From Bordetella pseudohinzii (lineage in GTDB: Bacteria; Pseudomonadota; Gammaproteobacteria; Burkholderiales; Burkholderiaceae_B), in NCBI RefSeq assembly GCF_000657795.2, contig NZ_JHEP02000005.1, forward strand, positions 62,001 through 126,000: a stretch of DNA of 64,000 nucleotides, written 5' to 3'. How positions within the stretch are numbered: position 1 is the stretch's first letter; the number at the start of each line of letters is the position of its first letter. Shown in pieces: positions 1 to 64,000 of the stretch. The notes below the pieces were generated by a model. The model had not been told where the DNA came from. It made no database searches and worked only from the letters and a program-made list of their open reading frames with translations. Position numbers and translations under genes: made by a program.

Positions 1-242
1 CAGAGCGGTTGGCGGAGGTTGGCTGCCAGGTACTGGTGGTGGAACCGAACATCGAAGCGCTTCCTCCTCGGTTGGCAGAGAAGAACTTGACCTTGGTTTC
101 GCTGGCCCAGGCGTTGGAGACTGCTGACGTAGTGTGCCTATTGGTGAAACACCGTCCTTTTGTCGAGGCGATGCCTGACATCCGCGATCACGCAAGAGTG
201 ATCGATGTGGTCGGTCTCCTGGCCGCGGGCCCCGCCCGATGA
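1..242 (+). CDS. UDP-N-acetyl-D-mannosamine dehydrogenase-like protein, C-terminal fragment
   Basis: Only the last ~79 residues are inside the window; the gene starts further left. The open frame begins at base 3 and ends with TGA at 240-242. The visible part (VLVVEPNIEALP, then ADVVCLLVKHRPF and a final VIDVVGLL) matches the C-terminal UDP-binding domain of the UDP-glucose/UDP-ManNAc dehydrogenase family, closest in feel to WecC/WbpA-type enzymes. These oxidise a UDP-hexosamine to the uronic acid used in surface polysaccharides. The next gene starts 13 bases later, which places this enzyme in the same capsule operon. Exact sugar specificity cannot be read from this fragment. Confidence 0.72.
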   Translation, partial: ERLAEVGCQVLVVEPNIEALPPRLAEKNLTLVSLAQALETADVVCLLVKHRPFVEAMPDIRDHARVIDVVGLLAAGPAR

Positions 243-255
243 CCCGGAGGCTGTG

Positions 256-3200
256 ATGATGCAGAAGCAATCAATGGTTCGGCTTGCGGCGGCCGAGTTC
301 AGCCGCGGGAATTACTTGAAGGCACTGGACCTTTACAGGGGACTCTCGAAGTCGCTCGGCGACAAGAACTTCCACGCCAATGTGCTTTTGTGCGAACGCC
401 GTTTGCTCAGGCAGGGCCGTCGAGATTGTTCGCAGTTGCCATTGAAGTCCATCAAGATGGCATGCGTTATGGACGAGTTCACTTTTCAATGCTACGAGCC
501 TGAATGTGATCTGCTTGCCTTGTCGCCAGATATGGCTCTGGCTGAACTCGAGGCTTTTCAGCCAGACGTGCTATTTATTGAATCTGCTTGGCGGGGTAAG
601 GATGAACTGTGGCACCGGAAGGTCGGTGGACTAAGCCAAGAGCTGAGGGCCGTACTCCGGTGGAGCAAGGAGCGGCAGGTTCCGACCGTATTCTGGAACA
701 AGGAGGATCCTGTTCATTTCGAGACGTTCCTTGCCACTGCCCGCGAATTCGATTTTGTCTTTACTACTGATATCGATTGTATATCGCGATACAAGGCGGC
801 CTTGGGGCATGACCGGGTTTTTCTACTGCCCTTTGCCTGCCAGCCTAAGCTTCATAATCCTATAGAGACTTACAGTCGCAAGGATGCCTTTTGTTTTGCG
901 GGTGCTTACTATGTTCGCTATCCGGATCGCACGCGGGATTTAGAGAATTACGTCGCACATTTGCCGAGTTTCAAGCCGTTGGAAATATTTGATCGAAATT
1001 TCGGAAAGGGCGATTCGAATTACCAGTTCCCACCGGAATATCAGCCTTATATCGTTGGCACACTGCCGTTCAACGAGATCGATAAGGCTTACAAAGGCTA
1101 TCGCTATTCGATCAATCTAAACTCCATAAAACAGTCGCAGACGATGTTTGCACGTCGGGTGTTTGAGCTCCTTGGCTCGAACACCATTACCGTGAGCAAT
1201 TTCTCCCGCGGTGTACGACTGTTGTTCGGTGACCTTGTCGTGACCAGCGACAATGGCAGTGAGCTCGTAGCTCGCTTGAAACTCATGGATTGGGAGTCGG
1301 AACAAAAACAGCGACTCGCCGCTCTACGCAAGGTAATGCAGGAGCATACCTACGCACACCGTCTAGGTGTGGTAGCGCGCAAAGTACTGGGTTGGAAGCT
1401 CCGAAACGAGCCACCCGAGATAGTGGTAGTGGCCGCTGCTGCGTCCGCAGAGGAGTACATCCAGGTGGTGAGACACTTTCGGTCGCAACAATGCCAGCGC
1501 AAGCGACTGATCGTGGTGGCGCGCAATGCTTGGACTCCTGTGGATGCATTGTCAAACGATGAACTGGTCTTGGATGAAAGTGAGGCGGTTAATCTCCTAA
1601 TCAGTAGTGTCGTCGAAAGCGGGGCATGGTTGGGGCTGATGAACGCCGCAGATTATTACGGACCAAATTACTTGCAGGACATGGCCTTGGCTACGACTTA
1701 TAGCGATGCCGACGCCATAGGCAAGGCTGAATACTATCTTTGGACCGACGGTCGCGTGCATCTGGCCGGGGCGGGGCAGGCCTACGCTAAGAAAGCTCCT
1801 TTGTTGTCGCGAGCGAGTATTGTCAGCATGAGTTCCTTGTCGGATGAGTTAACCGTGGGACGTTGGCTGCAACAGATGACTAATCAATCCACGCTAACCG
1901 GACAGGCAATTGATCCGTTCAACTATTGCGTCAATGGAGACAATGCATCGAACCGTGATGCGGTGTGCGCACGGGTCAATGATGCGAAGATCGACTCAGG
2001 CCTGTCAATTGATGATTTGATTCGTGACGCCGAACAAATTCCCGCGGATGAGTATCACGAGGCGGCGTTGCCAAGATGGAGTGGCTCTAGATTGGCCCAG
2101 CTATTCGGTCCGGTCAATCATCCTGCGCTGCTGGTTTCGCTTATCGGCGGTGAGCTTTGCATAGAATCGACGCTGGCGGATGAAAAGCATGAATACGTCT
2201 ACTCTCGTGATGAGATACCGATTGCTGAGCTGGTATCCGAAGGTCGCCTCCTAACCCACCTCGACGCTTCGCCAGGTCTGGATATCCAGTACGTCTTCGT
2301 GTTCTACAAGGAAAACAAAGAGCGGCTGAGCCATGTGATTCACTCGGTAAATCGCAATCAATCGGTTGCGATTCCGGAAGGTGCTGCGTCTGCGCGCCTG
2401 GGTTGGCGTATACGGGGGGGTGGGGAGACTCGTATCAGGTGCCTGCAATGGGGGCACCGAAGTCTTGATCAGGCTTACCTGCTGGGTCGTAGCGATAAGC
2501 TGGTACTGACGAATCATTACCCCAGTTACGACAACCTCTACCGCAATGGCTTTGTCCATACTCGCGTAAAGTCCTATCTTGATCATGGAACGCAGGTGGA
2601 TGTATTTCGAATGCAGCCTGTTTCTGTCACGTCATTCCATGAATTTCAGAATGTGGACGTAACGACGGGTGACGAAAAGGCTTTGGAGAAGTTGCTGAGT
2701 ACCAAGCGATATAGGCATGTGCTGGTGCATTTTCTTACCCCTGAGATGTGGGCGGTACTGCAGCGCTTCAGCGATCTCAAGGTGACGGTATGGATTCATG
2801 GTTCCGAGATTCAGCCATGGTATCGGCGCGACTATAACTATCAGAATGATCAGGAGCGGGCGAAAGCCATGCGTGAGAGTGAGGTTCGCATGGAGTTCTG
2901 GCGCGGGTTGCTGCAACCCATGCCAGCTAATCTGAAGTTGGTTTTTGTCTCTCGCTACTTCGCGGAGGAGGTCTTCGAGGATGTGGGATTTCGTGTGCCC
3001 GAAGATAGCTACAAAATTATTCATAATCCCATTGATACGGAGTTGTTTTCGTATCAAGAAAAACACACTGATCAGCGGCGCCGCGTACTCTCCATACGCC
3101 CGTATGCCTCACGGAAGTATGCGAATGATCTCAGTGTAAAAGCTATCTTAAAACTATCCGAGAAGCCCTATTTCAACGATATAGAGTTTTGCATGATCGG

Positions 3201-3621
3201 TGACGGCAAACTCTTCGACGAGACACTTGCTCCTCTGCGAAAATTTAGAAATGTCAAGATTGAGCGTCGATTTCTCACGCACGGAGAAATTGCGGCCATT
3301 CACAAGGATTATGGTATCTGCCTCACGCCTACACGAATGGACGCGCAAGGCGTATCGCGTGACGAGGCCATGGCATCGGGACTAGTGCCGATCAGCAATG
3401 CGGTTGCCGCAATTCCCGAATTTATGGATGAGTCCTGCGGAATTTTGGCAGACAGCGAGGATGCCGAGGGCCTGGCCGCAGGAATTGAGGCAGTCTACAA
3501 AAGTCCCTCGCGATTTGCAGCGCTATCGGCTGCGGCGGCTGCCCGAGTTCGACGTCAGAGCGCAAAGCATGTTGTTGTCTGGCAAGAGCTTGCGCTATTT
3601 ACAGAAGGGATCCACGCATGA
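256..3621 (+). CDS. Large multidomain glycosyltransferase (CgeB-like + GT2-like + GT4)
   Basis: Product of 1121 residues if started at ATG 256; ATG 259 is equally possible because GGAGG at 246-250 sits 5 and 8 bases before them. Roughly residues 65-380 are a CgeB-like GT-B region (LFIESAWRG, PTVFWNKEDP, FDFVFTTD, INLNSIKQSQTMFARRVFELL). Residues ~385-590 resemble a weak GT2 fold (GLMNAADYYGPNYLQDMA). Residues ~745-1105 are a GT4 domain (VWIHGSEI, SIRPYASRKYAND, MIGDGKLFDETL, SRDEAMASGLVPI). The first domain is clearly homologous to the separate protein at 11167-12252. It probably adds two or more sugars in capsule assembly at the cytoplasmic face. Its last four bases overlap the next gene (ATGA). 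A G7 run lies at 2414-2420. Base composition is lower in GC than the right part of the window. Domain calls come from motif reading only. Confidence 0.8.
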   Translation: MMQKQSMVRLAAAEFSRGNYLKALDLYRGLSKSLGDKNFHANVLLCERRLLRQGRRDCSQLPLKSIKMACVMDEFTFQCYEPECDLLALSPDMALAELEAFQPDVLFIESAWRGKDELWHRKVGGLSQELRAVLRWSKERQVPTVFWNKEDPVHFETFLATAREFDFVFTTDIDCISRYKAALGHDRVFLLPFACQPKLHNPIETYSRKDAFCFAGAYYVRYPDRTRDLENYVAHLPSFKPLEIFDRNFGKGDSNYQFPPEYQPYIVGTLPFNEIDKAYKGYRYSINLNSIKQSQTMFARRVFELLGSNTITVSNFSRGVRLLFGDLVVTSDNGSELVARLKLMDWESEQKQRLAALRKVMQEHTYAHRLGVVARKVLGWKLRNEPPEIVVVAAAASAEEYIQVVRHFRSQQCQRKRLIVVARNAWTPVDALSNDELVLDESEAVNLLISSVVESGAWLGLMNAADYYGPNYLQDMALATTYSDADAIGKAEYYLWTDGRVHLAGAGQAYAKKAPLLSRASIVSMSSLSDELTVGRWLQQMTNQSTLTGQAIDPFNYCVNGDNASNRDAVCARVNDAKIDSGLSIDDLIRDAEQIPADEYHEAALPRWSGSRLAQLFGPVNHPALLVSLIGGELCIESTLADEKHEYVYSRDEIPIAELVSEGRLLTHLDASPGLDIQYVFVFYKENKERLSHVIHSVNRNQSVAIPEGAASARLGWRIRGGGETRIRCLQWGHRSLDQAYLLGRSDKLVLTNHYPSYDNLYRNGFVHTRVKSYLDHGTQVDVFRMQPVSVTSFHEFQNVDVTTGDEKALEKLLSTKRYRHVLVHFLTPEMWAVLQRFSDLKVTVWIHGSEIQPWYRRDYNYQNDQERAKAMRESEVRMEFWRGLLQPMPANLKLVFVSRYFAEEVFEDVGFRVPEDSYKIIHNPIDTELFSYQEKHTDQRRRVLSIRPYASRKYANDLSVKAILKLSEKPYFNDIEFCMIGDGKLFDETLAPLRKFRNVKIERRFLTHGEIAAIHKDYGICLTPTRMDAQGVSRDEAMASGLVPISNAVAAIPEFMDESCGILADSEDAEGLAAGIEAVYKSPSRFAALSAAAAARVRRQSAKHVVVWQELALFTEGIHA

Positions 3622-5135
3622 AACCGACGTCATTCTTATCATTTGATGTGGAAGCGCTTCCTGGGCGCGCCGAGAAAGATCATATGGACCGCCTGATGTG
3701 GGGCAAGCTCGACGGTGGTGAGTACGGGGTGCGTCGGATTTGCTCCATCCTGAAAGAATATGGTCTGAAAGGGAACTTCTTGATCGATTTATCCGCCTGC
3801 GCGCTGTGGGGAGACAAGCAAGTTGCGGAGGTGGGCCGATTTCTGCTTGACGAAGGCCATGAGTTGCATGCGCATTTGCATTCCGAGTGCTTGCTTCGCA
3901 TTTGGGGAATAAAAGGTGCATTCAATGGTCCTCCTGGCCTCGACCAATTAGATGCTGAAACCAACCGGAACTGCATGGAGTATGCATATTTCAAGTTTCG
4001 ACAGCTGTTTGGTGGGACTCCTGAAGTGTTTCGAGGGGGCGGCTTTACGTTTAACTCTCACACAATCGAAGTCGCCGGCAAATTAGGCTACCGTGGCATG
4101 AGCAACTTCAACAACCATAGGCATCAGGCCGTGCTGACGGTTGGCGATGATAGTGCCAATAATGAGCCATTTGTCTGGAGCAATGGCCTTACGGAGCTGC
4201 CTGTCGATTTCTCTCCAGAGCCACTTTCTTTTGATATAGAGAAGTATTTCGGATGGTTTGATCGAGTCAGGGACAGGAAGAAAATAAAGACCTTCAATCT
4301 GACTATGCATTCTTGGTCGCTCCTGAGGAGGAATGGAGATTTTTTTGACTCGTACGCTCCAGATCATGAGGCGAGATTTCGGTATATTTGCGAGCATCTG
4401 ATCGAGCATACGAACGTCTCTGGCTATTCGGAATATCTAAGTAAGTCTGTACCTCCTCCAGTCGTTATCAAACAATTCGAACGTACTGAGGTCCAGCTTC
4501 TTCCGAATCAGGCGCTTGCCACGTGCAACATTTGCAGTGCGCGCTTTCTTCCTGGTGACACCGATGTATGCCCAGGGTGCGGGAGTCGGGCAAGGCACCG
4601 CCAAGTGATGGATGTGTTGGGCAGATTGGGGGGGGAGAATCCTTTCCTTGGCCAACGAGTGTTGGCGTGTTTTGCAAACTCAGTCGAAAAGCTCGCGATC
4701 CTTGGCCAGGCGAGGGAGATTGTCAATTTCGACGTCAGGCCCTTGGACGAAGTTGATTTTCAGATGGATATTCAGAACATGGATGCCATGCCCGACAATA
4801 GTTTCGACAGCTTTATTGCATTGCATGTCCTAAATCATGTGAAAGACGATCAAGCGGCATTGAGGGAAATCTTGCGCGTGCTGCGCCCGGGCGGCAAAGC
4901 CCTGCTCACTGTTCCGTATCGCGCCGGAGAGAGAACGGTAGAGATGGCCAATATGACTGAACATTACGGTGCGGAGAACCTCGAGAAATACGGTGTTGGA
5001 AGCTACCGGAGATACGGTCTCGGGGACGTCATGGAGCGGTTTGCCAATCAGTTCGATCTCACTGTGCTGGAAGGGCGGGACACAGTCAGCGCTACGCACA
5101 TGAAGGTCTTTGTCTTGACAAAGATGATTGGGTAA
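3618..5135 (+). CDS. Polysaccharide deacetylase-like / zinc-ribbon / SAM methyltransferase fusion
   Basis: 505 residues; ATG at 3618 overlaps the preceding stop by four bases. Residues 1-~270 are a NodB/CE4-like domain. They carry an acidic D10-x-E12 in SFDVEALP, a His cluster at H84/H86/H88, an R139-GGGF segment corresponding to the RAGSFRW of the paralogues, and H231-S-W. Residues 301-325 form a small Cys4 motif (C303, C306, C318, C321). Residues ~345-505 are a class I methyltransferase of the Methyltransf_11 type (MPDNSFDSFIALHVLNHV, RVLRPGGKALLTVPY). The N-terminal domain is a diverged relative of the two deacetylases at 7940-9852. Likely role: N-deacetylation coupled to methylation of a capsule sugar. 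A G8 run at 4628-4635 lies just before the methyltransferase domain. Confidence 0.8.
   Translation: MKPTSFLSFDVEALPGRAEKDHMDRLMWGKLDGGEYGVRRICSILKEYGLKGNFLIDLSACALWGDKQVAEVGRFLLDEGHELHAHLHSECLLRIWGIKGAFNGPPGLDQLDAETNRNCMEYAYFKFRQLFGGTPEVFRGGGFTFNSHTIEVAGKLGYRGMSNFNNHRHQAVLTVGDDSANNEPFVWSNGLTELPVDFSPEPLSFDIEKYFGWFDRVRDRKKIKTFNLTMHSWSLLRRNGDFFDSYAPDHEARFRYICEHLIEHTNVSGYSEYLSKSVPPPVVIKQFERTEVQLLPNQALATCNICSARFLPGDTDVCPGCGSRARHRQVMDVLGRLGGENPFLGQRVLACFANSVEKLAILGQAREIVNFDVRPLDEVDFQMDIQNMDAMPDNSFDSFIALHVLNHVKDDQAALREILRVLRPGGKALLTVPYRAGERTVEMANMTEHYGAENLEKYGVGSYRRYGLGDVMERFANQFDLTVLEGRDTVSATHMKVFVLTKMIG
4628..4635 (+). repeat. Poly-G tract (G8) inside the deacetylase-methyltransferase gene
   Basis: Eight consecutive G within the codons for L337-G338-G339-E340. 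As sequenced the frame is intact. One extra G would move translation into a frame that ends at 4756 (4757 with the insertion), removing the methyltransferase domain but leaving the deacetylase domain and zinc ribbon. Such tracts are classic slip points, but slippage here is not shown by one sequence. Confidence 0.6.
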
Positions 5136-5138
5136 TAG

Positions 5139-7901
5139 GTGGGTGATCACCGGCGCTGGGCCGACATGCTGCGTTCGCGGCTGAAAGAGCTTTTTGACGA
5201 TATAAAGAAAAAGAGGAAAAAAGATTTGAAGATCGAAGATTTTGAGCGTTGTGCTGGGAAATATCTTGATGTTCGCTCATTAGATAAATGGCCTAGCGCT
5301 AACTACAGGTGGTCGTCGATCGATGATTTTTTGGGCTGTTCAGACATCGTCTCCGGGATTCATTCCATAGCGCTCGAGGATTCATCTATTCTGGATGTAT
5401 ATGTCGATCTGAAGGTCGATGCTCCTGTTTACGTATATTTTCATGGAAACTGTCCTCGGGCCGATGACTTCAAGTTGCCCGTGTTCAGCGGATCCAATGT
5501 CCTGGAGTCTTTGCGCGTTACTCGTGTCGTATTTAGTGACCCAGGACTGTTAATGGACTCGTCGCTAGAGCTCTCCTGGCATGCGGGCAGCAGCAGGTGC
5601 AATCTTCAGTCGGCCTATAAGGCAATTTTACGGAAGATTATAGGGTTGTTCACCGTTCCGGAGGTGGTTTTCTGGGGTGGGAGCGGAGGAGGATTTGCCG
5701 CGCTTTATTATTCGTTTTTTTTTCCGGGATCCACCGCGATGGTCTGGAACCCGCAGATCGATATCCTGAAGTACTTGGAAGAGCCGGTTGCCAAGTACCT
5801 CGATCTAGGCTTCGGGACACGGGCAGGTGATGCTAAACCTATTGCGGATCACGTCGTCCATGATGTGGCGGAGTTATATCGAAATGGTTACAGGAATCGC
5901 GTAATTTATATTCAAAATGCAGATGATTGGCATGTGCAGGATCATTTAGTTTCGTTCCTGGACGCCCTAGGTGTCGACGCTCCTTCGATAATTTCTTCCG
6001 GCCATAATGGAATGGTGGCTGAGGATATATATCTCTTCCTGGGAGATTTTTCGGTTGGCCACGAGCCTCCCAGTAATGTGGTGATTCATTGTGCGCTTAG
6101 GGAGTGCTATGCGGCTCACGGGGATCCTCGGTGTTTCGATTTCGGCCGTTTGATCGAGGGGGGCCACGGAATTGGGGGGCAGTGTCCTGCCTGGTTGCGT
6201 GAAGGGTTGATGGGGCGAAAAATCCCTTTTTTTCGAAGCGATTGGGCTCATTACGCCGCTGCGCCAGCCGTCGAAGCAGATCGTCCTTACGCGATCAAGT
6301 TCTCCACCGGCTTAACACTAGACTTTGGCGACTTCGCCAATGTTGACTGGTTGGTGGAGTTTGACCGTGATGCGACGGACAATATACATGAACTGTACTC
6401 ATTAACTCATGTCGGACGCCTGCTTTCGGCTTATGAGGAAACCCGAAGTCGCGCATATTTTTTAGCGGCCCTGGGTATACTGCGAAGTTTCTTCGACTTC
6501 ATAGAAGATCCCGACAATTTCGATCTGATGATGAGAAATAGAGGGTATTCATCTGCGGACCATTCCGTATCGGTGAGATCCAATGTTTTCATGAAATTCC
6601 TGCAGATCGTCATCGCCGAACCAACTATAGCTGGCGCCGACCAAGGCGTGGTCGATAGCGTGATAGTCAATCTATGGAATGCAGGAGACTATTTTTCGAA
6701 TCCAAAAAATATCTATCCCTCCAACCATGGCATGATGTCGTGCCTTACGTTGGCGCAAATAGCGAATCAGTTCAGAAATCAAGGCTACCTGAGTAATCAC
6801 TATCTGAGGCGGGCCCATGTGGCCATGTTGGGGTTGATCGGCGATTCGTTGGACAGGGATGGCTGGGCTAACGAAAATACGGTCGGCTATCACAGCTTTA
6901 TATGTCGACTATTGGAAAATTACATAGAATATTGCGATAAAAATAATTTACCGATGGTTGATGGTGAGCGTCTTTGTGTGTTTTTGCGGCAAGCTAAACA
7001 GGCGTTGGAGTTCGCCGTTCGCCAGGATGGGAGTATTCCACCTATCGGGGATTCGCCGCTTTATCGTTCGGAGATTCCATCTATAAATTCATCGAAGTTC
7101 TTTTCTGAAAGCGGTTTTCTGATAATTAAAGACGAGAAGATTTATCTTACATTGGTGTGCGGCTCACGCAGTAGCAACCACAAGCAGGCTGATGACTCTT
7201 CGGTAACTTTGCACTACGGTGGCGAAGATCTTATTATCGATGGCGGCTCCTATAGTTATGATTCTGCGGATATATACCGAAAACATCTAGTTTCAGCGCG
7301 CGGCCACAGTGGGTTGTTCGTTGCATCGGCTGCCGACATCGCGCCCAGAGCTTATCTGCGGCAGCGTCACGTGGCATGCATAGACGAATATGTCGAAACG
7401 AGTTCGGGGCGGTTCGCGTCTTGTCGTTACACGCTCGAGCAGGATCAATTTGAGTGCGAGCGTAGATTGTTTGTCGATTATGATGGTTGCGTGTTGCTGG
7501 CCGATCGAGCGACAGCGCAGACCCATGAATCCCTATTTTGCCAATCCTTTCTTCTGGCGCCTCAACTGAAGTTTGTTAAAAGAATTGGCAATGCATGGGT
7601 ATTTGAGGGCAGCAAGTTTGGACTGGTCGTTAGTCAGTCGGCATTCGACGACTTCAGTCTGGAGATCGGGAGAGTTGATGTTCCCTTGGCGGGATGGTGT
7701 TCCGTCGATTGGCGCAAGCTCTTGCCAACTAATCAATTGCAGTTCTTTCAACGAGGTTCGGAAGCTCGGTTTTTGACGCGCATTCGGATCTTTGACAAAA
7801 AAAGCCGAACTGACTTATCGGAATATTGCGTGCCGCCTGTAGCGGCCGACGCGCGTCAGTACTTGGGGGCTGATGGTTTTGACGTTGTCGTGCCGGGTTG
7901 A
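5139..7901 (+). CDS. Alpha/beta-hydrolase (esterase-like) + heparinase II/III fusion protein
   Basis: 920 residues from GTG 5139, three bases after the previous stop; ATG 5166 is an alternative start. Residues ~90-300 look like an alpha/beta hydrolase. A nucleophile elbow WGGSGGG puts Ser182 at the active site, QNADDWHV (~259-266) supplies an acid and SSGHNGM gives His289. Residues ~320-900 match heparinase II/III-type uronate lyases: SNHGMM (N529/H530), NENTVGYHSF (~579-586), DGSIPPIGDS, and the beta-sandwich motif NHKQADDSSVTLHYGGEDLI (681-699). No signal peptide is seen, so it is probably cytoplasmic or membrane-associated. In a capsule operon it could trim, edit or de-O-acylate the polymer or a lipid-linked intermediate. 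A T9 run (5715-5723) lies in the hydrolase part. Confidence 0.75.
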   Translation: MGDHRRWADMLRSRLKELFDDIKKKRKKDLKIEDFERCAGKYLDVRSLDKWPSANYRWSSIDDFLGCSDIVSGIHSIALEDSSILDVYVDLKVDAPVYVYFHGNCPRADDFKLPVFSGSNVLESLRVTRVVFSDPGLLMDSSLELSWHAGSSRCNLQSAYKAILRKIIGLFTVPEVVFWGGSGGGFAALYYSFFFPGSTAMVWNPQIDILKYLEEPVAKYLDLGFGTRAGDAKPIADHVVHDVAELYRNGYRNRVIYIQNADDWHVQDHLVSFLDALGVDAPSIISSGHNGMVAEDIYLFLGDFSVGHEPPSNVVIHCALRECYAAHGDPRCFDFGRLIEGGHGIGGQCPAWLREGLMGRKIPFFRSDWAHYAAAPAVEADRPYAIKFSTGLTLDFGDFANVDWLVEFDRDATDNIHELYSLTHVGRLLSAYEETRSRAYFLAALGILRSFFDFIEDPDNFDLMMRNRGYSSADHSVSVRSNVFMKFLQIVIAEPTIAGADQGVVDSVIVNLWNAGDYFSNPKNIYPSNHGMMSCLTLAQIANQFRNQGYLSNHYLRRAHVAMLGLIGDSLDRDGWANENTVGYHSFICRLLENYIEYCDKNNLPMVDGERLCVFLRQAKQALEFAVRQDGSIPPIGDSPLYRSEIPSINSSKFFSESGFLIIKDEKIYLTLVCGSRSSNHKQADDSSVTLHYGGEDLIIDGGSYSYDSADIYRKHLVSARGHSGLFVASAADIAPRAYLRQRHVACIDEYVETSSGRFASCRYTLEQDQFECERRLFVDYDGCVLLADRATAQTHESLFCQSFLLAPQLKFVKRIGNAWVFEGSKFGLVVSQSAFDDFSLEIGRVDVPLAGWCSVDWRKLLPTNQLQFFQRGSEARFLTRIRIFDKKSRTDLSEYCVPPVAADARQYLGADGFDVVVPG
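5715..5723 (+). repeat. Poly-T tract (T9) inside the hydrolase-heparinase gene
   Basis: Nine consecutive T directly after the nucleophile elbow, within the codons of ALYYSFFFPG. The frame is intact as sequenced. It is one of several long homopolymers concentrated in the capsule genes (G7 at 2414-2420, G8 at 4628-4635, T7 at 4340-4346 and 6227-6233, A7 at 7797-7803, G8 at 13533-13540). Confidence 0.5.
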
Positions 7902-7939
7902 TTTCATGGAATGGCCGCGTGCCTTTTCGCGAGAACAGC

Positions 7940-8893
7940 ATGCCAGTGCGTGACCGCTATGCGATGCTGACTGTCGATACCGAAGCATTGCCTCGGCGGG
8001 CGAGAGATGATCACGTCAACCGTTTGATATGGGGACGACATGAACTGGGTAGTGCAGGGATCCGGGAGATGTGCGACATAGGCGACGAGTTTGGCGCCAA
8101 GCATATTTTCTTTGTGGATATTTGCGGCGCCCTGACCCGTATCGACGAAGTGCGAGCGACAGTCACGTGGTTGAGCGGCAGGGAGCAGGATGTACAGCTG
8201 CATGCTCATCCTGAGGTGTTGCCCGCGGAGTTTTGGTCCGAACATGGGTTTGCCGATCGCCCTTTGTTGATGAACGAGTATACGGATGAAGGTCGTAGTC
8301 GTCTGATCCTTCGTTATTTTGGAGAAATAGTCGCCGAAGCGTCTGGAAAGAAAATACAGGCTTTCCGAGCCGGCTCGTTTCGCTGGAATGCCGGTGTATT
8401 GAGAAGTATGGCTCAGCAGGGTCTTCGTTTGTCATTCAATAATTCAATGCGGGCTTATCAAGCCGGTCGGTGTCCGCATGGCGAACAGACAAATTATCCC
8501 TATGCATGGTCGAATGGAATAATAGAAGTACCGGTTACAGAACGCTTTGTGCCGGGTGAGCCTGGGGGGAATGGCTTCTGGGCTAGTTTGACCTATCCCG
8601 AGTCGCCCTATTTCCCCTACATTAAAGAACGAGTTTCGTGGTGGAACGGAATAAGAGGATTTCCGGGGATTTCGGTGTTTCTTCTCCACTCTTGGTCCTT
8701 CTTGTATTGGGATGCGGAAGGTCATGCGGTTTATCGGGACGATGCCCGCCTCGAAGGCTATCGCAGACTGGTCGCAAGGGTCGCCAAGGACTACGACATC
8801 ATTACTACCGACGATTTTCTGGATTTGCTTGCTTGCGGAAAAATCCGTCTTAGAAAGACGGTGGATATCGAGAAGGCAGCCTACCTTAAATGA
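7940..8893 (+). CDS. Polysaccharide deacetylase-like protein (paralogue A)
   Basis: 317 residues from ATG 7940 (MPVRDRYAMLTVDTEALP). An upstream TTG at 7898 would overlap the previous gene and adds 14 residues not shared with the paralogue, so 7940 is preferred. CE4-like features are an acidic pair in TVDTEALP (D13, E15), LHAHPE (H88, H90), FRAGSFRWN, and a late LLHSWSFLYWD. It shares the signature DTEALPxRAxxDHVNRLIWG with the next gene and, more distantly, with the N-terminus of the protein at 3618. Predicted to deacetylate an N- or O-acetylated sugar of the capsule or a precursor; no signal peptide is visible, so it probably acts in the cytoplasm. Ends with ATGA overlap into paralogue B. 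Confidence 0.82.
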   Translation: MPVRDRYAMLTVDTEALPRRARDDHVNRLIWGRHELGSAGIREMCDIGDEFGAKHIFFVDICGALTRIDEVRATVTWLSGREQDVQLHAHPEVLPAEFWSEHGFADRPLLMNEYTDEGRSRLILRYFGEIVAEASGKKIQAFRAGSFRWNAGVLRSMAQQGLRLSFNNSMRAYQAGRCPHGEQTNYPYAWSNGIIEVPVTERFVPGEPGGNGFWASLTYPESPYFPYIKERVSWWNGIRGFPGISVFLLHSWSFLYWDAEGHAVYRDDARLEGYRRLVARVAKDYDIITTDDFLDLLACGKIRLRKTVDIEKAAYLK

Positions 8894-9852
8894 CAGACCG
8901 CTACGCTTTGATTACGGTGGATACCGAAGCACTGCCGAAACGCGCCTCGGATGACCACGTCAATCGATTGATATGGGGTCGGCATGCGGGTGGAACCGCC
9001 GGCGTGCGCGAGATGTGCGAGATCGGCAATGAATTCAATGTCAAGCAAGTATTTTTTGTCGATTTTTGCGGCGCTTATTCGCGTCTGGACGAAGTCCGGG
9101 AGGTGGCGAGATGGTTGAGTGCCGAGGGACAGGACGTGCAGTTGCATTCACATCCAGAGTATTTGCCTGACAGCTTTTGGAGCTCTCATTCCCTGGAGAC
9201 GCGGCCCCAGTATATGAATCAATATGAGGATGACGCCCGCGCGGAGTTTGTCATCCGGTATTTCAGTGAGGTGTTGCGGGCGTCTACGGGCCAGCGGCCC
9301 CTTGCGTTCCGGGCCGGATCTTTCCGGTGGAATGCCGCCTCGATCCGTGCCCTCAAGGCAGCGGGCATCCCGTTGTCCTTCAATAATTCGATGTGTGCGA
9401 TGCATGCTGGTCAGTGCCTGTTCAGCGAACCGACGAATCTGCCTTTTCTTTGGTCCAATGGCGTGATCGAGGTGCCCACTACTGAGAAGAAAATTCTGCC
9501 CAAAGTGGGTAAGGCTGAATGGTGGGCACGATTGACATACCCCGAATCCAGTTACTTCCGATTCCGTCCCTGGTGGGGAAAGCTTCTGTTGGGCGCCATC
9601 AGCGGAAGCCCATCATTCGCCTCTTTCCTATTGCACTCATGGTCATTGCTGTATTGGGACGAGAACGGCCATGCGAGTTATCGGGATGATCAGCGGCTGG
9701 AAGGCTATCGCAAGCTGCTCGGTCGCCTGACCAAGGACTACGACGTAATCACCACAGCGGATTTTCTGGATCTGTACGCGCGCGGCAAGATACGCGCCAC
9801 GCATAGTGTTGATCTCTCGTTGGCGGAGCTGGCGGGCCGGGACGGCGCATGA
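8890..9852 (+). CDS. Polysaccharide deacetylase-like protein (paralogue B)
   Basis: 320 residues; ATG overlaps the stop of paralogue A by four bases. Nearly the same architecture: TVDTEALPKRASDDHVNRL (D11, E13), LHSHPEYLP (H86, H88), FRAGSFRWNAASIRAL (R141), SFNNSM, and LLHSWSLLYWDENGHASYRD. The conserved catalytic-type residues are present in both copies, so both may be active, perhaps on different residues of the repeat unit. The pair is an evident tandem duplication. The stop overlaps the following GT4 gene (ATGA at 9849), which implies translational coupling. Confidence 0.82.
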   Translation: MTDRYALITVDTEALPKRASDDHVNRLIWGRHAGGTAGVREMCEIGNEFNVKQVFFVDFCGAYSRLDEVREVARWLSAEGQDVQLHSHPEYLPDSFWSSHSLETRPQYMNQYEDDARAEFVIRYFSEVLRASTGQRPLAFRAGSFRWNAASIRALKAAGIPLSFNNSMCAMHAGQCLFSEPTNLPFLWSNGVIEVPTTEKKILPKVGKAEWWARLTYPESSYFRFRPWWGKLLLGAISGSPSFASFLLHSWSLLYWDENGHASYRDDQRLEGYRKLLGRLTKDYDVITTADFLDLYARGKIRATHSVDLSLAELAGRDGA

Positions 9853-11165
9853 GTAGCAATCTGCCTGCCTGGAGGCTGTTGGCGGAGCCGTGGCTGACGT
9901 TGACGCGCGCCTTAACCGTTTGGGGGCTGGAGCGCAGGCTGCGCAAGTCGCCGGCAGGCATGTGCTATGTGCCCGACGCATGCAGTCTGTTGTATGTCGC
10001 GGCGAGTGCCTTGCCGTATCACACCAGCGGCTACACCACGCGCACGCATGAGGTGGTCCGCGCATTGCAGCAGATCGGTGTACGAGTGCGCCCCATGACC
10101 CGGCCGGGTTATCCCTGGGATCGAAGGGACCGCTTGGCGGAAACAGAGAACGAGCAAACCTGGGTTGGCGACGTCTTGTATACGCATGTTCGTCAGCCCG
10201 CCAATAATCGCCCCGTCCTGCACTACGCCCTGCAGGGTGCCTCCATTGTGATGCAGGCGGCTCTAGAACATCGGGCGGCGGCAATCCATGCTGCTTCCAA
10301 TCATGTGAATGCGTTGCCAGCCCTGCTGGCAGCCAGGCGGTTGGGGATCCCTTTTCAGTACGAGATGCGCGGCTTGTGGGAGTTGACACGGGTATCCCGT
10401 ACGCCTGGCTATGAGGGCTCGCAGGCCTATCGGCAGGGCCTGCAGCTGGAAGGAATGGTGGCGCGGCACGCGGATCGCGTATTCGTTATTTCTGAGCAGT
10501 TGGGGCGTTACATCCAAGAAAAATGGGGTGTCGCGCGGGATCGGATATTCTTGCTCCCTAATTGTGTGGATCCGGAGCGTTTCCCTCAAAGCTCTGCGCA
10601 GGAGGTTGAGCCCGATAGTGTGGGTTATGCGGGCTCACTGATTGGTTACGAGGGGTTGGATACCTTGGTCGATGCCATGAGCCTGCTCAAACGCTCAGGA
10701 CGGCGCGTGGTGCTCAACCTGATTGGCGATGGAGAGGCGCGTGCGCAGCTGGAGGCGCAGGTGTCGCGCCTTGGCTTGAATGAGGAGGTGAGGTTTCTGG
10801 GCAAGCTGGCGCCGGATGTCGCCCAAGCGCAGCTTCGGCGTAGCGCGCTGGTCTGCATTCCCCGCAAACCTTACGAGGTCTGCGCGATTGTGCCGCCGAT
10901 CAAGCTGGCCGAGGCCCTGGCTTTGGGAAAACCGGTGGTGTTGGCCGATTTGCCTGTCTTGAGGGACGAGATGGGAGACGATCCCGCTGGTTGGTTTTTC
11001 CGGCCTGGAGATGCGCAGGATCTGGCGCATGTGCTGGCCGGCGCCTTGCGTGATGGTGGCCGCCATCGGTCGATAGGGGAACGAGGGCGACGTTATGTCG
11101 TTGCTTGCCGCAGCTGGCGGGATTTCGTAGGAAAGTTGTTGCCCATGGCACAAGAAGGACAATAG
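9849..11165 (+). CDS. GT4-family glycosyltransferase
   Basis: 438 residues. N-terminal acceptor domain with HTSGYTTRTHEVVRAL and IPFQYEMRGLWEL. The C-terminal nucleotide-sugar domain has VGYAGSLIGYEGLDTLVDAM, LIGDGEARAQLE, VRFLGKL, IPRKPYEVCAIVPPIKLAEALALGKPVV and the acidic region typical of retaining GT-B enzymes. It should transfer a sugar from a nucleotide-sugar donor during capsule repeat or linker synthesis in the cytoplasm. It is coupled by ATGA overlap to the deacetylase before it, and the next gene begins at GTG 11167 one base after its stop. Donor and acceptor cannot be named from sequence. Confidence 0.87.
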   Translation: MSSNLPAWRLLAEPWLTLTRALTVWGLERRLRKSPAGMCYVPDACSLLYVAASALPYHTSGYTTRTHEVVRALQQIGVRVRPMTRPGYPWDRRDRLAETENEQTWVGDVLYTHVRQPANNRPVLHYALQGASIVMQAALEHRAAAIHAASNHVNALPALLAARRLGIPFQYEMRGLWELTRVSRTPGYEGSQAYRQGLQLEGMVARHADRVFVISEQLGRYIQEKWGVARDRIFLLPNCVDPERFPQSSAQEVEPDSVGYAGSLIGYEGLDTLVDAMSLLKRSGRRVVLNLIGDGEARAQLEAQVSRLGLNEEVRFLGKLAPDVAQAQLRRSALVCIPRKPYEVCAIVPPIKLAEALALGKPVVLADLPVLRDEMGDDPAGWFFRPGDAQDLAHVLAGALRDGGRHRSIGERGRRYVVACRSWRDFVGKLLPMAQEGQ

Positions 11166-11166
11166 C

Positions 11167-12252
11167 GTGGTCGGCGAGGCGATAAGAAAGTTGGGCGCGC
11201 TGGTTTACCAGTACCCCGCGGTACAGGAGGATCAAGAGCGCCCTGGCAAGTTCGGGCGTCTTAAGGTCGCGCTTGTGTCTGACTATTTCACTGCGGATTG
11301 CCTCTCTATGGATTGCCGCATCAGGCATATGACGCCCGGCAACTATCGGGAGGTCATTGATCTTTGGAAGCCAGACCTGGTTTTTGTGGAGTCCGCATTC
11401 CATGGGGTGGATGGCAGTTGGCGGTACGAGCTAGCCAAGCAAGCAAGATGGATGCGTGTGAGCCGCCCGACCGCGATCTTTCGCCTGGTGGAGCGGGCCC
11501 GATCCAAGGGCATACCGACGGTGTTCTGGAACAAGGACGACGGCGCGTTTTTCGACGCTTTTATCGATACTGCCAAGGTGTTCGATTATGTGTTCACCAC
11601 CGACAGGGAGTGCATCGACCGTTACCGCCAGCATGTGCCCACCCACGTGCCCGTCAATACGCTGATCATGCCCTATCAGCCGGCATTCCACAATTTCACG
11701 GGGTTCGATTTCAAGCGGAATGAAGCATGCTTTACGGGGAGCTACTACCGCCGCATCCTGAACGAGCGTCGGCGTTTCTTGGACATGGTCTTTGACGCAT
11801 GCCGCCAAGCGGATTTGCATCTCAATATCTATGACCGCAATCATGATCGTCTGTCTCGTTTGTTCGAGTTCAGGTTCCCGCGGCATGCACAGCTGCGGAT
11901 CCACGGGCGGGTGGCCCATAGGGAGACAGCGGCTGTCTACAAATCGCATGCGCTTTCGCTCAATGTGAATTCCGTCACGACCTCCGATACGATGTGTTCG
12001 CGCCGCTTGCTGGAGATCCTGGCCTGCGGCGGGATTGCCGTGACGAACCCAAGTTTGGCCGTAGATCGCTATTTTGGGGACTATTGTCACGTCGTCAGAA
12101 CCTCTGAGGAGGCCGGCGAACTCTTCGCGCGCCTGCGGCATGGGCCCGCGCAAGAGGACCTGGAGCGGGCCGCGGCCGGCGCGGCCTATGTCCGCGATCA
12201 TCACACATGGGCGCATCGCTTGGAAGATGTGTGCGCCATCGTGAAACTCTGA
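11167..12252 (+). CDS. CgeB-like glycosyltransferase family protein
   Basis: 361 residues from GTG 11167, one base after the previous stop. The sequence parallels the first domain of the large protein at 256-3621: VFVESAFHGVDGSW, IPTVFWNKDD, FDYVFTTDRECIDRYR, NEACFTGSYYRR, LNVNSVTTSDTMCSRRLLEILACGG. This is the CgeB/GT-B type with a C-terminal donor-site-like segment. A stand-alone and a fused copy of the same domain in one locus suggest duplication and related acceptors. Predicted cytoplasmic; exact function unknown. Confidence 0.77.
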   Translation: MVGEAIRKLGALVYQYPAVQEDQERPGKFGRLKVALVSDYFTADCLSMDCRIRHMTPGNYREVIDLWKPDLVFVESAFHGVDGSWRYELAKQARWMRVSRPTAIFRLVERARSKGIPTVFWNKDDGAFFDAFIDTAKVFDYVFTTDRECIDRYRQHVPTHVPVNTLIMPYQPAFHNFTGFDFKRNEACFTGSYYRRILNERRRFLDMVFDACRQADLHLNIYDRNHDRLSRLFEFRFPRHAQLRIHGRVAHRETAAVYKSHALSLNVNSVTTSDTMCSRRLLEILACGGIAVTNPSLAVDRYFGDYCHVVRTSEEAGELFARLRHGPAQEDLERAAAGAAYVRDHHTWAHRLEDVCAIVKL

Positions 12253-12263
12253 CCCGGTACGCG

Positions 12264-13613
12264 ATGGCCCTGGCCTTTATCTCCTATCTCGCACAGGCCG
12301 TGTTTCTGTTGGTGGTGGTCTATTTCGGCGTGTATGTCGTGCTGGAGTTGCGCCTGCTGTTGATTTCGCGCAGGGTTGAGCGCCGAAAGTTGACGGAATT
12401 CGTTCGTGATGTCCTGGAGCCTCCGGATGAGTCCAGTCTGCGCCCGGTGACGGTGTTGCTGCCTGTCTGCAATGAGTCGGCTGTGGTCGAGCGCTTGATC
12501 GACGCCGCTTGCGGCCTGCGCTATCCCAGCGACAGGCTGGAGATATTGGTGTTGGATGATTCATCCGATAAGACGTCAGAGCTGGCCCAGGCACGGGTTG
12601 CGGCCCATATGGCGCAGGGGATCAATATCCGTCTCATCCGGCGGGCAGAGAGGACAGGCTTCAAGGCGGGAAACCTGACGCATGGCATGCAGCTCTCGAC
12701 GGGCGAATTTTTCGCTATTTTCGATGCCGACTTCGTGCCGCCCGGAGACTTTCTCTTAAGGACGGTTCCTTGTTTTCAAGACTCTCAGTTGGGATTCTTG
12801 CAGACGGGGATAGGTTATGAAAACCGTGATGTGTCGTTCCTCACGCGCTTCCAGGCCATGGAGATGGGGCACCAGCAATACGTGACGGTGGGACTGAGCG
12901 CCGACGGAGATATGGCTTCTCTGAGTGGCAGCTCGTGTGTCTGGCGGCGAAAATGTGTGGAGGAGTTGGGAGGGTGGAACGCGAGTACGGTCACGGAAGA
13001 CGTGGATCTGGGCTATAGAGCGCAGTTCGTAAATTGGAAGTACGCCTATTTGCGAGACGTCGTTTCCATGTCCATTCTTCCGGAGACCATAAGCGCTTTT
13101 CGCGTCCAGCGCGAGCGTTGGGGGCGGGGGCTGATACATAGCGGCTTCAAGCATGTGCGGCAGATGTTTCGCCAGCCCATGTCAGCGCTGAAGCGGATGC
13201 ATGCGCTATCCATGATGTTCTCATCGGTGCTGTTGGCAGCCATCTACGTTTTGGTTTTGCTGAGTCTGCCACTCAATTACTTGGTCAATTTTGACCAGGA
13301 AGTGTTCTATTGGGGTGTGTTGCTGTTCTTTGGGCTGGTGACGATCTGGTCTCTCGACAATGCATTCGGCGCACGCAAAGGAGCCGGGCTGGATCGTAAG
13401 CCCAGCGTGGCACGCACGCTCTGGGACAATTATCTCTATGTAGCCATGTTCCTCCCCATGGCCTGGTATTACTTTGCCGGCGGGATTCGAGCCATGTTCG
13501 GCGTCTACGGGGAATTTCACCGCACTCCCAAAGGGGGGGGAGGCAGCGCGCTCCCCGCATCAATCAGCTCCTTGTGGCGGGGGAGTTATTCACCTTCTGC
13601 TATTCGCTGCTGA
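12264..13613 (+). CDS. Membrane GT2 glycosyltransferase (cellulose/curdlan-synthase-like), C-terminus frameshifted
   Basis: 449 residues from ATG 12264. The longer frame from 12207 overlaps the previous gene and lacks the natural hydrophobic N-terminus (MALAFISYLAQAVFLLVVVY). An N-terminal membrane segment is followed by a processive GT2 domain with VTVLLPVCNES, LVLDDSSD, FAIFDADFVP, TVTEDVDLGYR and the FRVQRERWGRG (QxxRW) motif, then three further membrane segments (~320-350, 365-385, 405-425). After EFHRTPKGG the frame loses sense and stops at 13613. In the -1 frame from the G8 tract at 13533-13540, sense continues (RINQLLVAGELFTFCYSLL, then a second hydrophobic helix) to TGA at 13736-13738. 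One extra G or a -1 slip would give a 491-residue protein. It is likely a polymerase-like enzyme making or extending the capsule chain. Confidence 0.82.
   Translation: MALAFISYLAQAVFLLVVVYFGVYVVLELRLLLISRRVERRKLTEFVRDVLEPPDESSLRPVTVLLPVCNESAVVERLIDAACGLRYPSDRLEILVLDDSSDKTSELAQARVAAHMAQGINIRLIRRAERTGFKAGNLTHGMQLSTGEFFAIFDADFVPPGDFLLRTVPCFQDSQLGFLQTGIGYENRDVSFLTRFQAMEMGHQQYVTVGLSADGDMASLSGSSCVWRRKCVEELGGWNASTVTEDVDLGYRAQFVNWKYAYLRDVVSMSILPETISAFRVQRERWGRGLIHSGFKHVRQMFRQPMSALKRMHALSMMFSSVLLAAIYVLVLLSLPLNYLVNFDQEVFYWGVLLFFGLVTIWSLDNAFGARKGAGLDRKPSVARTLWDNYLYVAMFLPMAWYYFAGGIRAMFGVYGEFHRTPKGGGGSALPASISSLWRGSYSPSAIRC
13533..13540 (+). repeat. Poly-G tract (G8) at the frameshift point of the GT2 gene
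   Basis: Eight G following AAA (13530-13532). Reading in frame after nine G would continue for another ~70 codons, including two hydrophobic helices, whereas with eight G the protein ends at 13613. It is consistent with phase variation, transcriptional or ribosomal slippage, or a sequencing error. Confidence 0.75.
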
Positions 13614-13738
13614 CGATGGTGCTGGCCATCTGCGAGCACAATTACTTGCTGGTCCCGATCAATCTGACGGCTTGCGTGGGATTCGGCATGGTCTTGTATT
13701 GGACGTGGCGTGAAAGCCACCGCCCCGCATCGCGCTGA
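13541..13738 (+). other. Out-of-frame 3' segment of the GT2 gene (two predicted membrane helices)
   Basis: Read in the frame with codons starting at 13523, 13526 and so on, this stretch encodes RQRAPRINQLLVAGELFTFC, then a helix through YSLLTMVLAI, the sequence CEHNYLLVPI and a second helix through NLTACVGFGMVLYWTW, with TGA at 13736-13738. The hydrophobic pattern and position fit the missing C-terminal membrane helices of the GT2 enzyme. There is no independent start codon with a ribosome binding site. Confidence 0.7.
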
Positions 13739-14035
13739 GTGCTCATATTCCAGCCTTGCGGACGTAACAAGGCCGGTAACGTATGCAGCACATGGTGAGG
13801 GTCGATGTGCTGCGGTAGCCCAAGTATGTCTATGCGTGGATCTCCGCGAATCCAGCAATAGCTGTAGTGTTTGAAGACATCTGAAAAAAAACGTCAGCTT
13901 ATGGCCGGGGGCGGCCTCCTATCATGGGCCTCCTCATTTCTGCGCTGGCGGGCGCGCGGCGCTGACGAACATGACTCCGCCATGTGGCCGGAGCCGGGTC
14001 CGTAGCCGACGACACCGCTTGCGCCGCTGTGGCCA
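13739..14035. other. Non-coding gap before kpsC
   Basis: No convincing gene. It contains a perfect 9-bp inverted repeat, GCAGCACAT at 13785-13793 and ATGTGCTGC at 13805-13813, with an 11-base loop. It is immediately followed by GCGGTAGC (13812-13819), resembling the core of an ops element of RfaH-type anti-termination. An A8 run lies near 13884. The hairpin has no T tract after it, so it is a weak terminator candidate; kpsC may have its own promoter here. Confidence 0.4.
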
Positions 14036-16066
14036 ATGATTGGTGTTTTCTCCAAAGGTATATTGCGCATCCCTTATCTGGATGCCTTTCTGGGCCAGCC
14101 TGTGCAGGCCTGTGACCGACGCACGCCGGTCGCGGGCCTGAGCGCGATCGCGGGCTGGGGAATGCGCCCGAGCACGCGCCAGGCGCGCAGCTGCGCGCTG
14201 CGCCATGGCCTGCCTTTTCTGGCCCTGGAAGACGGGTTTCTGCGTTCTTATGCGCCGGGCCCGAAGATGCCGCCCCTGTCCATGGTGGTGGATCTGGAGG
14301 GCATTTACTACGATGCGTCGCGCCCCGGCGCGCTCGCGCTGATGCTGGCTTCCGACCGCGATCTGCTGGCGGGCCGCAAGGACGAGGTGCGCCGCGCGCG
14401 GGAGCTGATATTGGCGCATGGGCTCAGCAAATACAACCATGCGCCGGACGCGCCGGCCGGTTGCCTGGACCATGGGCGGCCCGCCGTGCTGGTGGTAGAC
14501 CAGACGCGCGGGGACATGGGCGTGCGGCTGGCCGGGGGATCGCCCGAAGTCTTCGAGGCGATGCTGCGCGCCGCGATCCGGGAGAATCCCGGTTCACATA
14601 TCTACGTCAAGACGCATCCCGAGGTCAGCGGCGGGCGCAAGGCGGGTTATCTGGGCGCGATCGATGCGGATGTCACCGTGCTGCGCGAGGATTTCAATCC
14701 GCTTAGCTTGATGCCGCTGGTCGAGCGTGTGTACGTGGTGTCGTCGCACATGGGTTTCGAGGCGCTGTTGGCCGGTAAACCGGTGACCTGCTTTGGCACG
14801 CCCTGGTATTCCGGTTGGGGAGTGACCGACGACAGGCGCCCCGCGCCGCCGCGTGGGCGGTCGCGCAGTGTGGAAGAGCTGTTCGCCGCGGCCTATTTCG
14901 ACTACACGCGCTATCTCAATCCGCACACGCATGAGCGCGGCACGATCTTCGATGTGATCGAGTGGCTGGCGCGGCAGCGCGAGCAGGCGGCTCGCGAGCG
15001 GGGGCGCAGCATCGCCGTGGGTTTCAGGCGCTGGAAAGCCGCCAACGTGCGGCCTTTGCTGGGCCTGGATGCTTCCCGGGTGCGCTTTGTGCGCAATGCC
15101 GGCGAGGCCCGCGCCCTGCAGCCGGGGCCGCAGGACAGGCTGATCGTCTGGGGCGCCAACCCCGCGCCGGAGCTGGCTACGCTGGCCCGCCGCAGTTCGG
15201 CTCGCCTGGTGCGCATGGAAGACGGCTTTTTGCGCTCGGTCGGCCTGGGTTCGGATTTCGTGCCGCCATTGTCGCTGGTGCTGGATGAGCAAGGCCTGTA
15301 CTTCGATCCGCGCCGGCCTTCGGCGCTGGAGAGCTTGCTGAATACGCGCGTTTTCAGCGACGACGATCGCGCGCGCGCCCGCGGGGTGCGCCAGGCCATC
15401 GTGAGCCAGGGGCTCACCAAGTACAACGTCGAGCCGCGCCAGGCGCCGGACTGGGATGGCGGCGGACGCAAGGTCGTCCTGGTGCCGGGCCAGGTCGAGG
15501 ACGATGCGTCCATTCTGTCGGGCTGCACGACGGTCGCCACGAATCTGGACTTGTTGCGCGAAGCCAGGCTGGCCGAGCCGCGGGCCTACATCGTCTACAA
15601 GCCGCATCCCGACGTAATGGTGAAGAACCGCGCCGGGCGGGTCCGCCTGGAGGAGGCCGCGCAGTGGGCGGACAGGGTGGAGACCCGCTGCTCGGTCGTG
15701 AGCTGCATCGAGGCGGCGGACGCGGTGCACACCATGACTTCCTTGTCGGGTTTCGAGGCCTTGCTGCGCGGCAAGCGCGTCACGGTCTATGGCGCGCCGT
15801 TCTACGCCGGCTGGGGATTGACCGAGGACCGCCAGCCTTTGCCGCGCCGAGAGCGCCGCCTGCAGCTCGATGAGCTGGTGGCCGGCGCGCTCTTGTACTA
15901 CCCGCTGTATTGGGATTGGACTTTCCAGGGATACACGCGCTGCGAGTCGGCCATCGGCCAGCTCGCGCGGGCGCGCGAGCGCCTGCCAGCGCCGCCCCGG
16001 CCGGCGCGTCGGCTGCTCAGGAAAGTGCGCATGTACCTGACGGGCGATTTCCGTCTGCAGGGTTAA
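14036..16066 (+). CDS. kpsC: Capsule polysaccharide beta-Kdo transferase KpsC (WcbA/LipA type)
   Basis: 676 residues, the usual KpsC length. It has two related halves. The first contains ALEDGFLRSYAPG, LSMVVDLEGIYYDASRP, GLSKYNH, IYVKTHPEV and FGTPWYSGWGVTDDR. The second repeats RMEDGFLRSVGLGSDF, PLSLVLDEQGLYFDPRRPS, GLTKYNVE, YIVYKPHPDV and YGAPFYAGWGLTEDR. In the family these are the two Kdo-transferase modules (GT99 and GT107) that build the poly-beta-Kdo linker on lyso-phosphatidylglycerol for ABC-exported (group 2) capsules at the inner face of the cytoplasmic membrane. kpsS follows after 59 bases. This makes the locus a KpsC/KpsS-dependent capsule; the kpsMTED transporter genes are not in the window. 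Confidence 0.95.
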   Translation: MIGVFSKGILRIPYLDAFLGQPVQACDRRTPVAGLSAIAGWGMRPSTRQARSCALRHGLPFLALEDGFLRSYAPGPKMPPLSMVVDLEGIYYDASRPGALALMLASDRDLLAGRKDEVRRARELILAHGLSKYNHAPDAPAGCLDHGRPAVLVVDQTRGDMGVRLAGGSPEVFEAMLRAAIRENPGSHIYVKTHPEVSGGRKAGYLGAIDADVTVLREDFNPLSLMPLVERVYVVSSHMGFEALLAGKPVTCFGTPWYSGWGVTDDRRPAPPRGRSRSVEELFAAAYFDYTRYLNPHTHERGTIFDVIEWLARQREQAARERGRSIAVGFRRWKAANVRPLLGLDASRVRFVRNAGEARALQPGPQDRLIVWGANPAPELATLARRSSARLVRMEDGFLRSVGLGSDFVPPLSLVLDEQGLYFDPRRPSALESLLNTRVFSDDDRARARGVRQAIVSQGLTKYNVEPRQAPDWDGGGRKVVLVPGQVEDDASILSGCTTVATNLDLLREARLAEPRAYIVYKPHPDVMVKNRAGRVRLEEAAQWADRVETRCSVVSCIEAADAVHTMTSLSGFEALLRGKRVTVYGAPFYAGWGLTEDRQPLPRRERRLQLDELVAGALLYYPLYWDWTFQGYTRCESAIGQLARARERLPAPPRPARRLLRKVRMYLTGDFRLQG

Positions 16067-16125
16067 GCCGTCGCCACACATAAAAGGAGCTCGCGCCGCG
16101 GGGCGTGCGCGGGACAGGCCAGTCG

Positions 16126-17391
16126 ATGAAGCGTTCATTTTTATTTCTGCAAGGTGTGTGCTCGCCTTTTTTTTCGCGTATGGGAGCGCGCCTGCGCGCC
16201 TTGGGGCATGAGGTCGTCAAGGTGAATTTCACCGTGGGCGACGCGGTGTATTGGCAGGCGGGCGGGGCGCTGGCCTACCGGTCGGGGATGGAGGCGCTGC
16301 CGGCTTTCTATGCCGATCTGTACGCCAGCCGGGGCATCACCGACGTCATGTTGTTCGGCGACTGCCGTCCGGTGCATCGCCCCGCCGTCATGCAGGCGCG
16401 CAGCCAGGGCGTGCGCGTCCATGTGTTCGATGAGGGGTATTTCCGGCCCTATTGGGTGACGATGGAGCAGGGGGGCGTGAATGCGCATTCTTCGCTGCCG
16501 CGCGATCCCCAGTGGTACCGGGAGGCGGCCCGCAAAGTGCCCAGCTACGGCAACGGCCAGCCTTTTGCGTCACCCTTCTGGCGGCGGGCGGCCTATGATG
16601 TGGGCTACAACTTCTGGGCGGGTTTGACGCCCCTGTTGTATCCGGGCTATCGCAGCCATGTGCCGCATAATCCGCTGGCGGAGTACCTCAGCTATGCGCG
16701 GCGCGGCTGGCGCGTCCAACGGCGCGGCCCGGCCGATGCGCGGACCATCGCCAAGGTGGTGGCGGCCAGCGGGCGGCAGCCGTTTTTTCTATTTCCCCTG
16801 CAACTGGGCACCGATGCCCAGATCCGGTGGCATTCGCCGTTTGAGGATATGCGTCATGCCCTGGGCCATGTCATGCGTTCTTTCGCGCGGCACGCGCCGG
16901 CGCGGACGGCCCTGGTGATCAAGAACCATCCCCTGGACCCGGGATTCGTCGACTATCAGGTGCAGACCCGGCGTCTGGCGGCCGAATACGGCTTGCAGGG
17001 TCGGGTGCATTATCTGGAGAGCGGGCATCTGCCCACCTTGCTGTCGCATGCGGCCGGGGTGGTGACGGTCAACAGCACCGTGGGCGGCTCTTCGCTGATC
17101 CACGGTTGCCCGACGATTGCCCTGGCGCCGGCCATCTATGCCTTGCCGGGGCTGACTTTTCAGCGTGGGCTGGACCGCTTCTGGACTGAACACTGCCCGC
17201 CCGACGAGGCGCTGTTCCATGCTTTCCGCAACGTGGTCATCCATGCCACCCAGATCAATGGCGGCTTTTATTGCCGGCGCGGCATAGATATGGCGGTGGA
17301 GAACGCCCTGCCCAGGCTGTCGCAGCCTTGGGCCAGGCTGGATCCGGTGCTGGGGGCGCTGGAGCGCCAGGCGGCGCTGGCCAGCGCTTGA
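16126..17391 (+). CDS. kpsS: Capsule polysaccharide Kdo transferase KpsS (WcbO type)
   Basis: 421 residues from ATG 16126 (MKRSFLFLQGVCSPFFSRM); the GTG at 16105 is less likely. The characteristic start FLQGVCSPFFSRMGARL is followed by VNFTVGDAVYW, VHVFDEGYFRPYWVTMEQGG, FPLQLGTDAQIRWHSPF, LVIKNHPLDPG and a donor-site motif VTVNSTVGGSSLIHGCPTI. KpsS adds the first beta-Kdo to the lipid acceptor before KpsC extends it. The gene is adjacent to kpsC and converges on kdsA, whose stop is 10 bases away, so Kdo supply and Kdo transfer are clustered. Confidence 0.94.
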   Translation: MKRSFLFLQGVCSPFFSRMGARLRALGHEVVKVNFTVGDAVYWQAGGALAYRSGMEALPAFYADLYASRGITDVMLFGDCRPVHRPAVMQARSQGVRVHVFDEGYFRPYWVTMEQGGVNAHSSLPRDPQWYREAARKVPSYGNGQPFASPFWRRAAYDVGYNFWAGLTPLLYPGYRSHVPHNPLAEYLSYARRGWRVQRRGPADARTIAKVVAASGRQPFFLFPLQLGTDAQIRWHSPFEDMRHALGHVMRSFARHAPARTALVIKNHPLDPGFVDYQVQTRRLAAEYGLQGRVHYLESGHLPTLLSHAAGVVTVNSTVGGSSLIHGCPTIALAPAIYALPGLTFQRGLDRFWTEHCPPDEALFHAFRNVVIHATQINGGFYCRRGIDMAVENALPRLSQPWARLDPVLGALERQAALASA

Positions 17392-17401
17392 GCGGTCCGG
17401 C

Positions 17402-19705
<2,304 letters not shown>

Positions 19706-22700
19706 TTACGGAATCATACGCTTTGGCGTGGCGGCATCGCCGTTCTTGATCTCGTCAACGAACTCCGTGATCGTGGATTCCGACAGTTCGGCCGCATGAT
19801 CCGACACCAATTTTCCTATGGTGGAGGACAAGGCATCCTGCGGATTCGATTGCTGGTCGCCGCGCAGCAGCTCGATCAGGCGAGCCGCCAGCTTGTTGAC
19901 CGTCGGGCTTTCCGACAGCGCCATGACGGGCAGGCGGATGCCAAAACGGTTTTCCAGCGCCACGATCAGTTCGACGCCCATCAGCGAATCCAGGCCCATG
20001 TCATAGATGGAGCGCTCTGGATCGATCTTGTCGGCAGATACGCGCAGGATCTCGCCGATCTCGGTCTTGAGCATGTCGCCGAAGATGTGCTGCAGGGCGG
20101 TGTCGTCCTGCGTGGCCAGCAGATAGGCGATGTCCAGGCCTTGGTCGTCGTCGCTGGCGCCGTCGGCGCCTTGCCGGGCCAGGGCGCTGAACTTGGGCGC
20201 GTCCGAGCTGGGCAGGAAGCGGGCCAGGGATTTCCAGTCCAGTTCGAGCACGCCCAGGCCACTGCTCTGGGTCAGCAGCAGGCTTTCCAGGGCGTCGAGC
20301 GCGACCGCCGAGGGGGTCGCGCTGCCGCCCATGCGGCTTTGCAGGGCATCCTTGACCTTCTCGTTGCGGGCAAGAAAGCCCACATCATCGATGGCGCCCC
20401 AGCGCACGCAGGTGGCGGGCAGGCCCTGGGCCCGGCGGTGGGCGGCCAGCGCCTCCAGCCACATATTGGCCGCGACGTAGTTGCTCTGGCCCGGGTTGCC
20501 GAACAGCGTGGTCGCCGAGGAGTAATACACGCAGAAATCCAGCGGCAGCCCGCGGGTCAGCGCGTGCAGATGGTAGGCGCCCTTGACCTTGGCGGCCATG
20601 GTCGAGGCAATCTGCTGCGCCGAGGCGTTGCGGGCCAGACCGTCTTCGATGACGACCGCGGCATGCACGATGCCACGCAAAGGCGGCATGTCGCGGGCCA
20701 CGTCGGCCAGCAATTGCTCCATGGCCTGGGCGTCCGTGACGTCGCAGGCCGCGGCATGGACGCGCACGCCGCTTGCGGTCAGCGCGGCGATGCCGGCGCG
20801 AGCTTCCTCGCTGGCCGGGCCGCCGCGGCTGATCAGCACCAGGTTGCGCGCGCCCTTTTCCGCCAGCCATTGCGCGGTGCGCAGGCCGAATCCGCCCAGG
20901 CCGCCGGTCACCAGATAGCTGGCATCGCCGGGCAGGGCCAGGTGGCGGGCCTCGGCCGTTCGGGCCTGGTGCGGATGGCGCAGGCCGTTGCGATAGGTGA
21001 CGACGATCTTGCCGATCTGGCGCGCCTGCTGCATATAACGGAAAGCATCGACGACTTCGTTGGCGTCGAATACGGTGTAGGGCAGGGGGTGCAGGGCGCC
21101 CTCGGCAAACAGCTGCATCATTTCGCCGAACAGGCGCCGCGTCAGATCCGGGCGTTCGCTCATCAACTGGTCGGCGTCGATGCCGAAATAGCTGATGTTG
21201 TTGCGGAAGGGGCGCAGCCCGATGCGCGTGTTTTCGTAGAAATCCCGCTTGCCCAGCTCCAGGAAGCGGCCGAAAGGCCGCAGGACCTGCAGGTTGCGGT
21301 TGATGGCTTCGCCCGCCAGGGAGTTCAGCACCACGTCCATGCCGATGCCGCCCGTGTCGGCGAGGATTTCATCGGCATAGGACAGCGAGCGGGAGTCGTA
21401 GACCTTGGTCACGCCCATCATGCGCAGGAAGTCCCGCTTTTCTTCCGAGCCCGCGGTGGCGTAGATGTCGGCGCCGACCCACTGCGCATACTGGATGGCG
21501 GCGATTCCGACGCCGCCGGCCGCGCCATGGATAAGGATTTTCTCGCCTTCCTCGAGGCGCGCGAGATGATGCAGCGCGTAATAGACCGTGAAGAAGGTGC
21601 TCGGGATGGTGGAGGCCGCCTCGAACGAAATGCCGTTCGGAATCGGCGCGATGGCGCTGGCGCGCGTCAAGACGCGATCGCCAAAGCTGGCGGGGCCGAA
21701 GCCCACCACTTGATCGCCGCGGCGGTATTCGGTGACGGACGAACCGACCCGGGTGACCTCGCCGGCGAATTCCAGGCCCAGCGTCGGGCCGGCGAAGCCT
21801 TGTTCGATGGCCTCATCCGACAGCAGGCCCAAGGCATACATGACGTCGCGGAAATTCAGGCCCGTGGCATGGATGCGCACTTCGATCTGGTCGTCCGCCG
21901 GCTCGGGCGCGTCGTAGCTTTCCCAACGCAGATTGCGCAGCTGGCCCGGGAAATCGAAACCCAGCCGGCAGGCCTGCGTGGCCTCGCGGACTTCCGCCGT
22001 CGGCGCCGGCCGGTCGACCTGGCGCAGGCGCGGCGCATAGCGTTCGCCGTCCGCGCCGATCAGGACTTCGTCTTCGGCATCGGGGTGGAGGATTTCGCGC
22101 AGCAGGGCCGGCACCGTCTTGGGGCCGCCCGGCAGGTCGACCAGCCGGACCCGGTAGTTGGAGGCTTCGTTGGCCAGCGTCCGGCCATAGCCCCAGAGGG
22201 CAGCGTCGGCGATGGCGGCGCTTTGCGCATCGCCGCCGCCCATGGAGACGCCGGCATTGCGGGTGACGATCCATACGGTGGCCGAAGTGTCCGTGTGTTC
22301 GCAGGCCTGGATCACCGCCGCGGCCAGCGCGCAGCGGCGCACTTGCCTGTCGAAGGCGCCGTCCTTGGCCGGCTCGTCCTCACTCCAGCCGTCGAGCAGC
22401 ACGATGTCGTGCAGCTGTCCATGTTGGAGGCGGGCTTCCTTGATGAGGGCTTCCACGCGGGCGGGGTCGACGCCCTTGACCAGCGTGCTTTGCTGCCCCG
22501 CCGCCCGCAATTGCTCGTCCAGGGTCTGCGCCAGGGCCGCGCCCGCGCCGGTCGAGCCGGCCAGCAGCAACTGCTTGCGGATTTCCCCGGCCGGCGCCTG
22601 CGGCTGGGCCTGGGCGGCGCTGGCCACGATCAGATAGGGGCCCGACTGGCTGCCCGGCGAAAATTCGATAAGCGGCTCGCAGGCCAGGCCGAGCTCCTGC

Positions 22701-25700
22701 AGGCATTGCATCCAATACCCGGCCTGGGGCAGGGGGGTGCCGTCGGCATGCCACCAGGAGGCGCGTCCGCCGAACACGAAATCCATCCATTGCGCAGGGT
22801 GCATGCCGCGCAGCAGCAGCTTGCCATCGGGTTTGAGGCAGGCTCGCGCATAGCCCAGCGCCTGCCGGGCGGCCTCCAGCGTGTCGAATTCGCAGTGCAG
22901 CACGACCAGGTCGTAGCGTTGCTCGTCGCCGGGCAGGCCGTCTTCACCGATCAGTTCGGCGCTGGCATCGGGGTAGCTGTCCAGGTGCGTGTGGCGCACG
23001 TCCTCGACAGTCTGGCTGTCGGGCGAAGCGAAGCGGTAGTCGGCGATATTGAAATCCAGCACGGCGCAGCAGGCCGGCCCGAAGATGGGCGCATCCTGGG
23101 CGATTTCCAGCATGGACAGGCGTTGTCCGGGTTCGCAGCGCGCGCGGCGCAGGGCCTGCGCCACGACGCCGGCCAGCCTTTGGCCGCGTTCGGCGCCCAG
23201 CACGAGGCGGCTGATGGCCGTCGGCGAGGCGATTTGGGGCAAGACTTGTTCGATATCGATGGCGCCCCGCAGCAATTGCGGCAGATGCAGGCCGACACGG
23301 CCCGCGGCATAGATCGCGGGGAAATAATCCGGATACTCGCGCAGCAGGCTGTTCCAGATGTCGGCGGCGTCGGGCTGCCCTTCTTCGTCGGGAGCGAGCG
23401 TCCAGCCGGTCGGCGAGGGTTGCGCGGCGCCCGCGGCGATGGCGCGGTTGAGCATGTGCTCGAACAGCGCGGCGGCGGCGGGATGCCGGCGCTGCCTGCG
23501 CTCGACCATGGCGGCGGACAAGGTATGGCCGCCGGAGGCCTGGTTGCGCAGGGCCTCGACCGCCTGGCGGTCGCAGAGGCTTTCCAGCAGAGGATCGACT
23601 TCCTGGGTGTAGCGGTCGTTGTTGGCTTCCTGGGGGGGCTGGGCCAGCCGGCGCAGCTCCCGAGCCAAGGTATCGGCAGGGATGGGGCTGGCCGGCAGCG
23701 GCGCAAGCGGATGCGGGCGCGGCGTGAGCACGCAATCCACGAAGTCCAGGTGCTCGCCCGCCGCCTTGCGCAGGCGGATGCTGCGGAAACGCGCTTCTTG
23801 CACGCTGGCGATCCGCTTGCCTTCGGCGTTGAAAAGATCGAAATCCGCCGTCAGCGAGTGCGGCGAGCGGCGACGCAGGCGGGCGCGGACAAACTTTGCC
23901 TGGCCTTGGGCGGCCTGCAGCGTGAGCCGGCCGATCTTGGCCGGCACGAAGGCCATGCCTTGTCCTATGGCGCCGTCATCCTTTAGCAGCTGGATGATGA
24001 GCTGGAATCCGCAGTCCAGCAGGGCCGGGTGCAGCAGCGTATCGTCCAGCGAGCCGTCCTGGGTCTGCTCAGGCTGAAAAACCGCAAGCACGCTTCCGGC
24101 GCTTTCGAGCCAGCCGTGGGAGATGGCCCGGAAAGCCGGCCCGTATTGCAGGCCCACCAGCCGTGTCAGCTGATGGTGGTCGGCTTCGACGAAATCCGGA
24201 TCGCGGGCGGGCAGGCTCAAGACCGCGTCGCCGCGCAGCGGCACGCTGCCGGTTTCCTGCAGGATGCGGGCCGTGGCGTGCAAGGTCCAGGGATCCGGGC
24301 TATTCTGGTCGCGGCCTTCGATACGCAGCCGGCCGTCGTGCTTGTCCAGGATGACGCGCACCCGTTTGGTGCCCGACAGAATCAGCGGTGCGCGGATTTC
24401 CAGTTCTTCGATATCGGCGAACTCGCCGGGCAGCCATTGCCGCGCGGCGGCCAGCGCCAGCTCCGCAAAGCCGGTGCCGGGGAAGACCGTGGCGTCTCCC
24501 ACCACATGGTCGGCCAGCGCCGGGAACTGTTGCGCGTCGATGCGGTTTTCCCACACACCGTCGTGCTGGGCCAAGGCATAGCCCAGCAAGGGATGCACCC
24601 GCTGGCGCATCAGCAGGCCGGGCGATTCCGAAGACGTGTCATGCCAGTATTTTTCGCGCTGCCAAGGGTAGGCGGGCAGCGTGATGTGCTCGCCCTTCCA
24701 GGGAAAGAGCGCCTGCCAGTCGACCGATGCGCCGCTGAGAATGACCTGGCCGGCAACGTCATGGATTTTCTCGGGATCATCGCCGCCGCGCGAGGCCGTG
24801 ATGAAAATGCTGCCCGCCATATCCGCGGTGCCGAGCGCATCCTTGAGATAGCCGCGCAGCACGGGGTGGGGGCCGATTTCCACGAAGACATTGAAGCCGT
24901 CGGCGATGGCCTGGGCGCTGGCGGTCTCAAAGCGCACCGGCAGGCGCACGTTGCGCCACCAATAGCCCGCATCCAGTTTGCGGCCGGACTCGCGCTGGCC
25001 GCTGACCGTGGAATAGAAGGGGAGGTTGGCATCGCGCGGGCTGATGTCGCCCAACGATTGGCGTATGCCGTGCTCGATGCCGTCCATGGCCTGGCTGTGG
25101 AAGGCGTAATCCAGATTCAGGCGGCGATGAAAAATGCTGCGTTCGGCCAGTACGGCTTCGAGCGTATCGAGCATGGCCGGATCGCCGGCGACGGTGGCGC
25201 CGCGATGGCTGTTGGCGCCGGCCAGCGCCAGGCCCTGATCCAGTTTCAGTTCGGCGATCAGGGCTTCGGTCTCGTCGGCGTTGATGCCGACCGCCGTCAT
25301 CTTTCCCTTGCCCTTGGTCAGGCCCTGCAGGCGGCTGCGATGGTAGATGACTTTGACGGCTTCGGGCAGCGATAGCGCGCCGCAAGCCCACACGGCCGCG
25401 ACTTCGCCCACGCTGTGGCCCATGGTCGCCACGGGTACGACGCCGCGTTGCGCCAGCATGCGGGTGATGCCGACCTGCAGCGCGAAGAGCGTGGGTTGCG
25501 CGATTTCCGTGCGGTCATAGCGGTCATTGCCGTCGCTATTACTGAGTTCGGCCGCCGGGGAAAAGTCGGAGTACTCCGAGAAGAGGGCGTCAACTTCATG
25601 CACGGCGGCGGCGAATACCGGGTCGGTCATCAGGCGCTGACCCATACCCGCCCATTGCGAGCCATTGCCGGAGTAGACAAAGACCGGTCCCTTGGCGTCC

Positions 25701-27274
25701 TTGACCGCGCTGCCCGTCGATACGCGGTACTTGGACGCGCCGCCGTCGGCCAGCGATTGCAGGTCCGCCGCGGCGCGTTGCTTGTCGCTGGCGAAGACCA
25801 GCGCGCGCTCTTCGTGCCAGTCGCGGCGCTGGGCCGCATGATAGGCAATATCGTAGAGGGGGCGGCCGGCGTCGGCGCGCAGGCGCTGCGCCATGGCGGC
25901 CGCGGCCGCGCGCAGCGCATCCTGGGTCTTGCCGCTGACAACCAGCGGGACGGGCGCATTCTTGACAAGCTTGGTCGCCGCCGTCTCGGCGACGGCGGGG
26001 GGGCTTTCCAGGATGACGTGCGCATTGGACCCGCCAAAGCCGAAGGAGTTGACGCCTATGGTCAGCTTGCCCTTGGGCTTGAGAGGCCGGTTCTGCGTGA
26101 CGACCTCGATGTTCCAGTCTTTGAAGTCGATGTTCGGATTGAGCTGGCGCACGCCTATCGTGGCCGGCACCGTGCGATGCGTGAGCGAGTAGATGGCCTT
26201 GACCAGGCCCGCCACGCCGGAGGCCGGCTCCAGGTGGCCCAGGTTGCTCTTGACCGAACCGATGGGCAGGGGCTGCGTGGCCGGTCTGCGCTTGCCCAGG
26301 GCCGCGCCGATGGCCCGGGTCTCGATCGGGTCTCCGACCGCCGTGCCGGTGCCGTGGGCCTCGAGATAGTCGAGGTCGGCGGGTGCGATGCCGGCTTGTT
26401 GATAGGCGCCGCGCATCAGCTCGATCTGCGCGTCGGCGTTGGGCACCGTCAGCCCCGATTTCCGGCCGTCGGTGTTGACGGCGCTGCCCGCGACCACGGC
26501 CAGGATACGGTCGCCGTCGGCGACCGCCCGCTCATAGTCCTTCAGGACAAAGACGCCGCCGCCTTCGGAGCGGACATAGCCATCGCCCGAGGCGTCAAAG
26601 ACATTGCAGCGGCCCTCGCGCGACAGCATCGAGGCCTTGGAGAAGGTAATGAAGCCGTAGGGGTGCAGGTGCAGGCTGATGCCGCCGGCCAGCGCGTGGC
26701 TGCATTCGCCGCTTTGGATCGCGCGGCAAGCCTGGTGGAAAGCCACCAGCGAGGAGGAGCATGCCGTGTCCAGGGCAATGCTGGGGCCGCGCAAGTCGAA
26801 AAAGTAGGACAGGCGATTGGCGGCGATGCTGGAGGTATTTCCGGTGGCGGTCGAGGCGTCGACCACATTGAGGTCTTCCGACATGCGATAGGCATAGTCG
26901 GCGCTGGAAATCCCGATGTATACGCCGCAATCGCTGCCGCGCAGCTGGGACGGCCTGATACCAGCGTCTTCCATGGCCTCCCAGCTCATTTCCAGCAGCA
27001 AGCGCTGCTGCGGGTCCATGAGCGTGGCCTCGCGCGGCGAAATCCCGAAAAAGTCGGCGTCAAACCCGGAGATGTCGCCCAGGGAGCCGGCGGCATGGGT
27101 ATAAGCGGTGCCTGGCTGTTCCTTGTCTGGGTGCAGATAGGCGTCCGTCGACCAGCGGCCAGGGTCGACCTGGGTGATCAAATCTTTGCCATCGAGCAGG
27201 TCGGACCAATATTGTTCCGTGCTGGTTCCCGGGAAGCGGAATGCCAGACCGATGATCGCTACGCGCTTTGCCAT
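19706..27274 (-). CDS. rkpA: Fully reducing type I polyketide/fatty acid synthase (RkpA/WcbR-like)
   Basis: 2522 residues; AGGA precedes the ATG at 27274. Domain order is KS (~1-430, catalytic C172 in DTACSSS, His in EAHGTGT and SNLGH), AT (~530-830, S621 in GHSVGEV) and DH (~895-1180, H923 in HVVGDATVFPGTGF and D1087 in HPALLDCGF). A methyltransferase-like middle (~1290-1580) is followed by ER (~1775-2090, GLNFRDVM, HGAAGGVGIAA), KR (~2115-2300, TGGLGGFG, Y2266 in QSNYVAAN) and one ACP (~2400-2480, phosphopantetheine S2430 in GLDSLMG). No thioesterase is present, so the product must be handed off, presumably to the AONS-like partner. One module with all reductive domains fits iterative synthesis of a saturated, possibly methyl-branched acyl chain. 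The capsule-locus position matches RkpA and WcbR, thought to make a special lipid for capsule assembly. Confidence 0.93.
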   Translation of the reverse strand: MAKRVAIIGLAFRFPGTSTEQYWSDLLDGKDLITQVDPGRWSTDAYLHPDKEQPGTAYTHAAGSLGDISGFDADFFGISPREATLMDPQQRLLLEMSWEAMEDAGIRPSQLRGSDCGVYIGISSADYAYRMSEDLNVVDASTATGNTSSIAANRLSYFFDLRGPSIALDTACSSSLVAFHQACRAIQSGECSHALAGGISLHLHPYGFITFSKASMLSREGRCNVFDASGDGYVRSEGGGVFVLKDYERAVADGDRILAVVAGSAVNTDGRKSGLTVPNADAQIELMRGAYQQAGIAPADLDYLEAHGTGTAVGDPIETRAIGAALGKRRPATQPLPIGSVKSNLGHLEPASGVAGLVKAIYSLTHRTVPATIGVRQLNPNIDFKDWNIEVVTQNRPLKPKGKLTIGVNSFGFGGSNAHVILESPPAVAETAATKLVKNAPVPLVVSGKTQDALRAAAAAMAQRLRADAGRPLYDIAYHAAQRRDWHEERALVFASDKQRAAADLQSLADGGASKYRVSTGSAVKDAKGPVFVYSGNGSQWAGMGQRLMTDPVFAAAVHEVDALFSEYSDFSPAAELSNSDGNDRYDRTEIAQPTLFALQVGITRMLAQRGVVPVATMGHSVGEVAAVWACGALSLPEAVKVIYHRSRLQGLTKGKGKMTAVGINADETEALIAELKLDQGLALAGANSHRGATVAGDPAMLDTLEAVLAERSIFHRRLNLDYAFHSQAMDGIEHGIRQSLGDISPRDANLPFYSTVSGQRESGRKLDAGYWWRNVRLPVRFETASAQAIADGFNVFVEIGPHPVLRGYLKDALGTADMAGSIFITASRGGDDPEKIHDVAGQVILSGASVDWQALFPWKGEHITLPAYPWQREKYWHDTSSESPGLLMRQRVHPLLGYALAQHDGVWENRIDAQQFPALADHVVGDATVFPGTGFAELALAAARQWLPGEFADIEELEIRAPLILSGTKRVRVILDKHDGRLRIEGRDQNSPDPWTLHATARILQETGSVPLRGDAVLSLPARDPDFVEADHHQLTRLVGLQYGPAFRAISHGWLESAGSVLAVFQPEQTQDGSLDDTLLHPALLDCGFQLIIQLLKDDGAIGQGMAFVPAKIGRLTLQAAQGQAKFVRARLRRRSPHSLTADFDLFNAEGKRIASVQEARFRSIRLRKAAGEHLDFVDCVLTPRPHPLAPLPASPIPADTLARELRRLAQPPQEANNDRYTQEVDPLLESLCDRQAVEALRNQASGGHTLSAAMVERRQRRHPAAAALFEHMLNRAIAAGAAQPSPTGWTLAPDEEGQPDAADIWNSLLREYPDYFPAIYAAGRVGLHLPQLLRGAIDIEQVLPQIASPTAISRLVLGAERGQRLAGVVAQALRRARCEPGQRLSMLEIAQDAPIFGPACCAVLDFNIADYRFASPDSQTVEDVRHTHLDSYPDASAELIGEDGLPGDEQRYDLVVLHCEFDTLEAARQALGYARACLKPDGKLLLRGMHPAQWMDFVFGGRASWWHADGTPLPQAGYWMQCLQELGLACEPLIEFSPGSQSGPYLIVASAAQAQPQAPAGEIRKQLLLAGSTGAGAALAQTLDEQLRAAGQQSTLVKGVDPARVEALIKEARLQHGQLHDIVLLDGWSEDEPAKDGAFDRQVRRCALAAAVIQACEHTDTSATVWIVTRNAGVSMGGGDAQSAAIADAALWGYGRTLANEASNYRVRLVDLPGGPKTVPALLREILHPDAEDEVLIGADGERYAPRLRQVDRPAPTAEVREATQACRLGFDFPGQLRNLRWESYDAPEPADDQIEVRIHATGLNFRDVMYALGLLSDEAIEQGFAGPTLGLEFAGEVTRVGSSVTEYRRGDQVVGFGPASFGDRVLTRASAIAPIPNGISFEAASTIPSTFFTVYYALHHLARLEEGEKILIHGAAGGVGIAAIQYAQWVGADIYATAGSEEKRDFLRMMGVTKVYDSRSLSYADEILADTGGIGMDVVLNSLAGEAINRNLQVLRPFGRFLELGKRDFYENTRIGLRPFRNNISYFGIDADQLMSERPDLTRRLFGEMMQLFAEGALHPLPYTVFDANEVVDAFRYMQQARQIGKIVVTYRNGLRHPHQARTAEARHLALPGDASYLVTGGLGGFGLRTAQWLAEKGARNLVLISRGGPASEEARAGIAALTASGVRVHAAACDVTDAQAMEQLLADVARDMPPLRGIVHAAVVIEDGLARNASAQQIASTMAAKVKGAYHLHALTRGLPLDFCVYYSSATTLFGNPGQSNYVAANMWLEALAAHRRAQGLPATCVRWGAIDDVGFLARNEKVKDALQSRMGGSATPSAVALDALESLLLTQSSGLGVLELDWKSLARFLPSSDAPKFSALARQGADGASDDDQGLDIAYLLATQDDTALQHIFGDMLKTEIGEILRVSADKIDPERSIYDMGLDSLMGVELIVALENRFGIRLPVMALSESPTVNKLAARLIELLRGDQQSNPQDALSSTIGKLVSDHAAELSESTITEFVDEIKNGDAATPKRMIP

Positions 27275-28025
27275 TTACTGTCCTTCCTGCCCCAGAATGC
27301 TGGACCGATCGCGCGGATGTCCCGCCAGACGGTTCCTGGAGCAACTACGAATTGGGAGAATACGCACGCGCGATGGCCCGCCGCGGGGGCATCGGCGTTG
27401 AGTCTGCGCGGGCAGCGTCGAGGCGATGGACTCTGCCTCAAAACGCTGGCCTGGGAGCTCGATGAGCGGGCCGGCCTGGGCAATAAGCCCGGCGTGAAGA
27501 CCAAGGGGCCCGCTGCCGGCGCGAGGCGAGAACGGCCGCCGCGCCAGACGCAGTTTGTTGGTTCATATTGTGTTGGCTGAAGCCCTACCGATCCGGTTTG
27601 CGGCCGGAACATCACTGGTATTGCGCCAAGACGAAGGTTCAGCATGACTCGTCACATCCGCAGGAGTTTACTGCATTATGCGTAGGGAGCCCGGCCAGGG
27701 TGCTTCAAACGTTGCCAGGGTTTATTCCGTTTGGATTCGGATTACGCAAGATGTTGCTTGGAGAGAGTGTCCTGGATCGCGGTTTGTCTCGTCATGTCTA
27801 AATTCGGATAGGCCGATGTGGATAAGTATCGGCACCAATTGGAGGTTTACCTTTCACTTACCCTACAGCGAAGCCAGCGTATCCGGGGCGGCCCGGTTTC
27901 AGGGGCTACGGCCAGTGAAAAAGAGGCACCAATTGTTTCCAAACGCACTCAAATTTCACAATTTTTATTTTCTTTGAATGCTTGGAGGGCGTCTGACCAC
28001 AAGAAATGGCCAGACGCCGTGGGGC
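27275..28025. other. 750-base intergenic region between the PKS operon and hutF
   Basis: No credible gene in any frame: short frames lack family resemblance and ribosome binding sites. The right half (about 27550-27985) is richer in A/T than either neighbour. It should contain the leftward promoter of the PKS-rkpG-kdsA operon, and it marks the right edge of the capsule locus. A hairpin at 27988-28018 lies next to hutF. GCACCAATT occurs near 27830 and again near 27925. Confidence 0.5.
27988..28018 (-). terminator. Hairpin after hutF, candidate terminator
   Basis: GGCGTCTGACCA (27988-27999) and TGGCCAGACGCC (28007-28018) form a 12-bp stem with one mismatch and a 7-base loop, starting 7 bases after the hutF stop in the direction of transcription. 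The sequence following it on the minus strand is A/T-rich but not a clean T run, so intrinsic termination is plausible but not certain. Confidence 0.5.
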
Positions 28026-29405
28026 TCAGGACGCGAGCAGCGCCCGGCGAGCGGCGATAAAGGCCGGGGCGGCCTCGGCGGCCAGGGGATGGCGGCCATT
28101 TTCGACATATTGCCGTCCGCCTATCCAGGCGGATCGCAGCGTGCCGGCGCGGCTGGCGGCAAAGACGTGCGAGGCCAGCATCTGCTCGGGCGACAGGCCG
28201 GCCAAGGCCGGCAGGTCCGTATTTAGCGTGAAAAAGTCCGCCAGGCCGCCCACGCGCAATTGGGCGCTGCCTGGCCGGCCGCTGGCTTGCGCGCCGCCGT
28301 CCAGGGCCTGTTGCATCAAGGCCTGGGCCACTTGCGGGGAAGCGGGCAGGGCGCCGATATTGCGTTCGCGGCTGGCCAGGCGCTGGCTGTATTCCAGCAT
28401 CAGGATTTCTTCGGCCGCGTCTACGCAGATGTGGCTGTCCGACCCCAGGCCCCAGGCTCCGCCGGCATCGCGCCAGGCGGCAAAGGGGAAGATGCCATCG
28501 CCGAGATTGGCTTCGGTGGTGGGGCACAGGCCGGCCACGGCGCCGCTGGCCGCGCCGCGGCGGATTTCCGCCGCGTCCAGGTGGGTGGCATGCACCAGGC
28601 ACCAACGGGCATCGACGGGCATGTGATCCAGCAGCCACTGGACCGGGCGTTGGCCGCTCCAGGCCAGGCAATCCTCGACTTCCTTGGTCTGTTCGGCGAT
28701 GTGGATATGGACGGGGGCGCCGGGCGCGATAGCGTCCAGCCCGGCCAGGGCTTCGCCCAGGCTGTCCGGCGGCACGGCGCGCAGCGAGTGCGGCGCCAGC
28801 CCGAGCACGGCGCCCTGGGCATCGCAAAGCGGCTTGAGGCGCTCCAGCAGGCGCAGCATATTGTCGGTGCCGCGGATGAAGCGGCGCTGGCCGTCATTGG
28901 GCGGCTGGCCGCCGAAGCCGGCCGTCTGGTAAAGCACGGGCAGCAGCGTCAGCCGCATGCCGGTGCGCCTCGCCGCTTCCAGGAGCGCCAGGCTGAGCGT
29001 GGCGTCGTCGGCATAGGGGCGGCCGTCGGCATCATGATGCACATAGTGGAATTCACAGGTGCTGCCGTAGCCGGCCTGCAGCATCTCGATGTAGAGCCAG
29101 GTCGCGATGTCCTGCAGGGATTGGGGATCCAGCCGGTTGGCGAACTGGTACATCAGGGTGCGCCAGCTCCAGAAGCTGTCGCGAGCCTGGCCGCGATATT
29201 CGGTCAGGCCGGCCAGGGCGCGCTGGAAGGCATGTGAATGCAGATTCGGCATGGCGGGCAGCAGCGGGCCGTCGGCGCGCGGCGTGTCGCCGGCCAGGCT
29301 GTTCGCCTGCACCGAGGTCAGGCGGCCTGCGCCGTCCCACTGCAGGCGCACATCGCGGGCCCAGCCTTCGGGCAGGAGCGCATGTTCGGCAAAAATCGCG
29401 TTCAT
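28026..29405 (-). CDS. hutF: Formimidoylglutamate deiminase HutF
   Basis: 459 residues. It hydrolyses N-formimidoyl-L-glutamate to N-formyl-L-glutamate and ammonia in the five-step histidine degradation pathway. It belongs to the amidohydrolase superfamily: MPNLHSHAFQRAL (H56, H58), PVHIHIAEQTKEVEDCLAW, CLVHATHLDAAE and LGSDSHICVDAAEE supply the metal ligands. Length and order of motifs fit HutF rather than cytosine/guanine deaminases. Its ATG overlaps the hutD stop, so the two are co-transcribed. The rest of the hut pathway (hutU, hutH, hutI, hutG) is not in the window. Confidence 0.94.
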   Translation of the reverse strand: MNAIFAEHALLPEGWARDVRLQWDGAGRLTSVQANSLAGDTPRADGPLLPAMPNLHSHAFQRALAGLTEYRGQARDSFWSWRTLMYQFANRLDPQSLQDIATWLYIEMLQAGYGSTCEFHYVHHDADGRPYADDATLSLALLEAARRTGMRLTLLPVLYQTAGFGGQPPNDGQRRFIRGTDNMLRLLERLKPLCDAQGAVLGLAPHSLRAVPPDSLGEALAGLDAIAPGAPVHIHIAEQTKEVEDCLAWSGQRPVQWLLDHMPVDARWCLVHATHLDAAEIRRGAASGAVAGLCPTTEANLGDGIFPFAAWRDAGGAWGLGSDSHICVDAAEEILMLEYSQRLASRERNIGALPASPQVAQALMQQALDGGAQASGRPGSAQLRVGGLADFFTLNTDLPALAGLSPEQMLASHVFAASRAGTLRSAWIGGRQYVENGRHPLAAEAAPAFIAARRALLAS

Positions 29406-29989
29406 GCCGGCGCTCCCGCGCGGCGCGACAGGCGCACCGCGATCAGCGCGGCTTCGGGGCCGGCCGGGGCAAGCGCCATGGATCCGGCGGCCGTCGTCCA
29501 GTATCCCCCTTGGCCGGCGGCCAGCGCATGGGCGCCGTCGACCGTCCAGCTGCCGCGGCTGACATAGAGCAGGCCGCCGTCGCTGGCCGGCAGGGTCGAG
29601 GCCCCGCGCAGGATGTCCACCTGCGCCTGCCAGTCCTGGCGGCGCGTCATCACATTGAAGTCGCGCGTGTCGCCGCCGATCAGCGCGGCGTGGATGTCCG
29701 CCTCGCCGGGAAAGGCGAAAGGCGCCAGCGGGGTGTCGAGCCTGTGGTCGATGCGACCATCGCCGGTGTGAAGACGCACGCCGTCGCCATCGAGCAGCGT
29801 GATGATGCGGTCGATGCCCGGAAAGGCGGAGAAAGGACCGGCGGCGCGGATATCGGCGATGCTGACGCGCCAGGCGAAGCTGTCCATCGCGGCGCCGGCC
29901 GGAAAGCAGGCGAGTTCGCGCGTGGTGCCGCCGCCGTTGCGCCAGGGCGTGGCCGCCACGGCGGCCGTGTCAAAGAATTGAAGCGTCAT
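29402..29989 (-). CDS. hutD: HutD family protein
   Basis: 195 residues of the HutD/Ves cupin-like family: PWRNGGGTTRELACFP at the start, FAWRVSIADI, GPFSAFPGIDRIITLLDG, and DFNVMTRR. HutD accompanies histidine-utilisation genes and has been proposed to limit hut expression by binding formylglutamate or a related intermediate. It is translationally coupled to hutF (ATGA overlap at 29402-29405) and is the first gene of this pair. No hutC-type repressor gene lies nearby. Confidence 0.9.
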   Translation of the reverse strand: MTLQFFDTAAVAATPWRNGGGTTRELACFPAGAAMDSFAWRVSIADIRAAGPFSAFPGIDRIITLLDGDGVRLHTGDGRIDHRLDTPLAPFAFPGEADIHAALIGGDTRDFNVMTRRQDWQAQVDILRGASTLPASDGGLLYVSRGSWTVDGAHALAAGQGGYWTTAAGSMALAPAGPEAALIAVRLSRRAGAPA

Positions 29990-30109
29990 GCTGGGACTGC
30001 CATGAAAAAAAGAGGGGGACGGCCCAATGATAGGCAGACCCGGGCCCGCCCAGGGGAAGGCATGGCCGGCTGGACGGGCTGTTCCCAGTTTCCGGGAACG
30101 GCCAGGCCC

Positions 30110-30913
30110 TTAGCGTAGCGCCATTACGACAAAGACGAGCGCCAGCAGGCCGATATAGATCCGGGCGTGCAGGCGATCCGGGATCCGGCCGGCCAGCGGG
30201 GCGGACAGCCGGATCCCGGCATAGGCGCTCAGGGTGAGCACGATAAAGGCTCGCAGATCCACATAGCCGGCGCGCCAGGGGGCCGCCGGGGCGCCTGTGC
30301 GCCAGGCCAGCAGGATATAGGTCAGCGTGCCCACGACGGCCACCGGCAGGCTGAGCGGATTGGCCATGGCGCTGGCCGCGGCCATGTCCAGGCCGCGCCG
30401 GCGCATCAGGGGGACGGTCATGACGCTGCCGCCCACGCCTAGAAAGGTCGCGATCGCGCCTATGACGATGCCGGCGCCTGCCGTGGCGCCGGCGCCCAGG
30501 GGCCGGGCCGGGGCGCCGTCCAGAAACCCTTTGCGCAGCAGGCAGTCGGCGATGGTGATGCCGAGATAGGCCAGAAAGGCCCCGCGCAGCACGGCGCCGC
30601 TGGCCAATACGGCCAGGGACGCGCCGAACACGGCGCCCAGGCCGATATAGCCCGCCAGCGGCCATATCCAGGACCAGTGCAGCAGATGCGCCCGCCTGCG
30701 CGTGGCCAGGCCGGCCGAGGCCATCATGACGCAGGTGGACGTCGCGATGGCGATATGCATGGCCGATGCCGCCTCGGCGCTGCCGGGGCCGTGCGTGGCG
30801 AGCAGGCCCTGGTACAGCAGGGGCACGACGACAAAGCCGCCGCCAAAGCCGAACAGCAGGGTGGTCACGCCCGCCAGCACGCCGAAAAACGCCAGAATCA
30901 AATAAAAGGACAT
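30110..30913 (-). CDS. TauE/SafE-family membrane permease
   Basis: 267 residues from ATG 30913 (MSFYLILAFFGVLAGVTTLL), chosen over an upstream start because AGGAGA lies just before it and the natural first helix begins here. About eight membrane segments, with LFGFGGGFVVVPLL in the first half and IGAIATFLGVGGSVMTVPL in the second. This is the duplicated glycine-rich motif of sulfite/sulfoacetate exporters of the TauE/SafE (formerly DUF81) family. The substrate cannot be predicted. It is divergent from the AraC-type regulator gene at 30999, which probably controls it. Confidence 0.88.
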   Translation of the reverse strand: MSFYLILAFFGVLAGVTTLLFGFGGGFVVVPLLYQGLLATHGPGSAEAASAMHIAIATSTCVMMASAGLATRRRAHLLHWSWIWPLAGYIGLGAVFGASLAVLASGAVLRGAFLAYLGITIADCLLRKGFLDGAPARPLGAGATAGAGIVIGAIATFLGVGGSVMTVPLMRRRGLDMAAASAMANPLSLPVAVVGTLTYILLAWRTGAPAAPWRAGYVDLRAFIVLTLSAYAGIRLSAPLAGRIPDRLHARIYIGLLALVFVVMALR

Positions 30914-30961
30914 GCGCTCTCCTGTCTTGCCAAGGACGATACCCGCGGCCGTCCTGGCGTA

Positions 30962-31000
30962 CATTCGAATTTCTGCCATATCCATTCGACTTTCCGCCAT
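30962..31000. promoter_or_regulatory. Tandem 18-bp direct repeat in the permease/AraC divergent promoter
   Basis: CATTCGAATTTCTGCCAT (30962-30979) and CATTCGACTTTCCGCCAT (30983-31000) match at 16 of 18 positions and are spaced 21 bases apart, two helical turns, so both face the same side of the DNA. Directly repeated half-sites with a 21-base period are typical of AraC-family operators. The second copy runs into the AraC start codon. Confidence 0.65.
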
Positions 31001-31826
31001 GCGCAATATCGCCATCACCGAGATCGAGGATGCGGACCGGCCGGTGCTGGCCATCGGCACCGATTATCCGCGGGGCCAATTGCTGGACTGGCATCGCCAT
31101 CGGCGCGCGCAACTGCTTTATGGCGCCACCGGGCTCATGCAGGTGGCGGCCGGGCAGGGCGCATGGGTGGTGCCCAGCGGACAGGCGCTCTGGATACCCG
31201 CCGGCGTGGCGCACCGGGTGCGCATGCTGGGCGTCAGCACGCGCAGCGTCTATATCGAGCCGGCCCGCGCGCCGCGCCGCTCGACGGAGTGCGAGGTGCT
31301 GGAGGTCAGCGATCTGTTGCGTCATCTGCTGCTGGAAGCGGTGGACATGCCCTTGCATTACGACGAGCAGGGCCGCGACGGCGCCCTCGTGGGCCTGCTC
31401 TTGCACGAGGTGGCGCGCGCGGCCAGCCTGCCCCTGCACATCCCCTTGCCGCAGCACGATCCCGAGCTGGACGCGGCCTGTCTGGCCTTTATGCGCGCCC
31501 CGCGCATCGATGAGCGCCCGGCCTTGTGGGCCCAGCGCCTGAACCTGAGCGAGCGCACCTTGCTGCGGCGTTTCCGCCGCGCCACGGGCATGTCTTTCGC
31601 GCAATGGCGCCAGCGCGCCTGCCTGGGCCAGGCCTTGGCCGAACTGGCGCGCGGCGTGGCGGTCACGACCGTGGCGCTGGACCTGGGCTATGACAGCCCG
31701 GCGGCGTTTTCCACCATGGTGCGCCGGGCGCTGGGATGCCCGCCTTCCGCGCTGGCCCGCGTCCCTTTGTCGCGGGGCAAGGCGCGCCAGGCTTCCTATA
31801 ATCCGCGCATCGAGTCCTTTGCCTGA
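30999..31826 (+). CDS. AraC-family transcriptional regulator
   Basis: 275 residues from ATG 30999 (MRNIAITEIEDADRPVLA). The N-terminal ~130 residues form a cupin-type effector domain (DWHRHRRAQLLYGATGLMQV, VPSGQALWIPAGVAHRV). The C-terminal ~100 residues hold the double helix-turn-helix (LNLSERTLLRRFRRATGMSF, VAVTTVALDLGYDSPAAFSTMVRRALGCPP). It is transcribed away from the TauE/SafE permease, and a tandem direct repeat lies between the two genes. It probably activates that permease and may control itself. The inducer is unknown. Confidence 0.92.
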   Translation: MRNIAITEIEDADRPVLAIGTDYPRGQLLDWHRHRRAQLLYGATGLMQVAAGQGAWVVPSGQALWIPAGVAHRVRMLGVSTRSVYIEPARAPRRSTECEVLEVSDLLRHLLLEAVDMPLHYDEQGRDGALVGLLLHEVARAASLPLHIPLPQHDPELDAACLAFMRAPRIDERPALWAQRLNLSERTLLRRFRRATGMSFAQWRQRACLGQALAELARGVAVTTVALDLGYDSPAAFSTMVRRALGCPPSALARVPLSRGKARQASYNPRIESFA

Positions 31827-31836
31827 GTTCCGCCCT

Positions 31837-32409
31837 ATGTCCGCGTCCCAAGCCGATCTCCGCCCTTTCTGGCGCAAGCATCTCCTGGCTATCGTGCTGG
31901 TCTTGATCTCGCTCGGGCTGGCGCTGGCCTTCACGGTCAACTGGGTGCTGCGGGAAAGCAGCCCGCAATTCAGCGCCCAGGTCGATACGCCCCAGGGGCA
32001 ATCGCGCGAAATCCGGCTCGAGGACGGCAGCGAAATCATCGCCGGCGGCGGCACCGAACTGAGCGTGGGCGTCTATGCGCGCCGCCGCGATGTGAACCTG
32101 GCCCACGGGCAGGTGTATTTCCGCGTGGTGTATAAGTTCCGCACCAATCTCAATGTGCGCATGGGCGTCAACGAAGTCAATGTGCTGGCCTCGGCCATGG
32201 CCACGCCGGACACGCTGTTCGATGTCCAGCTGGACGGCGAGCGCCTGGCCGTGCGCGTCAAGCAGGGCCAGGTCAAGGTGCGCACGCAATCGGCCGGTCC
32301 GCGCGAGTTTGTCGAACTGTCGGCCGGGCAGGCGGTGGTGGTGGACCTGAAACAGATGCGCCACGAAGTCAGCCAGATCGACCCGGCCAGCGTGGGAGAT
32401 TGGCGCTAG
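31837..32409 (+). CDS. FecR-domain membrane-anchored protein
   Basis: 190 residues from ATG 31837, 10 bases after the AraC gene. One membrane segment near residues 15-35 (LLAIVLVLISLGLALAFTVNW) is followed by a periplasmic FecR-like beta-rich domain (REIRLEDGSEIIAGGGTELSV, RDVNLAHGQVYFRV, LAVRVKQGQVKV, ELSAGQAVVVD). Unlike true FecR anti-sigma regulators it has no partner sigma factor nearby, and the cytoplasmic N-terminus is short. Role unknown; possibly a stand-alone periplasmic binding or scaffold domain. Confidence 0.72.
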   Translation: MSASQADLRPFWRKHLLAIVLVLISLGLALAFTVNWVLRESSPQFSAQVDTPQGQSREIRLEDGSEIIAGGGTELSVGVYARRRDVNLAHGQVYFRVVYKFRTNLNVRMGVNEVNVLASAMATPDTLFDVQLDGERLAVRVKQGQVKVRTQSAGPREFVELSAGQAVVVDLKQMRHEVSQIDPASVGDWR

Positions 32410-32415
32410 CGCCGC

Positions 32416-32874
32416 CTAGGCGGCCCGGGGCTGGTCCGAAGGCGTGGACGGGCCCTGGGGGTCGTTTTCCGCATCCGGACGCGGACCCAGCGGCGCCAGG
32501 CCCAGCCGCGCGCGCAGGCGCTGGCAATCCGGGTTGGGGCTGCCGTCGGCTTGCCACATGTCGAATTCCCGGCAGGGCGTGGAGCGGTTTTCGTAGATGT
32601 CGCAGTGGATGCCGGGCTGGCCCAACTCGCCGCGCAGCGAGACGCAGCGGCCGCCGCCGTGCTCCGTGCCTTGCATGCAGACGCGCGAAGGGCTGATCTG
32701 GGTGACAAGCGCCTGGGGCACCGTGCCGCCGTGGACGTCCACCTCGCCAAAATAGAACGACACCCGGAAATGCGCGCAGCAGGCGCCGCAGCTCAGGCAG
32801 GGGTTGGCGTCGGGCTGCCCGGCCAGGTCGGCCAGGGAAACAATGGTGGTGGGGTCTGGGGTGAGTCGCGTCAT
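32416..32874 (-). CDS. YkgJ-family cysteine-cluster (Zn/Fe-chelating) protein
   Basis: 152 residues. It has the CxxCxxCC start motif NPCLSCGACCAHF, then CMQGTEHGGGRCVSL, IHCDIYENRSTPCREF and a late Cys (NPDCQRLRARLGL). These are the spaced cysteines of the YkgJ/CxxCxxCC family, proposed to bind zinc or an iron-sulfur centre; molecular function is not established. It is convergent with the FecR-like gene and divergent from tag. Confidence 0.85.
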   Translation of the reverse strand: MTRLTPDPTTIVSLADLAGQPDANPCLSCGACCAHFRVSFYFGEVDVHGGTVPQALVTQISPSRVCMQGTEHGGGRCVSLRGELGQPGIHCDIYENRSTPCREFDMWQADGSPNPDCQRLRARLGLAPLGPRPDAENDPQGPSTPSDQPRAA

Positions 32875-33002
32875 GGCGAGGTCCGTGGGTGTCGGCCTGG
32901 CGCGGCAGGCGCGCCGACGCGCAATAGTAGCAGGGACGCCGGATTGCCCTGGCCCGTCAACCCCGTCAAAATGTCCGGGTCCCGCATTCCGAAAAAACCA
33001 TC

Positions 33003-33605
33003 ATGCCCGCTCGCCAGGACTTTCCCGATGGCCGACCCCGCTGCGGCTGGGTCGACGACTCCGACAGCTACCGCGCCTATCACGACGAAGAATGGGGGCG
33101 GCCCAGCGCGGACGACCGGCATTTGTTCGAGCAGATCTGCCTGGAGGGCATGCAATCCGGCCTGAGCTGGCGCACCATCCTGAACAAGCGCGAAGGCTAT
33201 CGGCGCGCCTTCGCGGACTTCGATATCGACAAGATCGCGCGATTCGGCGCGGACGATGTGGAACGGCTCGTGCAGGACGCCGGCATCGTCAGGCATCGGG
33301 GCAAGATCGAGGCCATTATCAACAATGCCCGGCGCGCGCGCGAGATGCGCGAACGGGAAGGCTCGCTGGCCGCCTTTTTCTGGCGTTTCGAGGGCCCCGA
33401 CCGGCCGCTGACCGACGGCGCGCCGACCGCCGAGGCCATCGCCCTGTCCAAGGCGCTGAAGAAACTGGGATGGTCTTTCGTGGGTCCGACGACGGTCTAT
33501 GCCTTCATGCAATCGGTGGGCATGGTCAACGACCACCATGCCGAATGCTATGCCCAGGCCTTGTGCGCCAAGGCGCGTAAACAGTTCAAGCGCCCGGCGG
33601 CGTGA
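33003..33605 (+). CDS. tag: DNA-3-methyladenine glycosylase I
   Basis: 200 residues. It excises 3-methyladenine from alkylated DNA as the first step of base excision repair. The Tag signature is present: RCGWV with C14, YHDEEWG with H27, ICLEGMQSGLSWRTILNKR and GWSFVGPTTVYAFMQSVGMVNDHH. Zinc ligands C14, H27, H178 and C182 correspond to C4, H17, H175 and C179 of the E. coli enzyme. The ATG at 33003 gives a start about 10 residues longer than E. coli Tag. It has its own upstream region and appears monocistronic. Confidence 0.95.
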   Translation: MPARQDFPDGRPRCGWVDDSDSYRAYHDEEWGRPSADDRHLFEQICLEGMQSGLSWRTILNKREGYRRAFADFDIDKIARFGADDVERLVQDAGIVRHRGKIEAIINNARRAREMREREGSLAAFFWRFEGPDRPLTDGAPTAEAIALSKALKKLGWSFVGPTTVYAFMQSVGMVNDHHAECYAQALCAKARKQFKRPAA

Positions 33606-33731
33606 CGACTGTTTGCCCTTTGTATCCTCGCGCTGCGGCGGGGTTTCTCCATGACGGAGACTGCGCTACCCTGAAGCGGAGGCTGCCGGTGGCAAGGTGC
33701 TGCCCGCGGCGCGAGCCCAGGCACAAACACA

Positions 33732-35828
33732 ATGGCAACCCGGCGCAAGATCCTCCTCGCGGTCATCGTGGTGCTGCTGGCATTGCCGGCGGTTTTCGCC
33801 GTTGTGGTCGGCAATCTCGACTGGAACCGCTTCAAACCCACGATCAATGACAAGGTCACGGCCGCCATCGGCCGGCCCTTTGCCATCCGGGGCGATCTGA
33901 GCGTGAGCTGGGGCCGCCAGCCCCAGGAAAGCGGCTGGCGCGCCTGGCTGCCCTGGCCGCGGATCACCGCCTCGGACATCATGATCGCGAACGCGCCCTG
34001 GGGCCAGGCCCCCGCCCTGGCCACGCTGGAGCGCGCCACCTTCACGCTGGCGCCCCTGCCGCTGCTGGCCAGGCATGTCGTGATCCGCCAGGTGCAGCTG
34101 TCCCATCCCGCGGCCGACCTCGAACGCCAGGCCGATGGCACGGCCAACTGGGTCTTCCTGATGCCCGAGACCGGCGAGCCCTCGCCTTGGAAACTCGATT
34201 TGAACGAGATCGGCTTTGACCAGGGGCGCGTGGGCTACCAGGACGCGCAACTGAAGGCCGAGCTCGAAATCCTGGTCGACCCCTTGGGCAAGCCCGTGCC
34301 CTTCGCCGAACTGGCCGGCGACGCCCTGGACGCGGCGCCGGACGACCCGGCCGCCGCCCGGGATCCGAAACCCGCGCCCGCTGACTATGTCTTCGGCTGG
34401 AAGATCAAGGGCAAATACAAAGACCTGCCGGTGCAGGGCGAGGGCAAGGTCGGCGGAATGCTGGCCCTGCGCGACGCCTCGCGGCCTTTTCCGCTGCAGG
34501 CCGATGTGAGCACGGGGTCGACCAAGGCCTCGGTGGTGGGCACGCTGACCGATCCGCTGCAACTGGGCGCGCTCGACCTGCGCCTGAAACTCTCCGGCGC
34601 GTCGATGGCCAACCTCTATCCCCTGACGGGCGTGACCCTGCCCGACTCGCCGCCCTATGCCACCGACGGTCATCTGCAGGCCCGGCTGCGCGAGGCGGGC
34701 GGGCCGGTGTTCCACTATCGCGACTTCAACGGCAAGGTCGGCAACAGCGACCTGCACGGCGACATCCGCTTCGCCCTGCAGGCGCCCAGGCCCAAACTGA
34801 GCGGCCAGCTCTCTTCCAAACTGCTGCGCATGGCCGACCTGGGGCCCTTGATCGGCGTGCAGTCGGGGGGCGGCACCACAGCCAGGACCCTCAAGGCCGA
34901 AGGCGAGAAAAGCCTGGTCCAGCCGCCTGACAAGGCCTTGCCGGTGCAAGTCTTTCGCACCGACCGCTGGCGCGACATGGACGCCGAGGTCAAGCTGTCG
35001 GTCGGGCGCATCGTCCATGGCGACACCCTGCCGCTGACCGACCTGGACGTCGGCCTGGTGCTGCAGGACGGCCTGCTCACGCTGGATCCGCTGCGCTTCA
35101 ACATGGCGGGCGGGCGCCTGGACGGCAAACTCAGCCTGGACGGCGCCAAAACCCCCATGGCGGGGCGCGTCAACATGAGCGCGCGGCGCCTGCAACTCAA
35201 GCAACTCTTCCCCAAGACCCAGTCCATGCAGCGCACCCTGGGCGAACTCAATGGGGATGCGGCGCTTGCGGGCAGCGGCAACTCGGTGGCCGCGCTGCTG
35301 GCCTCGGCCAGCGGCGACACGCGGCTGCTGGTCAACGACGGCGTCATCAGCCGCGCCCTGATGGAAATCGCCGGCCTCAATGTCGGCAACTATGTGGTCA
35401 GCAAGCTCTTCGGCGACGACGAGGTCAAGATCAACTGCGGCGCGGCCGATCTCCAGATGAAGTCCGGCATCATGACCCCGCGGCTGTTCGTATTCGACAC
35501 CGACAACGCCGTCATTACCATAGACGGCACGGTCAACTTCCGCAGCGAGGCCATGGACCTGGACATCTCGCCCGAAAGCAAGGGCTTTCGCGTGTTCTCG
35601 CTGCGCTCGCCCCTCTATGTGCGCGGCACCTTCAAAAAACCCGATGCCGGCGTGCACATGCTGCCGCTGGCCGCGCGCGGCGCCGGCGTCGTGGCCCTGG
35701 GCGTATTGCTGACCCCGGCGGCTGGCCTGCTGGCCCTGGTGGCGCCCAGTTCGCCCCAGGAGACCCAATGCGGCGAACTCTTCCAGCGCCTGAAGCAACC
35801 CGGCCGCGCCGCCCCGGCCAAGAAGTAG
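33732..35828 (+). CDS. AsmA-family envelope protein
   Basis: 698 residues. An N-terminal signal anchor (ILLAVIVVLLALPAVFAVVVG) is followed by the AsmA N-terminal domain (GRPFAIRGDLSVSWG, PWPRITASDIMIANAPWG, FTLAPLPLLARHVVIRQVQL) and, near the C-terminus, the AsmA_2-type region (ALMEIAGLNVGNYV, INCGAADLQMKSGIM, TIDGTVNFRSEAMDLDISP). AsmA-like proteins span the periplasm and are implicated in phospholipid traffic to the outer membrane and outer-membrane homeostasis. It stands alone; a short GC hairpin with T4 follows its stop. Confidence 0.87.
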   Translation: MATRRKILLAVIVVLLALPAVFAVVVGNLDWNRFKPTINDKVTAAIGRPFAIRGDLSVSWGRQPQESGWRAWLPWPRITASDIMIANAPWGQAPALATLERATFTLAPLPLLARHVVIRQVQLSHPAADLERQADGTANWVFLMPETGEPSPWKLDLNEIGFDQGRVGYQDAQLKAELEILVDPLGKPVPFAELAGDALDAAPDDPAAARDPKPAPADYVFGWKIKGKYKDLPVQGEGKVGGMLALRDASRPFPLQADVSTGSTKASVVGTLTDPLQLGALDLRLKLSGASMANLYPLTGVTLPDSPPYATDGHLQARLREAGGPVFHYRDFNGKVGNSDLHGDIRFALQAPRPKLSGQLSSKLLRMADLGPLIGVQSGGGTTARTLKAEGEKSLVQPPDKALPVQVFRTDRWRDMDAEVKLSVGRIVHGDTLPLTDLDVGLVLQDGLLTLDPLRFNMAGGRLDGKLSLDGAKTPMAGRVNMSARRLQLKQLFPKTQSMQRTLGELNGDAALAGSGNSVAALLASASGDTRLLVNDGVISRALMEIAGLNVGNYVVSKLFGDDEVKINCGAADLQMKSGIMTPRLFVFDTDNAVITIDGTVNFRSEAMDLDISPESKGFRVFSLRSPLYVRGTFKKPDAGVHMLPLAARGAGVVALGVLLTPAAGLLALVAPSSPQETQCGELFQRLKQPGRAAPAKK

Positions 35829-35835
35829 GCCCCGG

Positions 35836-35853
35836 GCCCGGGAGCGGGCTTTT
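35836..35853 (+). terminator. Short intrinsic terminator after the AsmA-family gene
   Basis: GCCCG (35836-35840), loop GGAG, CGGGC (35845-35849), then TTTT (35850-35853), beginning 7 bases after the stop codon. The stem is short but all GC and followed directly by T4. Confidence 0.5.
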
Positions 35854-35863
35854 GGGACCTCGG

Positions 35864-35892
35864 TTGGACAAGCCTAAAAATCTATGTATAAT
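35864..35892 (+). promoter_or_regulatory. Sigma-70-type promoter of tRNA-Lys
   Basis: A perfect -10 hexamer TATAAT (35887-35892), with a -35-like TTGGAC at 35864-35869 and a 17-base spacer. It lies ~110 bases before the mature tRNA 5' end, leaving a leader to be processed. Confidence 0.72.
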
Positions 35893-36002
35893 TCGGCCTC
35901 TCGCAATTGCAGCGGTTCTGCAGCGAAATAAGGCAAGCGTCTCAAAAGCCCCCGGGTTCTGAATTGCTTGCACATTTCCTCGGTGATAACACTGCATGCG
36001 CC

Positions 36003-36078
36003 GGGCTGTTAGCTCAGTTGGTAGAGCAGCGGACTCTTAATCCGTAGGTCGAGTGTTCGAGCCACTCACAGCCCACCA
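36003..36078 (+). tRNA. tRNA-Lys (anticodon CTT)
   Basis: 76 bases with an encoded CCA end. The acceptor stem GGGCTGT (36003-36009) pairs with ACAGCCC (36068-36074). The D-arm is GCTCAGTTGGTAGAGC, and the anticodon loop CTCTTAA gives anticodon CTT (reads AAG, lysine). The T-arm contains the TTCGAGC loop (GTTCGAGCC). Discriminator A at 36075 and CCA at 36076-36078. Confidence 0.96.
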
Positions 36079-36084
36079 AAATTC

Positions 36085-36121
36085 AAACGCCGGAACTCCT
36101 TTCAGGGGTTCCGGCGTTTTT
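36085..36121 (+). terminator. Strong intrinsic terminator after tRNA-Lys
   Basis: AAACGCCGGAACTCC (36085-36099) pairs with GGGGTTCCGGCGTTT (36105-36119) with one G-T wobble and a 5-base loop, and is followed by T residues. It can also serve the convergent csiD/glaH gene because the A tract on its other side is symmetrical. Confidence 0.88.
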
Positions 36122-36228
36122 CATTTCCGATCCGTGTTTCCGCATACGCTGATGTTTCGGTGTGAGCGTCGGGCATGCCAGTGCGGCGCGGGTCGGCCTT
36201 GCCGTTGCGGCCCCGGCACGCGCGGGAA

Positions 36229-37152
36229 TCAGCGCGCGAACAATCCCCGGATACGCATCAGCTCGCGATGCAGCTGCTCATGTTTCTGGAACGGCGCGCG
36301 GCCGTGCAGGTAGAAGTAGTTGTTCAGCACCACGAGCTCGCCCGGCGGCAGTGTGATTTCCTGCACGCCGGTGCTGGTTTCCATCGAGGCGGACAGGTCG
36401 TGCAGGTACAGGGCTTCTTCGAGCGTGGCCGGCTGCACGAATTGGTCGATGAAGCAGATGGCCAGCCCATAACGGTTCTGGAAGAAGAGCGGTCGCTCCA
36501 CCTGTTCGGCCACGTTCTTGGAAGCCGGGGATTTGTAGAGCAGGGGTTTGGTCGCCAGGGGATGGTTCAGGAAGTCGCCCAGGTCTTTCCAGTCGTCCAG
36601 GTGCAGGAAGCGCGATTCGCCGCCCACGGCATTGCGCTCGTCGAATTTCATCATCAACAGCCAGTCTGTCGCTTCCGAGACATAGGTGCCGTCGGTGTGC
36701 ATGGTGAACAGGCGATAGGCCTGGCGCAGATAGGAGTCGCTGTTGTCCGTGTGTTTGACGAAGAAGCGGGCATAGTATTTGCCGGACATCGAGTCGTGGT
36801 TGGCCGGCCCGAGCAGGTAGGCCACGGCGGTGCCGAATTTGACGAAGTCGTCGGGGTCCTCGGACAGGCCTTGCAGGCCGATGGTGAAGCCGCCGTGTTC
36901 GCGGGTCTCGACGATGGCGTTAAGGGTGCCGCGCAGATCTTCTCCGCAGGCCTGGATCAGGGCTTCGGCCATCTTGAAGCGCATGAAGGGCACGTATTCG
37001 AGGTTCTGGACATCGATGTCCTTGACCATGGCCAGAAAGCGCCGCAAGGCCTGCGGGTCGACGCTCACCTGCTGGACCCGGGTATGGGTGGGGTGATCTG
37101 TCACTTTGATGGTGCCCGAGAACAGGCGTTGGGCGTCGCTCATGTCGTTCAT
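36229..37152 (-). CDS. glaH: Glutarate 2-hydroxylase (CsiD/GlaH family Fe/2-oxoglutarate oxygenase)
   Basis: 307 residues; GAGGAG lies 7 bases before the ATG at 37152. CsiD/GlaH hydroxylates glutarate to L-2-hydroxyglutarate with O2 and 2-oxoglutarate, a branch of lysine degradation. The Fe(II) triad is visible as H152 and D154 in FTMHTDGTYVSE and H283 in YLHGR, with further family motifs GKYYARFFVKH and RELMRIRG. The partner genes common in other bacteria (L-2-hydroxyglutarate oxidase, gabD/gabT) are not adjacent. It is divergent from a LysR-type gene, which probably controls it. Confidence 0.93.
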   Translation of the reverse strand: MNDMSDAQRLFSGTIKVTDHPTHTRVQQVSVDPQALRRFLAMVKDIDVQNLEYVPFMRFKMAEALIQACGEDLRGTLNAIVETREHGGFTIGLQGLSEDPDDFVKFGTAVAYLLGPANHDSMSGKYYARFFVKHTDNSDSYLRQAYRLFTMHTDGTYVSEATDWLLMMKFDERNAVGGESRFLHLDDWKDLGDFLNHPLATKPLLYKSPASKNVAEQVERPLFFQNRYGLAICFIDQFVQPATLEEALYLHDLSASMETSTGVQEITLPPGELVVLNNYFYLHGRAPFQKHEQLHRELMRIRGLFAR

Positions 37153-37243
37153 AATGATCTCCTCTATTGAAAGCTGTTCTGGAAATCATTAGACGTGACA
37201 TCATCCCGGGCTTAAACGGGCGGCCATCGATACTTTGTTTGGT

Positions 37244-38155
37244 ATGAGCGATCAAAACGTAGAGACGCGCACGCTGCGATATTTTGTCGCGGTTGTCGAG
37301 AATCTCCATTTTTCCAAGGCCGCGGACCGCCTGGGGATTTCCCAGTCGGTGTTGAGCGTGGCCATCCAGAAGCTGGAGGCGCAGCTGGGCGTCAAGCTGC
37401 TGTTGCGCAATAAGCGCCAGCCGGTGTCGCTGACCGACGCGGGCAAGACGTTTCATGCCCATGCGCTCATCGCCTTGCAGCATATCGACCAGGCGGTGCA
37501 GATAGGGATGCAGGCCGCGCGCGGGCTGGCGGGCGTGGTCCGGGCGGCTTTCGTGGGATCGGCGGTCACTACGGGCGCGATCCAGGGGGTGTTGAGAAGT
37601 TACCGCGCCGAGCACCCCGCCGTGCGGGTGGAGATCCTGCCCATGGAGACCCCTGCCCAGCTGGAGGGTCTGAAGAACGGCGTCATCGATGTCGGCATCT
37701 TGCGGGCCAGGCGTGAGTATCCCAAGGGCGTGGACGCGATCGTGCTTCAGTCGGAGCGCCTGGCCGTGGCGATGGCGGATAACCACCTGCTTTGCCTGAA
37801 GGACGAGCTGGCGCCGGCCGATCTGGCGCGGGAGTCTTTCATCATCCCGCAGTTCGACGAAAGCGAAGGGTTTTCGGAGATTCTGGCCGAGCTGGGGCGC
37901 GCGGGCGGATTCGCGGCCCAGCCGCATCAGCGCGTCAAGGATTTCATGTCCGCGATCGCCCTGGCGGCCGGGGGCTATGGCGTGGTGCTGGCCCCGGAGT
38001 CCATCATCAGGCTGTCGCCGCCCGGGGTCACGTACCGGCAGATTACGGGCTTTGGCCGCCGTGTCGATCTGGCGCTGGCCTTTCGGACGCGCGGCAATTC
38101 GCCGGCGGTGCTCGCCCTGATCGACAAGGTGCGCGCGGCCGGCCCTATTCGGTGA
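37244..38155 (+). CDS. LysR-family regulator, divergent from glaH
   Basis: 303 residues from ATG 37244; a TTG at 37235 would add three. The N-terminal winged HTH is TLRYFVAVVENLHFSKAADR plus LGISQSVLSVAIQKLEAQLG, followed by LTDAGKTF. A LysR substrate-binding domain fills the rest. Transcribed away from glaH across a 91-base gap, so the likely target is the glutarate hydroxylase gene with glutarate or a lysine breakdown product as co-inducer (inference). Its 3' end overlaps the convergent nucleotidase gene by 11 bases. Confidence 0.93.
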   Translation: MSDQNVETRTLRYFVAVVENLHFSKAADRLGISQSVLSVAIQKLEAQLGVKLLLRNKRQPVSLTDAGKTFHAHALIALQHIDQAVQIGMQAARGLAGVVRAAFVGSAVTTGAIQGVLRSYRAEHPAVRVEILPMETPAQLEGLKNGVIDVGILRARREYPKGVDAIVLQSERLAVAMADNHLLCLKDELAPADLARESFIIPQFDESEGFSEILAELGRAGGFAAQPHQRVKDFMSAIALAAGGYGVVLAPESIIRLSPPGVTYRQITGFGRRVDLALAFRTRGNSPAVLALIDKVRAAGPIR

Positions 38156-40043
38156 AGCGCATCGTGCTGTACAGGCTGTGCGGCAGGGGCTCGAGGATGG
38201 GTAGTGTGCTGACCTCATCGCGCGGCCGCATGTCGATATAGGCTTGCAGGACGTCGGCATCGAGCACGCCGATGTCCTGGCGCCGGTCGGCCGGCACCTG
38301 GGCCAGCGTGCGGTAGCCGTCGCCGCCCGTGGCATTGAAGCTCAGGACAACGAGTTTGTAGCGGCGCCCGGCATCGAGCGGGCGCCAGCTGGCGCTGGGG
38401 CGGTCGTAGACCTGGATGTTGCCGACGCGATTGCCCCGTGCCCGGGTCGCGTCCACGTTCCAGCGCAGGCCGCCCGCATAGGGGTAGGGGCCGGTCGAGC
38501 CGCGCGGGCCGAAGACCGCCTCCATGCCGTCTTCCAGCATGGCTTTGACTTCCGCGCCGCTTAAGTCCAGGCGCCAGAGCCTATTGCCGAAAGGCAGGAC
38601 TTCGATGACCCTGGCCGCCGTGACGGCGCCCTCGGGCAGGGCGATGCGCACGCCGCCGCCGCTTTGCAGCGAGATGTCGGCCCCGCCGTAGTGGGCGTTG
38701 GCGACGTCGAGATAGGCCTGGGCCACGAGCTGCTGGATGTCCCCGCCGCGCTGGTGGACGCTGCCTTCGGCATTGCAGGCCGCGCTGGAATTGCTGACGT
38801 CGCCGCGCCGGCCAGGCACGCGCCGGCGGCAGAGTTCCCGCGCAACCGTGGCCACCACGCTCCGGCTATAGATGTCGGCCTTGGCCTTGAAGGGTTGCAG
38901 GGCCGCCGTCGCGACGGGGTCTGGCGCCTGTATGCGCAGCATGCCGCTGGCCTTGGCGCCGGCCAGGAAGGCCGCCTGGTCGGGCGCGGCGGGCAGGGCA
39001 TCGCCGACCCTGAAGTCCTGGTCGATCAGTACATGGGGCCGGCCGGCGCAGCGGATGACGTCGCCCTTGGCGTCAAAGTCCACGTTCAGTTCGCCCACCA
39101 CTTGGCTGTATTCCCAAGCCTGTACCAGGCAGACGCGCTTGCCATCCTTGTCGCGCGCTTCGGTGGGGTAGCTGCCCTCGGGAGAACCGACCTCGTAGGT
39201 GGCCAGGCTGGCGGGGCCGAGCAGGCTGTGGGAGTCGCCGCCCACCACCACGTCCACGCCGGAGAGCCGGGCGATGAGCTGCTTGTCATGGGGGTAGCCG
39301 ATGTGCGAGAGCAGGATGATCTTGTTCACGCCCCGGGCGCGCAAGGCGTCGATACGGGCCTGGGCGGTGGCGGTTTCGTCCATGAAGTCCGTGCCGGGAT
39401 CGGGACGGGAGGCCTGCCTGGTCTTGCCGGCGATGGTCAGGCCGATGATGCCGATGGGCTGATCGCCGCGCTGCACGATGGTGTCGGGCCGCACTTTGCC
39501 CGGCGCGGCGTCGGCGGACAGGGGCGAGTGCGGGCCGAACCGCACATTGGCGCTGAGGACGGGCGTTTTGCAGCGGCCCTCGTGCAGGGCGTCGATGAAA
39601 GTCTTCAGGCCAGCGTCGCCTTTGTCGAACTCATGGTTGCCTAGCGCCATGGCATCGAAGCAGACCGTATTCATGAGCGCGGCGTCGGCCTGGCCGGGCT
39701 GGCCCGCGTGGTTGAAGTAGAGCGTGCCGGTCAGGGCGTCGCCGGCATGCAGCTTGAGCACATTGGGCGATTGCGCCGCCAGGGCGTCGATGGCGCCTTT
39801 GACACGGGCAAAGCCGCCCGCGCTGACGCTGACGGCGGTGGCGTCGCCGGCGGCATTGTTCAGCGCGAGTGTCCTGCGCCGGCTATCGAGATGGGAGTGG
39901 TGGTCATTGATATGCAGGATGGTCAGCGTCATCGCGCGCGGCGCGCCGCGGCCGCTGGGGTCTTGCTGGCTGCCGCAGGCGGCCAGCAGCGCCAGCGCGC
40001 TTGCCAGCGTCGCGGCCAAGGCCGGGCGTTTGCTGTGCTTCAT
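38145..40043 (-). CDS. Lipoprotein bifunctional UDP-sugar hydrolase/5'-nucleotidase
   Basis: 632 residues from ATG 40043. An N-terminal lipoprotein signal, ATLASALALLAACGS, has its lipobox Cys at about residue 23. The metallophosphatase domain has ILHINDHHSHLDS, ALGNHEFDKGD, LLSHIGYPHDKQ and VVGGDSHSLLGP. The C-terminal 5'-nucleotidase domain includes LQSGGGVRIALPEGAVT, LPFGNRLWRLDLSG and VVLSFNATGGDGY. It probably releases phosphate and nucleosides from nucleotides in the periplasm, anchored to a membrane. An upstream ATG at 40121 gives a longer frame without the signal at its start and is rejected. Confidence 0.93.
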   Translation of the reverse strand: MKHSKRPALAATLASALALLAACGSQQDPSGRGAPRAMTLTILHINDHHSHLDSRRRTLALNNAAGDATAVSVSAGGFARVKGAIDALAAQSPNVLKLHAGDALTGTLYFNHAGQPGQADAALMNTVCFDAMALGNHEFDKGDAGLKTFIDALHEGRCKTPVLSANVRFGPHSPLSADAAPGKVRPDTIVQRGDQPIGIIGLTIAGKTRQASRPDPGTDFMDETATAQARIDALRARGVNKIILLSHIGYPHDKQLIARLSGVDVVVGGDSHSLLGPASLATYEVGSPEGSYPTEARDKDGKRVCLVQAWEYSQVVGELNVDFDAKGDVIRCAGRPHVLIDQDFRVGDALPAAPDQAAFLAGAKASGMLRIQAPDPVATAALQPFKAKADIYSRSVVATVARELCRRRVPGRRGDVSNSSAACNAEGSVHQRGGDIQQLVAQAYLDVANAHYGGADISLQSGGGVRIALPEGAVTAARVIEVLPFGNRLWRLDLSGAEVKAMLEDGMEAVFGPRGSTGPYPYAGGLRWNVDATRARGNRVGNIQVYDRPSASWRPLDAGRRYKLVVLSFNATGGDGYRTLAQVPADRRQDIGVLDADVLQAYIDMRPRDEVSTLPILEPLPHSLYSTMRFTE

Positions 40044-40331
40044 GGGCCTCTTTCCTTGCGGGTCAGGATCTCGATGGTGCGCGGGCGGGATGACGCCGCC
40101 GTGACGCGCGACGGAACCCATCCGCAGTCTACACAGCGGGGAGGGTTCTGGCCGGCGCGCGTCAGTCCGGTCGTGCGATGTCTAAGGGTTAGCGAGCATT
40201 AGCTCTAGAATTATCATTCTAGTAATATGCGCGCTGTTGATCGCCGCAGGGCAGGGCGCGGCGACACCCGCTTTGATCCACGACCCCGCCAGGCGCCGCC
40301 CACAGGGCCGCAGGCCACCGGAGAGACATAC
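40044..40331. other. Intergenic control region before the meta-cleavage operon
   Basis: No gene supported. It separates divergent transcription of the nucleotidase and the C-C hydrolase. Around 40190-40230 it is markedly A/T-rich and contains the palindrome described separately and a TAATAT box at 40223-40228. Confidence 0.5.
40205..40222. promoter_or_regulatory. Perfect palindrome upstream of the meta-cleavage operon
   Basis: CTAGAAT (40205-40211), spacer TATC, ATTCTAG (40216-40222): a perfect 7+4+7 inverted repeat in the A/T-rich part of the gap, ~110 bases before the hydrolase start. It fits a dimeric repressor or activator operator; the cognate protein is not identified. Confidence 0.55.
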
Positions 40332-41162
40332 ATGGCAACTTTGACCGAAGAGAGCACCAGCAAGCGCATCCAGACCAAGAGTTGGGATATCCACTATCAC
40401 GAAGCGGGCCAGGGCAGCCCCCTGGTGCTGGTGCACGGCGGCGGTCCGGGCGCGTCCGGCTGGAGCAATTTCCATCCCAACATTCCCTATCTCGCGGAGC
40501 GTTTCCGTGTTTTTGCCATTGACCTGCCCGGCTGGGGCAAGTCGCAATCGGTCAAGTACGAGCAACGCGACAACAGCGGGGCGCTTGCCGAGTTCATCGA
40601 GACGCTGGGCCTGGGCAAGGTGGCCATCGTGGGCAATTCCATGGGCGGCTCCTCCTGCATCCGCCTGGCCTACGAGCGCCCCGACCTGGTGTCGCACCTG
40701 GTGACGTTGGGCTCGTCGGCCGGCGTGCCCAGCATCTTCGACCCCGCCGGCCTGAGCGAAGGCGTCAAGGCCCTGGAGGCCGCCTACTTCCAGCCCGGTC
40801 CGGAGTCCATGCGCAAGTTCATCTCGACCATGGCTTTCGATACGCGCCATGTCACCGATGCGTTCGTCGAAGAGCGGGTCAGGATCCTGACCTCGCGGCC
40901 GGATCACATCGAAGGCTGGATCTCGGGACATGGCAAGCCCATGGTCCGGATCGACCAGGCGCGCCTGGCCGAGATCAAGGCGCCGGCCCTGCTTGTGCAC
41001 GGCCGCGACGATCGCACCGTGCCCTATACCGCGGCCTTGCATCTGGTGCGGCAGATTCCCGACGCGCGCATGCTGCTCGTGACCCGCTGCGGCCACTGGG
41101 TGCAGCTTGAGCATGCCGACGAGTTCAACCGCTCCGTCGCGTCCTTTATCCAAGGGCATTGA
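40332..41162 (+). CDS. Meta-cleavage product hydrolase (MhpC/BphD/HsaD-type alpha/beta hydrolase)
   Basis: 276 residues from ATG 40332 (MATLTEESTSKRIQTKSWDI). C-C bond hydrolase of the alpha/beta fold: oxyanion region LVLVHGGGPGASGWSNF, nucleophile S103 in GNSMGGSS, acid D226/D227 in HGRDDRTVP, and H255 in RCGHWVQLEH. In the pathway it cleaves the 2-hydroxy-6-oxodienoate ring-fission product into 2-hydroxypentadienoate and an acid. It is the first gene of a run with extradiol dioxygenase, hydroxylase and flavin reductase, the same set as in HsaD-HsaC-HsaA-HsaB and phenylpropionoid systems. The acid released, and so the parent aromatic, is unknown. Confidence 0.92.
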   Translation: MATLTEESTSKRIQTKSWDIHYHEAGQGSPLVLVHGGGPGASGWSNFHPNIPYLAERFRVFAIDLPGWGKSQSVKYEQRDNSGALAEFIETLGLGKVAIVGNSMGGSSCIRLAYERPDLVSHLVTLGSSAGVPSIFDPAGLSEGVKALEAAYFQPGPESMRKFISTMAFDTRHVTDAFVEERVRILTSRPDHIEGWISGHGKPMVRIDQARLAEIKAPALLVHGRDDRTVPYTAALHLVRQIPDARMLLVTRCGHWVQLEHADEFNRSVASFIQGH

Positions 41163-41175
41163 GTCCGGGGGCGCC

Positions 41176-42081
41176 ATGATCACTTCACTGGCTTATTTCG
41201 GCGTGACGTCTCCTTCGTATCAGGAATGGGAGACGTTCGGCCCCGAGGTGCTGGGCTGCGAACTCGTGCAGGCCGGACCCGACGGCGCGGTGCGGCTGCG
41301 CTTCGATGAAGCCGCCTATCGCATGGCCATCCATCCTGGCCAGAAAAACGGCGTGGCCTATATCGGCTGGGCGACGGCGGGTGAAGACGAGGCAGGCGTC
41401 ATCGCCGACCGCTTGCGGCTCCAAGGCCTGGCCGTCGCGCGCGCCGGCGCCGAGGAGGCGGCGCTGCGCCAGGTGCTCGGCTTTTATTGGTTCGTGGATC
41501 CTGAAGGCATCCGGCATGAACTCGCCTGGGGCCAGATGCGGCCGCGGTCGGTGTTTCGCCCGGGGCGCGCCATGAGCGGTTTCCGCACGGGCGACCAGGG
41601 CCTGGGCCATGTCGTGCTGGCCGTGCCGGACCTGGCGGCAAGCGACCGCTTCTATCGCGAACTGCTGGGTTTTCGCCTTTCGGACACGGTGATAGACGGC
41701 CCCATCCATGCCCACTTCTACCACGTCAACGGGCGTCATCATTCCCTGGCGATCGCGCGCGCGCCCACCGAGCGCGCGGCTTTCCTGCATTTGATGGTGG
41801 AGGCCAACACGCTTGAAGACGTGGGCACGGCGCTTGATCTGTGCGAAGCGCGGCAGATTCCGGTCACGCGCACCCTGGGGTGCCACACCAATGACCGGAT
41901 GATTTCCTTCTATCTGCAATCGCCGTCGGATTTCCGTATCGAGTATGGATGGGGCGGCCTGGAGGTCGGGGAGCTGTGGGAGCCGCGTTACTACGACCGC
42001 ACCAGCACCTGGGGCCATCGTCATCAGCACAAAGAGCTGTCGCCCTTTCTCATGATCGAACCGGTGGCCGCGCCGGCCTGA
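41176..42081 (+). CDS. Type I extradiol ring-cleavage dioxygenase (BphC/HsaC-like)
   Basis: 301 residues from ATG 41176, 13 bases after the hydrolase. Two vicinal-oxygen-chelate modules. Iron ligands are probably H145 (QGLGHVVLAVPDL), H205 (AAFLHLMVEA) and E256 (FRIEYGW), with active-site H188/H189 in NGRHHSLAIA and H237 in LGCHTND. It opens a catecholic ring next to the hydroxyls. The N-terminal domain has lost the metal site, as in two-domain BphC-type enzymes. The substrate would be the catechol made by the downstream flavin monooxygenase. Confidence 0.92.
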   Translation: MITSLAYFGVTSPSYQEWETFGPEVLGCELVQAGPDGAVRLRFDEAAYRMAIHPGQKNGVAYIGWATAGEDEAGVIADRLRLQGLAVARAGAEEAALRQVLGFYWFVDPEGIRHELAWGQMRPRSVFRPGRAMSGFRTGDQGLGHVVLAVPDLAASDRFYRELLGFRLSDTVIDGPIHAHFYHVNGRHHSLAIARAPTERAAFLHLMVEANTLEDVGTALDLCEARQIPVTRTLGCHTNDRMISFYLQSPSDFRIEYGWGGLEVGELWEPRYYDRTSTWGHRHQHKELSPFLMIEPVAAPA

Positions 42082-42127
42082 GCGCCGTCCGGCCATCTCG
42101 AAGAACGCTATTCATCTCAGGAGTTTT

Positions 42128-43303
42128 ATGATGCATCCGGTTGTTCAGGGCTTGCAGAGCCTCGGCGATAAGGTCGCCAATGAAGTCGACGCCAGCGAGC
42201 GCCGTGGTTCGCTGACCGACGAGGCGGCGCGCCTGCTGCGCGAGGCTGGGGTGGTCAGGATGTTGCAGCCCAAGGACTACGGCGGCGATGAAGCCCATCC
42301 GCGAGAGTTCTACGAGGTTCTCATGGAGCTGGCGGCGCGCGCACCCTCCATCGGCTGGGTCGGCGGCGTGGTGGGGGTGCATCCCTTCGAGTTCGCCCAG
42401 GCGGATCGCCGCCTGCAGGAGGAGGTCTGGGGCAAGGATAAAGACACCTGGATCGCCTCGCCCTATGCCTTTATCGGCCGGGCAAAGCGGGTGGATGGCG
42501 GCTTCGTGCTGAGCGGCCAATGGCCGTTCTCTTCGGGCACCGACCATTGCGATTGGGTGGTGCTGGGCGGCCGCGCCGAAAAGCTCGGCGGGCCGGCTGA
42601 CGCATTCACCGAGCCCTATCACTTTATGCTGCCCAGGGCCGATTACGAGATCCTGCAGGATTCCTGGCAGGTCATGGGCCTGGCGGGCACCGGCAGCAAG
42701 GATGTCGTGGTCAGGGAGGCCTTCGTGCCGGACTATCGCACCCTGGAGGTCGGCCGCCTGAATTCCCGCGACTATGCCGCCAAGAACCGTCCGGACTCGA
42801 TGCTGTACCAGGTGCCGTTCGATCTCTTGTTCCCCGGCGCCATCGCGGCGGCCACGGTCGGTATTGCCGACGGGGTTGTCAGGAGATTCTCGGAATACTC
42901 CCGCGACCGGGTATCGCGCATGGGCGTCAAGGCGACCCAGAATCCCTATCATATGTCCGACCTGGGAGCGTCCATCGCCGACATCGACGCGGCCCGTCTG
43001 CAGATCTTGAACGATATCACCGAGGCCTATGAGGTGGCCGCGCGCGGCGAGCGCGTCACCAGCGCGATGCAGGCCCGCGCGCGGGTCCATCAGGTGCGCG
43101 CGGTGCATCGCGCCGCCGAGGCGGCGGCGCGGGTATTCAAGAGCGCGGGCGGCAATGCCAACCGCCTTTCCAATCCGATCCAGCGCCAGTGGCGGGACCT
43201 GGCGGTTGCGCTGGGGCATGCCTGCAATGTCGAAGATCCCGTGTACGCGGCCTTTGCCGGTTCGCTTTACGGCATTCCCGCGCCGGCGGGCGTCATCATC
43301 TGA
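42128..43303 (+). CDS. Flavin-dependent monooxygenase, oxygenase component (HsaA-like, acyl-CoA dehydrogenase fold)
   Basis: 391 residues; AGGAG (42119-42123) precedes two adjacent ATGs (42128 and 42131), and 42131 has the better spacing. Group D flavoprotein hydroxylase fold: LREAGVVRMLQPKDYGG, GWVGGVVGVHPFEFA, FVLSGQWPFSSGTDHCDWV, SWQVMGLAGTGSKDVVVREAFVP and RVFKSAGGNANRLSNPIQRQWRDL. Such enzymes use FMNH2/FADH2 from a separate reductase to hydroxylate a phenol to a catechol. The reductase is encoded directly downstream and the catechol dioxygenase upstream, giving a consistent pathway order. Confidence 0.9.
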   Translation: MMHPVVQGLQSLGDKVANEVDASERRGSLTDEAARLLREAGVVRMLQPKDYGGDEAHPREFYEVLMELAARAPSIGWVGGVVGVHPFEFAQADRRLQEEVWGKDKDTWIASPYAFIGRAKRVDGGFVLSGQWPFSSGTDHCDWVVLGGRAEKLGGPADAFTEPYHFMLPRADYEILQDSWQVMGLAGTGSKDVVVREAFVPDYRTLEVGRLNSRDYAAKNRPDSMLYQVPFDLLFPGAIAAATVGIADGVVRRFSEYSRDRVSRMGVKATQNPYHMSDLGASIADIDAARLQILNDITEAYEVAARGERVTSAMQARARVHQVRAVHRAAEAAARVFKSAGGNANRLSNPIQRQWRDLAVALGHACNVEDPVYAAFAGSLYGIPAPAGVII

Positions 43304-43334
43304 AGCCACGGCGGCAGCATGGGGTGAGCAGATC

Positions 43335-44519
43335 ATGGAAAAAGACCTGAGCCAGATCAATGGCGAAAGCTTGCGTGCCTTGTTGGGCAGCTATCCGACG
43401 GGCGTGGCGGTCGTGACCGGGCGGGATGCCGCCGGGGCGCCGTTGGGGATGGTGGTGGGGACTTTCACTTCGGTGTCGCTCGAACCGCCGCTGGTGGCCT
43501 TCCTGCCCATGAAGACCTCGCGCACGTTCAAGGCGCTGCGCGAAGGCAGCGATCGCTTTTGCATCAATATTCTTGCCGCCGACCAGGAGCCCATATGCCG
43601 GGCCCTGGCCGCGCCGGGCGAGGACAAGTTCGCCGGCATCGGCTGGCAAGCCAGCCCCCTGGGCAATCCCGTCATCGACGGCGTGGTGGCCTGGATAGAT
43701 TGCAGCTATGCCAATGTGGTGGATGCGGGCGACCACGATATTGTGCTGGGCGCGGTGCGGTCCATGGGCCTGGAGCGCGATGCGCTGCCCCTGCTGTTCT
43801 TCCAGCGCGGCTATGGGCGGTTCGCGTCCGGGTCGCTGCTGCGGGCCGATGAGCGCGCGGCTTTCCAGTATGTGAGGATGGCCGAGGCGGCCCGGCCCGA
43901 GATCGAGGCGATCGCGGGCGAGCTGCGGCTGGGATGCAGTGTCGTGGCCTCGACCGGCGCCGACTCGCTCTATGTCGCGACGGCGGACCACCCCGGCGCG
44001 GCGGGCGCCCCGCAACGCCTGGGCGTGCGCGCGCCTCTCATGCCGCCCCTAGGTGCGCTTTTCGTCGACAGCCCGGCCGGCGTGCCGGCCGACGAATGGC
44101 TGGGCCGTCTCGGCAAAGGCGGCGCCCAAGCCCTGCCGCGGGCTCGGGAGCAATTGGCCCGCGTGCGCGAACGGGGATGGTCGATCGCCTTGCTTGGCGA
44201 TCTGCCCACGCAGGAGCTGGACGCGGCGATCGACGTGTACTCCTGCGCCCACCGCACGCCCGAGCAGGAGCGCCGTTTCCTGTCGACCTTGTCGGCCATG
44301 TTCGACATGCACGAGCCTGAGCGGATCGAGGATGACGGGAGCTACGATGTACTGCATCTTTCGGTGCCGGTGCGGCGCGCCAACGGCGATACGGTCCTGG
44401 TCCTGCGCCTGAGCGATTTCCCGCGGCGGGTGCCGGGGCGCGATATCGCCCGCATCGTGGCGCGCCTGCAGACGGCGGCCCGCAATGCCGAACCCTTGAT
44501 AAGCCGGATCGCGGCCTAG
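43335..44519 (+). CDS. Flavin reductase fused to an IclR-effector-like domain
   Basis: 394 residues from ATG 43335. Residues 1-~165 are a flavin reductase of the HpaC/HsaB type (SYPTGVAVVTGRDAAGAPLG, SVSLEPPLVAFLPMKTSRTF, FCINILAADQ, DKFAGIGWQ, DHDIVLGAVRSMG), supplying reduced flavin to the upstream oxygenase. Residues ~185-390 resemble the ligand-binding domain of IclR regulators (LRLGCSVVASTGADSLYVAT, LGVRAPLMPPLGALFVDSP, VRERGWSIALLGDLPTQELD). No helix-turn-helix is present. Ordinary HsaB/HpaC proteins are ~170-190 residues, so the extra half is unusual; it may bind the aromatic substrate and gate reductase activity, as in two-component hydroxylases with effector-controlled reductases (inference). 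Confidence 0.85.
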   Translation: MEKDLSQINGESLRALLGSYPTGVAVVTGRDAAGAPLGMVVGTFTSVSLEPPLVAFLPMKTSRTFKALREGSDRFCINILAADQEPICRALAAPGEDKFAGIGWQASPLGNPVIDGVVAWIDCSYANVVDAGDHDIVLGAVRSMGLERDALPLLFFQRGYGRFASGSLLRADERAAFQYVRMAEAARPEIEAIAGELRLGCSVVASTGADSLYVATADHPGAAGAPQRLGVRAPLMPPLGALFVDSPAGVPADEWLGRLGKGGAQALPRAREQLARVRERGWSIALLGDLPTQELDAAIDVYSCAHRTPEQERRFLSTLSAMFDMHEPERIEDDGSYDVLHLSVPVRRANGDTVLVLRLSDFPRRVPGRDIARIVARLQTAARNAEPLISRIAA

Positions 44520-44579
44520 CGCATCTCCGCCCTGGCCCGCGCCACACAGAACTGGGTATTCGAGAGACTCATCGCCGCT

Positions 44580-45467
44580 ATGGATATTTCGCAACTGCGC
44601 AGTTTCGTGGCGGTCGCCGAGGCCGGCAGCTATATCAAGGCTTCGGAGCTGTTGAGCGTGCCGCAGCCCACCCTTAGCCGCCAGGTACGGACCCTGGAGA
44701 TCGAGCTGCGCGCCAGCCTGTTTCATCGGCATGGGCGCGGGGTGCGCCTGACCGATAGAGGCAGCCGCTTCATTGATTATGCGCGGTCGGTGCTGAAGAC
44801 GGTGGATGCGGCGCTGATCTCGGTGCGGGATTCCGATGCGGTCTACGCCGGCGACCTGACCATAGGGCTGACGCCCAGCATCGGGCGCATCCTGATACCG
44901 GCCCTGGCGCCCCGGCTCAAGGCCCGCTTTCCGCTGGCCTCGGTCAAGCTCGCCGAAGGGCTGTCAGGCGCGCTCTATGACAAGGTGCTGCTGGGGCATC
45001 TGGACTTCGCCGTGGTGCTCGGGCCGGCCAGCTCGCCCAGCCTGAGCGTGGAGCCCCTGGCGACCGAGCATCTCTATCTGGTGGGGCCGCAGCCCGCGGG
45101 AGGCGGGGGGGCGGACATCGCGCTGGCCGAGCTTGTCCATCTGCCGCTCATCCTGCCGTATGGCAATCAATGGACCCGGCCCGCGCTGGAGATGGCCGCC
45201 GCCCGCCTTGGCCTGGGCCTGAAGATCGCGCTCGAGATCGACTCGACCGCGTCCACCATCGAAATCGTGGCGCAGGGCGGGGGCTATTCCATCCTGCCGG
45301 GCAGCCTGCGACAGCTGCGCTCCCTGCCCGGGCTGTCCTGGCAGAAAGTGGTGAACCCGTCGTTGGAGGCCATCATCTGCATGATCAGCCCGACGAAGCT
45401 GCCCCGCACCGAATTGTCGCTTGCCGCGGCCGCCCTGGTGCAGGAAACGCTGCGGGAGCTGTATTGA
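44580..45467 (+). CDS. LysR-family regulator inside the meta-cleavage cluster
   Basis: 295 residues. The HTH region is MDISQLRSFVAVAEAGSYIK plus ASELLSVPQPTLSRQVRTLE, followed by LTDRGSRFIDYARSVLKTVD and a type 2 periplasmic-binding-like effector domain (LTIGLTPSIGRILIPALAPR, LPGSLRQLRSLPGL). It stands in the same orientation between the upper genes (hydrolase to reductase) and the lower genes (hydratase to aldolase). A perfect T-N11-A dyad at 45495-45519, just after its stop, is a good candidate binding site, suggesting it activates the lower operon. Confidence 0.93.
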   Translation: MDISQLRSFVAVAEAGSYIKASELLSVPQPTLSRQVRTLEIELRASLFHRHGRGVRLTDRGSRFIDYARSVLKTVDAALISVRDSDAVYAGDLTIGLTPSIGRILIPALAPRLKARFPLASVKLAEGLSGALYDKVLLGHLDFAVVLGPASSPSLSVEPLATEHLYLVGPQPAGGGGADIALAELVHLPLILPYGNQWTRPALEMAAARLGLGLKIALEIDSTASTIEIVAQGGGYSILPGSLRQLRSLPGLSWQKVVNPSLEAIICMISPTKLPRTELSLAAAALVQETLRELY

Positions 45468-45494
45468 GGCGAAAGAGAGCGCGGGGCTGGCGGC

Positions 45495-45519
45495 CAGCTA
45501 TACCGCAAGCGCATAGCTG
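45495..45519. promoter_or_regulatory. LysR-type operator (T-N11-A dyad) before the hydratase gene
   Basis: CAGCTAT (45495-45501), 11-base spacer, ATAGCTG (45513-45519): perfect 7-bp arms giving exactly T-N11-A, the LysR-family binding signature. It lies 28 bases after the lysR stop and 70 bases before the hydratase start codon. Confidence 0.68.
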
Positions 45520-45588
45520 CGTTGCGCCTGCCCATATTGAAGCGCAGTCCCAATGATTTGAGAATGGATGAAGTTGGAGGATACGACG

Positions 45589-46389
45589 GTGAATCAAGTG
45601 AATGAAGCTTCGTTGATCGAAGACCTGGCCCGGCGTCTGCGAGACGCGGAAGCGCGGAGGCAGCCTATCGAGCCGCTGAGACATGGGCTGGACGGCGATG
45701 TGGAGCGGCTGGCCTATGCCATCCAGCAGAAGAATGTCGAGCACGCGGTCGCCCAGGGCCGGCGCGTCGTGGGCCGGAAGATCGGCCTGACATCGCGGGC
45801 CGTGCAGCAGCAGCTTGGGGTGGACCAGCCCGACTTCGGCGCTTTGTACGCCGACATGGTCTATGGCGATGACGAGCCCGTGCCTGTTGGCCGGACCCTG
45901 CAGCCCAAGGTGGAGGCGGAGGTGGCCCTGGTGCTGGCCAGCGATATCGATCGGCCCGACGCCACATTGGTCGAACTCATCAATGCGGTGGCCTATGTGC
46001 TGCCGGCCATCGAGATCGTCGGCAGCCGCATCGCCAACTGGGACATCAAGTTTGCGGACACGGTGGCGGATAACGCTTCCAGCGGGCTGGTGGTCATTGG
46101 CGCGGTGCCGGTCGGGCTGCGCGGCCTCGACCTGAAGCAGGTCGAGATGAGCATGACCCGCAATGGCGAAGAGGTGTCGCGCGGCAATGGCGCGGCCTGT
46201 CTGGGCCATCCTTTGAATGCCGCCTTGTGGCTGGCCCGCAAGCTGGCCGGGCTCGGCCATCCGCTGCGCGCCGGGGATCTCGTGCTGACCGGGGCATTGG
46301 GGCCCATGGCGGCGGTCATGCCGGGCGATGTTTTCGAGGCGACGATCAGTGGCGTGGGCGCCGTGCGGGCCCGCTTCGCGCCAGAGTAA
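45589..46389 (+). CDS. 2-hydroxypenta-2,4-dienoate (2-keto-4-pentenoate) hydratase
   Basis: 266 residues from GTG 45589, preferred because GGAGG (45576-45580) is 8 bases upstream; ATG 45568 would add 7 residues but has no ribosome binding site of its own. FAH-superfamily hydratase: [102 protein letters not shown] and [15 protein letters not shown]. It adds water to the hydrolase product, giving 4-hydroxy-2-oxovalerate. First gene of the lower pathway operon, 29 bases before the dehydrogenase. Confidence 0.94.
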
Positions 46390-46418
46390 ACAGGCTCTTT
46401 TTTTAAGGTTACCGCGAG

Positions 46419-47363
46419 ATGCGCAAACTCAAGGCTGCCATTATCGGCAGCGGCAATATCGGCACGGACTTGATGATCAAGATCCTGCGCCACGGAAAGC
46501 ATATCGAGATGGCGGCCATGGTCGGCATCGATGCCGCTTCGGACGGCTTGGCGCGGGCCGCCCGCCTGGGCGTGGCGACCACGCATGAGGGCGTCGAGGG
46601 CCTCATGCGCATGCCGGTTTTCGATGACATCGATTTTGTCTTCGATGCGACCAGCGCGGGCGCGCATGTCAGGAACGACGCGCTGCTGCGCGAACGCAGG
46701 CCGTCTATCCGCATGATAGACCTGACGCCCGCGGCCATTGGCCCCTACTGTATTCCGGTGGTCAATGGCGAGCGGCATCTCGATGCCCTCAACCTGAACA
46801 TGGTCACCTGCGGCGGCCAGGCGACCATTCCGATGGTGGCGGCGGTGTCCCGGGTGGCCAAGGTGCACTATGGCGAAATCATTGCCTCGATCGCGAGCAA
46901 GAGCGCCGGCCCGGGCACGCGCGCCAACATCGACGAGTTCACCGAAACCACGTCCAAGGCCATCGAAGCCGTCGGGGGCGCGGCAAAAGGCAAGGCCATC
47001 ATCATCATGAATCCGGCCGAACCGCCCCTCATCATGCGCGATACCGTCTACACCTTGAGCGAGCCGGCCGACGAAGACGCGATCGCCGCTTCGGTGGCGC
47101 GCATGGCCGCGGCCGTGCAGGCCTATGTTCCGGGGTATCGGCTCAAGCAGGAAGTGCAGTTCGACCGCATTGAAACACCGATCCGGATCCCCGGCGTGGG
47201 CGATGCCATGACAGGGCTGAAGACCTCGATCTTCCTGGAGGTGGAAGGCGCGGCGCACTATTTGCCGGCCTATGCCGGCAATCTCGACATCATGACCAGC
47301 GCCGGGCTGCGCACGGCCGAGCAGATGGCCGAACGCATGCTGGCCGCGGGAGAACAGGCATGA
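46419..47363 (+). CDS. mhpF: Acetaldehyde dehydrogenase (acylating)
   Basis: 314 residues. It converts acetaldehyde, NAD+ and CoA to acetyl-CoA. Nucleotide-binding start [18 protein letters not shown]; catalytic Cys131 in [14 protein letters not shown]; also [20 protein letters not shown] and [12 protein letters not shown]. In this family it forms a channelling complex with the aldolase, whose gene overlaps this stop by four bases (ATGA at 47360-47363), consistent with equimolar synthesis. Confidence 0.96.
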
Positions 47364-48394
47364 AGGCAGGCAAGAAGCTCTATATTTCCGACGTGACGCT
47401 GCGCGACGGCAGTCATGCGATACGGCATCAATACAGTCTGGAAGATGCCAAGCGGATCGCGCGGGCGCTCGACGAGGCGCGCGTTGATTCCATCGAGGTC
47501 GCGCATGGCGACGGCTTGCAGGGATCCAGCTTCAACTATGGCTTCGGCGCCCACACCGATCTCGAATGGATCGCGGCAGTGGCCGGCGTCGTCAAGCACG
47601 CGAAGATCGCCACCTTGCTGCTGCCCGGCATCGGCACGGTGCACGATCTGAAGGCCGCCTATGAGGCGGGCGTGCGTGTCGTGCGCGTGGCGACGCACTG
47701 TACGGAGGCGGATGTTTCGCGTCAGCATATTGAATACGCCCGCCATCTCGGCATGGAGGCCGTGGGCTTTCTGATGATGAGCCATATGACCAGTCCCCAG
47801 GCCCTGGCGCGACAGGCCAAGCTGATGGAGAGCTATGGCGCGACCTGCTGCTATGTGGTGGATTCCGGCGGCGCCCTCGGCATGGAGGATGTGCGCGACC
47901 GTTTCCGGGCTTTCAAGGAAGTGCTCAAGCCCGAGACCGAGACCGGCATGCACGCCCACCATAACCTGAGCCTGGGCGTGGCCAATTCCATTGTCGCCGT
48001 GCAAGAGGGCTGCGACCGTGTCGACGCCAGCCTGGCCGGCATGGGGGCCGGAGCAGGCAATGCGCCGCTGGAGGTTTTCATCGCCGCGGCGGACCGCCTG
48101 GGCTGGGAGCATGGCACCGATCTCTACAAGCTCATGGACGCGGCCGATGATATCGTGCGTCCGCTGCAGGACCGGCCGGTGCGGGTGGACCGCGAAACGC
48201 TGGCGCTGGGCTATGCGGGGGTGTACAGCTCCTTCCTGCGTCATGCCGAGGCCGCCGCCCGCAAGTACGGCCTGAAGACCGTGGATATCCTGGTCGAGCT
48301 GGGGCGCCGCCGCATGGTGGGCGGGCAGGAAGACATGATCGTGGATGTCGCGCTCGATCTCTTGCGGCGCCAGGAGGCGGCCGCGAAGGCATGA
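47360..48394 (+). CDS. mhpE: 4-hydroxy-2-oxovalerate aldolase
   Basis: 344 residues. It cleaves 4-hydroxy-2-oxovalerate to pyruvate and acetaldehyde; acetaldehyde is passed to the dehydrogenase encoded just upstream. HMGL-like TIM barrel with [14 protein letters not shown] (R15, D16 and H19), [19 protein letters not shown], and the metal-binding [18 protein letters not shown], followed by [21 protein letters not shown]. It completes the lower meta-cleavage pathway to central metabolites. Confidence 0.96.
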
Positions 48395-48429
48395 GGCCAG
48401 GGCAGGGCGGCGCGGCGAGGGTGGAGAAA

Positions 48430-48861
48430 ATGAACGGTTCCATGCAGACGGACATCGCCCTGGGCTTTACGCCCATGGACGATATCCATGAAGAGTTTCT
48501 TGCCTTGAGCGCGGCCTTGCAGCGCGCCAGCGACGCGGAGTTGACGGCGCAGCTCGCCTTGATGGAGGCGCACCTGAAGACGCATTTCGGCCAGGAGGAT
48601 GCGTGGATGGCGCAGACGGCCTTTCCTCCCCGCGATTGCCACATCCAGGAGCACGCCGCCGTCCTGGCCTCGGTGCATGAGGTGCGGTTGCTGCTGGCGC
48701 AGGGCAATGTTCAGGTATGCCGCGATCTGGCCCGCGCATTGGCCGAGTGGTTTCCTGGCCATGCCACGCATCTGGATTCCGCGCTGGCGCATTGGATGTG
48801 CAAGCAGCGTTTCGGCGCCAAGCCCCTGGTATTCAGGCCCGGAAAGCTGACAAGCGCCTAA
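48430..48861 (+). CDS. Bacterial hemerythrin-like oxygen-binding protein
   Basis: 143 residues from ATG 48430; ATG 48391, overlapping the aldolase stop, would add 13 residues and is possible. Four-helix hemerythrin pattern: GFTPMDDIHEEFLAL, EAHLKTHFGQEDAWM, FPPRDCHIQEHAAVLASV and WFPGHATHLDSALAHWM, supplying the His/Glu/Asp ligands of a non-haem diiron site. It follows the meta-cleavage genes with no gap for another promoter, so it may store, deliver or sense O2 for the oxygenases of the cluster (inference). Confidence 0.85.
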   Translation: MNGSMQTDIALGFTPMDDIHEEFLALSAALQRASDAELTAQLALMEAHLKTHFGQEDAWMAQTAFPPRDCHIQEHAAVLASVHEVRLLLAQGNVQVCRDLARALAEWFPGHATHLDSALAHWMCKQRFGAKPLVFRPGKLTSA

Positions 48862-48958
48862 ACGGCGGCGGGCGCGCCAATACGGAAATTGCATAGCAGT
48901 GATGTGAACTTTCGAGTTGCGGTTTACCTCGACTCGCATCAAAATTCTAGAAAATAAA

Positions 48959-48979
48959 TTCCAGAACGTGAATCTGGAA
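48959..48979. promoter_or_regulatory. Inverted repeat before the DctP-type gene
   Basis: TTCCAGA (48959-48965), spacer ACGTGAA, TCTGGAA (48973-48979): perfect 7-bp arms, ending 22 bases before the start codon. Preceded by TTCTAGAA (48945-48952), a variant of the same half-site, and followed by ATCTGGAG. Likely an operator for the transport gene run; regulator unknown. Confidence 0.5.
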
Positions 48980-49001
48980 ATACTATCTGGAGACAAGTCC
49001 A

Positions 49002-50093
49002 ATGCGGTTCGGGGCATTTCGATCCATCGGAAAGCCATTGCTGCGCTCGGCCATGGATGTCGGAGCCCGGAGCCTGCCCGCGCGCCGGGCCCTGGCGTTG
49101 GCATGCGGCATGGCGCTTGGCGCCGCGCAGATTGGCGCGCAGGCCGTCGGCGCGCCGATTGAGCTTGGCGTCGCGGACTACCGCTCCTATCTTCCGGAGA
49201 CGCATTCGCTGCGGATGGCCCTGCATGCCTTTGCCCGGCAGGTCGAGACCAATAGCGGCGGAAGATTGCATGTGCGGGTATGGCCCGGCGCGCCCGCCGG
49301 TTCGCCACAAGACCAGATACAGGCGCTGCGCACGGCGGCGCCCGGGGCGCCCGACATCATGGTGGTGGCGGCCACGGGGCTGGCCGGCCTGAGCCCGGAC
49401 TTTGAATTGTTCGACCTGCCTTATGCGCTGCGCGACGACGCCAGCGTGGACGCCATTTTCGACGGCGGCGTGGGCCAGCGTCTGCTGGCCTCGCTTGCGC
49501 CAGCCGGGCTGGTCGGCCTGGGCTGGATGGAAAACGGTTTTCGCCAGCTGAGTTCTTCCCAGGCGCGGATACAGGGCTTGGCGGATTTCAAGGGCCTTGC
49601 GGTCCGCACGCTGCCCACGGCTGTTTCCACGCAGGCGTTCTCCGCCTGGGGCGCGCGGCCCGTTTCCCTGCCGGCCTCGGGCGTGCATGCCGCGCTGCGT
49701 TCGGGAACCGTCCAGGCGCAGGAAGGTTTCGTGACGCAGCTGCTGGACAGCCGGCTTTACGAGGTCCAGAGGCATGTCTGGCTGACGAATCATTCCTTCG
49801 GCGCACAAGTGCTGGTCATGAACGCGGCGGCCTGGCGCGGGTTGAGCGAGGCCGACGCCCGCGCGCTCAAGGAGGCGGCCATCGCGGCCTCGCGCGAGCA
49901 GCGCGCCGGATCCCGCGCCGAGGCCAGGCAGGCCTTGGCCGAGCTGTCGTCGCGGGGCATGCAGGTGCACCGGATGCCGCCCCGGACATTGGAAGATCTG
50001 GCGGATGCGACCGCCGATGTGCGGCGCCGGCATCCGGCCTTTCTCCAGCTCGGATCATCCCCGGTTTCCCGCTTAATGCAAAACCCCCAATAG
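49002..50093 (+). CDS. TRAP-type (DctP family) substrate-binding protein, orphan
   Basis: 363 residues from ATG 49002; ATG 49053 is an alternative closer to the signal sequence. An Ala-rich export signal (RRALALACGMALGAAQIGAQ) precedes a DctP domain: LRMALHAFARQVETNSGGRL, VRVWPGAPAGSPQDQIQALR, FELFDLPYALRDD, GLGWMENGFRQLSSS, FKGLAVRTLPTAV and AQEGFVTQLLDSRLYEVQRH. Binds a carboxylate-type ligand in the periplasm. The DctQ/DctM membrane subunits are absent; the next gene is an MFS permease. It may instead serve a distant TRAP transporter or act in signalling. Confidence 0.87.
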   Translation: MRFGAFRSIGKPLLRSAMDVGARSLPARRALALACGMALGAAQIGAQAVGAPIELGVADYRSYLPETHSLRMALHAFARQVETNSGGRLHVRVWPGAPAGSPQDQIQALRTAAPGAPDIMVVAATGLAGLSPDFELFDLPYALRDDASVDAIFDGGVGQRLLASLAPAGLVGLGWMENGFRQLSSSQARIQGLADFKGLAVRTLPTAVSTQAFSAWGARPVSLPASGVHAALRSGTVQAQEGFVTQLLDSRLYEVQRHVWLTNHSFGAQVLVMNAAAWRGLSEADARALKEAAIAASREQRAGSRAEARQALAELSSRGMQVHRMPPRTLEDLADATADVRRRHPAFLQLGSSPVSRLMQNPQ

Positions 50094-50106
50094 GCAAGAG
50101 CGTTCC

Positions 50107-51489
50107 ATGACACATCCCATCACCGCGGAAGTCCGCGAGAAACAGAAGCGGCGGGCCATTCTGGCCAGCTATATCGGCACCACGCTGGAGTACTACGACT
50201 TCCTGCTGTACGGTGTGGCCGCGGCGCTGGTGTTTCCCAAGATTTTTTTCGTCACTCTGGATCCTCTGACGGCCACCTTGTCGTCCTTCGCGACCTTTGC
50301 CGTCGGCTATTTTGCCCGGCCCCTGGGGGCGGTCGTGTTCGGACACTACGGCGACCGGCTGGGGCGCAAGAATGTGCTGGTCGTGACCCTGGTCCTGATG
50401 GGACTGGCCAGCGTGCTGATCGGCCTGCTGCCCACCTATCATCAGATCGGCATCGCCGCGCCGATCCTGCTCGTCGTGCTGCGTCTGTTGCAGGGCGTGG
50501 CGATAGGCGGAGAGTGGGGCGGCGCGACGCTGATGTCGATGGAGCACGCCAAGCCCAAGGGACGGGGGTTCGCCGTCAGCCTGGTCAGCGCGGGAGGGCC
50601 CACCGGGGCGGTGCTGGGCACCCTGGTCATGACGCCGTTCACGCTGCTGCCCGGAGAGGCTTTCCTGAGCTGGGGATGGCGCGTGCCGTTTCTGATCAGC
50701 GCCCTCTTGATGGTGCTGGGGCTGATGATCCGCCTGAAGGTCACGGAAACCCCAGAGTACGAGGCCGCGCGCCAGGCCCGCGCCGCGCAGCCGGGCCCGA
50801 AGGCGATTCCGCTGGTGACCGTGCTGCGCTACAACAAGCGCCAGATCCTGTCCGGCGTGCTCGGCGGCCTGGCCCCCTTGTCCTTCGCCACTTTCGCGGC
50901 GGCCTTTCTGCTGAACTATTCGGTCGAGGTCGGCCATACGCGCACCAGCGCGCTGATCGCGATGACCATCGCGAACTTCCTGAATATCTTCACGCTGCCC
51001 TTGTTCGGCGCGCTATCGGATCGCGTGGGCCGCCGGCCCATGATGATCACCGGCGCGCTGTCGGGCATCGTGCTGATCTGGCCCATCTTCCTGCTGGTCC
51101 ATCAGCCAGGCTTTTTTGCCTTGCTGCTGGCCATGGTGCTGGCGATGCCGCTGATACAGGCCCTCATGGGCGGGGTCTACAACACCTGGCTGAGCGAGAA
51201 GTTTGCCGCCGATGTGCGCTATAGCGGCATCGCGCTGACGTTCCAGATCGCCTCGACGCTGGGCGCGGGGCTGTCGCCCTTGATCGCCACCAGTCTGCTG
51301 GCGGCCTCGGCGGGCGGCACGCCGCAGTGGGTGGCGCTGTATTTCGGCGCGGTCTGCCTGGTCAGCTGTATCGCCTACCTCAAGGGCGGCGAGCGTTTCG
51401 ACGCGGAGCTGCCGACGCACACCGTGACCGATGAGGCGCAAGCCAGGCCGGAACCGGCATCCGGCGGTATCCATAAGCAGCTTGTCTAG
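50107..51489 (+). CDS. MFS permease of the metabolite:H+ symporter (MHS) family
   Basis: 460 residues, 12 predicted membrane segments. MHS signature: SYIGTTLEYYDFLLYGVAAA, FFVTLDPLTATLSSFATFAV, GHYGDRLGRKNVLV, LLQGVAIGGEWGGATLMSME, and SDRVGRRPMMI in the second half. Members import organic or aromatic acids with protons. Located between an orphan binding protein and a porin and beside aromatic catabolic genes, it is a good candidate for uptake of the pathway substrate. The start ATG 50107 follows the previous stop by 13 bases. Confidence 0.93.
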   Translation: MTHPITAEVREKQKRRAILASYIGTTLEYYDFLLYGVAAALVFPKIFFVTLDPLTATLSSFATFAVGYFARPLGAVVFGHYGDRLGRKNVLVVTLVLMGLASVLIGLLPTYHQIGIAAPILLVVLRLLQGVAIGGEWGGATLMSMEHAKPKGRGFAVSLVSAGGPTGAVLGTLVMTPFTLLPGEAFLSWGWRVPFLISALLMVLGLMIRLKVTETPEYEAARQARAAQPGPKAIPLVTVLRYNKRQILSGVLGGLAPLSFATFAAAFLLNYSVEVGHTRTSALIAMTIANFLNIFTLPLFGALSDRVGRRPMMITGALSGIVLIWPIFLLVHQPGFFALLLAMVLAMPLIQALMGGVYNTWLSEKFAADVRYSGIALTFQIASTLGAGLSPLIATSLLAASAGGTPQWVALYFGAVCLVSCIAYLKGGERFDAELPTHTVTDEAQARPEPASGGIHKQLV

Positions 51490-51629
51490 GGACAGCTTGC
51501 TTCCCAGGCTCGGATGAGGGGGCCATCGGCAGCGCCGGGCCTGACGAATTGACGATAGCGGAAACAGCATGGCGCGCCGGGCGCCAGGGATGTGTTCGCG
51601 CTCATAACGATAAAACACACGGAGACAAG

Positions 51630-52712
51630 GTGAAAAAAATATATGCAGCAGCCCTGATGGGAGGGCTTTGCGGGCCGGTGGCCGCCGCCACCGTGACCGT
51701 TTACGGCGTGGCCGATGTGCACATCAGCCACTACCGCCATGGCGATGGCAGCATGACCAGCATGGAGTCTGGCGGCCTGGGAGGGTCCCGCATCGGCTTC
51801 CGGGGGGTGGAAGACCTGGGCCGCGGCCGCCAGGCGGTCTTCATGCTGGAGGCGGGCTTCAATATCAACAACGGGAAGTCCGGGCAGAGCGGGCGCCTCT
51901 TCGGGCGCCAGGCTTATCTGGGCTTGCGCGACAAGGAGCTTGGGTCGCTGATTGCCGGACGTTTGCAAGGGCTGGGCTATATTTTCGGCGGGGTCTATGA
52001 CCCCATGATGGTGGCGCCCGGTTCGGTCATCGGGTCGCTGACGGGCGAAAACGCGCGTCCCTGGATGTACAACCCGCTTTCCGATCCCGCCCGCATGGAC
52101 AACGCGGTGCTGTACACGACTCCGAAATGGGGAGGCTTGCAGCTGGGCTATCAGCATGGCTTCCGCGACGATGCCGGTGTATCCGCCCTGCGCAGCAAGC
52201 GCTTCGACCTGGCGTCCCTGACCTATGCCGAAGGGCCGGTGAGCATGACCTATGGCTTTGGCCATAGCGCCGGGACCACCGGCCAGACCGCGGCCACCAG
52301 CGACCAGACCGAGCATGCTTTCGGCGTGCGCTACGCCTTGTCCTGGGCGACGCTCTTCGCGACCTACCAGTTGCGCAAGACCGACGGCTATGGCGGTTCG
52401 GATCAGGCGTGGCAGGTCGGCGCCCAGCTGCCGGCCGGCAGCGTGGGCCGGATACACCTGGCCTATGGGCGTTCGACCAATGACACGCCATTCGGTCCCA
52501 GCGACGCCAGCGCCGGCTGGGGCGTGAAATCCTGGGCGGTGGCCTATGTCTACAGCCTGTCCACGCGCACCACGCTCTATGCCTACTTCAAGCAGCTGGA
52601 CAACGACGGCAAGGCCCGGCAGGGCATTTTCCCGCCGGGCGGCCTGGACGCGCCCAGCCGTTTTGGCGACAAGGTCACGGCCTTGGGCATTGGCATGCAG
52701 CATCGTTTCTAG
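51630..52712 (+). CDS. Gram-negative general porin (Burkholderiales OmpC-like)
   Basis: 360 residues from GTG 51630, with GGAG five bases upstream. Signal peptide MKKIYAAALMGGLCGPVAAA, then TVTVYGVADVHISHYRHGDG, SGGLGGSRIGFRGVEDLG, GRQAVFMLEAGFNINNGKSG, RLFGRQAYLGL and the terminal aromatic GIGMQHRF required for outer-membrane assembly. A 16-strand trimeric porin is expected. Its place beside permease genes suggests it admits the same solutes. Confidence 0.94.
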   Translation: MKKIYAAALMGGLCGPVAAATVTVYGVADVHISHYRHGDGSMTSMESGGLGGSRIGFRGVEDLGRGRQAVFMLEAGFNINNGKSGQSGRLFGRQAYLGLRDKELGSLIAGRLQGLGYIFGGVYDPMMVAPGSVIGSLTGENARPWMYNPLSDPARMDNAVLYTTPKWGGLQLGYQHGFRDDAGVSALRSKRFDLASLTYAEGPVSMTYGFGHSAGTTGQTAATSDQTEHAFGVRYALSWATLFATYQLRKTDGYGGSDQAWQVGAQLPAGSVGRIHLAYGRSTNDTPFGPSDASAGWGVKSWAVAYVYSLSTRTTLYAYFKQLDNDGKARQGIFPPGGLDAPSRFGDKVTALGIGMQHRF

Positions 52713-52782
52713 GCGCCTGCCGCGCCATTGACCACGAGGGCGGCAGGAGTGCCGTCCGCAATCTCACATAAAAGGATTCTTC

Positions 52783-53214
52783 ATGCGCATCCTGTCCGTA
52801 CTTGTCGGCGCGGTCTTCGTCGCCTGGATCGCCCATGGCCTGCACAACAATCCACGCTGGACATGGGCGCCCGGAGAGGGCGAGCTGCCGCGCGATGTGG
52901 TGGCCATGTATATGGACATGGCATACAAGCAGGGCGATGTCGCCCTGGCCGCGAAAACTTTCTTCTCCCCCGCCACCAAGGACGATGTTGCGCCCGGCCA
53001 GATCCTGCCCGGCCAGAAGCCATTCGAGCCCAAGATCATCCAGGTTGTCGCCGAAGGATTCAACGTGGTCGTGCGATACCGCGCGCCGTCCGAGGGCGGC
53101 GAGGCGGAGTATGTGGAGATCTTCAAGATCCATAACGGGCGCATCGCGGCAAGAGAGCGCATCGTCCGCGGCGCCGCCGCGCAACTGGCCGCCTCGCCGG
53201 CGGTCGCCCGCTAA
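52783..53214 (+). CDS. Small exported or membrane-anchored NTF2/SnoaL-like protein
   Basis: 143 residues; AAAGGA precedes the ATG. A hydrophobic N-terminus (MRILSVLVGAVFVAWIAHGL) is a signal peptide or anchor. The remainder (VVAMYMDMAYKQGDVALAAK, VVAEGFNVVVRYRAP, AEYVEIFKIHNGRI) has the pattern of the SnoaL/NTF2 fold of small isomerases, hydrolases or binding proteins. It is 12 bases before the DoxX-like gene and starts the operon that holds the two PrpD-like proteins, so it may work on the same periplasmic substrate. Function not assigned. Confidence 0.65.
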   Translation: MRILSVLVGAVFVAWIAHGLHNNPRWTWAPGEGELPRDVVAMYMDMAYKQGDVALAAKTFFSPATKDDVAPGQILPGQKPFEPKIIQVVAEGFNVVVRYRAPSEGGEAEYVEIFKIHNGRIAARERIVRGAAAQLAASPAVAR

Positions 53215-53226
53215 GAGGAGCACGCA

Positions 53227-53733
53227 ATGAACAGACTCACGCAATTCAAGCTGAGCCCGCAAGGGATAGGTCAGCTCGTCATCGCCCTGTTGCGCCTGTA
53301 TCTGGGCGCGTGGATGGTGGTCAGCGGTTCCAGCTATTGGCTGCACCAGCTGGGTTACCAACCCGTATTTCCCCAGCCTTTCGGCAGCCTGCCGGACTCC
53401 AACAAGCTGCTCATCACCTTCGTGGAGGTGGGGTTGTTCGATCTGGTGAAGAGCTTTGAAATCATCGGCGGCCTGCTGCTGATCTTCAATATCTTCGTGC
53501 CCCTGGGCCTGGTCATTCTCTTTCCGATCAGCGGCATGGTGTTCTACAACGCCGTGGTGCTGAACCAGCGCTATGACGGGATATTGTCGCTGACCTATAT
53601 GGGCACCGCCTGCCTGTACATGAATGTCGTGCTGCTGCTGGCCTATATCAAGTATTACCTGCCCATGCTGTCGTTCAATGCGCGCAGCGGCGGCCTGGCG
53701 GACTTGAAGCGCCTGCCCGAAGTGCTGCGATGA
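53227..53733 (+). CDS. DoxX-like four-helix membrane protein A
   Basis: 168 residues, four predicted membrane segments. Similar in layout and motifs to the protein at 55291: LLRLYLGAWMVVSGSSYW against WLRLYFGAHLLFSGIRY, KSFEIIGGLLLIFNIFVPLG against KYLEIMTGAMIFFNRLPLLG, and MNVVLLLAYIKYY against MNGVLLLAYSGWMF. The pattern is that of DoxX-type proteins, some of which are quinone-linked oxidoreductase subunits; here no activity is proven. It overlaps the next gene by ATGA, linking it tightly to the Tat-signal PrpD-like protein A. Confidence 0.72.
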   Translation: MNRLTQFKLSPQGIGQLVIALLRLYLGAWMVVSGSSYWLHQLGYQPVFPQPFGSLPDSNKLLITFVEVGLFDLVKSFEIIGGLLLIFNIFVPLGLVILFPISGMVFYNAVVLNQRYDGILSLTYMGTACLYMNVVLLLAYIKYYLPMLSFNARSGGLADLKRLPEVLR

Positions 53734-55265
53734 CAGCGGCGAGGCCGATCATGAAGCCTTTCTCTCCCACGCGGCGGCGCTTGGCCCAGGGTGCCATCCT
53801 GGCGGCGGGATTGTCCCTCGGCGGCGCGCGGGCGGCGGGGGGCGGCCCTGTCCGCGACAGCGCGGCGTCCGCCAGGGCCGATGCCATCGAGGACCTGGTC
53901 GATTATTGCCTGGCGACGACTTACGAAAGCCTGCCGGAAGCTATCGCCGTCATCGCCAAACAGCAGGTGCTCGACACGATAGGCGTCGCATTGGCCGGCT
54001 ACGCCGCCGACGGCGTGCGCCAGCTGCGCGAGTTCACCGCGGCCATGGGCGGCAGGCCGGAGAGCCGTATCTGGGGATCTCCGGTCGCAGTGCCGGCCCA
54101 CGAGGCGGCGCGCGTCAATGGCGCCATGGCGCATGCGCTGGACTACGACGACACGCACGAGAAATCGTATGTCCATCCCTCCGTCATCACCATACCGGCG
54201 GTCCTGGCGGTCGCCGAAAAAAGGCCGGGCGTGACGGGGCGGGACATCATCGTCGCCACGGCACTGGGCACCGACCTGAGTTGCCGGCTGGCCATGGCCG
54301 CCCAGCCCGGGGTAGATCCTTTCAAAGTGGGTTGGCACAACACAACAGTGTATGGCTATATCAGCTCCGCGCTCGCGGCCGGCAAGTTGCTCGGACTGAG
54401 CCGCCAGCAGATGATCGACGCCGCCGGCATTGCCTATCACCAGGCCGCGGGCAACGCCCAGGCCCATGTGGACGGCGCGCTTACCAAGCGCATGGGGCCT
54501 GGCTTCGCCGGTTCCGCGGGGGTGTTGGCCGCCCAGCTGGCGCAATCGGGGGTGAGCGGCGCGCGCCAGGTTCTCGAAGGACCGATAGGCCTGTACCGGC
54601 AGTACCACGGGGGCGATTACGACCGCAGCCGTCTGCTGGATGGGCTCGGCAGCCATTTCGCCGCGGCGGATCTTTCCTTTAAGCCCTATCCCTCATGCCG
54701 GGGCAGCCACACGGCCGTGGATGCGGCGCTGGCCATCCGGGGGCAGCAGGGCTTTCCGGTATCGGAGATCGCGGCCATCACCATCCAGATGGGCCCGGGC
54801 GAGTACAAGCTGCTCGGCACGCCGATCGAGGCCAAGCGCCGGCCACGCTCCAATGTCCAGGCGCAGTTCAGCAATCCCTGGATTGTCGCCACGACCCTGC
54901 TGGACGGCCGTCTTTCGCTCGCGGACTTCTCGCCCGCGGCGCTGGACCGGCCCGAGGTCCTGGCGCTGACGGCGAAGACCCATACGGCGCTGGATGCCTC
55001 CTTGCTCGCCGAAGGCGGCGGGGTGGGGCCGACCCGGCTCACGGTGGAGCTGCGGGACGGCCGTCGATACATCCAAACCGTCCGCACGGCCAAGGGCGAG
55101 CCGAATCAGCCTCTGAGCGTCGCCGAATTCGAACAGAAGTTCTCAGACTGTGCGCGGTCGGCGGGCCTGGCCGCAGGCCAGGCGGCCGCGCTCATGTCGA
55201 CCATCCTGGGCCTGGAGCGTCTGACGGACGCCCGCGCGCTCACCAGACAAATGATTCCGGCGTAA
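53730..55265 (+). CDS. MmgE/PrpD-family protein A with Tat-like signal
   Basis: 511 residues from ATG 53730 (ATG 53751 also possible). The N-terminus carries twin arginines (T14-R15-R16-R17-L18-A19-Q20), a hydrophobic stretch and ARAA, looking like a Tat signal. The MmgE/PrpD fold follows: LPEAIAVIAKQQVLDTIGVA, MAHALDYDDTHEKSYVHPS (D140, D141, H149), YHQAAGNAQAHVDGALTKR, KPYPSCRGSHTAVDAAL and RRPRSNVQAQFSNPWIVAT. The family contains 2-methylcitrate dehydratase and cis-aconitate decarboxylase, normally cytoplasmic. Export of a folded PrpD-like lyase or isomerase, paired with a DoxX-like protein, is unusual. Substrate unknown. Confidence 0.85.
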   Translation: MTAARPIMKPFSPTRRRLAQGAILAAGLSLGGARAAGGGPVRDSAASARADAIEDLVDYCLATTYESLPEAIAVIAKQQVLDTIGVALAGYAADGVRQLREFTAAMGGRPESRIWGSPVAVPAHEAARVNGAMAHALDYDDTHEKSYVHPSVITIPAVLAVAEKRPGVTGRDIIVATALGTDLSCRLAMAAQPGVDPFKVGWHNTTVYGYISSALAAGKLLGLSRQQMIDAAGIAYHQAAGNAQAHVDGALTKRMGPGFAGSAGVLAAQLAQSGVSGARQVLEGPIGLYRQYHGGDYDRSRLLDGLGSHFAAADLSFKPYPSCRGSHTAVDAALAIRGQQGFPVSEIAAITIQMGPGEYKLLGTPIEAKRRPRSNVQAQFSNPWIVATTLLDGRLSLADFSPAALDRPEVLALTAKTHTALDASLLAEGGGVGPTRLTVELRDGRRYIQTVRTAKGEPNQPLSVAEFEQKFSDCARSAGLAAGQAAALMSTILGLERLTDARALTRQMIPA

Positions 55266-55290
55266 CCGCCGTCAATAAGGGAGCAGGGAA

Positions 55291-55755
55291 ATGGCATCGA
55301 GGTCGCCTTGGTATTACATCATTCATTGGTTGCGCCTGTACTTCGGCGCTCATCTGCTGTTTTCGGGCATCCGCTACGCGGCCACCGGCTATGTGCCGGA
55401 GATCCCGGGGATAGGCGGCGAGTGGGTGCAGGCCAACGCCAATATCTACCTCTACCAGATGATCAAGTACCTGGAGATCATGACCGGCGCGATGATTTTC
55501 TTCAATCGCTTGCCGCTGCTGGGCCTGATCCTGGAGTTTCCGGCCACGATCAATATCTTCTGGCTGAACACCTTCATCGTCGCGACGCCGCGCCAGCTGT
55601 TCACCGGCCCGCAGGAGCTGTTCATGAACGGGGTCTTGCTGCTGGCGTACAGCGGCTGGATGTTCGCGGCCGTCAAGCCCAGGCTGGAACCCCTGTGGCT
55701 ATGGGACGGCGCCAAGGCTTACCAGCCGGGGATCGGTCGCCGCATGACTGACTGA
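55291..55755 (+). CDS. DoxX-like membrane protein B
   Basis: 154 residues with four hydrophobic segments; 25 bases after PrpD-like protein A. Homologous in outline to membrane protein A at 53227 (LRLYFGAHLLFSGIRYAATG, YQMIKYLEIMTGAMIFFNRL, LLGLILEFPATINIFWLNTF, FMNGVLLLAYSGWMF). The repetition of membrane protein plus PrpD-like protein shows this is one unit present twice. A role as membrane partner or electron carrier for the exported enzyme is speculative. Confidence 0.72.
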   Translation: MASRSPWYYIIHWLRLYFGAHLLFSGIRYAATGYVPEIPGIGGEWVQANANIYLYQMIKYLEIMTGAMIFFNRLPLLGLILEFPATINIFWLNTFIVATPRQLFTGPQELFMNGVLLLAYSGWMFAAVKPRLEPLWLWDGAKAYQPGIGRRMTD

Positions 55756-55800
55756 TGGCCTGCCGCCGTCGCCCGAAAACGCAGCTTTCAAGGTGAATAC

Positions 55801-55989
55801 ATGGACAAGAGTAAATGGATGGCCGTCGTGGTTTGCGTCGGCCTGACCGCCGCCGCCTATATCGGCTCCACCGGCCTTTTCTATACCGAGTTCCGGCCGA
55901 TACGCAATTACGACCTGGTGGCTTTCGCGGGGTCATGGCTGGGGCTGATCTGGCTGCTGATCCGCGATAGGAACAAGAAAGACGACTGA
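55801..55989 (+). CDS. Small two-helix membrane protein
   Basis: 62 residues: MDKSKWMAVVVCVGLTAAAY opens a first helix, and a second follows (LVAFAGSWLGLIWLLI), with a charged tail RDRNKKDD. Located between DoxX-like protein B and PrpD-like protein B in the same direction with short gaps, so it is probably a real operon member. No family recognised; an accessory subunit of the membrane unit is possible. Confidence 0.62.
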   Translation: MDKSKWMAVVVCVGLTAAAYIGSTGLFYTEFRPIRNYDLVAFAGSWLGLIWLLIRDRNKKDD

Positions 55990-56023
55990 GGTCCGCCGGG
56001 CGACAGGCCCAGGGAGAACAAGC

Positions 56024-57529
56024 ATGAACGTGACGCGCAGAAGATTCGCCCAGTTGTCGGGGTTGCTCGCCGCCGGATGGGCGGCAAGCCCCGCCTGGGC
56101 CTTGAGCCCGGCCAAGGCCGCCGCCCCGGACGGGCGGCGTACCGCCGATGCGATCGATACGCTGGCGGACTATTGCCTGAACACAAGATATGAGGATCTG
56201 CCGGCCGAGGTCATCGCCGTCACCAAGAGCCAGATTCTGGACACCGTGGCGGTCGCGCTGCCGGCGCTGGACGCCGATGGCATCCGGCAGCTCTATGCCT
56301 GGAGCAAGGAAACGGGCGGCAGGCAGGAGAGCCGGGTGCTGGGCACGGCGGTTCGCCTGCCCGCCGAGCAGGCGGCAAGACTCAATGCCTCGATGGCGGC
56401 CGCGCTGGAGTTCGACGACACCTATGAGCCTTCCCTGATGCACGCCTCCTGCGTGACCATTCCGGTGGCCTTGACGGTCGCCGACCTGGCTGGCGGCATC
56501 GACGGCAAGACCCTGATCGCCGCCGTCGCCGCCGGCACGGACGCGGCCTGCCGGCTCTCGCGCGCCGGCTCGCCCGGGGTGTCGCCTTTTGTGGTGGGTT
56601 GGGATCCCACGCCGATGTACGGTTTTTTGGCCGCTTCCCTGGTGGCGGCCCGCTTGCTGGGCCTGACGCGGGAACAGGCCGTGGCGGCCGCGGGTCTGGC
56701 TTATCACCAGCTGTCCGGCAATGCCCAGGCCAGCATCGACGGCACGCATGCCAAGCGCCTGGGCGCCGGCTTCGCCAGTTATGGCGGCGTGATGTCGGCG
56801 CGGCTGGCGCAGCGCGGCGTCTTCGGTTCTCCCCATGTGCTCGATGGGGTCAAGGGCTTGTTCCGGCAGTATCACGGCGGTCGGGTGTCGGAGGAGGCCT
56901 TGCTGGCGGACTTGGGCAGCCATTACGCCGGGCCCGAGATCGCGCCCAAGCCCTATCCCTGCTGCCGCGGCGGCCATGTGGCGATCGACGCCGCCCTGGA
57001 TCTCGTCCGAAGCCATGACATCCGTCCCGCCGCGGTGGATCATGTCAGGATATACAGCCCGCCGGCGGAGATGATGCTGCTGGGCGCGCCCCTGGAGAAA
57101 AAACAGCGTCCGCGGAGCATCGTCGAGGCGCAGTTCAGCAATCCGTGGATGGTGGCCGCCGCCATCCAGGACCGCGAGGTCAGCCTGCGCCACTTTACGG
57201 TGCAAGCGTTGGGCAGGCCCGACCTGCAGGCGCTCGCGCAACGGATGCGGACAATCGAGGACAACACCCTGGTGCGTCCGGATGGCGGGCCGGGCTTCGT
57301 GCGCGTGGAGGTGTATTTGCGCGACGGCAAGATGCACGGCAAGCAGGTCAACTATGCCAAGGGAGATCCCAAGAACCCCATGAGCGCCGAGGAGTCGCGT
57401 AAAAAATTCTACGAATGCACGGATGCCGCCGGCATGAAACGCGGGCAAGCCGCCCGGGTCATGGACCGAATTCTCGCGCTGGAGACGGAAAAAGACGTGT
57501 CCGCGCTGAATGCGGCCATGGCGATTTAG
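56024..57529 (+). CDS. MmgE/PrpD-family protein B with Tat signal
   Basis: 501 residues. A clear twin-arginine signal: T4-R5-R6-R7-F8-A9-Q10, hydrophobic LSGLLAAGWAASPAWA, with cleavage likely after AWA. PrpD fold: LPAEVIAVTKSQILDTVAVA, ASMAAALEFDDTYEPSLMHA (D131, D132, H140), YHQLSGNAQASIDGTHAKR, KPYPCCRGGHVAIDAAL and RPRSIVEAQFSNPWMVAA. Compared with protein A, the HALD histidine is replaced by Ala (AALE), while the DDT acids and the later His remain, so the two paralogues may differ in reaction. Last gene of the envelope module; a TetR gene follows after 125 bases. Confidence 0.86.
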   Translation: MNVTRRRFAQLSGLLAAGWAASPAWALSPAKAAAPDGRRTADAIDTLADYCLNTRYEDLPAEVIAVTKSQILDTVAVALPALDADGIRQLYAWSKETGGRQESRVLGTAVRLPAEQAARLNASMAAALEFDDTYEPSLMHASCVTIPVALTVADLAGGIDGKTLIAAVAAGTDAACRLSRAGSPGVSPFVVGWDPTPMYGFLAASLVAARLLGLTREQAVAAAGLAYHQLSGNAQASIDGTHAKRLGAGFASYGGVMSARLAQRGVFGSPHVLDGVKGLFRQYHGGRVSEEALLADLGSHYAGPEIAPKPYPCCRGGHVAIDAALDLVRSHDIRPAAVDHVRIYSPPAEMMLLGAPLEKKQRPRSIVEAQFSNPWMVAAAIQDREVSLRHFTVQALGRPDLQALAQRMRTIEDNTLVRPDGGPGFVRVEVYLRDGKMHGKQVNYAKGDPKNPMSAEESRKKFYECTDAAGMKRGQAARVMDRILALETEKDVSALNAAMAI

Positions 57530-57654
57530 TTCCCGCTTGCCGCGCCGGCGATGATGATGGCCGCCCGTGCAATGTATGAAATAATAACTTTCGATTAGCC
57601 AAGTGGCGCCGCATGGCGTGCTGACACAGCAACCGGTTTTATCAAAGCGGATAT

Positions 57655-58347
57655 ATGGTTTCTAATTTGAATGGTCGTGCCCGCAGGCCTGGCGAGCATA
57701 AATCCAGCGCCGCGGTGCGCGCCCGGATTCTCGAAACGGCTTTCGACGTTATATCCAGATTTGGCTACAACGGCACCACCATGGCCAAGGTCGCCAGCAA
57801 TGCCGCCTTGCCCATAGGCAGTGTGTACTGGCATTTTGAAAGCAAGGATCTGCTGCTGGCCGCCATGATCGACGAGAGCTTTCTGCGCTGGCGCAGCGAG
57901 ACGGCGGAACGCAACCGTCCGCGGCCGGGGGAAAGCTTCGAGGATCACGTGATGCGGATTTTCGGGTCCACGGCCAATCCAAAATACTTCGCCGCGGATT
58001 TCTGGCGCCTGGGCGTCATCCTCAGCGTGGAGAAGTCCGTTCCCGAGCAGACGGCGCGGGCGCGATTCCTCAAAATCCGCGAAACGCAAAGGGAAGAATT
58101 GACCTCCTGGTGGACGTCGACCTTGCCCGAGCCCCTCCTGGACCACGCGCCGGATCTGCCAAACAAACTCAGCATGTTCACGCTCGCGATGCAGGACGGT
58201 AATGCCATCGCGGGGGCGTCCGGCGAATCCCTGGACGATTTCCAGGCCACCCTGGCCTCCTGCCTCATCCATCTCGTGAGCCAGGCGCAGCAAAGCGTGC
58301 CGGCCAAGAGAAGCCGGACGCGCCAGGCGCGCGGCGCGGCGGCCTGA
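57655..58347 (+). CDS. TetR-family transcriptional regulator
   Basis: 230 residues. The DNA-binding N-terminus is VRARILETAFDVISRFGYNG plus TTMAKVASNAALPIGSVYWHFESKDLLLA, the standard TetR HTH; the ligand domain is unlike any I can name. It precedes the SDR-Rieske-acyl-CoA dehydrogenase run in the same orientation and probably represses it, possibly through the TTCAAAT/ATTTGAG repeats at 58396-58430. Confidence 0.92.
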   Translation: MVSNLNGRARRPGEHKSSAAVRARILETAFDVISRFGYNGTTMAKVASNAALPIGSVYWHFESKDLLLAAMIDESFLRWRSETAERNRPRPGESFEDHVMRIFGSTANPKYFAADFWRLGVILSVEKSVPEQTARARFLKIRETQREELTSWWTSTLPEPLLDHAPDLPNKLSMFTLAMQDGNAIAGASGESLDDFQATLASCLIHLVSQAQQSVPAKRSRTRQARGAAA

Positions 58348-58395
58348 TGTCCTGCCGGGCCGCCCGCGCGGCCCCGTCTCGCCGCTTGGTTTCAT

Positions 58396-58430
58396 TCAAA
58401 TCCATTCAAAATCCGCATAACAGCATTTGA
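58396..58430. promoter_or_regulatory. TTCAAA repeats upstream of the SDR operon
   Basis: CATTCAAAT and CATTCAAAA follow each other with a 10-base period (about 58393-58411), and ATTTGA at 58425-58430 is the inverted copy of TCAAAT (58396-58401). A/T-rich gap between tetR and the SDR gene. Possible operator; weak because the arms are short. Confidence 0.35.
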
Positions 58431-58498
58431 GTAATTCGGCTTGTTGCGGATGAAGCGACCGCAGAGAATTTCAAACAGTTCTCAACGGTACGCATTCA

Positions 58499-59419
58499 AT
58501 GGACAGACTAAAAGACAAAGTCGGAATTGTGTTCGGCGCGGGCCCGAACATCGGCGGAACGATCGCGCATTTTCTGGCGCGCGAAGGCGCGAGCGTATGC
58601 GTGATGGACGCCAGCGAGGCGGCCGCCCGCGAAACGGCCAAATATCTCCAGGATCGCGGCCTGCGCGCCTTCGGCGTGGCGGGCAACGCGCGTGATCCGG
58701 CCGATGTCAAGGCCGCGGTCGATGCGACCATGGCCGAATATGGACGCCTCGATATCGCCGTGAACATGGCCGGGCGCGTGCATTGGAGCCATGTGCTCGA
58801 TATGGACCTGGATGACTGGAATGATTCGGTCGCTAGTTTTGCCACCGCCGGTCTGATCACGACCCAGCACTGCTCGCGCGCCATGATGGCCAGCGGCGGC
58901 GGCAGCATCATCCATATTCTGTCGACGGCGGCGCATTTCGGCGAGGCCGATGGCGCGGCCTATTGCGCCGCCAAGGCCGCGCTGCTGAACTTCGCCCGCT
59001 CTTCGGCCCTGGATCTCGCCCATCTCGGGATACGGGTCAATACCGTGACGCCCTGTTCCATGGAGCACCAGCTCTGGACCACGATGCGCGACGAGATGTT
59101 CGATCCGCAATGGCGGCAGCCCGCCAGGACGGGTTTTTATTCGCGCCAGGAGTATCTGGACCAGATGCCGCTGCGCCGTTTTCCGCGCGCGGCCGATCTG
59201 GCCTGGGCCACGGTCTTCCTGGCATCGGATGAGTCGGCCTGCATGACGGGCGCCGACCTGGCGGTCGACGGCGGGCTGCGTCACAAATACCCCACCTGGT
59301 CGCCAGGAAAACATCATCCCGTGGATGTCCGGGATTATGCCCGCGGCATTCAGCTGACCAAATATGGCGAGCCGCAAGGGCCGTTGACCGATCTGCTGGG
59401 CGAACCTGTCCAGCGATAG
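58499..59419 (+). CDS. Short-chain dehydrogenase/reductase
   Basis: 306 residues. NAD(P)-binding start KVGIVFGAGPNIGGTIAHFL and VNMAGRVHW; catalytic S142, Y155 and K159 (LSTAAHFGEADGAAYCAAKA); DLAVDGGLRHKYPTW near the end. The C-terminal tail is ~40 residues longer than in classical SDRs. With the Rieske oxygenase next to it, a dihydrodiol or alcohol dehydrogenase role is reasonable. First structural gene after tetR. Confidence 0.92.
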   Translation: MDRLKDKVGIVFGAGPNIGGTIAHFLAREGASVCVMDASEAAARETAKYLQDRGLRAFGVAGNARDPADVKAAVDATMAEYGRLDIAVNMAGRVHWSHVLDMDLDDWNDSVASFATAGLITTQHCSRAMMASGGGSIIHILSTAAHFGEADGAAYCAAKAALLNFARSSALDLAHLGIRVNTVTPCSMEHQLWTTMRDEMFDPQWRQPARTGFYSRQEYLDQMPLRRFPRAADLAWATVFLASDESACMTGADLAVDGGLRHKYPTWSPGKHHPVDVRDYARGIQLTKYGEPQGPLTDLLGEPVQR

Positions 59420-59444
59420 CTTTCCGCATGACGAGGAGACAGAT

Positions 59445-60671
59445 ATGAGCGCAATTGACGAGCGGCGCCAGGAGCGCGCGCGCCAGTTCCAGCGGCTGAC
59501 GCAATGTGACCGCGATACCGATATGGGCAAGCTGCTGCGCCGATTCTGGCAGCCGATCGAGCTGTCCGAGAACATCGAGGTCAACGCCGCCATCCCCGTG
59601 AAGGTGCTTGGCGAGGCGTTGACGCTGTATCGCGGCGCCAGCGGCGCGCTGCATCTGGTGGGCGGGCGCTGCGCGCACCGCCGCACCCTGCTGCACACCG
59701 GATGGGTGGTGGGCGAAGAGATCCGCTGCATCTATCACGGCTGGCAGTTCGACAGCAGCGGCGCCTGCGTCAAGCGCCCGGCCGAAGCCGATACCGGCAT
59801 GCCGCGCACTCAGATCGCCGCCTATCCGGTGCGGGAGTACCAGGGCCTGGTATTCGCCTATCTGGGCGAGGGCGATGCGCCGGCGTTCGACCTGCCGCGC
59901 AAGCTGCAGACCGAGCGCGAGGGCGCGCTGGTGGCCAATGGCATGGAGCGCTGGGATAACAACTGGTTCCAGCAGGTGGAGAACTCCATGGACGCCGTGC
60001 ATGTGAGCTTTGTGCACATGGCCTTGACCGTCGGGCCTTTCGGCAAGGCGGTGACGGCCGGCATTCCGGAGCTGAGCTATGAGGAAACCGCGGCCGGCAT
60101 CCGTCAGACCGCGCGCCGTTCCGAGGGCAATGTGCGCCAGAGCGATTGGACTTTCCCGAACAACAACCACATTACGGTGCCGGGTCTCACGCCCGATGAT
60201 CCCTGGCTGGATGTGTTTGTCTGGATGCTGCCCAATGATGAGCTGAATACCACGCGCTTCATGATCTACAGCCTGCCGCCTGGGGCGAGCGAGGCGTCGA
60301 AACAGCGCTTCCGCAGTTATTTCGCGAAGTATGGCAAATACGATCCGGCGGCGCATCATGAGGAGCTGTTCCGCTCGCGCGTGTGGAAGAACCCGGAAGA
60401 CACCTTCGTGGGCCTGACCGCTGCCCAGGACTATCTTTCCATCCGCGGCCAGGAGCGCGTGACCCATCGCGAGGACGAGATCCTGGGTCGCTCCGACCTG
60501 GGCATCGTGACGTTGCGCAAGATTTTCTGGCGCGAACTGGATCTGCTGCGCGACGGCAAGCAAACCAAGGCGTGGAAGGCGCTGGAGAAGCCCGTCGACT
60601 TGCCGTTGCAGCCGGGCGAGGAGGGCGGCGCCGGCCAGCCCGACACGCCGAGCGCCTACGCGCAAGCCTAA
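59445..60671 (+). CDS. Rieske non-haem iron aromatic oxygenase, oxygenase subunit
   Basis: 408 residues. The Rieske [2Fe-2S] motif is C76-x-H78 (GGRCAHRRTLL) and C95-x2-H98 (EEIRCIYHGWQF). The mononuclear iron site is in ENSMDAVHVSFVH (H186, H191). Single-component alpha subunit of the phthalate 4,5-dioxygenase/vanillate demethylase type (LLRRFWQPIELSENI, QTARRSEGNVRQSDWTFPNN). It needs a ferredoxin-type reductase, which is not encoded in the visible part. Together with the SDR and the dihydroxyphthalate-decarboxylase-like gene it suggests attack on an aromatic carboxylate (inference). Confidence 0.92.
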   Translation: MSAIDERRQERARQFQRLTQCDRDTDMGKLLRRFWQPIELSENIEVNAAIPVKVLGEALTLYRGASGALHLVGGRCAHRRTLLHTGWVVGEEIRCIYHGWQFDSSGACVKRPAEADTGMPRTQIAAYPVREYQGLVFAYLGEGDAPAFDLPRKLQTEREGALVANGMERWDNNWFQQVENSMDAVHVSFVHMALTVGPFGKAVTAGIPELSYEETAAGIRQTARRSEGNVRQSDWTFPNNNHITVPGLTPDDPWLDVFVWMLPNDELNTTRFMIYSLPPGASEASKQRFRSYFAKYGKYDPAAHHEELFRSRVWKNPEDTFVGLTAAQDYLSIRGQERVTHREDEILGRSDLGIVTLRKIFWRELDLLRDGKQTKAWKALEKPVDLPLQPGEEGGAGQPDTPSAYAQA

Positions 60672-60729
60672 GCCCCGCAACGCCGGCAGGCGCGCGGGCG
60701 CCTGCTTCACTTATGGTGTCTCGCACACA

Positions 60730-61902
60730 ATGCTTGATTTAACCCCTCACGAGGCTCTTCCTGAAGAGCTATTGATGTTCCGCTCGTCCATCCGGCGTTT
60801 CGTGGACAAAGAGCTGGTTCCGCTTGAACGCCATCTCGGCCCCGACGGTCTGCTGGACGACGGCCGCGCGCAGCACGTGCGCGATCGCGCCAGGGAGGCG
60901 GGATTCTGGCTCATGGATGTTCCCGAGGATGTCGGCGGTCAAGGGCTGTCGCTGCTGCCGCTGGCCGTTTTCTGGGAAGAGGTGGGACGCAGTACGGTGG
61001 CCTCCTGGGTCCGGCATCACGGCTTGTTCGGCCCTACTGTCGGGCCCATTCTGGCGGGCTTGGACGTCTCCCAGCGCGAGCAATACCTGTATCCGGTCGT
61101 CGACGGAAAGAAGAAGTTCTGCTTTGCCCAGACCGAGCCGGACGCGGGCTCGGATCCCTCGGCCATGCGCACGCGGGCCGTCAAGACGGAGGCGGGATAC
61201 CGCATCACTGGCGTCAAGCGCTTTATCACTCGCGCCGGGCAGGCCAGTTTCGCCCTGGTGATGGCGGTGACCGATCCGGCCAAGGGCGCCCGCGGCGGGA
61301 TTTCCTGCTTCATCGTGGACATGGACCGTCCCGGCGTGCGCCTGGCCGGCGCCGAGCGCACCCTGATGGGCGACAAACCCTGGGAGATCGCCTTCGAGGA
61401 TGTGGAGGTTCCGGCGGAGAACCTGGTCGGCGAAGAGGGCAAGGGCTTCGCCCTGGCGCAGGGCTATATCAACCATGGGCGCATACGCCAGGGCGCCCAC
61501 GCCTGCGGGGCCGCCGAGCGCTGCCTGGGCCTGACCGCCGCTTATGCGGCGCAGCGCAAGACCTTTGGCGCGGCCTTGGCGCAGCGCCAAGGCGTGCAAT
61601 GGATGTTGGCCGATGGATTCACCGAGGTGTATGCCACGCGCTTGATGGTGTATGACGCGGCCCGCAAGGCCGACGCGGGCCTGGACGCCAAACTCGAGAC
61701 CTTCATGATCAAGACTTTTGGCGTGGAGATGGGCTTTCGGGTGGTGGACGCCTGCATGCAGCTGCATGGCGGCATGGGCCTGAGCGAGGACACGCCTATC
61801 GAGCGCTTCTGGCGCGACTTGCGCAGCTACCGCATCACCGAAGGGCCGACCGAGGTGCTGCGCACCACGCTCGCGCGCCAGATCCTCAAGCAGTACAGCT
61901 GA
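60730..61902 (+). CDS. Acyl-CoA dehydrogenase
   Basis: 390 residues with the complete fold: FRSSIRRFVDKELVPLERHL, CFAQTEPDAGSDPSAMRTRA (flavin site), MGDKPWEIAFEDVEVPAENL, RIRQGAHACGAAERCLGLTA, FGAALAQRQGVQWMLAD and the C-terminal YRITEGPTEVLRTTLARQIL. The catalytic-base position in the last helix reads E in TEGPTEV. It oxidises an acyl-CoA, presumably the thioester formed by the CoA-transferase encoded 14 bases downstream. Confidence 0.94.
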   Translation: MLDLTPHEALPEELLMFRSSIRRFVDKELVPLERHLGPDGLLDDGRAQHVRDRAREAGFWLMDVPEDVGGQGLSLLPLAVFWEEVGRSTVASWVRHHGLFGPTVGPILAGLDVSQREQYLYPVVDGKKKFCFAQTEPDAGSDPSAMRTRAVKTEAGYRITGVKRFITRAGQASFALVMAVTDPAKGARGGISCFIVDMDRPGVRLAGAERTLMGDKPWEIAFEDVEVPAENLVGEEGKGFALAQGYINHGRIRQGAHACGAAERCLGLTAAYAAQRKTFGAALAQRQGVQWMLADGFTEVYATRLMVYDAARKADAGLDAKLETFMIKTFGVEMGFRVVDACMQLHGGMGLSEDTPIERFWRDLRSYRITEGPTEVLRTTLARQILKQYS

Positions 61903-61916
61903 TACGGGAATCCCTG

Positions 61917-63053
61917 ATGAAAGACACACTGGACGATATTCTCGTCATCGAGCTGGGCACGGTATTGACGGCGCCCCTGGCGGGCATGATGCTGGCCGAT
62001 ATGGGCGCGCGCGTCATCAAGGTCGAGCACCCCGAAGGGGGCGATCCTTTCCGGCGTCATGCGGGCACCTTGTACAGCCCGCATTTCGTCGCCTACAACC
62101 GCAATAAGGAGAGCATACAGCTCAACCTGCAGACCGAGGCGGGCAAGGCCGACCTGGCGAAGCTGATCGCGCGGGCCGACGTCTTGCTGGACAACTACCG
62201 CTCGGGCGTGATGCCGCGGCTGGGGTTTGACGACGCCCGGCTCAAGGCCTTGAACCCGCGCTTGATCCAATGTTCGATCACCGGCTTTGGCGCCAGCGGC
62301 CCTTACCGCGACCGTCCCTGCTATGACGCGGTGGCCGTGGCGTTGTCCGGCATCGCCGCGCAGATGGTGGACCCCGCGCAACCATCGCTCAAGGGCCCCT
62401 CCTTGTCCGACAACATCACCGGTATGTATGCGGCCTATGGCATTCTATCCGCCCTGCATGCGCGCGGCCGCCACGGTCAGGGAGCCAAGGTCGAGGTCAA
62501 TATGCTGGAAGCCTCGATCGCCTTCTCGCCGGAAGGCTTTGCGCAATACACCCGGCTGGGCATGGTGCCCAACCCTCTGTCGAGGGTCGCGGTTTCGCAG
62601 TCATATGCTTTCCGCTCCAAAGACGGCCGGCTGGTGTCGGTTCATCTGTCCTCGGTGGAGAAGTTCTGGCAGGGCTTTGTCCAGGCCATCGGGCGGGCCG
62701 ATCTGCTTGACGACGCGCGCTTCCAGACGCCGCCCGCCCGCGCCAAGCACTACGAGGAACTGGCCGGCGAGGTCGCCGAGACCTTCGCGAGCCGCGACCA
62801 GGCCTATTGGTGTGAGCGGCTGCAGGCCAATGATGTGCCGCATGCCCCGGTGAACAGTGCGCCGCAGGTCATGGAGGATGCGCAGGTGCGTCATCTTGAG
62901 ACCTTCTATGAGGTCCGGCATCCGGAGCAGGGCGCGATGACCGCCATTCATCGGCCGGTGCGCATCAATGGACAGCGCGGTCCTTCGGACAAGGCGGCCC
63001 CCACGCTGGGCGAACACACCGAAACCATACGGCGCGAGTTCGGCCTTTCTTGA
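61917..63053 (+). CDS. CaiB/BaiF-family (class III) CoA-transferase
   Basis: 378 residues. VIELGTVLTAPLAGMMLADM, ARVIKVEHPEGGDPFR, NRNKESIQLNLQTEAGKADL, and the catalytic Asp165 in GPSLSDNITGMYAAYGIL. It transfers CoA from a donor thioester to an organic acid. Placed between an acyl-CoA dehydrogenase and a decarboxylase-like protein, it would activate the pathway acid before beta-oxidation-like steps. The donor and acceptor acids are not identifiable. Confidence 0.94.
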   Translation: MKDTLDDILVIELGTVLTAPLAGMMLADMGARVIKVEHPEGGDPFRRHAGTLYSPHFVAYNRNKESIQLNLQTEAGKADLAKLIARADVLLDNYRSGVMPRLGFDDARLKALNPRLIQCSITGFGASGPYRDRPCYDAVAVALSGIAAQMVDPAQPSLKGPSLSDNITGMYAAYGILSALHARGRHGQGAKVEVNMLEASIAFSPEGFAQYTRLGMVPNPLSRVAVSQSYAFRSKDGRLVSVHLSSVEKFWQGFVQAIGRADLLDDARFQTPPARAKHYEELAGEVAETFASRDQAYWCERLQANDVPHAPVNSAPQVMEDAQVRHLETFYEVRHPEQGAMTAIHRPVRINGQRGPSDKAAPTLGEHTETIRREFGLS

Positions 63054-63090
63054 AGCGCCGATTCGGACCAGAAACCAGAGAAGACGAGCA

Positions 63091-64000
63091 ATGAGCAAAC
63101 TGAAGCTTTCCGTGGCCATCGGCAACTACGACCGGTGCCGCCCATTGATAGACGGCGCCGTGCAGATCGACGGTGTGGATCCGGTGATCATGACCTTGTC
63201 GCCGGAGGAGATTTTCTTCCGGGCGTTTCGCGGCCAGGAATTCGATATCTGCGAGCTGTCCCTGTCCAGCTCGACGCTGCAGACCGCCCAGGGCGGCTTC
63301 CCCTATGTGGGCATCCCGGTCTTTCTGTCGCGCGCCTTCCGCCACACGTCGATGTATTGCCGCACGGACAGAATCAAGACCCCGGAAGACCTGCGCGGCC
63401 GCCGGATAGGCTTGCCGGAGTACCAGCTGACGGCCAACGTCTGGGCTCGCGCCATCTTGCAGGAAGATCATGGCGTGGCGCCGTCGGATGTGACTTGGGT
63501 GCGCGGCGGGATCGCGCATGCGGGCCGGCCCGAAAAGATCAAGGTCCAGCTGCCGGACAATGTCCGCGTGGAAGACGCGCCCGAGGGCGAGACGATTTCC
63601 AGTCTGCTGGCCAAGGGCGAGATCGACGGCTATATCGCGCCGCGCCCGCCCTATGTGCCCGCCGCGACCCCGGACGTGGGCTGGCTGTTCCGCGACCCGG
63701 TGGCGGCCGCCAAGGACTATTACCGGCGCACCCGGATTTTCCCCATCATGCACATCCTGGGCGTGCGCCGCGAGCTGGCCGAGCAGCATCCCTGGCTGCC
63801 GGGCGCCATCTACAAAGCCTTCGATGCCGCCAAGCGCCAGGCCATTGAGCATCTTTCCGATACGTCGGCCACCAAGATCACCTTGCCCTTCGCCGAAGAG
63901 CGCCTCAAGGAGGCGCGCGAGCTCATGGGCGAGGATTACTGGTCATACGGTATCGAGGCCAATCGCCACGTGCTGGAGAGCTTCTTCCATCACCACCATG
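63091..64000 (+). CDS. 4,5-dihydroxyphthalate decarboxylase-like protein (cut by window end)
   Basis: The frame is open from ATG 63091 to the window end (303 codons so far; family members are ~330). Start KLKLSVAIGNYDRCRPLIDG, then LSPEEIFFRAFRGQEFDICE, LSLSSSTLQTAQGGFPYVGI, PVFLSRAFRHTSMYCRTDRI, GRRIGLPEYQLTANVWARAI and GEIDGYIAPRPPYVP. These match Pht5-type 4,5-dihydroxyphthalate decarboxylases, which have a periplasmic-binding-protein-like fold; many relatives are annotated as ABC substrate-binding proteins. No signal peptide is visible, favouring a cytoplasmic enzyme. A His-rich run is reached at the cut. Confidence 0.85.
   Translation, partial: MSKLKLSVAIGNYDRCRPLIDGAVQIDGVDPVIMTLSPEEIFFRAFRGQEFDICELSLSSSTLQTAQGGFPYVGIPVFLSRAFRHTSMYCRTDRIKTPEDLRGRRIGLPEYQLTANVWARAILQEDHGVAPSDVTWVRGGIAHAGRPEKIKVQLPDNVRVEDAPEGETISSLLAKGEIDGYIAPRPPYVPAATPDVGWLFRDPVAAAKDYYRRTRIFPIMHILGVRRELAEQHPWLPGAIYKAFDAAKRQAIEHLSDTSATKITLPFAEERLKEARELMGEDYWSYGIEANRHVLESFFHHHH

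Follow-up and report, generated by a model that had tools for sequence, protein, structure and literature searches.

Putative exported MmgE/PrpD proteins encoded with DoxX-like membrane partners in a catabolic island of Bordetella pseudohinzii

Enzymes of the MmgE/PrpD superfamily, such as methylcitrate dehydratase and the itaconate-forming aconitate decarboxylase, are to our knowledge treated as intracellular. The role of DoxX-like proteins is poorly understood. The phthalate catabolic set comprises a PDO-type Rieske oxygenase, a reductase, a 4,5-dihydroxyphthalate decarboxylase, a permease and a porin. Two DoxX systems offer a comparison. In the accessible text of one report, the DoxX-domain membrane protein Rv3005c of M. 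tuberculosis is described as joining the enzymes SodA and SseA in a complex (PMC6930017). In Cupriavidus metallidurans, the DoxX-related membrane protein GigT has a small periplasmic partner, GigP, and this pairing resembles the module described here; however, as set out in the accessible part of that source, the system serves metal stress and its gigPABT operon holds no PrpD or catabolic gene (PMC10304878). Compared with the accessible account of Rv3005c-SodA-SseA, the present module differs in its enzymes, in its pair of DoxX-like proteins with a small membrane protein beside them, and in its link to catabolism, and it is known from its genes alone. Within the literature collection that was searched, no paper naming both MmgE and DoxX came up.

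The window, which is the whole stretch of 64,000 nucleotides (nt) that was analysed, comes from Bordetella pseudohinzii (GCF_000657795.2, NZ_JHEP02000005.1, positions 62,001-126,000 of the forward strand). The module occupies 52783-57529 and has six genes, all on the + strand, whose ORFs are present and were chosen by codon-position composition. The first encodes a 143-residue NTF2-fold protein (52783-53214), predicted to be periplasmic, with an N-terminal membrane anchor or signal helix. It is followed by DoxX-A, a DoxX-like multi-pass membrane protein of 168 residues (53227-53733), PrpD-A, an MmgE/PrpD protein of 511 residues with a Tat-type signal (53730-55265), DoxX-B, a DoxX-like membrane protein of 154 residues (55291-55755), a small membrane protein of 62 residues (55801-55989), and PrpD-B, a second MmgE/PrpD protein with a Tat-type signal, 501 residues long and with an altered active site (56024-57529). 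A sequence-only reading had placed these six genes in one run with overlaps or short gaps, and the ORFs and the intergenic gaps of 12, -4, 25, 45 and 34 nt, of which the negative value is the overlap of DoxX-A and PrpD-A, bear this out. The NTF2-fold gene, being upstream of DoxX-A, starts before the interval 53227-57529 to which that reading had drawn attention.

The module lies inside a largely conserved catabolic island, of 27 genes in B. pseudohinzii, which had been overlooked. One branch of the island is of the HsaA/BphC/HsaD meta-cleavage type and the other of the Rieske/gentisate type. All the island genes given below with window coordinates are on the + strand. The first branch has an HsaD/BphD-type C-C hydrolase (40227-41162), a BphC/HsaC-type extradiol dioxygenase (41176-42081, searched from 41182; NCBIfam 264.6 bits, below 366.45), an HsaA-type flavin monooxygenase (42128-43303) and a protein labelled by eye as flavin-reductase-type (43335-44501, the extent being that of a tblastn match of 66% to L043 53-1237). 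The lower meta-cleavage pathway, made of 2-keto-4-pentenoate hydratase, acetaldehyde dehydrogenase and 4-hydroxy-2-oxovalerate aldolase, each above an NCBIfam cut-off, lies at 45568-48394. Uptake genes for a DctP solute-binding protein, an MFS transporter of the metabolite/H+ symporter type and a porin lie at 49002-52712, and at 58499-63053 there are genes for an SDR, a Rieske oxygenase, an acyl-CoA dehydrogenase and a class III CoA-transferase. The island extends beyond the end of the window, and its continuation in L034 (5091-8925) has 4,5-dihydroxyphthalate decarboxylase-like, gentisate dioxygenase-like, FAH-family and reductase genes. The HsaA/BphC/HsaD-like proteins and the hydratase, aldolase and dehydrogenase types recall the steroid and biphenyl pathways (HsaACD, BphCD), but the three upper enzymes fall below the equivalog cut-offs, and the island has, beyond what those pathways contain, a gentisate-type branch and the periplasmic module. 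As a candidate, the steroid HsaACD system was rejected, with scores of 336.7 against 450 for HsaA, 206 against 450 for HsaC and 225.8 against 400 for HsaD. Likeness to the phthalate genes is found in the 4,5-dihydroxyphthalate decarboxylase-like protein, which aligns with 9jp7 (residues 1-326 of 327, 509.6 bits), and, distantly, in the Rieske protein, whose top match among solved structures (102.2 bits) bears the title putative phthalate 4,5-dioxygenase; unlike in the phthalate set, a gentisate dioxygenase-like protein (222 bits, below the equivalog cut-off of 442) follows.

With belief and doubt evenly balanced, we propose that the module encodes a membrane-tethered set of periplasmic enzymes serving as front end to the island, whose pathway would break down an aromatic acid; the uptake and ring-cleavage genes of the same island favour this view. 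The PrpDs would fold in the cytoplasm, exit via Tat and work in the periplasm jointly with the anchored NTF2-fold protein, while the two DoxX-like proteins may hold them at the membrane. For a DoxX protein that takes part in a complex with enzymes, Rv3005c-SodA-SseA, in the accessible account of it, is a precedent (PMC6930017), but a single analogy is a weak point of the tethering idea. An incoming carboxylic acid, aromatic or alicyclic, could here undergo a cofactor-free proton transfer, be it an isomerisation, a dehydration or a decarboxylation, and the transporter would then take up the product. More tentatively, with doubt somewhat the heavier, we suggest that an exported MmgE/PrpD branch arose once and had its active site remodelled in PrpD-B, and that its members work at a periplasmic membrane platform built from the two DoxX-like proteins, the small membrane protein and the anchored NTF2-fold enzyme. 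There they would catalyse the opening, extracytoplasmic step of a pathway for bicyclic or diaryl carboxylic acids that has not been described before and that Bordetella, Massilia and Comamonas would share, with a related form in Sphingomonas.

Both PrpDs belong to the MmgE/PrpD superfamily, with Pfam MmgE_PrpD_N/_C scores of 218.3/119.9 bits for PrpD-A and 177.2/127.4 bits for PrpD-B against a cut-off of 32.1, and they are 47% identical. Their best solved relatives, at 162.8 and 139.3 bits, are iminodisuccinate epimerase (2hp0, 2hp3); others are cis-aconitate decarboxylase/IRG1 (6r6u, 7bra) and, for PrpD-A only, 2-methylcitrate dehydratase (1szq). The two differ from described members in their Tat-type signals and in scores far under the NCBIfam PrpD cut-offs. 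Identity with 2-methylcitrate dehydratase PrpD was rejected on equivalog scores of 52.2 against 950, 41 against 575 and 35.7 against 458 for PrpD-A, and lower still for PrpD-B. The N-terminus of PrpD-A reads TRRRLAQ, then GAILAAGLSLGG, then ARA, and that of PrpD-B reads TRRRFAQ, then LSGLLAAGWAA, then AWA, so that both have the RR motif, the hydrophobic stretch and, by eye, the A-x-A type end. A proxy pattern (RRx[FLIVMY] and, within the next 22 residues, an 11-residue segment averaging >1.3 on the Kyte-Doolittle scale) was applied to 79 PrpD loci; the two window PrpDs, the PrpD-A of B. hinzii and the PrpD-B of G001 stood outside this count and their signals were read directly. The pattern occurs at 11/12 loci of the clade holding PrpD-A and PrpD-B versus 1/67 other loci (Fisher p ~1.6e-11, a value that ignores shared ancestry). 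The non-matching clade locus, L036, has TSRRKF and a hydrophobic stretch of only 1.03, and in the single outside match, L073, the pattern is inside the mature domain. Most signals of the clade show an A-x-A type end by eye. The Tat-like signals noted earlier on both proteins are thus conserved across species. In a 41-row tree this Tat clade is a single group with support of 100/100, and TatC is encoded in the genome; these data argue for the periplasmic front-end reading.

The membrane partners are more distant from known families. Neither DoxX-like protein reaches the gathering cut-off of the DoxX family PF07681 (23.6 bits): DoxX-A scores 20.2 bits, and DoxX-B has no Pfam match at E<=1. The two align to one another (33%, 6e-13), and the label 'DoxX-like' is a weak one. 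The DoxX-B model has four long helices (pLDDT 83.6), and its best fold match is NACHO/TMEM35A with a Z of 12.1, which is under the caution level of 13 for helical bundles. Pfam SnoaL_2 matches the 143-residue protein with 17.1 bits, below the cut-off of 27. Its model, the best of five (lowest pLDDT 58.7), consists of helix 2-22 and an NTF2-like alpha+beta fold, with a best Foldseek value of 2e-4, VIA Z 12.1 and many NTF2-fold/SnoaL entries among the matches. The position of this fold behind an N-terminal helix supports the periplasmic reading, although the spread in quality of the five models counts against it. Further support comes from a DoxX-B paralogue of Comamonas (L041 9280-9933), which carries as a fusion a small domain that by eye resembles the 62-residue membrane protein. 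Alternatively, the DoxX-like pair would itself be the core, a quinone-reactive, periplasm-facing oxidoreductase oxidising the incoming substrate, fed by the NTF2-fold protein and the PrpDs as accessory isomerases or dehydratases. GigT is proposed, in the accessible text, as an electron donor to the quinol pool (PMC10304878), among the fold matches of DoxX-B the membrane part of vitamin K-dependent carboxylase ranks second (Z 8.5) and VKOR also occurs (Z ~6), and a DoxX alignment of 33 rows has R15 and K59 throughout and E62 in nearly every row. However, helical-bundle Z values below ~13 may reflect only a common arrangement, the conserved columns of DoxX-A and DoxX-B contain no cysteine and no histidine, and neither protein matches any curated quinone-oxidoreductase model, which makes this explanation unlikely.

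The active sites were compared by alignment with cis-aconitate decarboxylase, whose site set (His103, His159, His277, Lys207 and Lys272) is incomplete in both proteins; identity with this enzyme was rejected. PrpD-A has Cys for His277 and retains the equivalents of Asp93, His103, His159, Lys207 and Lys272. Its acid-base residues are the usual ones, and it is the dispensable member: of 268 family genomes, B. hinzii alone has a full orthologue (87%), so that the gene is intact in two species, and remnants occur in two others, Advenella and Paenalcaligenes (L037 and L038). In PrpD-B, Asp replaces His159, Cys replaces His277 and Glu replaces Asp93; its Ala126, Glu129 and Asp194 are at positions that are mostly His, Asp and His in relatives, while His140, Lys244 and Lys309 are retained. 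Asp at the His159 position is found in 12/12 PrpD-B rows versus 0/71 other rows, and both Glu for Asp93 and the equivalents of His103, Lys207 and Lys272 are likewise present in 12/12. Cys at the His277 position is usual among the compared rows too (45/67). PrpD-B is the constant member with a remodelled pocket and therefore probably has a different substrate or step. Citrate, aconitate and iminodisuccinate, suggested earlier, seem less likely as substrates of PrpD-B because of the Asp and Glu at His159 and Asp93 of iminodisuccinate epimerase and aconitate decarboxylase. The same replacements, with the lowered activity of ACOD1 His159Ala in the accessible results of PMC11814083 and the porin, DctP protein and MFS transporter of the island, could mean that the exported PrpDs are non-enzymatic binding proteins handing an aromatic acid to the transporter. 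We consider this improbable: the three other catalytic equivalents persist in every PrpD-B row, PrpD-A retains His159, and the island as found in the window has a solute-binding protein of its own. Moreover, 17/67 rows outside the Tat clade have another residue in place of His159, and activity may therefore survive without it.

Across genomes, PrpD-B is immediately preceded by DoxX-B and the small membrane gene at 12/12 loci, in L041 with an extra gene between, and the small gene also accompanies DoxX-B in Sphingomonas L044. The NTF2 gene adjoins DoxX-A at 13/13 loci (the 12 PrpD-B loci and Sphingomonas). Of 268 family genomes, 6 encode a PrpD that matches PrpD-A with E<=1e-100, and the same 6 carry DoxX-B; in a seventh genome with DoxX-B, G939, the gene is a fragment at a contig edge and a PrpD was undetected. 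NTF2 with DoxX-A, and DoxX-B with the small membrane protein and PrpD-B, are by gene order two conserved sets, and their co-travel is a further reason for the periplasmic front-end reading. The earlier expectation that the membrane genes travel with PrpD therefore agrees with the survey. Counter-cases are Comamonas L045, with a Tat-type PrpD and no DoxX within its 21-kb locus, and L118 of the same genome as the window and L129 of G550, where a DoxX-B relative has no adjoining PrpD (in L118 a 29% PrpD relative is 2.8 kb off on the opposite strand); in Sphingomonas the PrpD is ~4.5 kb away from DoxX-B. Such a survey had been proposed beforehand as a refuting test, and its outcome favours co-travel; the other test proposed, on signal prediction, was approached through the proxy pattern.

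The sequence-only reading had also derived the layout from duplication of a DoxX-PrpD two-gene unit, which fared worse and which we think rather improbable. Two Bordetella have the gene order of the window, and the PrpD-A remnants of Advenella and Paenalcaligenes sit between DoxX-A and DoxX-B, so the tandem layout predates the two Bordetella species. However, at 10/12 loci DoxX-A has no intact PrpD neighbour while NTF2 is always present, the two gene sets are apart in Massilia and Comamonas, and DoxX-A and DoxX-B have diverged more than PrpD-A and PrpD-B. All 12 loci, and Sphingomonas as well, have both DoxX genes, which form separate groups (support 70/84 for DoxX-A and 98/95 for DoxX-B). Duplication of the unit is unsupported because the constant partners differ, NTF2 for DoxX-A and the small gene for DoxX-B, and a recent one because PrpD-A and PrpD-B, which split deep inside the Tat clade, are by the tree old subfamilies. 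A very old duplication of the unit, followed by losses of PrpD-A, is possible. That the twin-arginine segments do not direct export and the PrpDs are cytoplasmic pathway enzymes, as the characterised MmgE/PrpD enzymes known to us are intracellular, is quite improbable, since the signal is clade-specific and conserved in its RR, hydrophobic stretch and mostly A-x-A type end, and the gene partners are membrane proteins or carriers of an N-terminal helix.

If the periplasmic front-end reading is true, MmgE/PrpD chemistry would extend to the periplasm through a conserved clade of exported proteins that have membrane partners of their own, and DoxX-like proteins could be tested for a role as platforms for enzymes. 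Since the island also occurs in environmental species, Massilia niastensis and Advenella alkanexedens among them, it would offer a concrete route to identifying the substrate. A gene for a TetR-type regulator (57655-58347, + strand, Pfam TetR_N) lies directly 3' of PrpD-B in the window, and this arrangement is found at 6/12 loci (the window, L035, L038, L041, L043 and L032).

The six genes of the module are arranged head to tail, with intergenic gaps of 12, -4, 25, 45 and 34 nt. They encode an NTF2-fold protein (52783-53214), DoxX-A (53227-53733), PrpD-A (53730-55265), DoxX-B (55291-55755), a membrane protein of 62 residues (55801-55989) and PrpD-B (56024-57529). The window is part of contig C44 in a genome of 4.54 Mb, and the closest named relative found at the module locus is Bordetella hinzii LMG 13501, with 94% for PrpD-B. 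Both MmgE/PrpD Pfam domains are found in PrpD-A and PrpD-B, far above the cut-off. These two proteins have a sequence identity of 47%, and their best solved relatives are IDS-epimerase and cis-aconitate decarboxylase (ACOD1). DoxX-A and DoxX-B share 33% identity across 123 columns, and support for the DoxX label from Pfam is weak. For the 62-residue protein, the best Pfam matches, a phage holin family and DUF6010, were far below the cut-off. Plasmid records searched with DoxX-B gave no match, while those searched with PrpD-B gave matches of less than 60% identity only.

The Tat-like signals that the sequence-only reading had assigned to both PrpD proteins are supported by their distribution. 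An alignment of PrpD-A and PrpD-B orthologues was used to scan 84,980 species genomes, in a search that reports only sites matching one of two short peptide patterns. The scan gave 170 confirmed PrpD relatives, of which the best 80, corresponding to 79 loci, were kept. One fixed Tat pattern, RRx[FLIVMY] followed within 22 residues by an 11-residue stretch with a mean Kyte-Doolittle value above 1.3, was run on all 79 loci. Among these best 80 of 170 relatives, the pattern is present in 11 of the 12 loci of the Tat clade (L035-L045 and L047) and in 1 of the 67 other loci, L073, where the motif lies within the mature domain (Fisher's exact p ~1.6e-11, a value that ignores shared ancestry). The twelfth locus of the clade, L036, has the motif TSRRKF, followed by a hydrophobic stretch that falls below the threshold. 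In a tree of 41 rows, which we chose from an 88-row alignment, the 16 Tat rows form one clade with a support of 100/100. PrpD-B (12 rows) and PrpD-A (2 rows) are separate from each other, each with 100/100, and a long-branch warning applies to the rows outside the Tat clade. The predicted signal was thus probably gained once and then kept. A TatC gene is present in the genome. Of the five other PrpD proteins encoded there, four had a usable sequence, and none of these four shows a twin-arginine signal in the stretch inspected by eye. Two MAGs titled Bordetella parapertussis (L074 and L111), a naming that may be wrong, contain PrpD relatives that fall outside the Tat clade.

The two PrpD proteins differ at positions equivalent to functional residues of ACOD1. 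Two papers name His103, His159, Lys207, Lys272 and Tyr318 (PMC12259180) and also His277 (PMC11814083); in the latter, the activity of ACOD1 is abolished by His103Ala and by His277Ala, and lowered by His159Ala. These positions were transferred via a HMMER alignment, in which the chain numbering, counted by eye, is one ahead, and via the 88-row alignment. Tyr318, which had no placement in the alignment, was left out. PrpD-A and its B. hinzii orthologue retain Asp93, His103, His159, Lys207 and Lys272. In all 12 rows of PrpD-B, His103, Lys207 and Lys272 are retained, Asp is found at the position of His159 and Glu at that of Asp93, and the conserved His that precedes the latter (residue 126) is replaced by Ala. 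Outside the clade, among the best 80 of 170 relatives, His159 is kept in 50 of 67 loci and replaced by Asp in none, Asp93 is kept in 62 (Glu in 5), and residue 126 is the conserved His in 63 (Ala in 1). The position of His277 holds Cys in 45 of these 67 loci and His in none, so that the absence of His277 is nothing unusual. Nor is PrpD-B alone in having lost His159, which is retained in only 50 of the 67 loci; Asp at this position is confined to PrpD-B in the set compared, the best 80 of 170 relatives. On these residue and score tests, PrpD-B falls in neither the methylcitrate dehydratase nor the aconitate decarboxylase group, and it differs from PrpD-A. In Bordetella genome G001, PrpD-B (L032 17177-18680) matches as two overlapping pieces near the C-terminus, which probably reflects a disrupted gene or a sequencing error.

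PrpD-B was compared at 12 loci: the window, B. hinzii (L028/L035), genome G031 (L031/L043), Bordetella G001 (L032), Advenella (L037), Paenalcaligenes (L038), Comamonas (L041), and L036, L039, L040, L042 and L047. At every one of them, PrpD-B is directly preceded by DoxX-B and the small membrane gene, with one intervening gene in Comamonas L041, and NTF2 adjoins DoxX-A, as it also does in Sphingomonas canadensis (L044). Of the 268 genomes of the family, 6 encode a PrpD with a match to PrpD-A at E<=1e-100, and DoxX-B is found in the same 6; the seventh genome with DoxX-B, G939, has it on a contig-edge piece and lacks such a PrpD match. The expectation that the membrane genes travel with PrpD is thus upheld. 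In wider surveys, DoxX-B was detected in 2 of the 399 genomes examined from the order, one of them that of B. pseudohinzii, and the DoxX-A/B profile matched 3 of 398 genomes of the phylum, B. pseudohinzii and two with distant relatives. Several loci count against an obligatory link. Comamonas L045 encodes a Tat-type PrpD at a locus without DoxX, the distant DoxX genes of L129 have no PrpD, and 4.5 kb separate PrpD from DoxX-B in Sphingomonas. At a DoxX-B paralogue in the B. pseudohinzii genome (L118), the nearest PrpD relative (29%) is 2.8 kb away on the opposite strand. The DoxX neighbourhoods of genomes G550 and G554 (L129, L130 and L131) contain no PrpD among homologues of the island genes of the window, and yielded no functional clue.

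Some of these loci have further features. In Comamonas sp. NoAH, a DoxX-B paralogue fused to a domain resembling the small membrane protein (L041 9280-9933) sits between the small gene and PrpD-B. The Tat-type PrpD of L045 (9893-11389), a second one in this strain with 48% to PrpD-A, lies on a contig separate from that of the island, close to relatives of acyl-CoA dehydrogenase and CoA-transferase and a gene that is TctC-like by eye. No publication on this strain was found in the literature searched, which lacks most subscription journals. In G550, a distant member of the phylum, two tandem DoxX-like genes (L129 9565-10667), of which the second has an additional membrane segment at its C-terminus, lie in a 20-kb stretch with no homologue of the other island genes.

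The L118 paralogue of DoxX-B (43%; contig C13 20942-21367, equivalent to L118 10936-11364) has its own small membrane gene beside it, near 11387-11575. Such paralogues (39-43%) are found in 5 of the 7 genomes of the family that bear DoxX-B and in none of the 261 others (E<=1e-20), and because of this confinement the second locus may form part of the same system. G001 has its paralogue inside the island. Upstream of the L118 DoxX locus is a gene for an exported-looking protein of 273 residues, which has no match in Pfam or NCBIfam and no similarity to the NTF2 profile; beyond copies from its own locus, it was found only in B. hinzii (L150).

The module had also been read as the product of a duplication of a DoxX-PrpD two-gene unit. 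Among the 268 genomes of the family and 11 island genomes, an orthologue of PrpD-A (87%) is found only in B. hinzii. Decayed pieces of PrpD-A lie between DoxX-A and DoxX-B in Advenella (L037 9034-9280, tblastn 7e-9) and Paenalcaligenes (L038 8197-8460, 2e-7), both values coming from a very small search; the same kind of search gave no convincing piece in the corresponding interval of G031 (L031). These remnants indicate that PrpD-A was formerly present at L037 and L038 and has since been lost, which makes an old duplication of the unit, followed by loss, possible. A recent duplication was rejected on synteny and trees, as DoxX-A and DoxX-B form separate groups (98/95 for B, only 70/84 for A), both occur at each of the 12 PrpD-B loci and at L044, their constant neighbours differ (NTF2 for DoxX-A, the small membrane gene for DoxX-B), and PrpD-A and PrpD-B are split.

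The predicted model of DoxX-B (pLDDT 83.6, from 33 sequences) has four long helices. Foldseek gave no match under 0.001 for this model, and VIA-align matched it to NACHO/TMEM35A (Z 12.1, rmsd 3.1 over 116 residues) and next to vitamin K-dependent carboxylase (Z 8.5); as matches between helical bundles, these are suggestive only. The model of the NTF2-like protein (pLDDT 81.2, the best of five, the lowest being 58.7) has a helix at residues 2-22 followed by an NTF2 fold, and matches structures of SnoaL, ketosteroid isomerase and limonene epoxide hydrolase. Most likely, the module would provide a periplasmic PrpD set on a DoxX platform, acting before uptake. The PrpD proteins would fold inside the cell, be exported via Tat and, together with the anchored NTF2-fold protein, sit on a platform of DoxX-A, DoxX-B and the small protein, where a proton-transfer reaction would act on the incoming acid ahead of its uptake. 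The nearest analogy is a DoxX protein reported in complex with two enzymes (PMC6930017). Alternatively, DoxX may be a redox enzyme, by analogy with GigT, for which a redox role has been proposed (PMC10304878). DoxX genes have also been described near a 2-aminophenol cluster. As for the platform with exported PrpD, no paper naming both MmgE and DoxX was found, again with most subscription journals outside the search. In one paper that mentions both MmgE and twin-arginine, the passage concerns an unrelated neighbour gene, and among the titles and abstract openings listed for related literature there was no pointer to an exported MmgE/PrpD clade.

In this species, the module lies inside an aromatic-compound catabolic island comprising 27 genes. 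On its upstream side are genes for a flavin-reductase-type protein (43335-44501, plus strand), a LysR regulator, 2-keto-4-pentenoate hydratase, acetaldehyde dehydrogenase, 4-hydroxy-2-oxovalerate aldolase, a hemerythrin-like protein, DctP, an MFS transporter and a porin, as well as HsaD-, BphC/HsaC- and HsaA-type enzymes. The likeness of the latter to steroid HsaA/C/D is real, yet all score below the NCBIfam equivalog cut-offs, and a steroid pathway was rejected. Downstream are genes for TetR, SDR, Rieske oxygenase, acyl-CoA dehydrogenase and CoA-transferase. The island continues beyond the end of the window (L034 5091-8925) with genes for a 4,5-dihydroxyphthalate decarboxylase-like protein, a gentisate dioxygenase-like cupin, an FAH-family hydrolase and a reductase. 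From the known enzyme types, one ring is presumably opened by meta-cleavage and the remainder passed to a second ring-cleavage branch; phthalate-like, diaryl and anthraquinone-like acids were considered as candidate substrates. Gene order and content of the island differ among loci, the order also in L044, and no hydratase or DctP gene was seen in the island of G031. SDR and Rieske were seen at 11 of the 12 loci; the L037 contig stops 144 bases past PrpD-B. Elsewhere in the window, an ORF of 2522 residues on the minus strand (19706-27274) has a start that, by eye, is polyketide-synthase-type in appearance.
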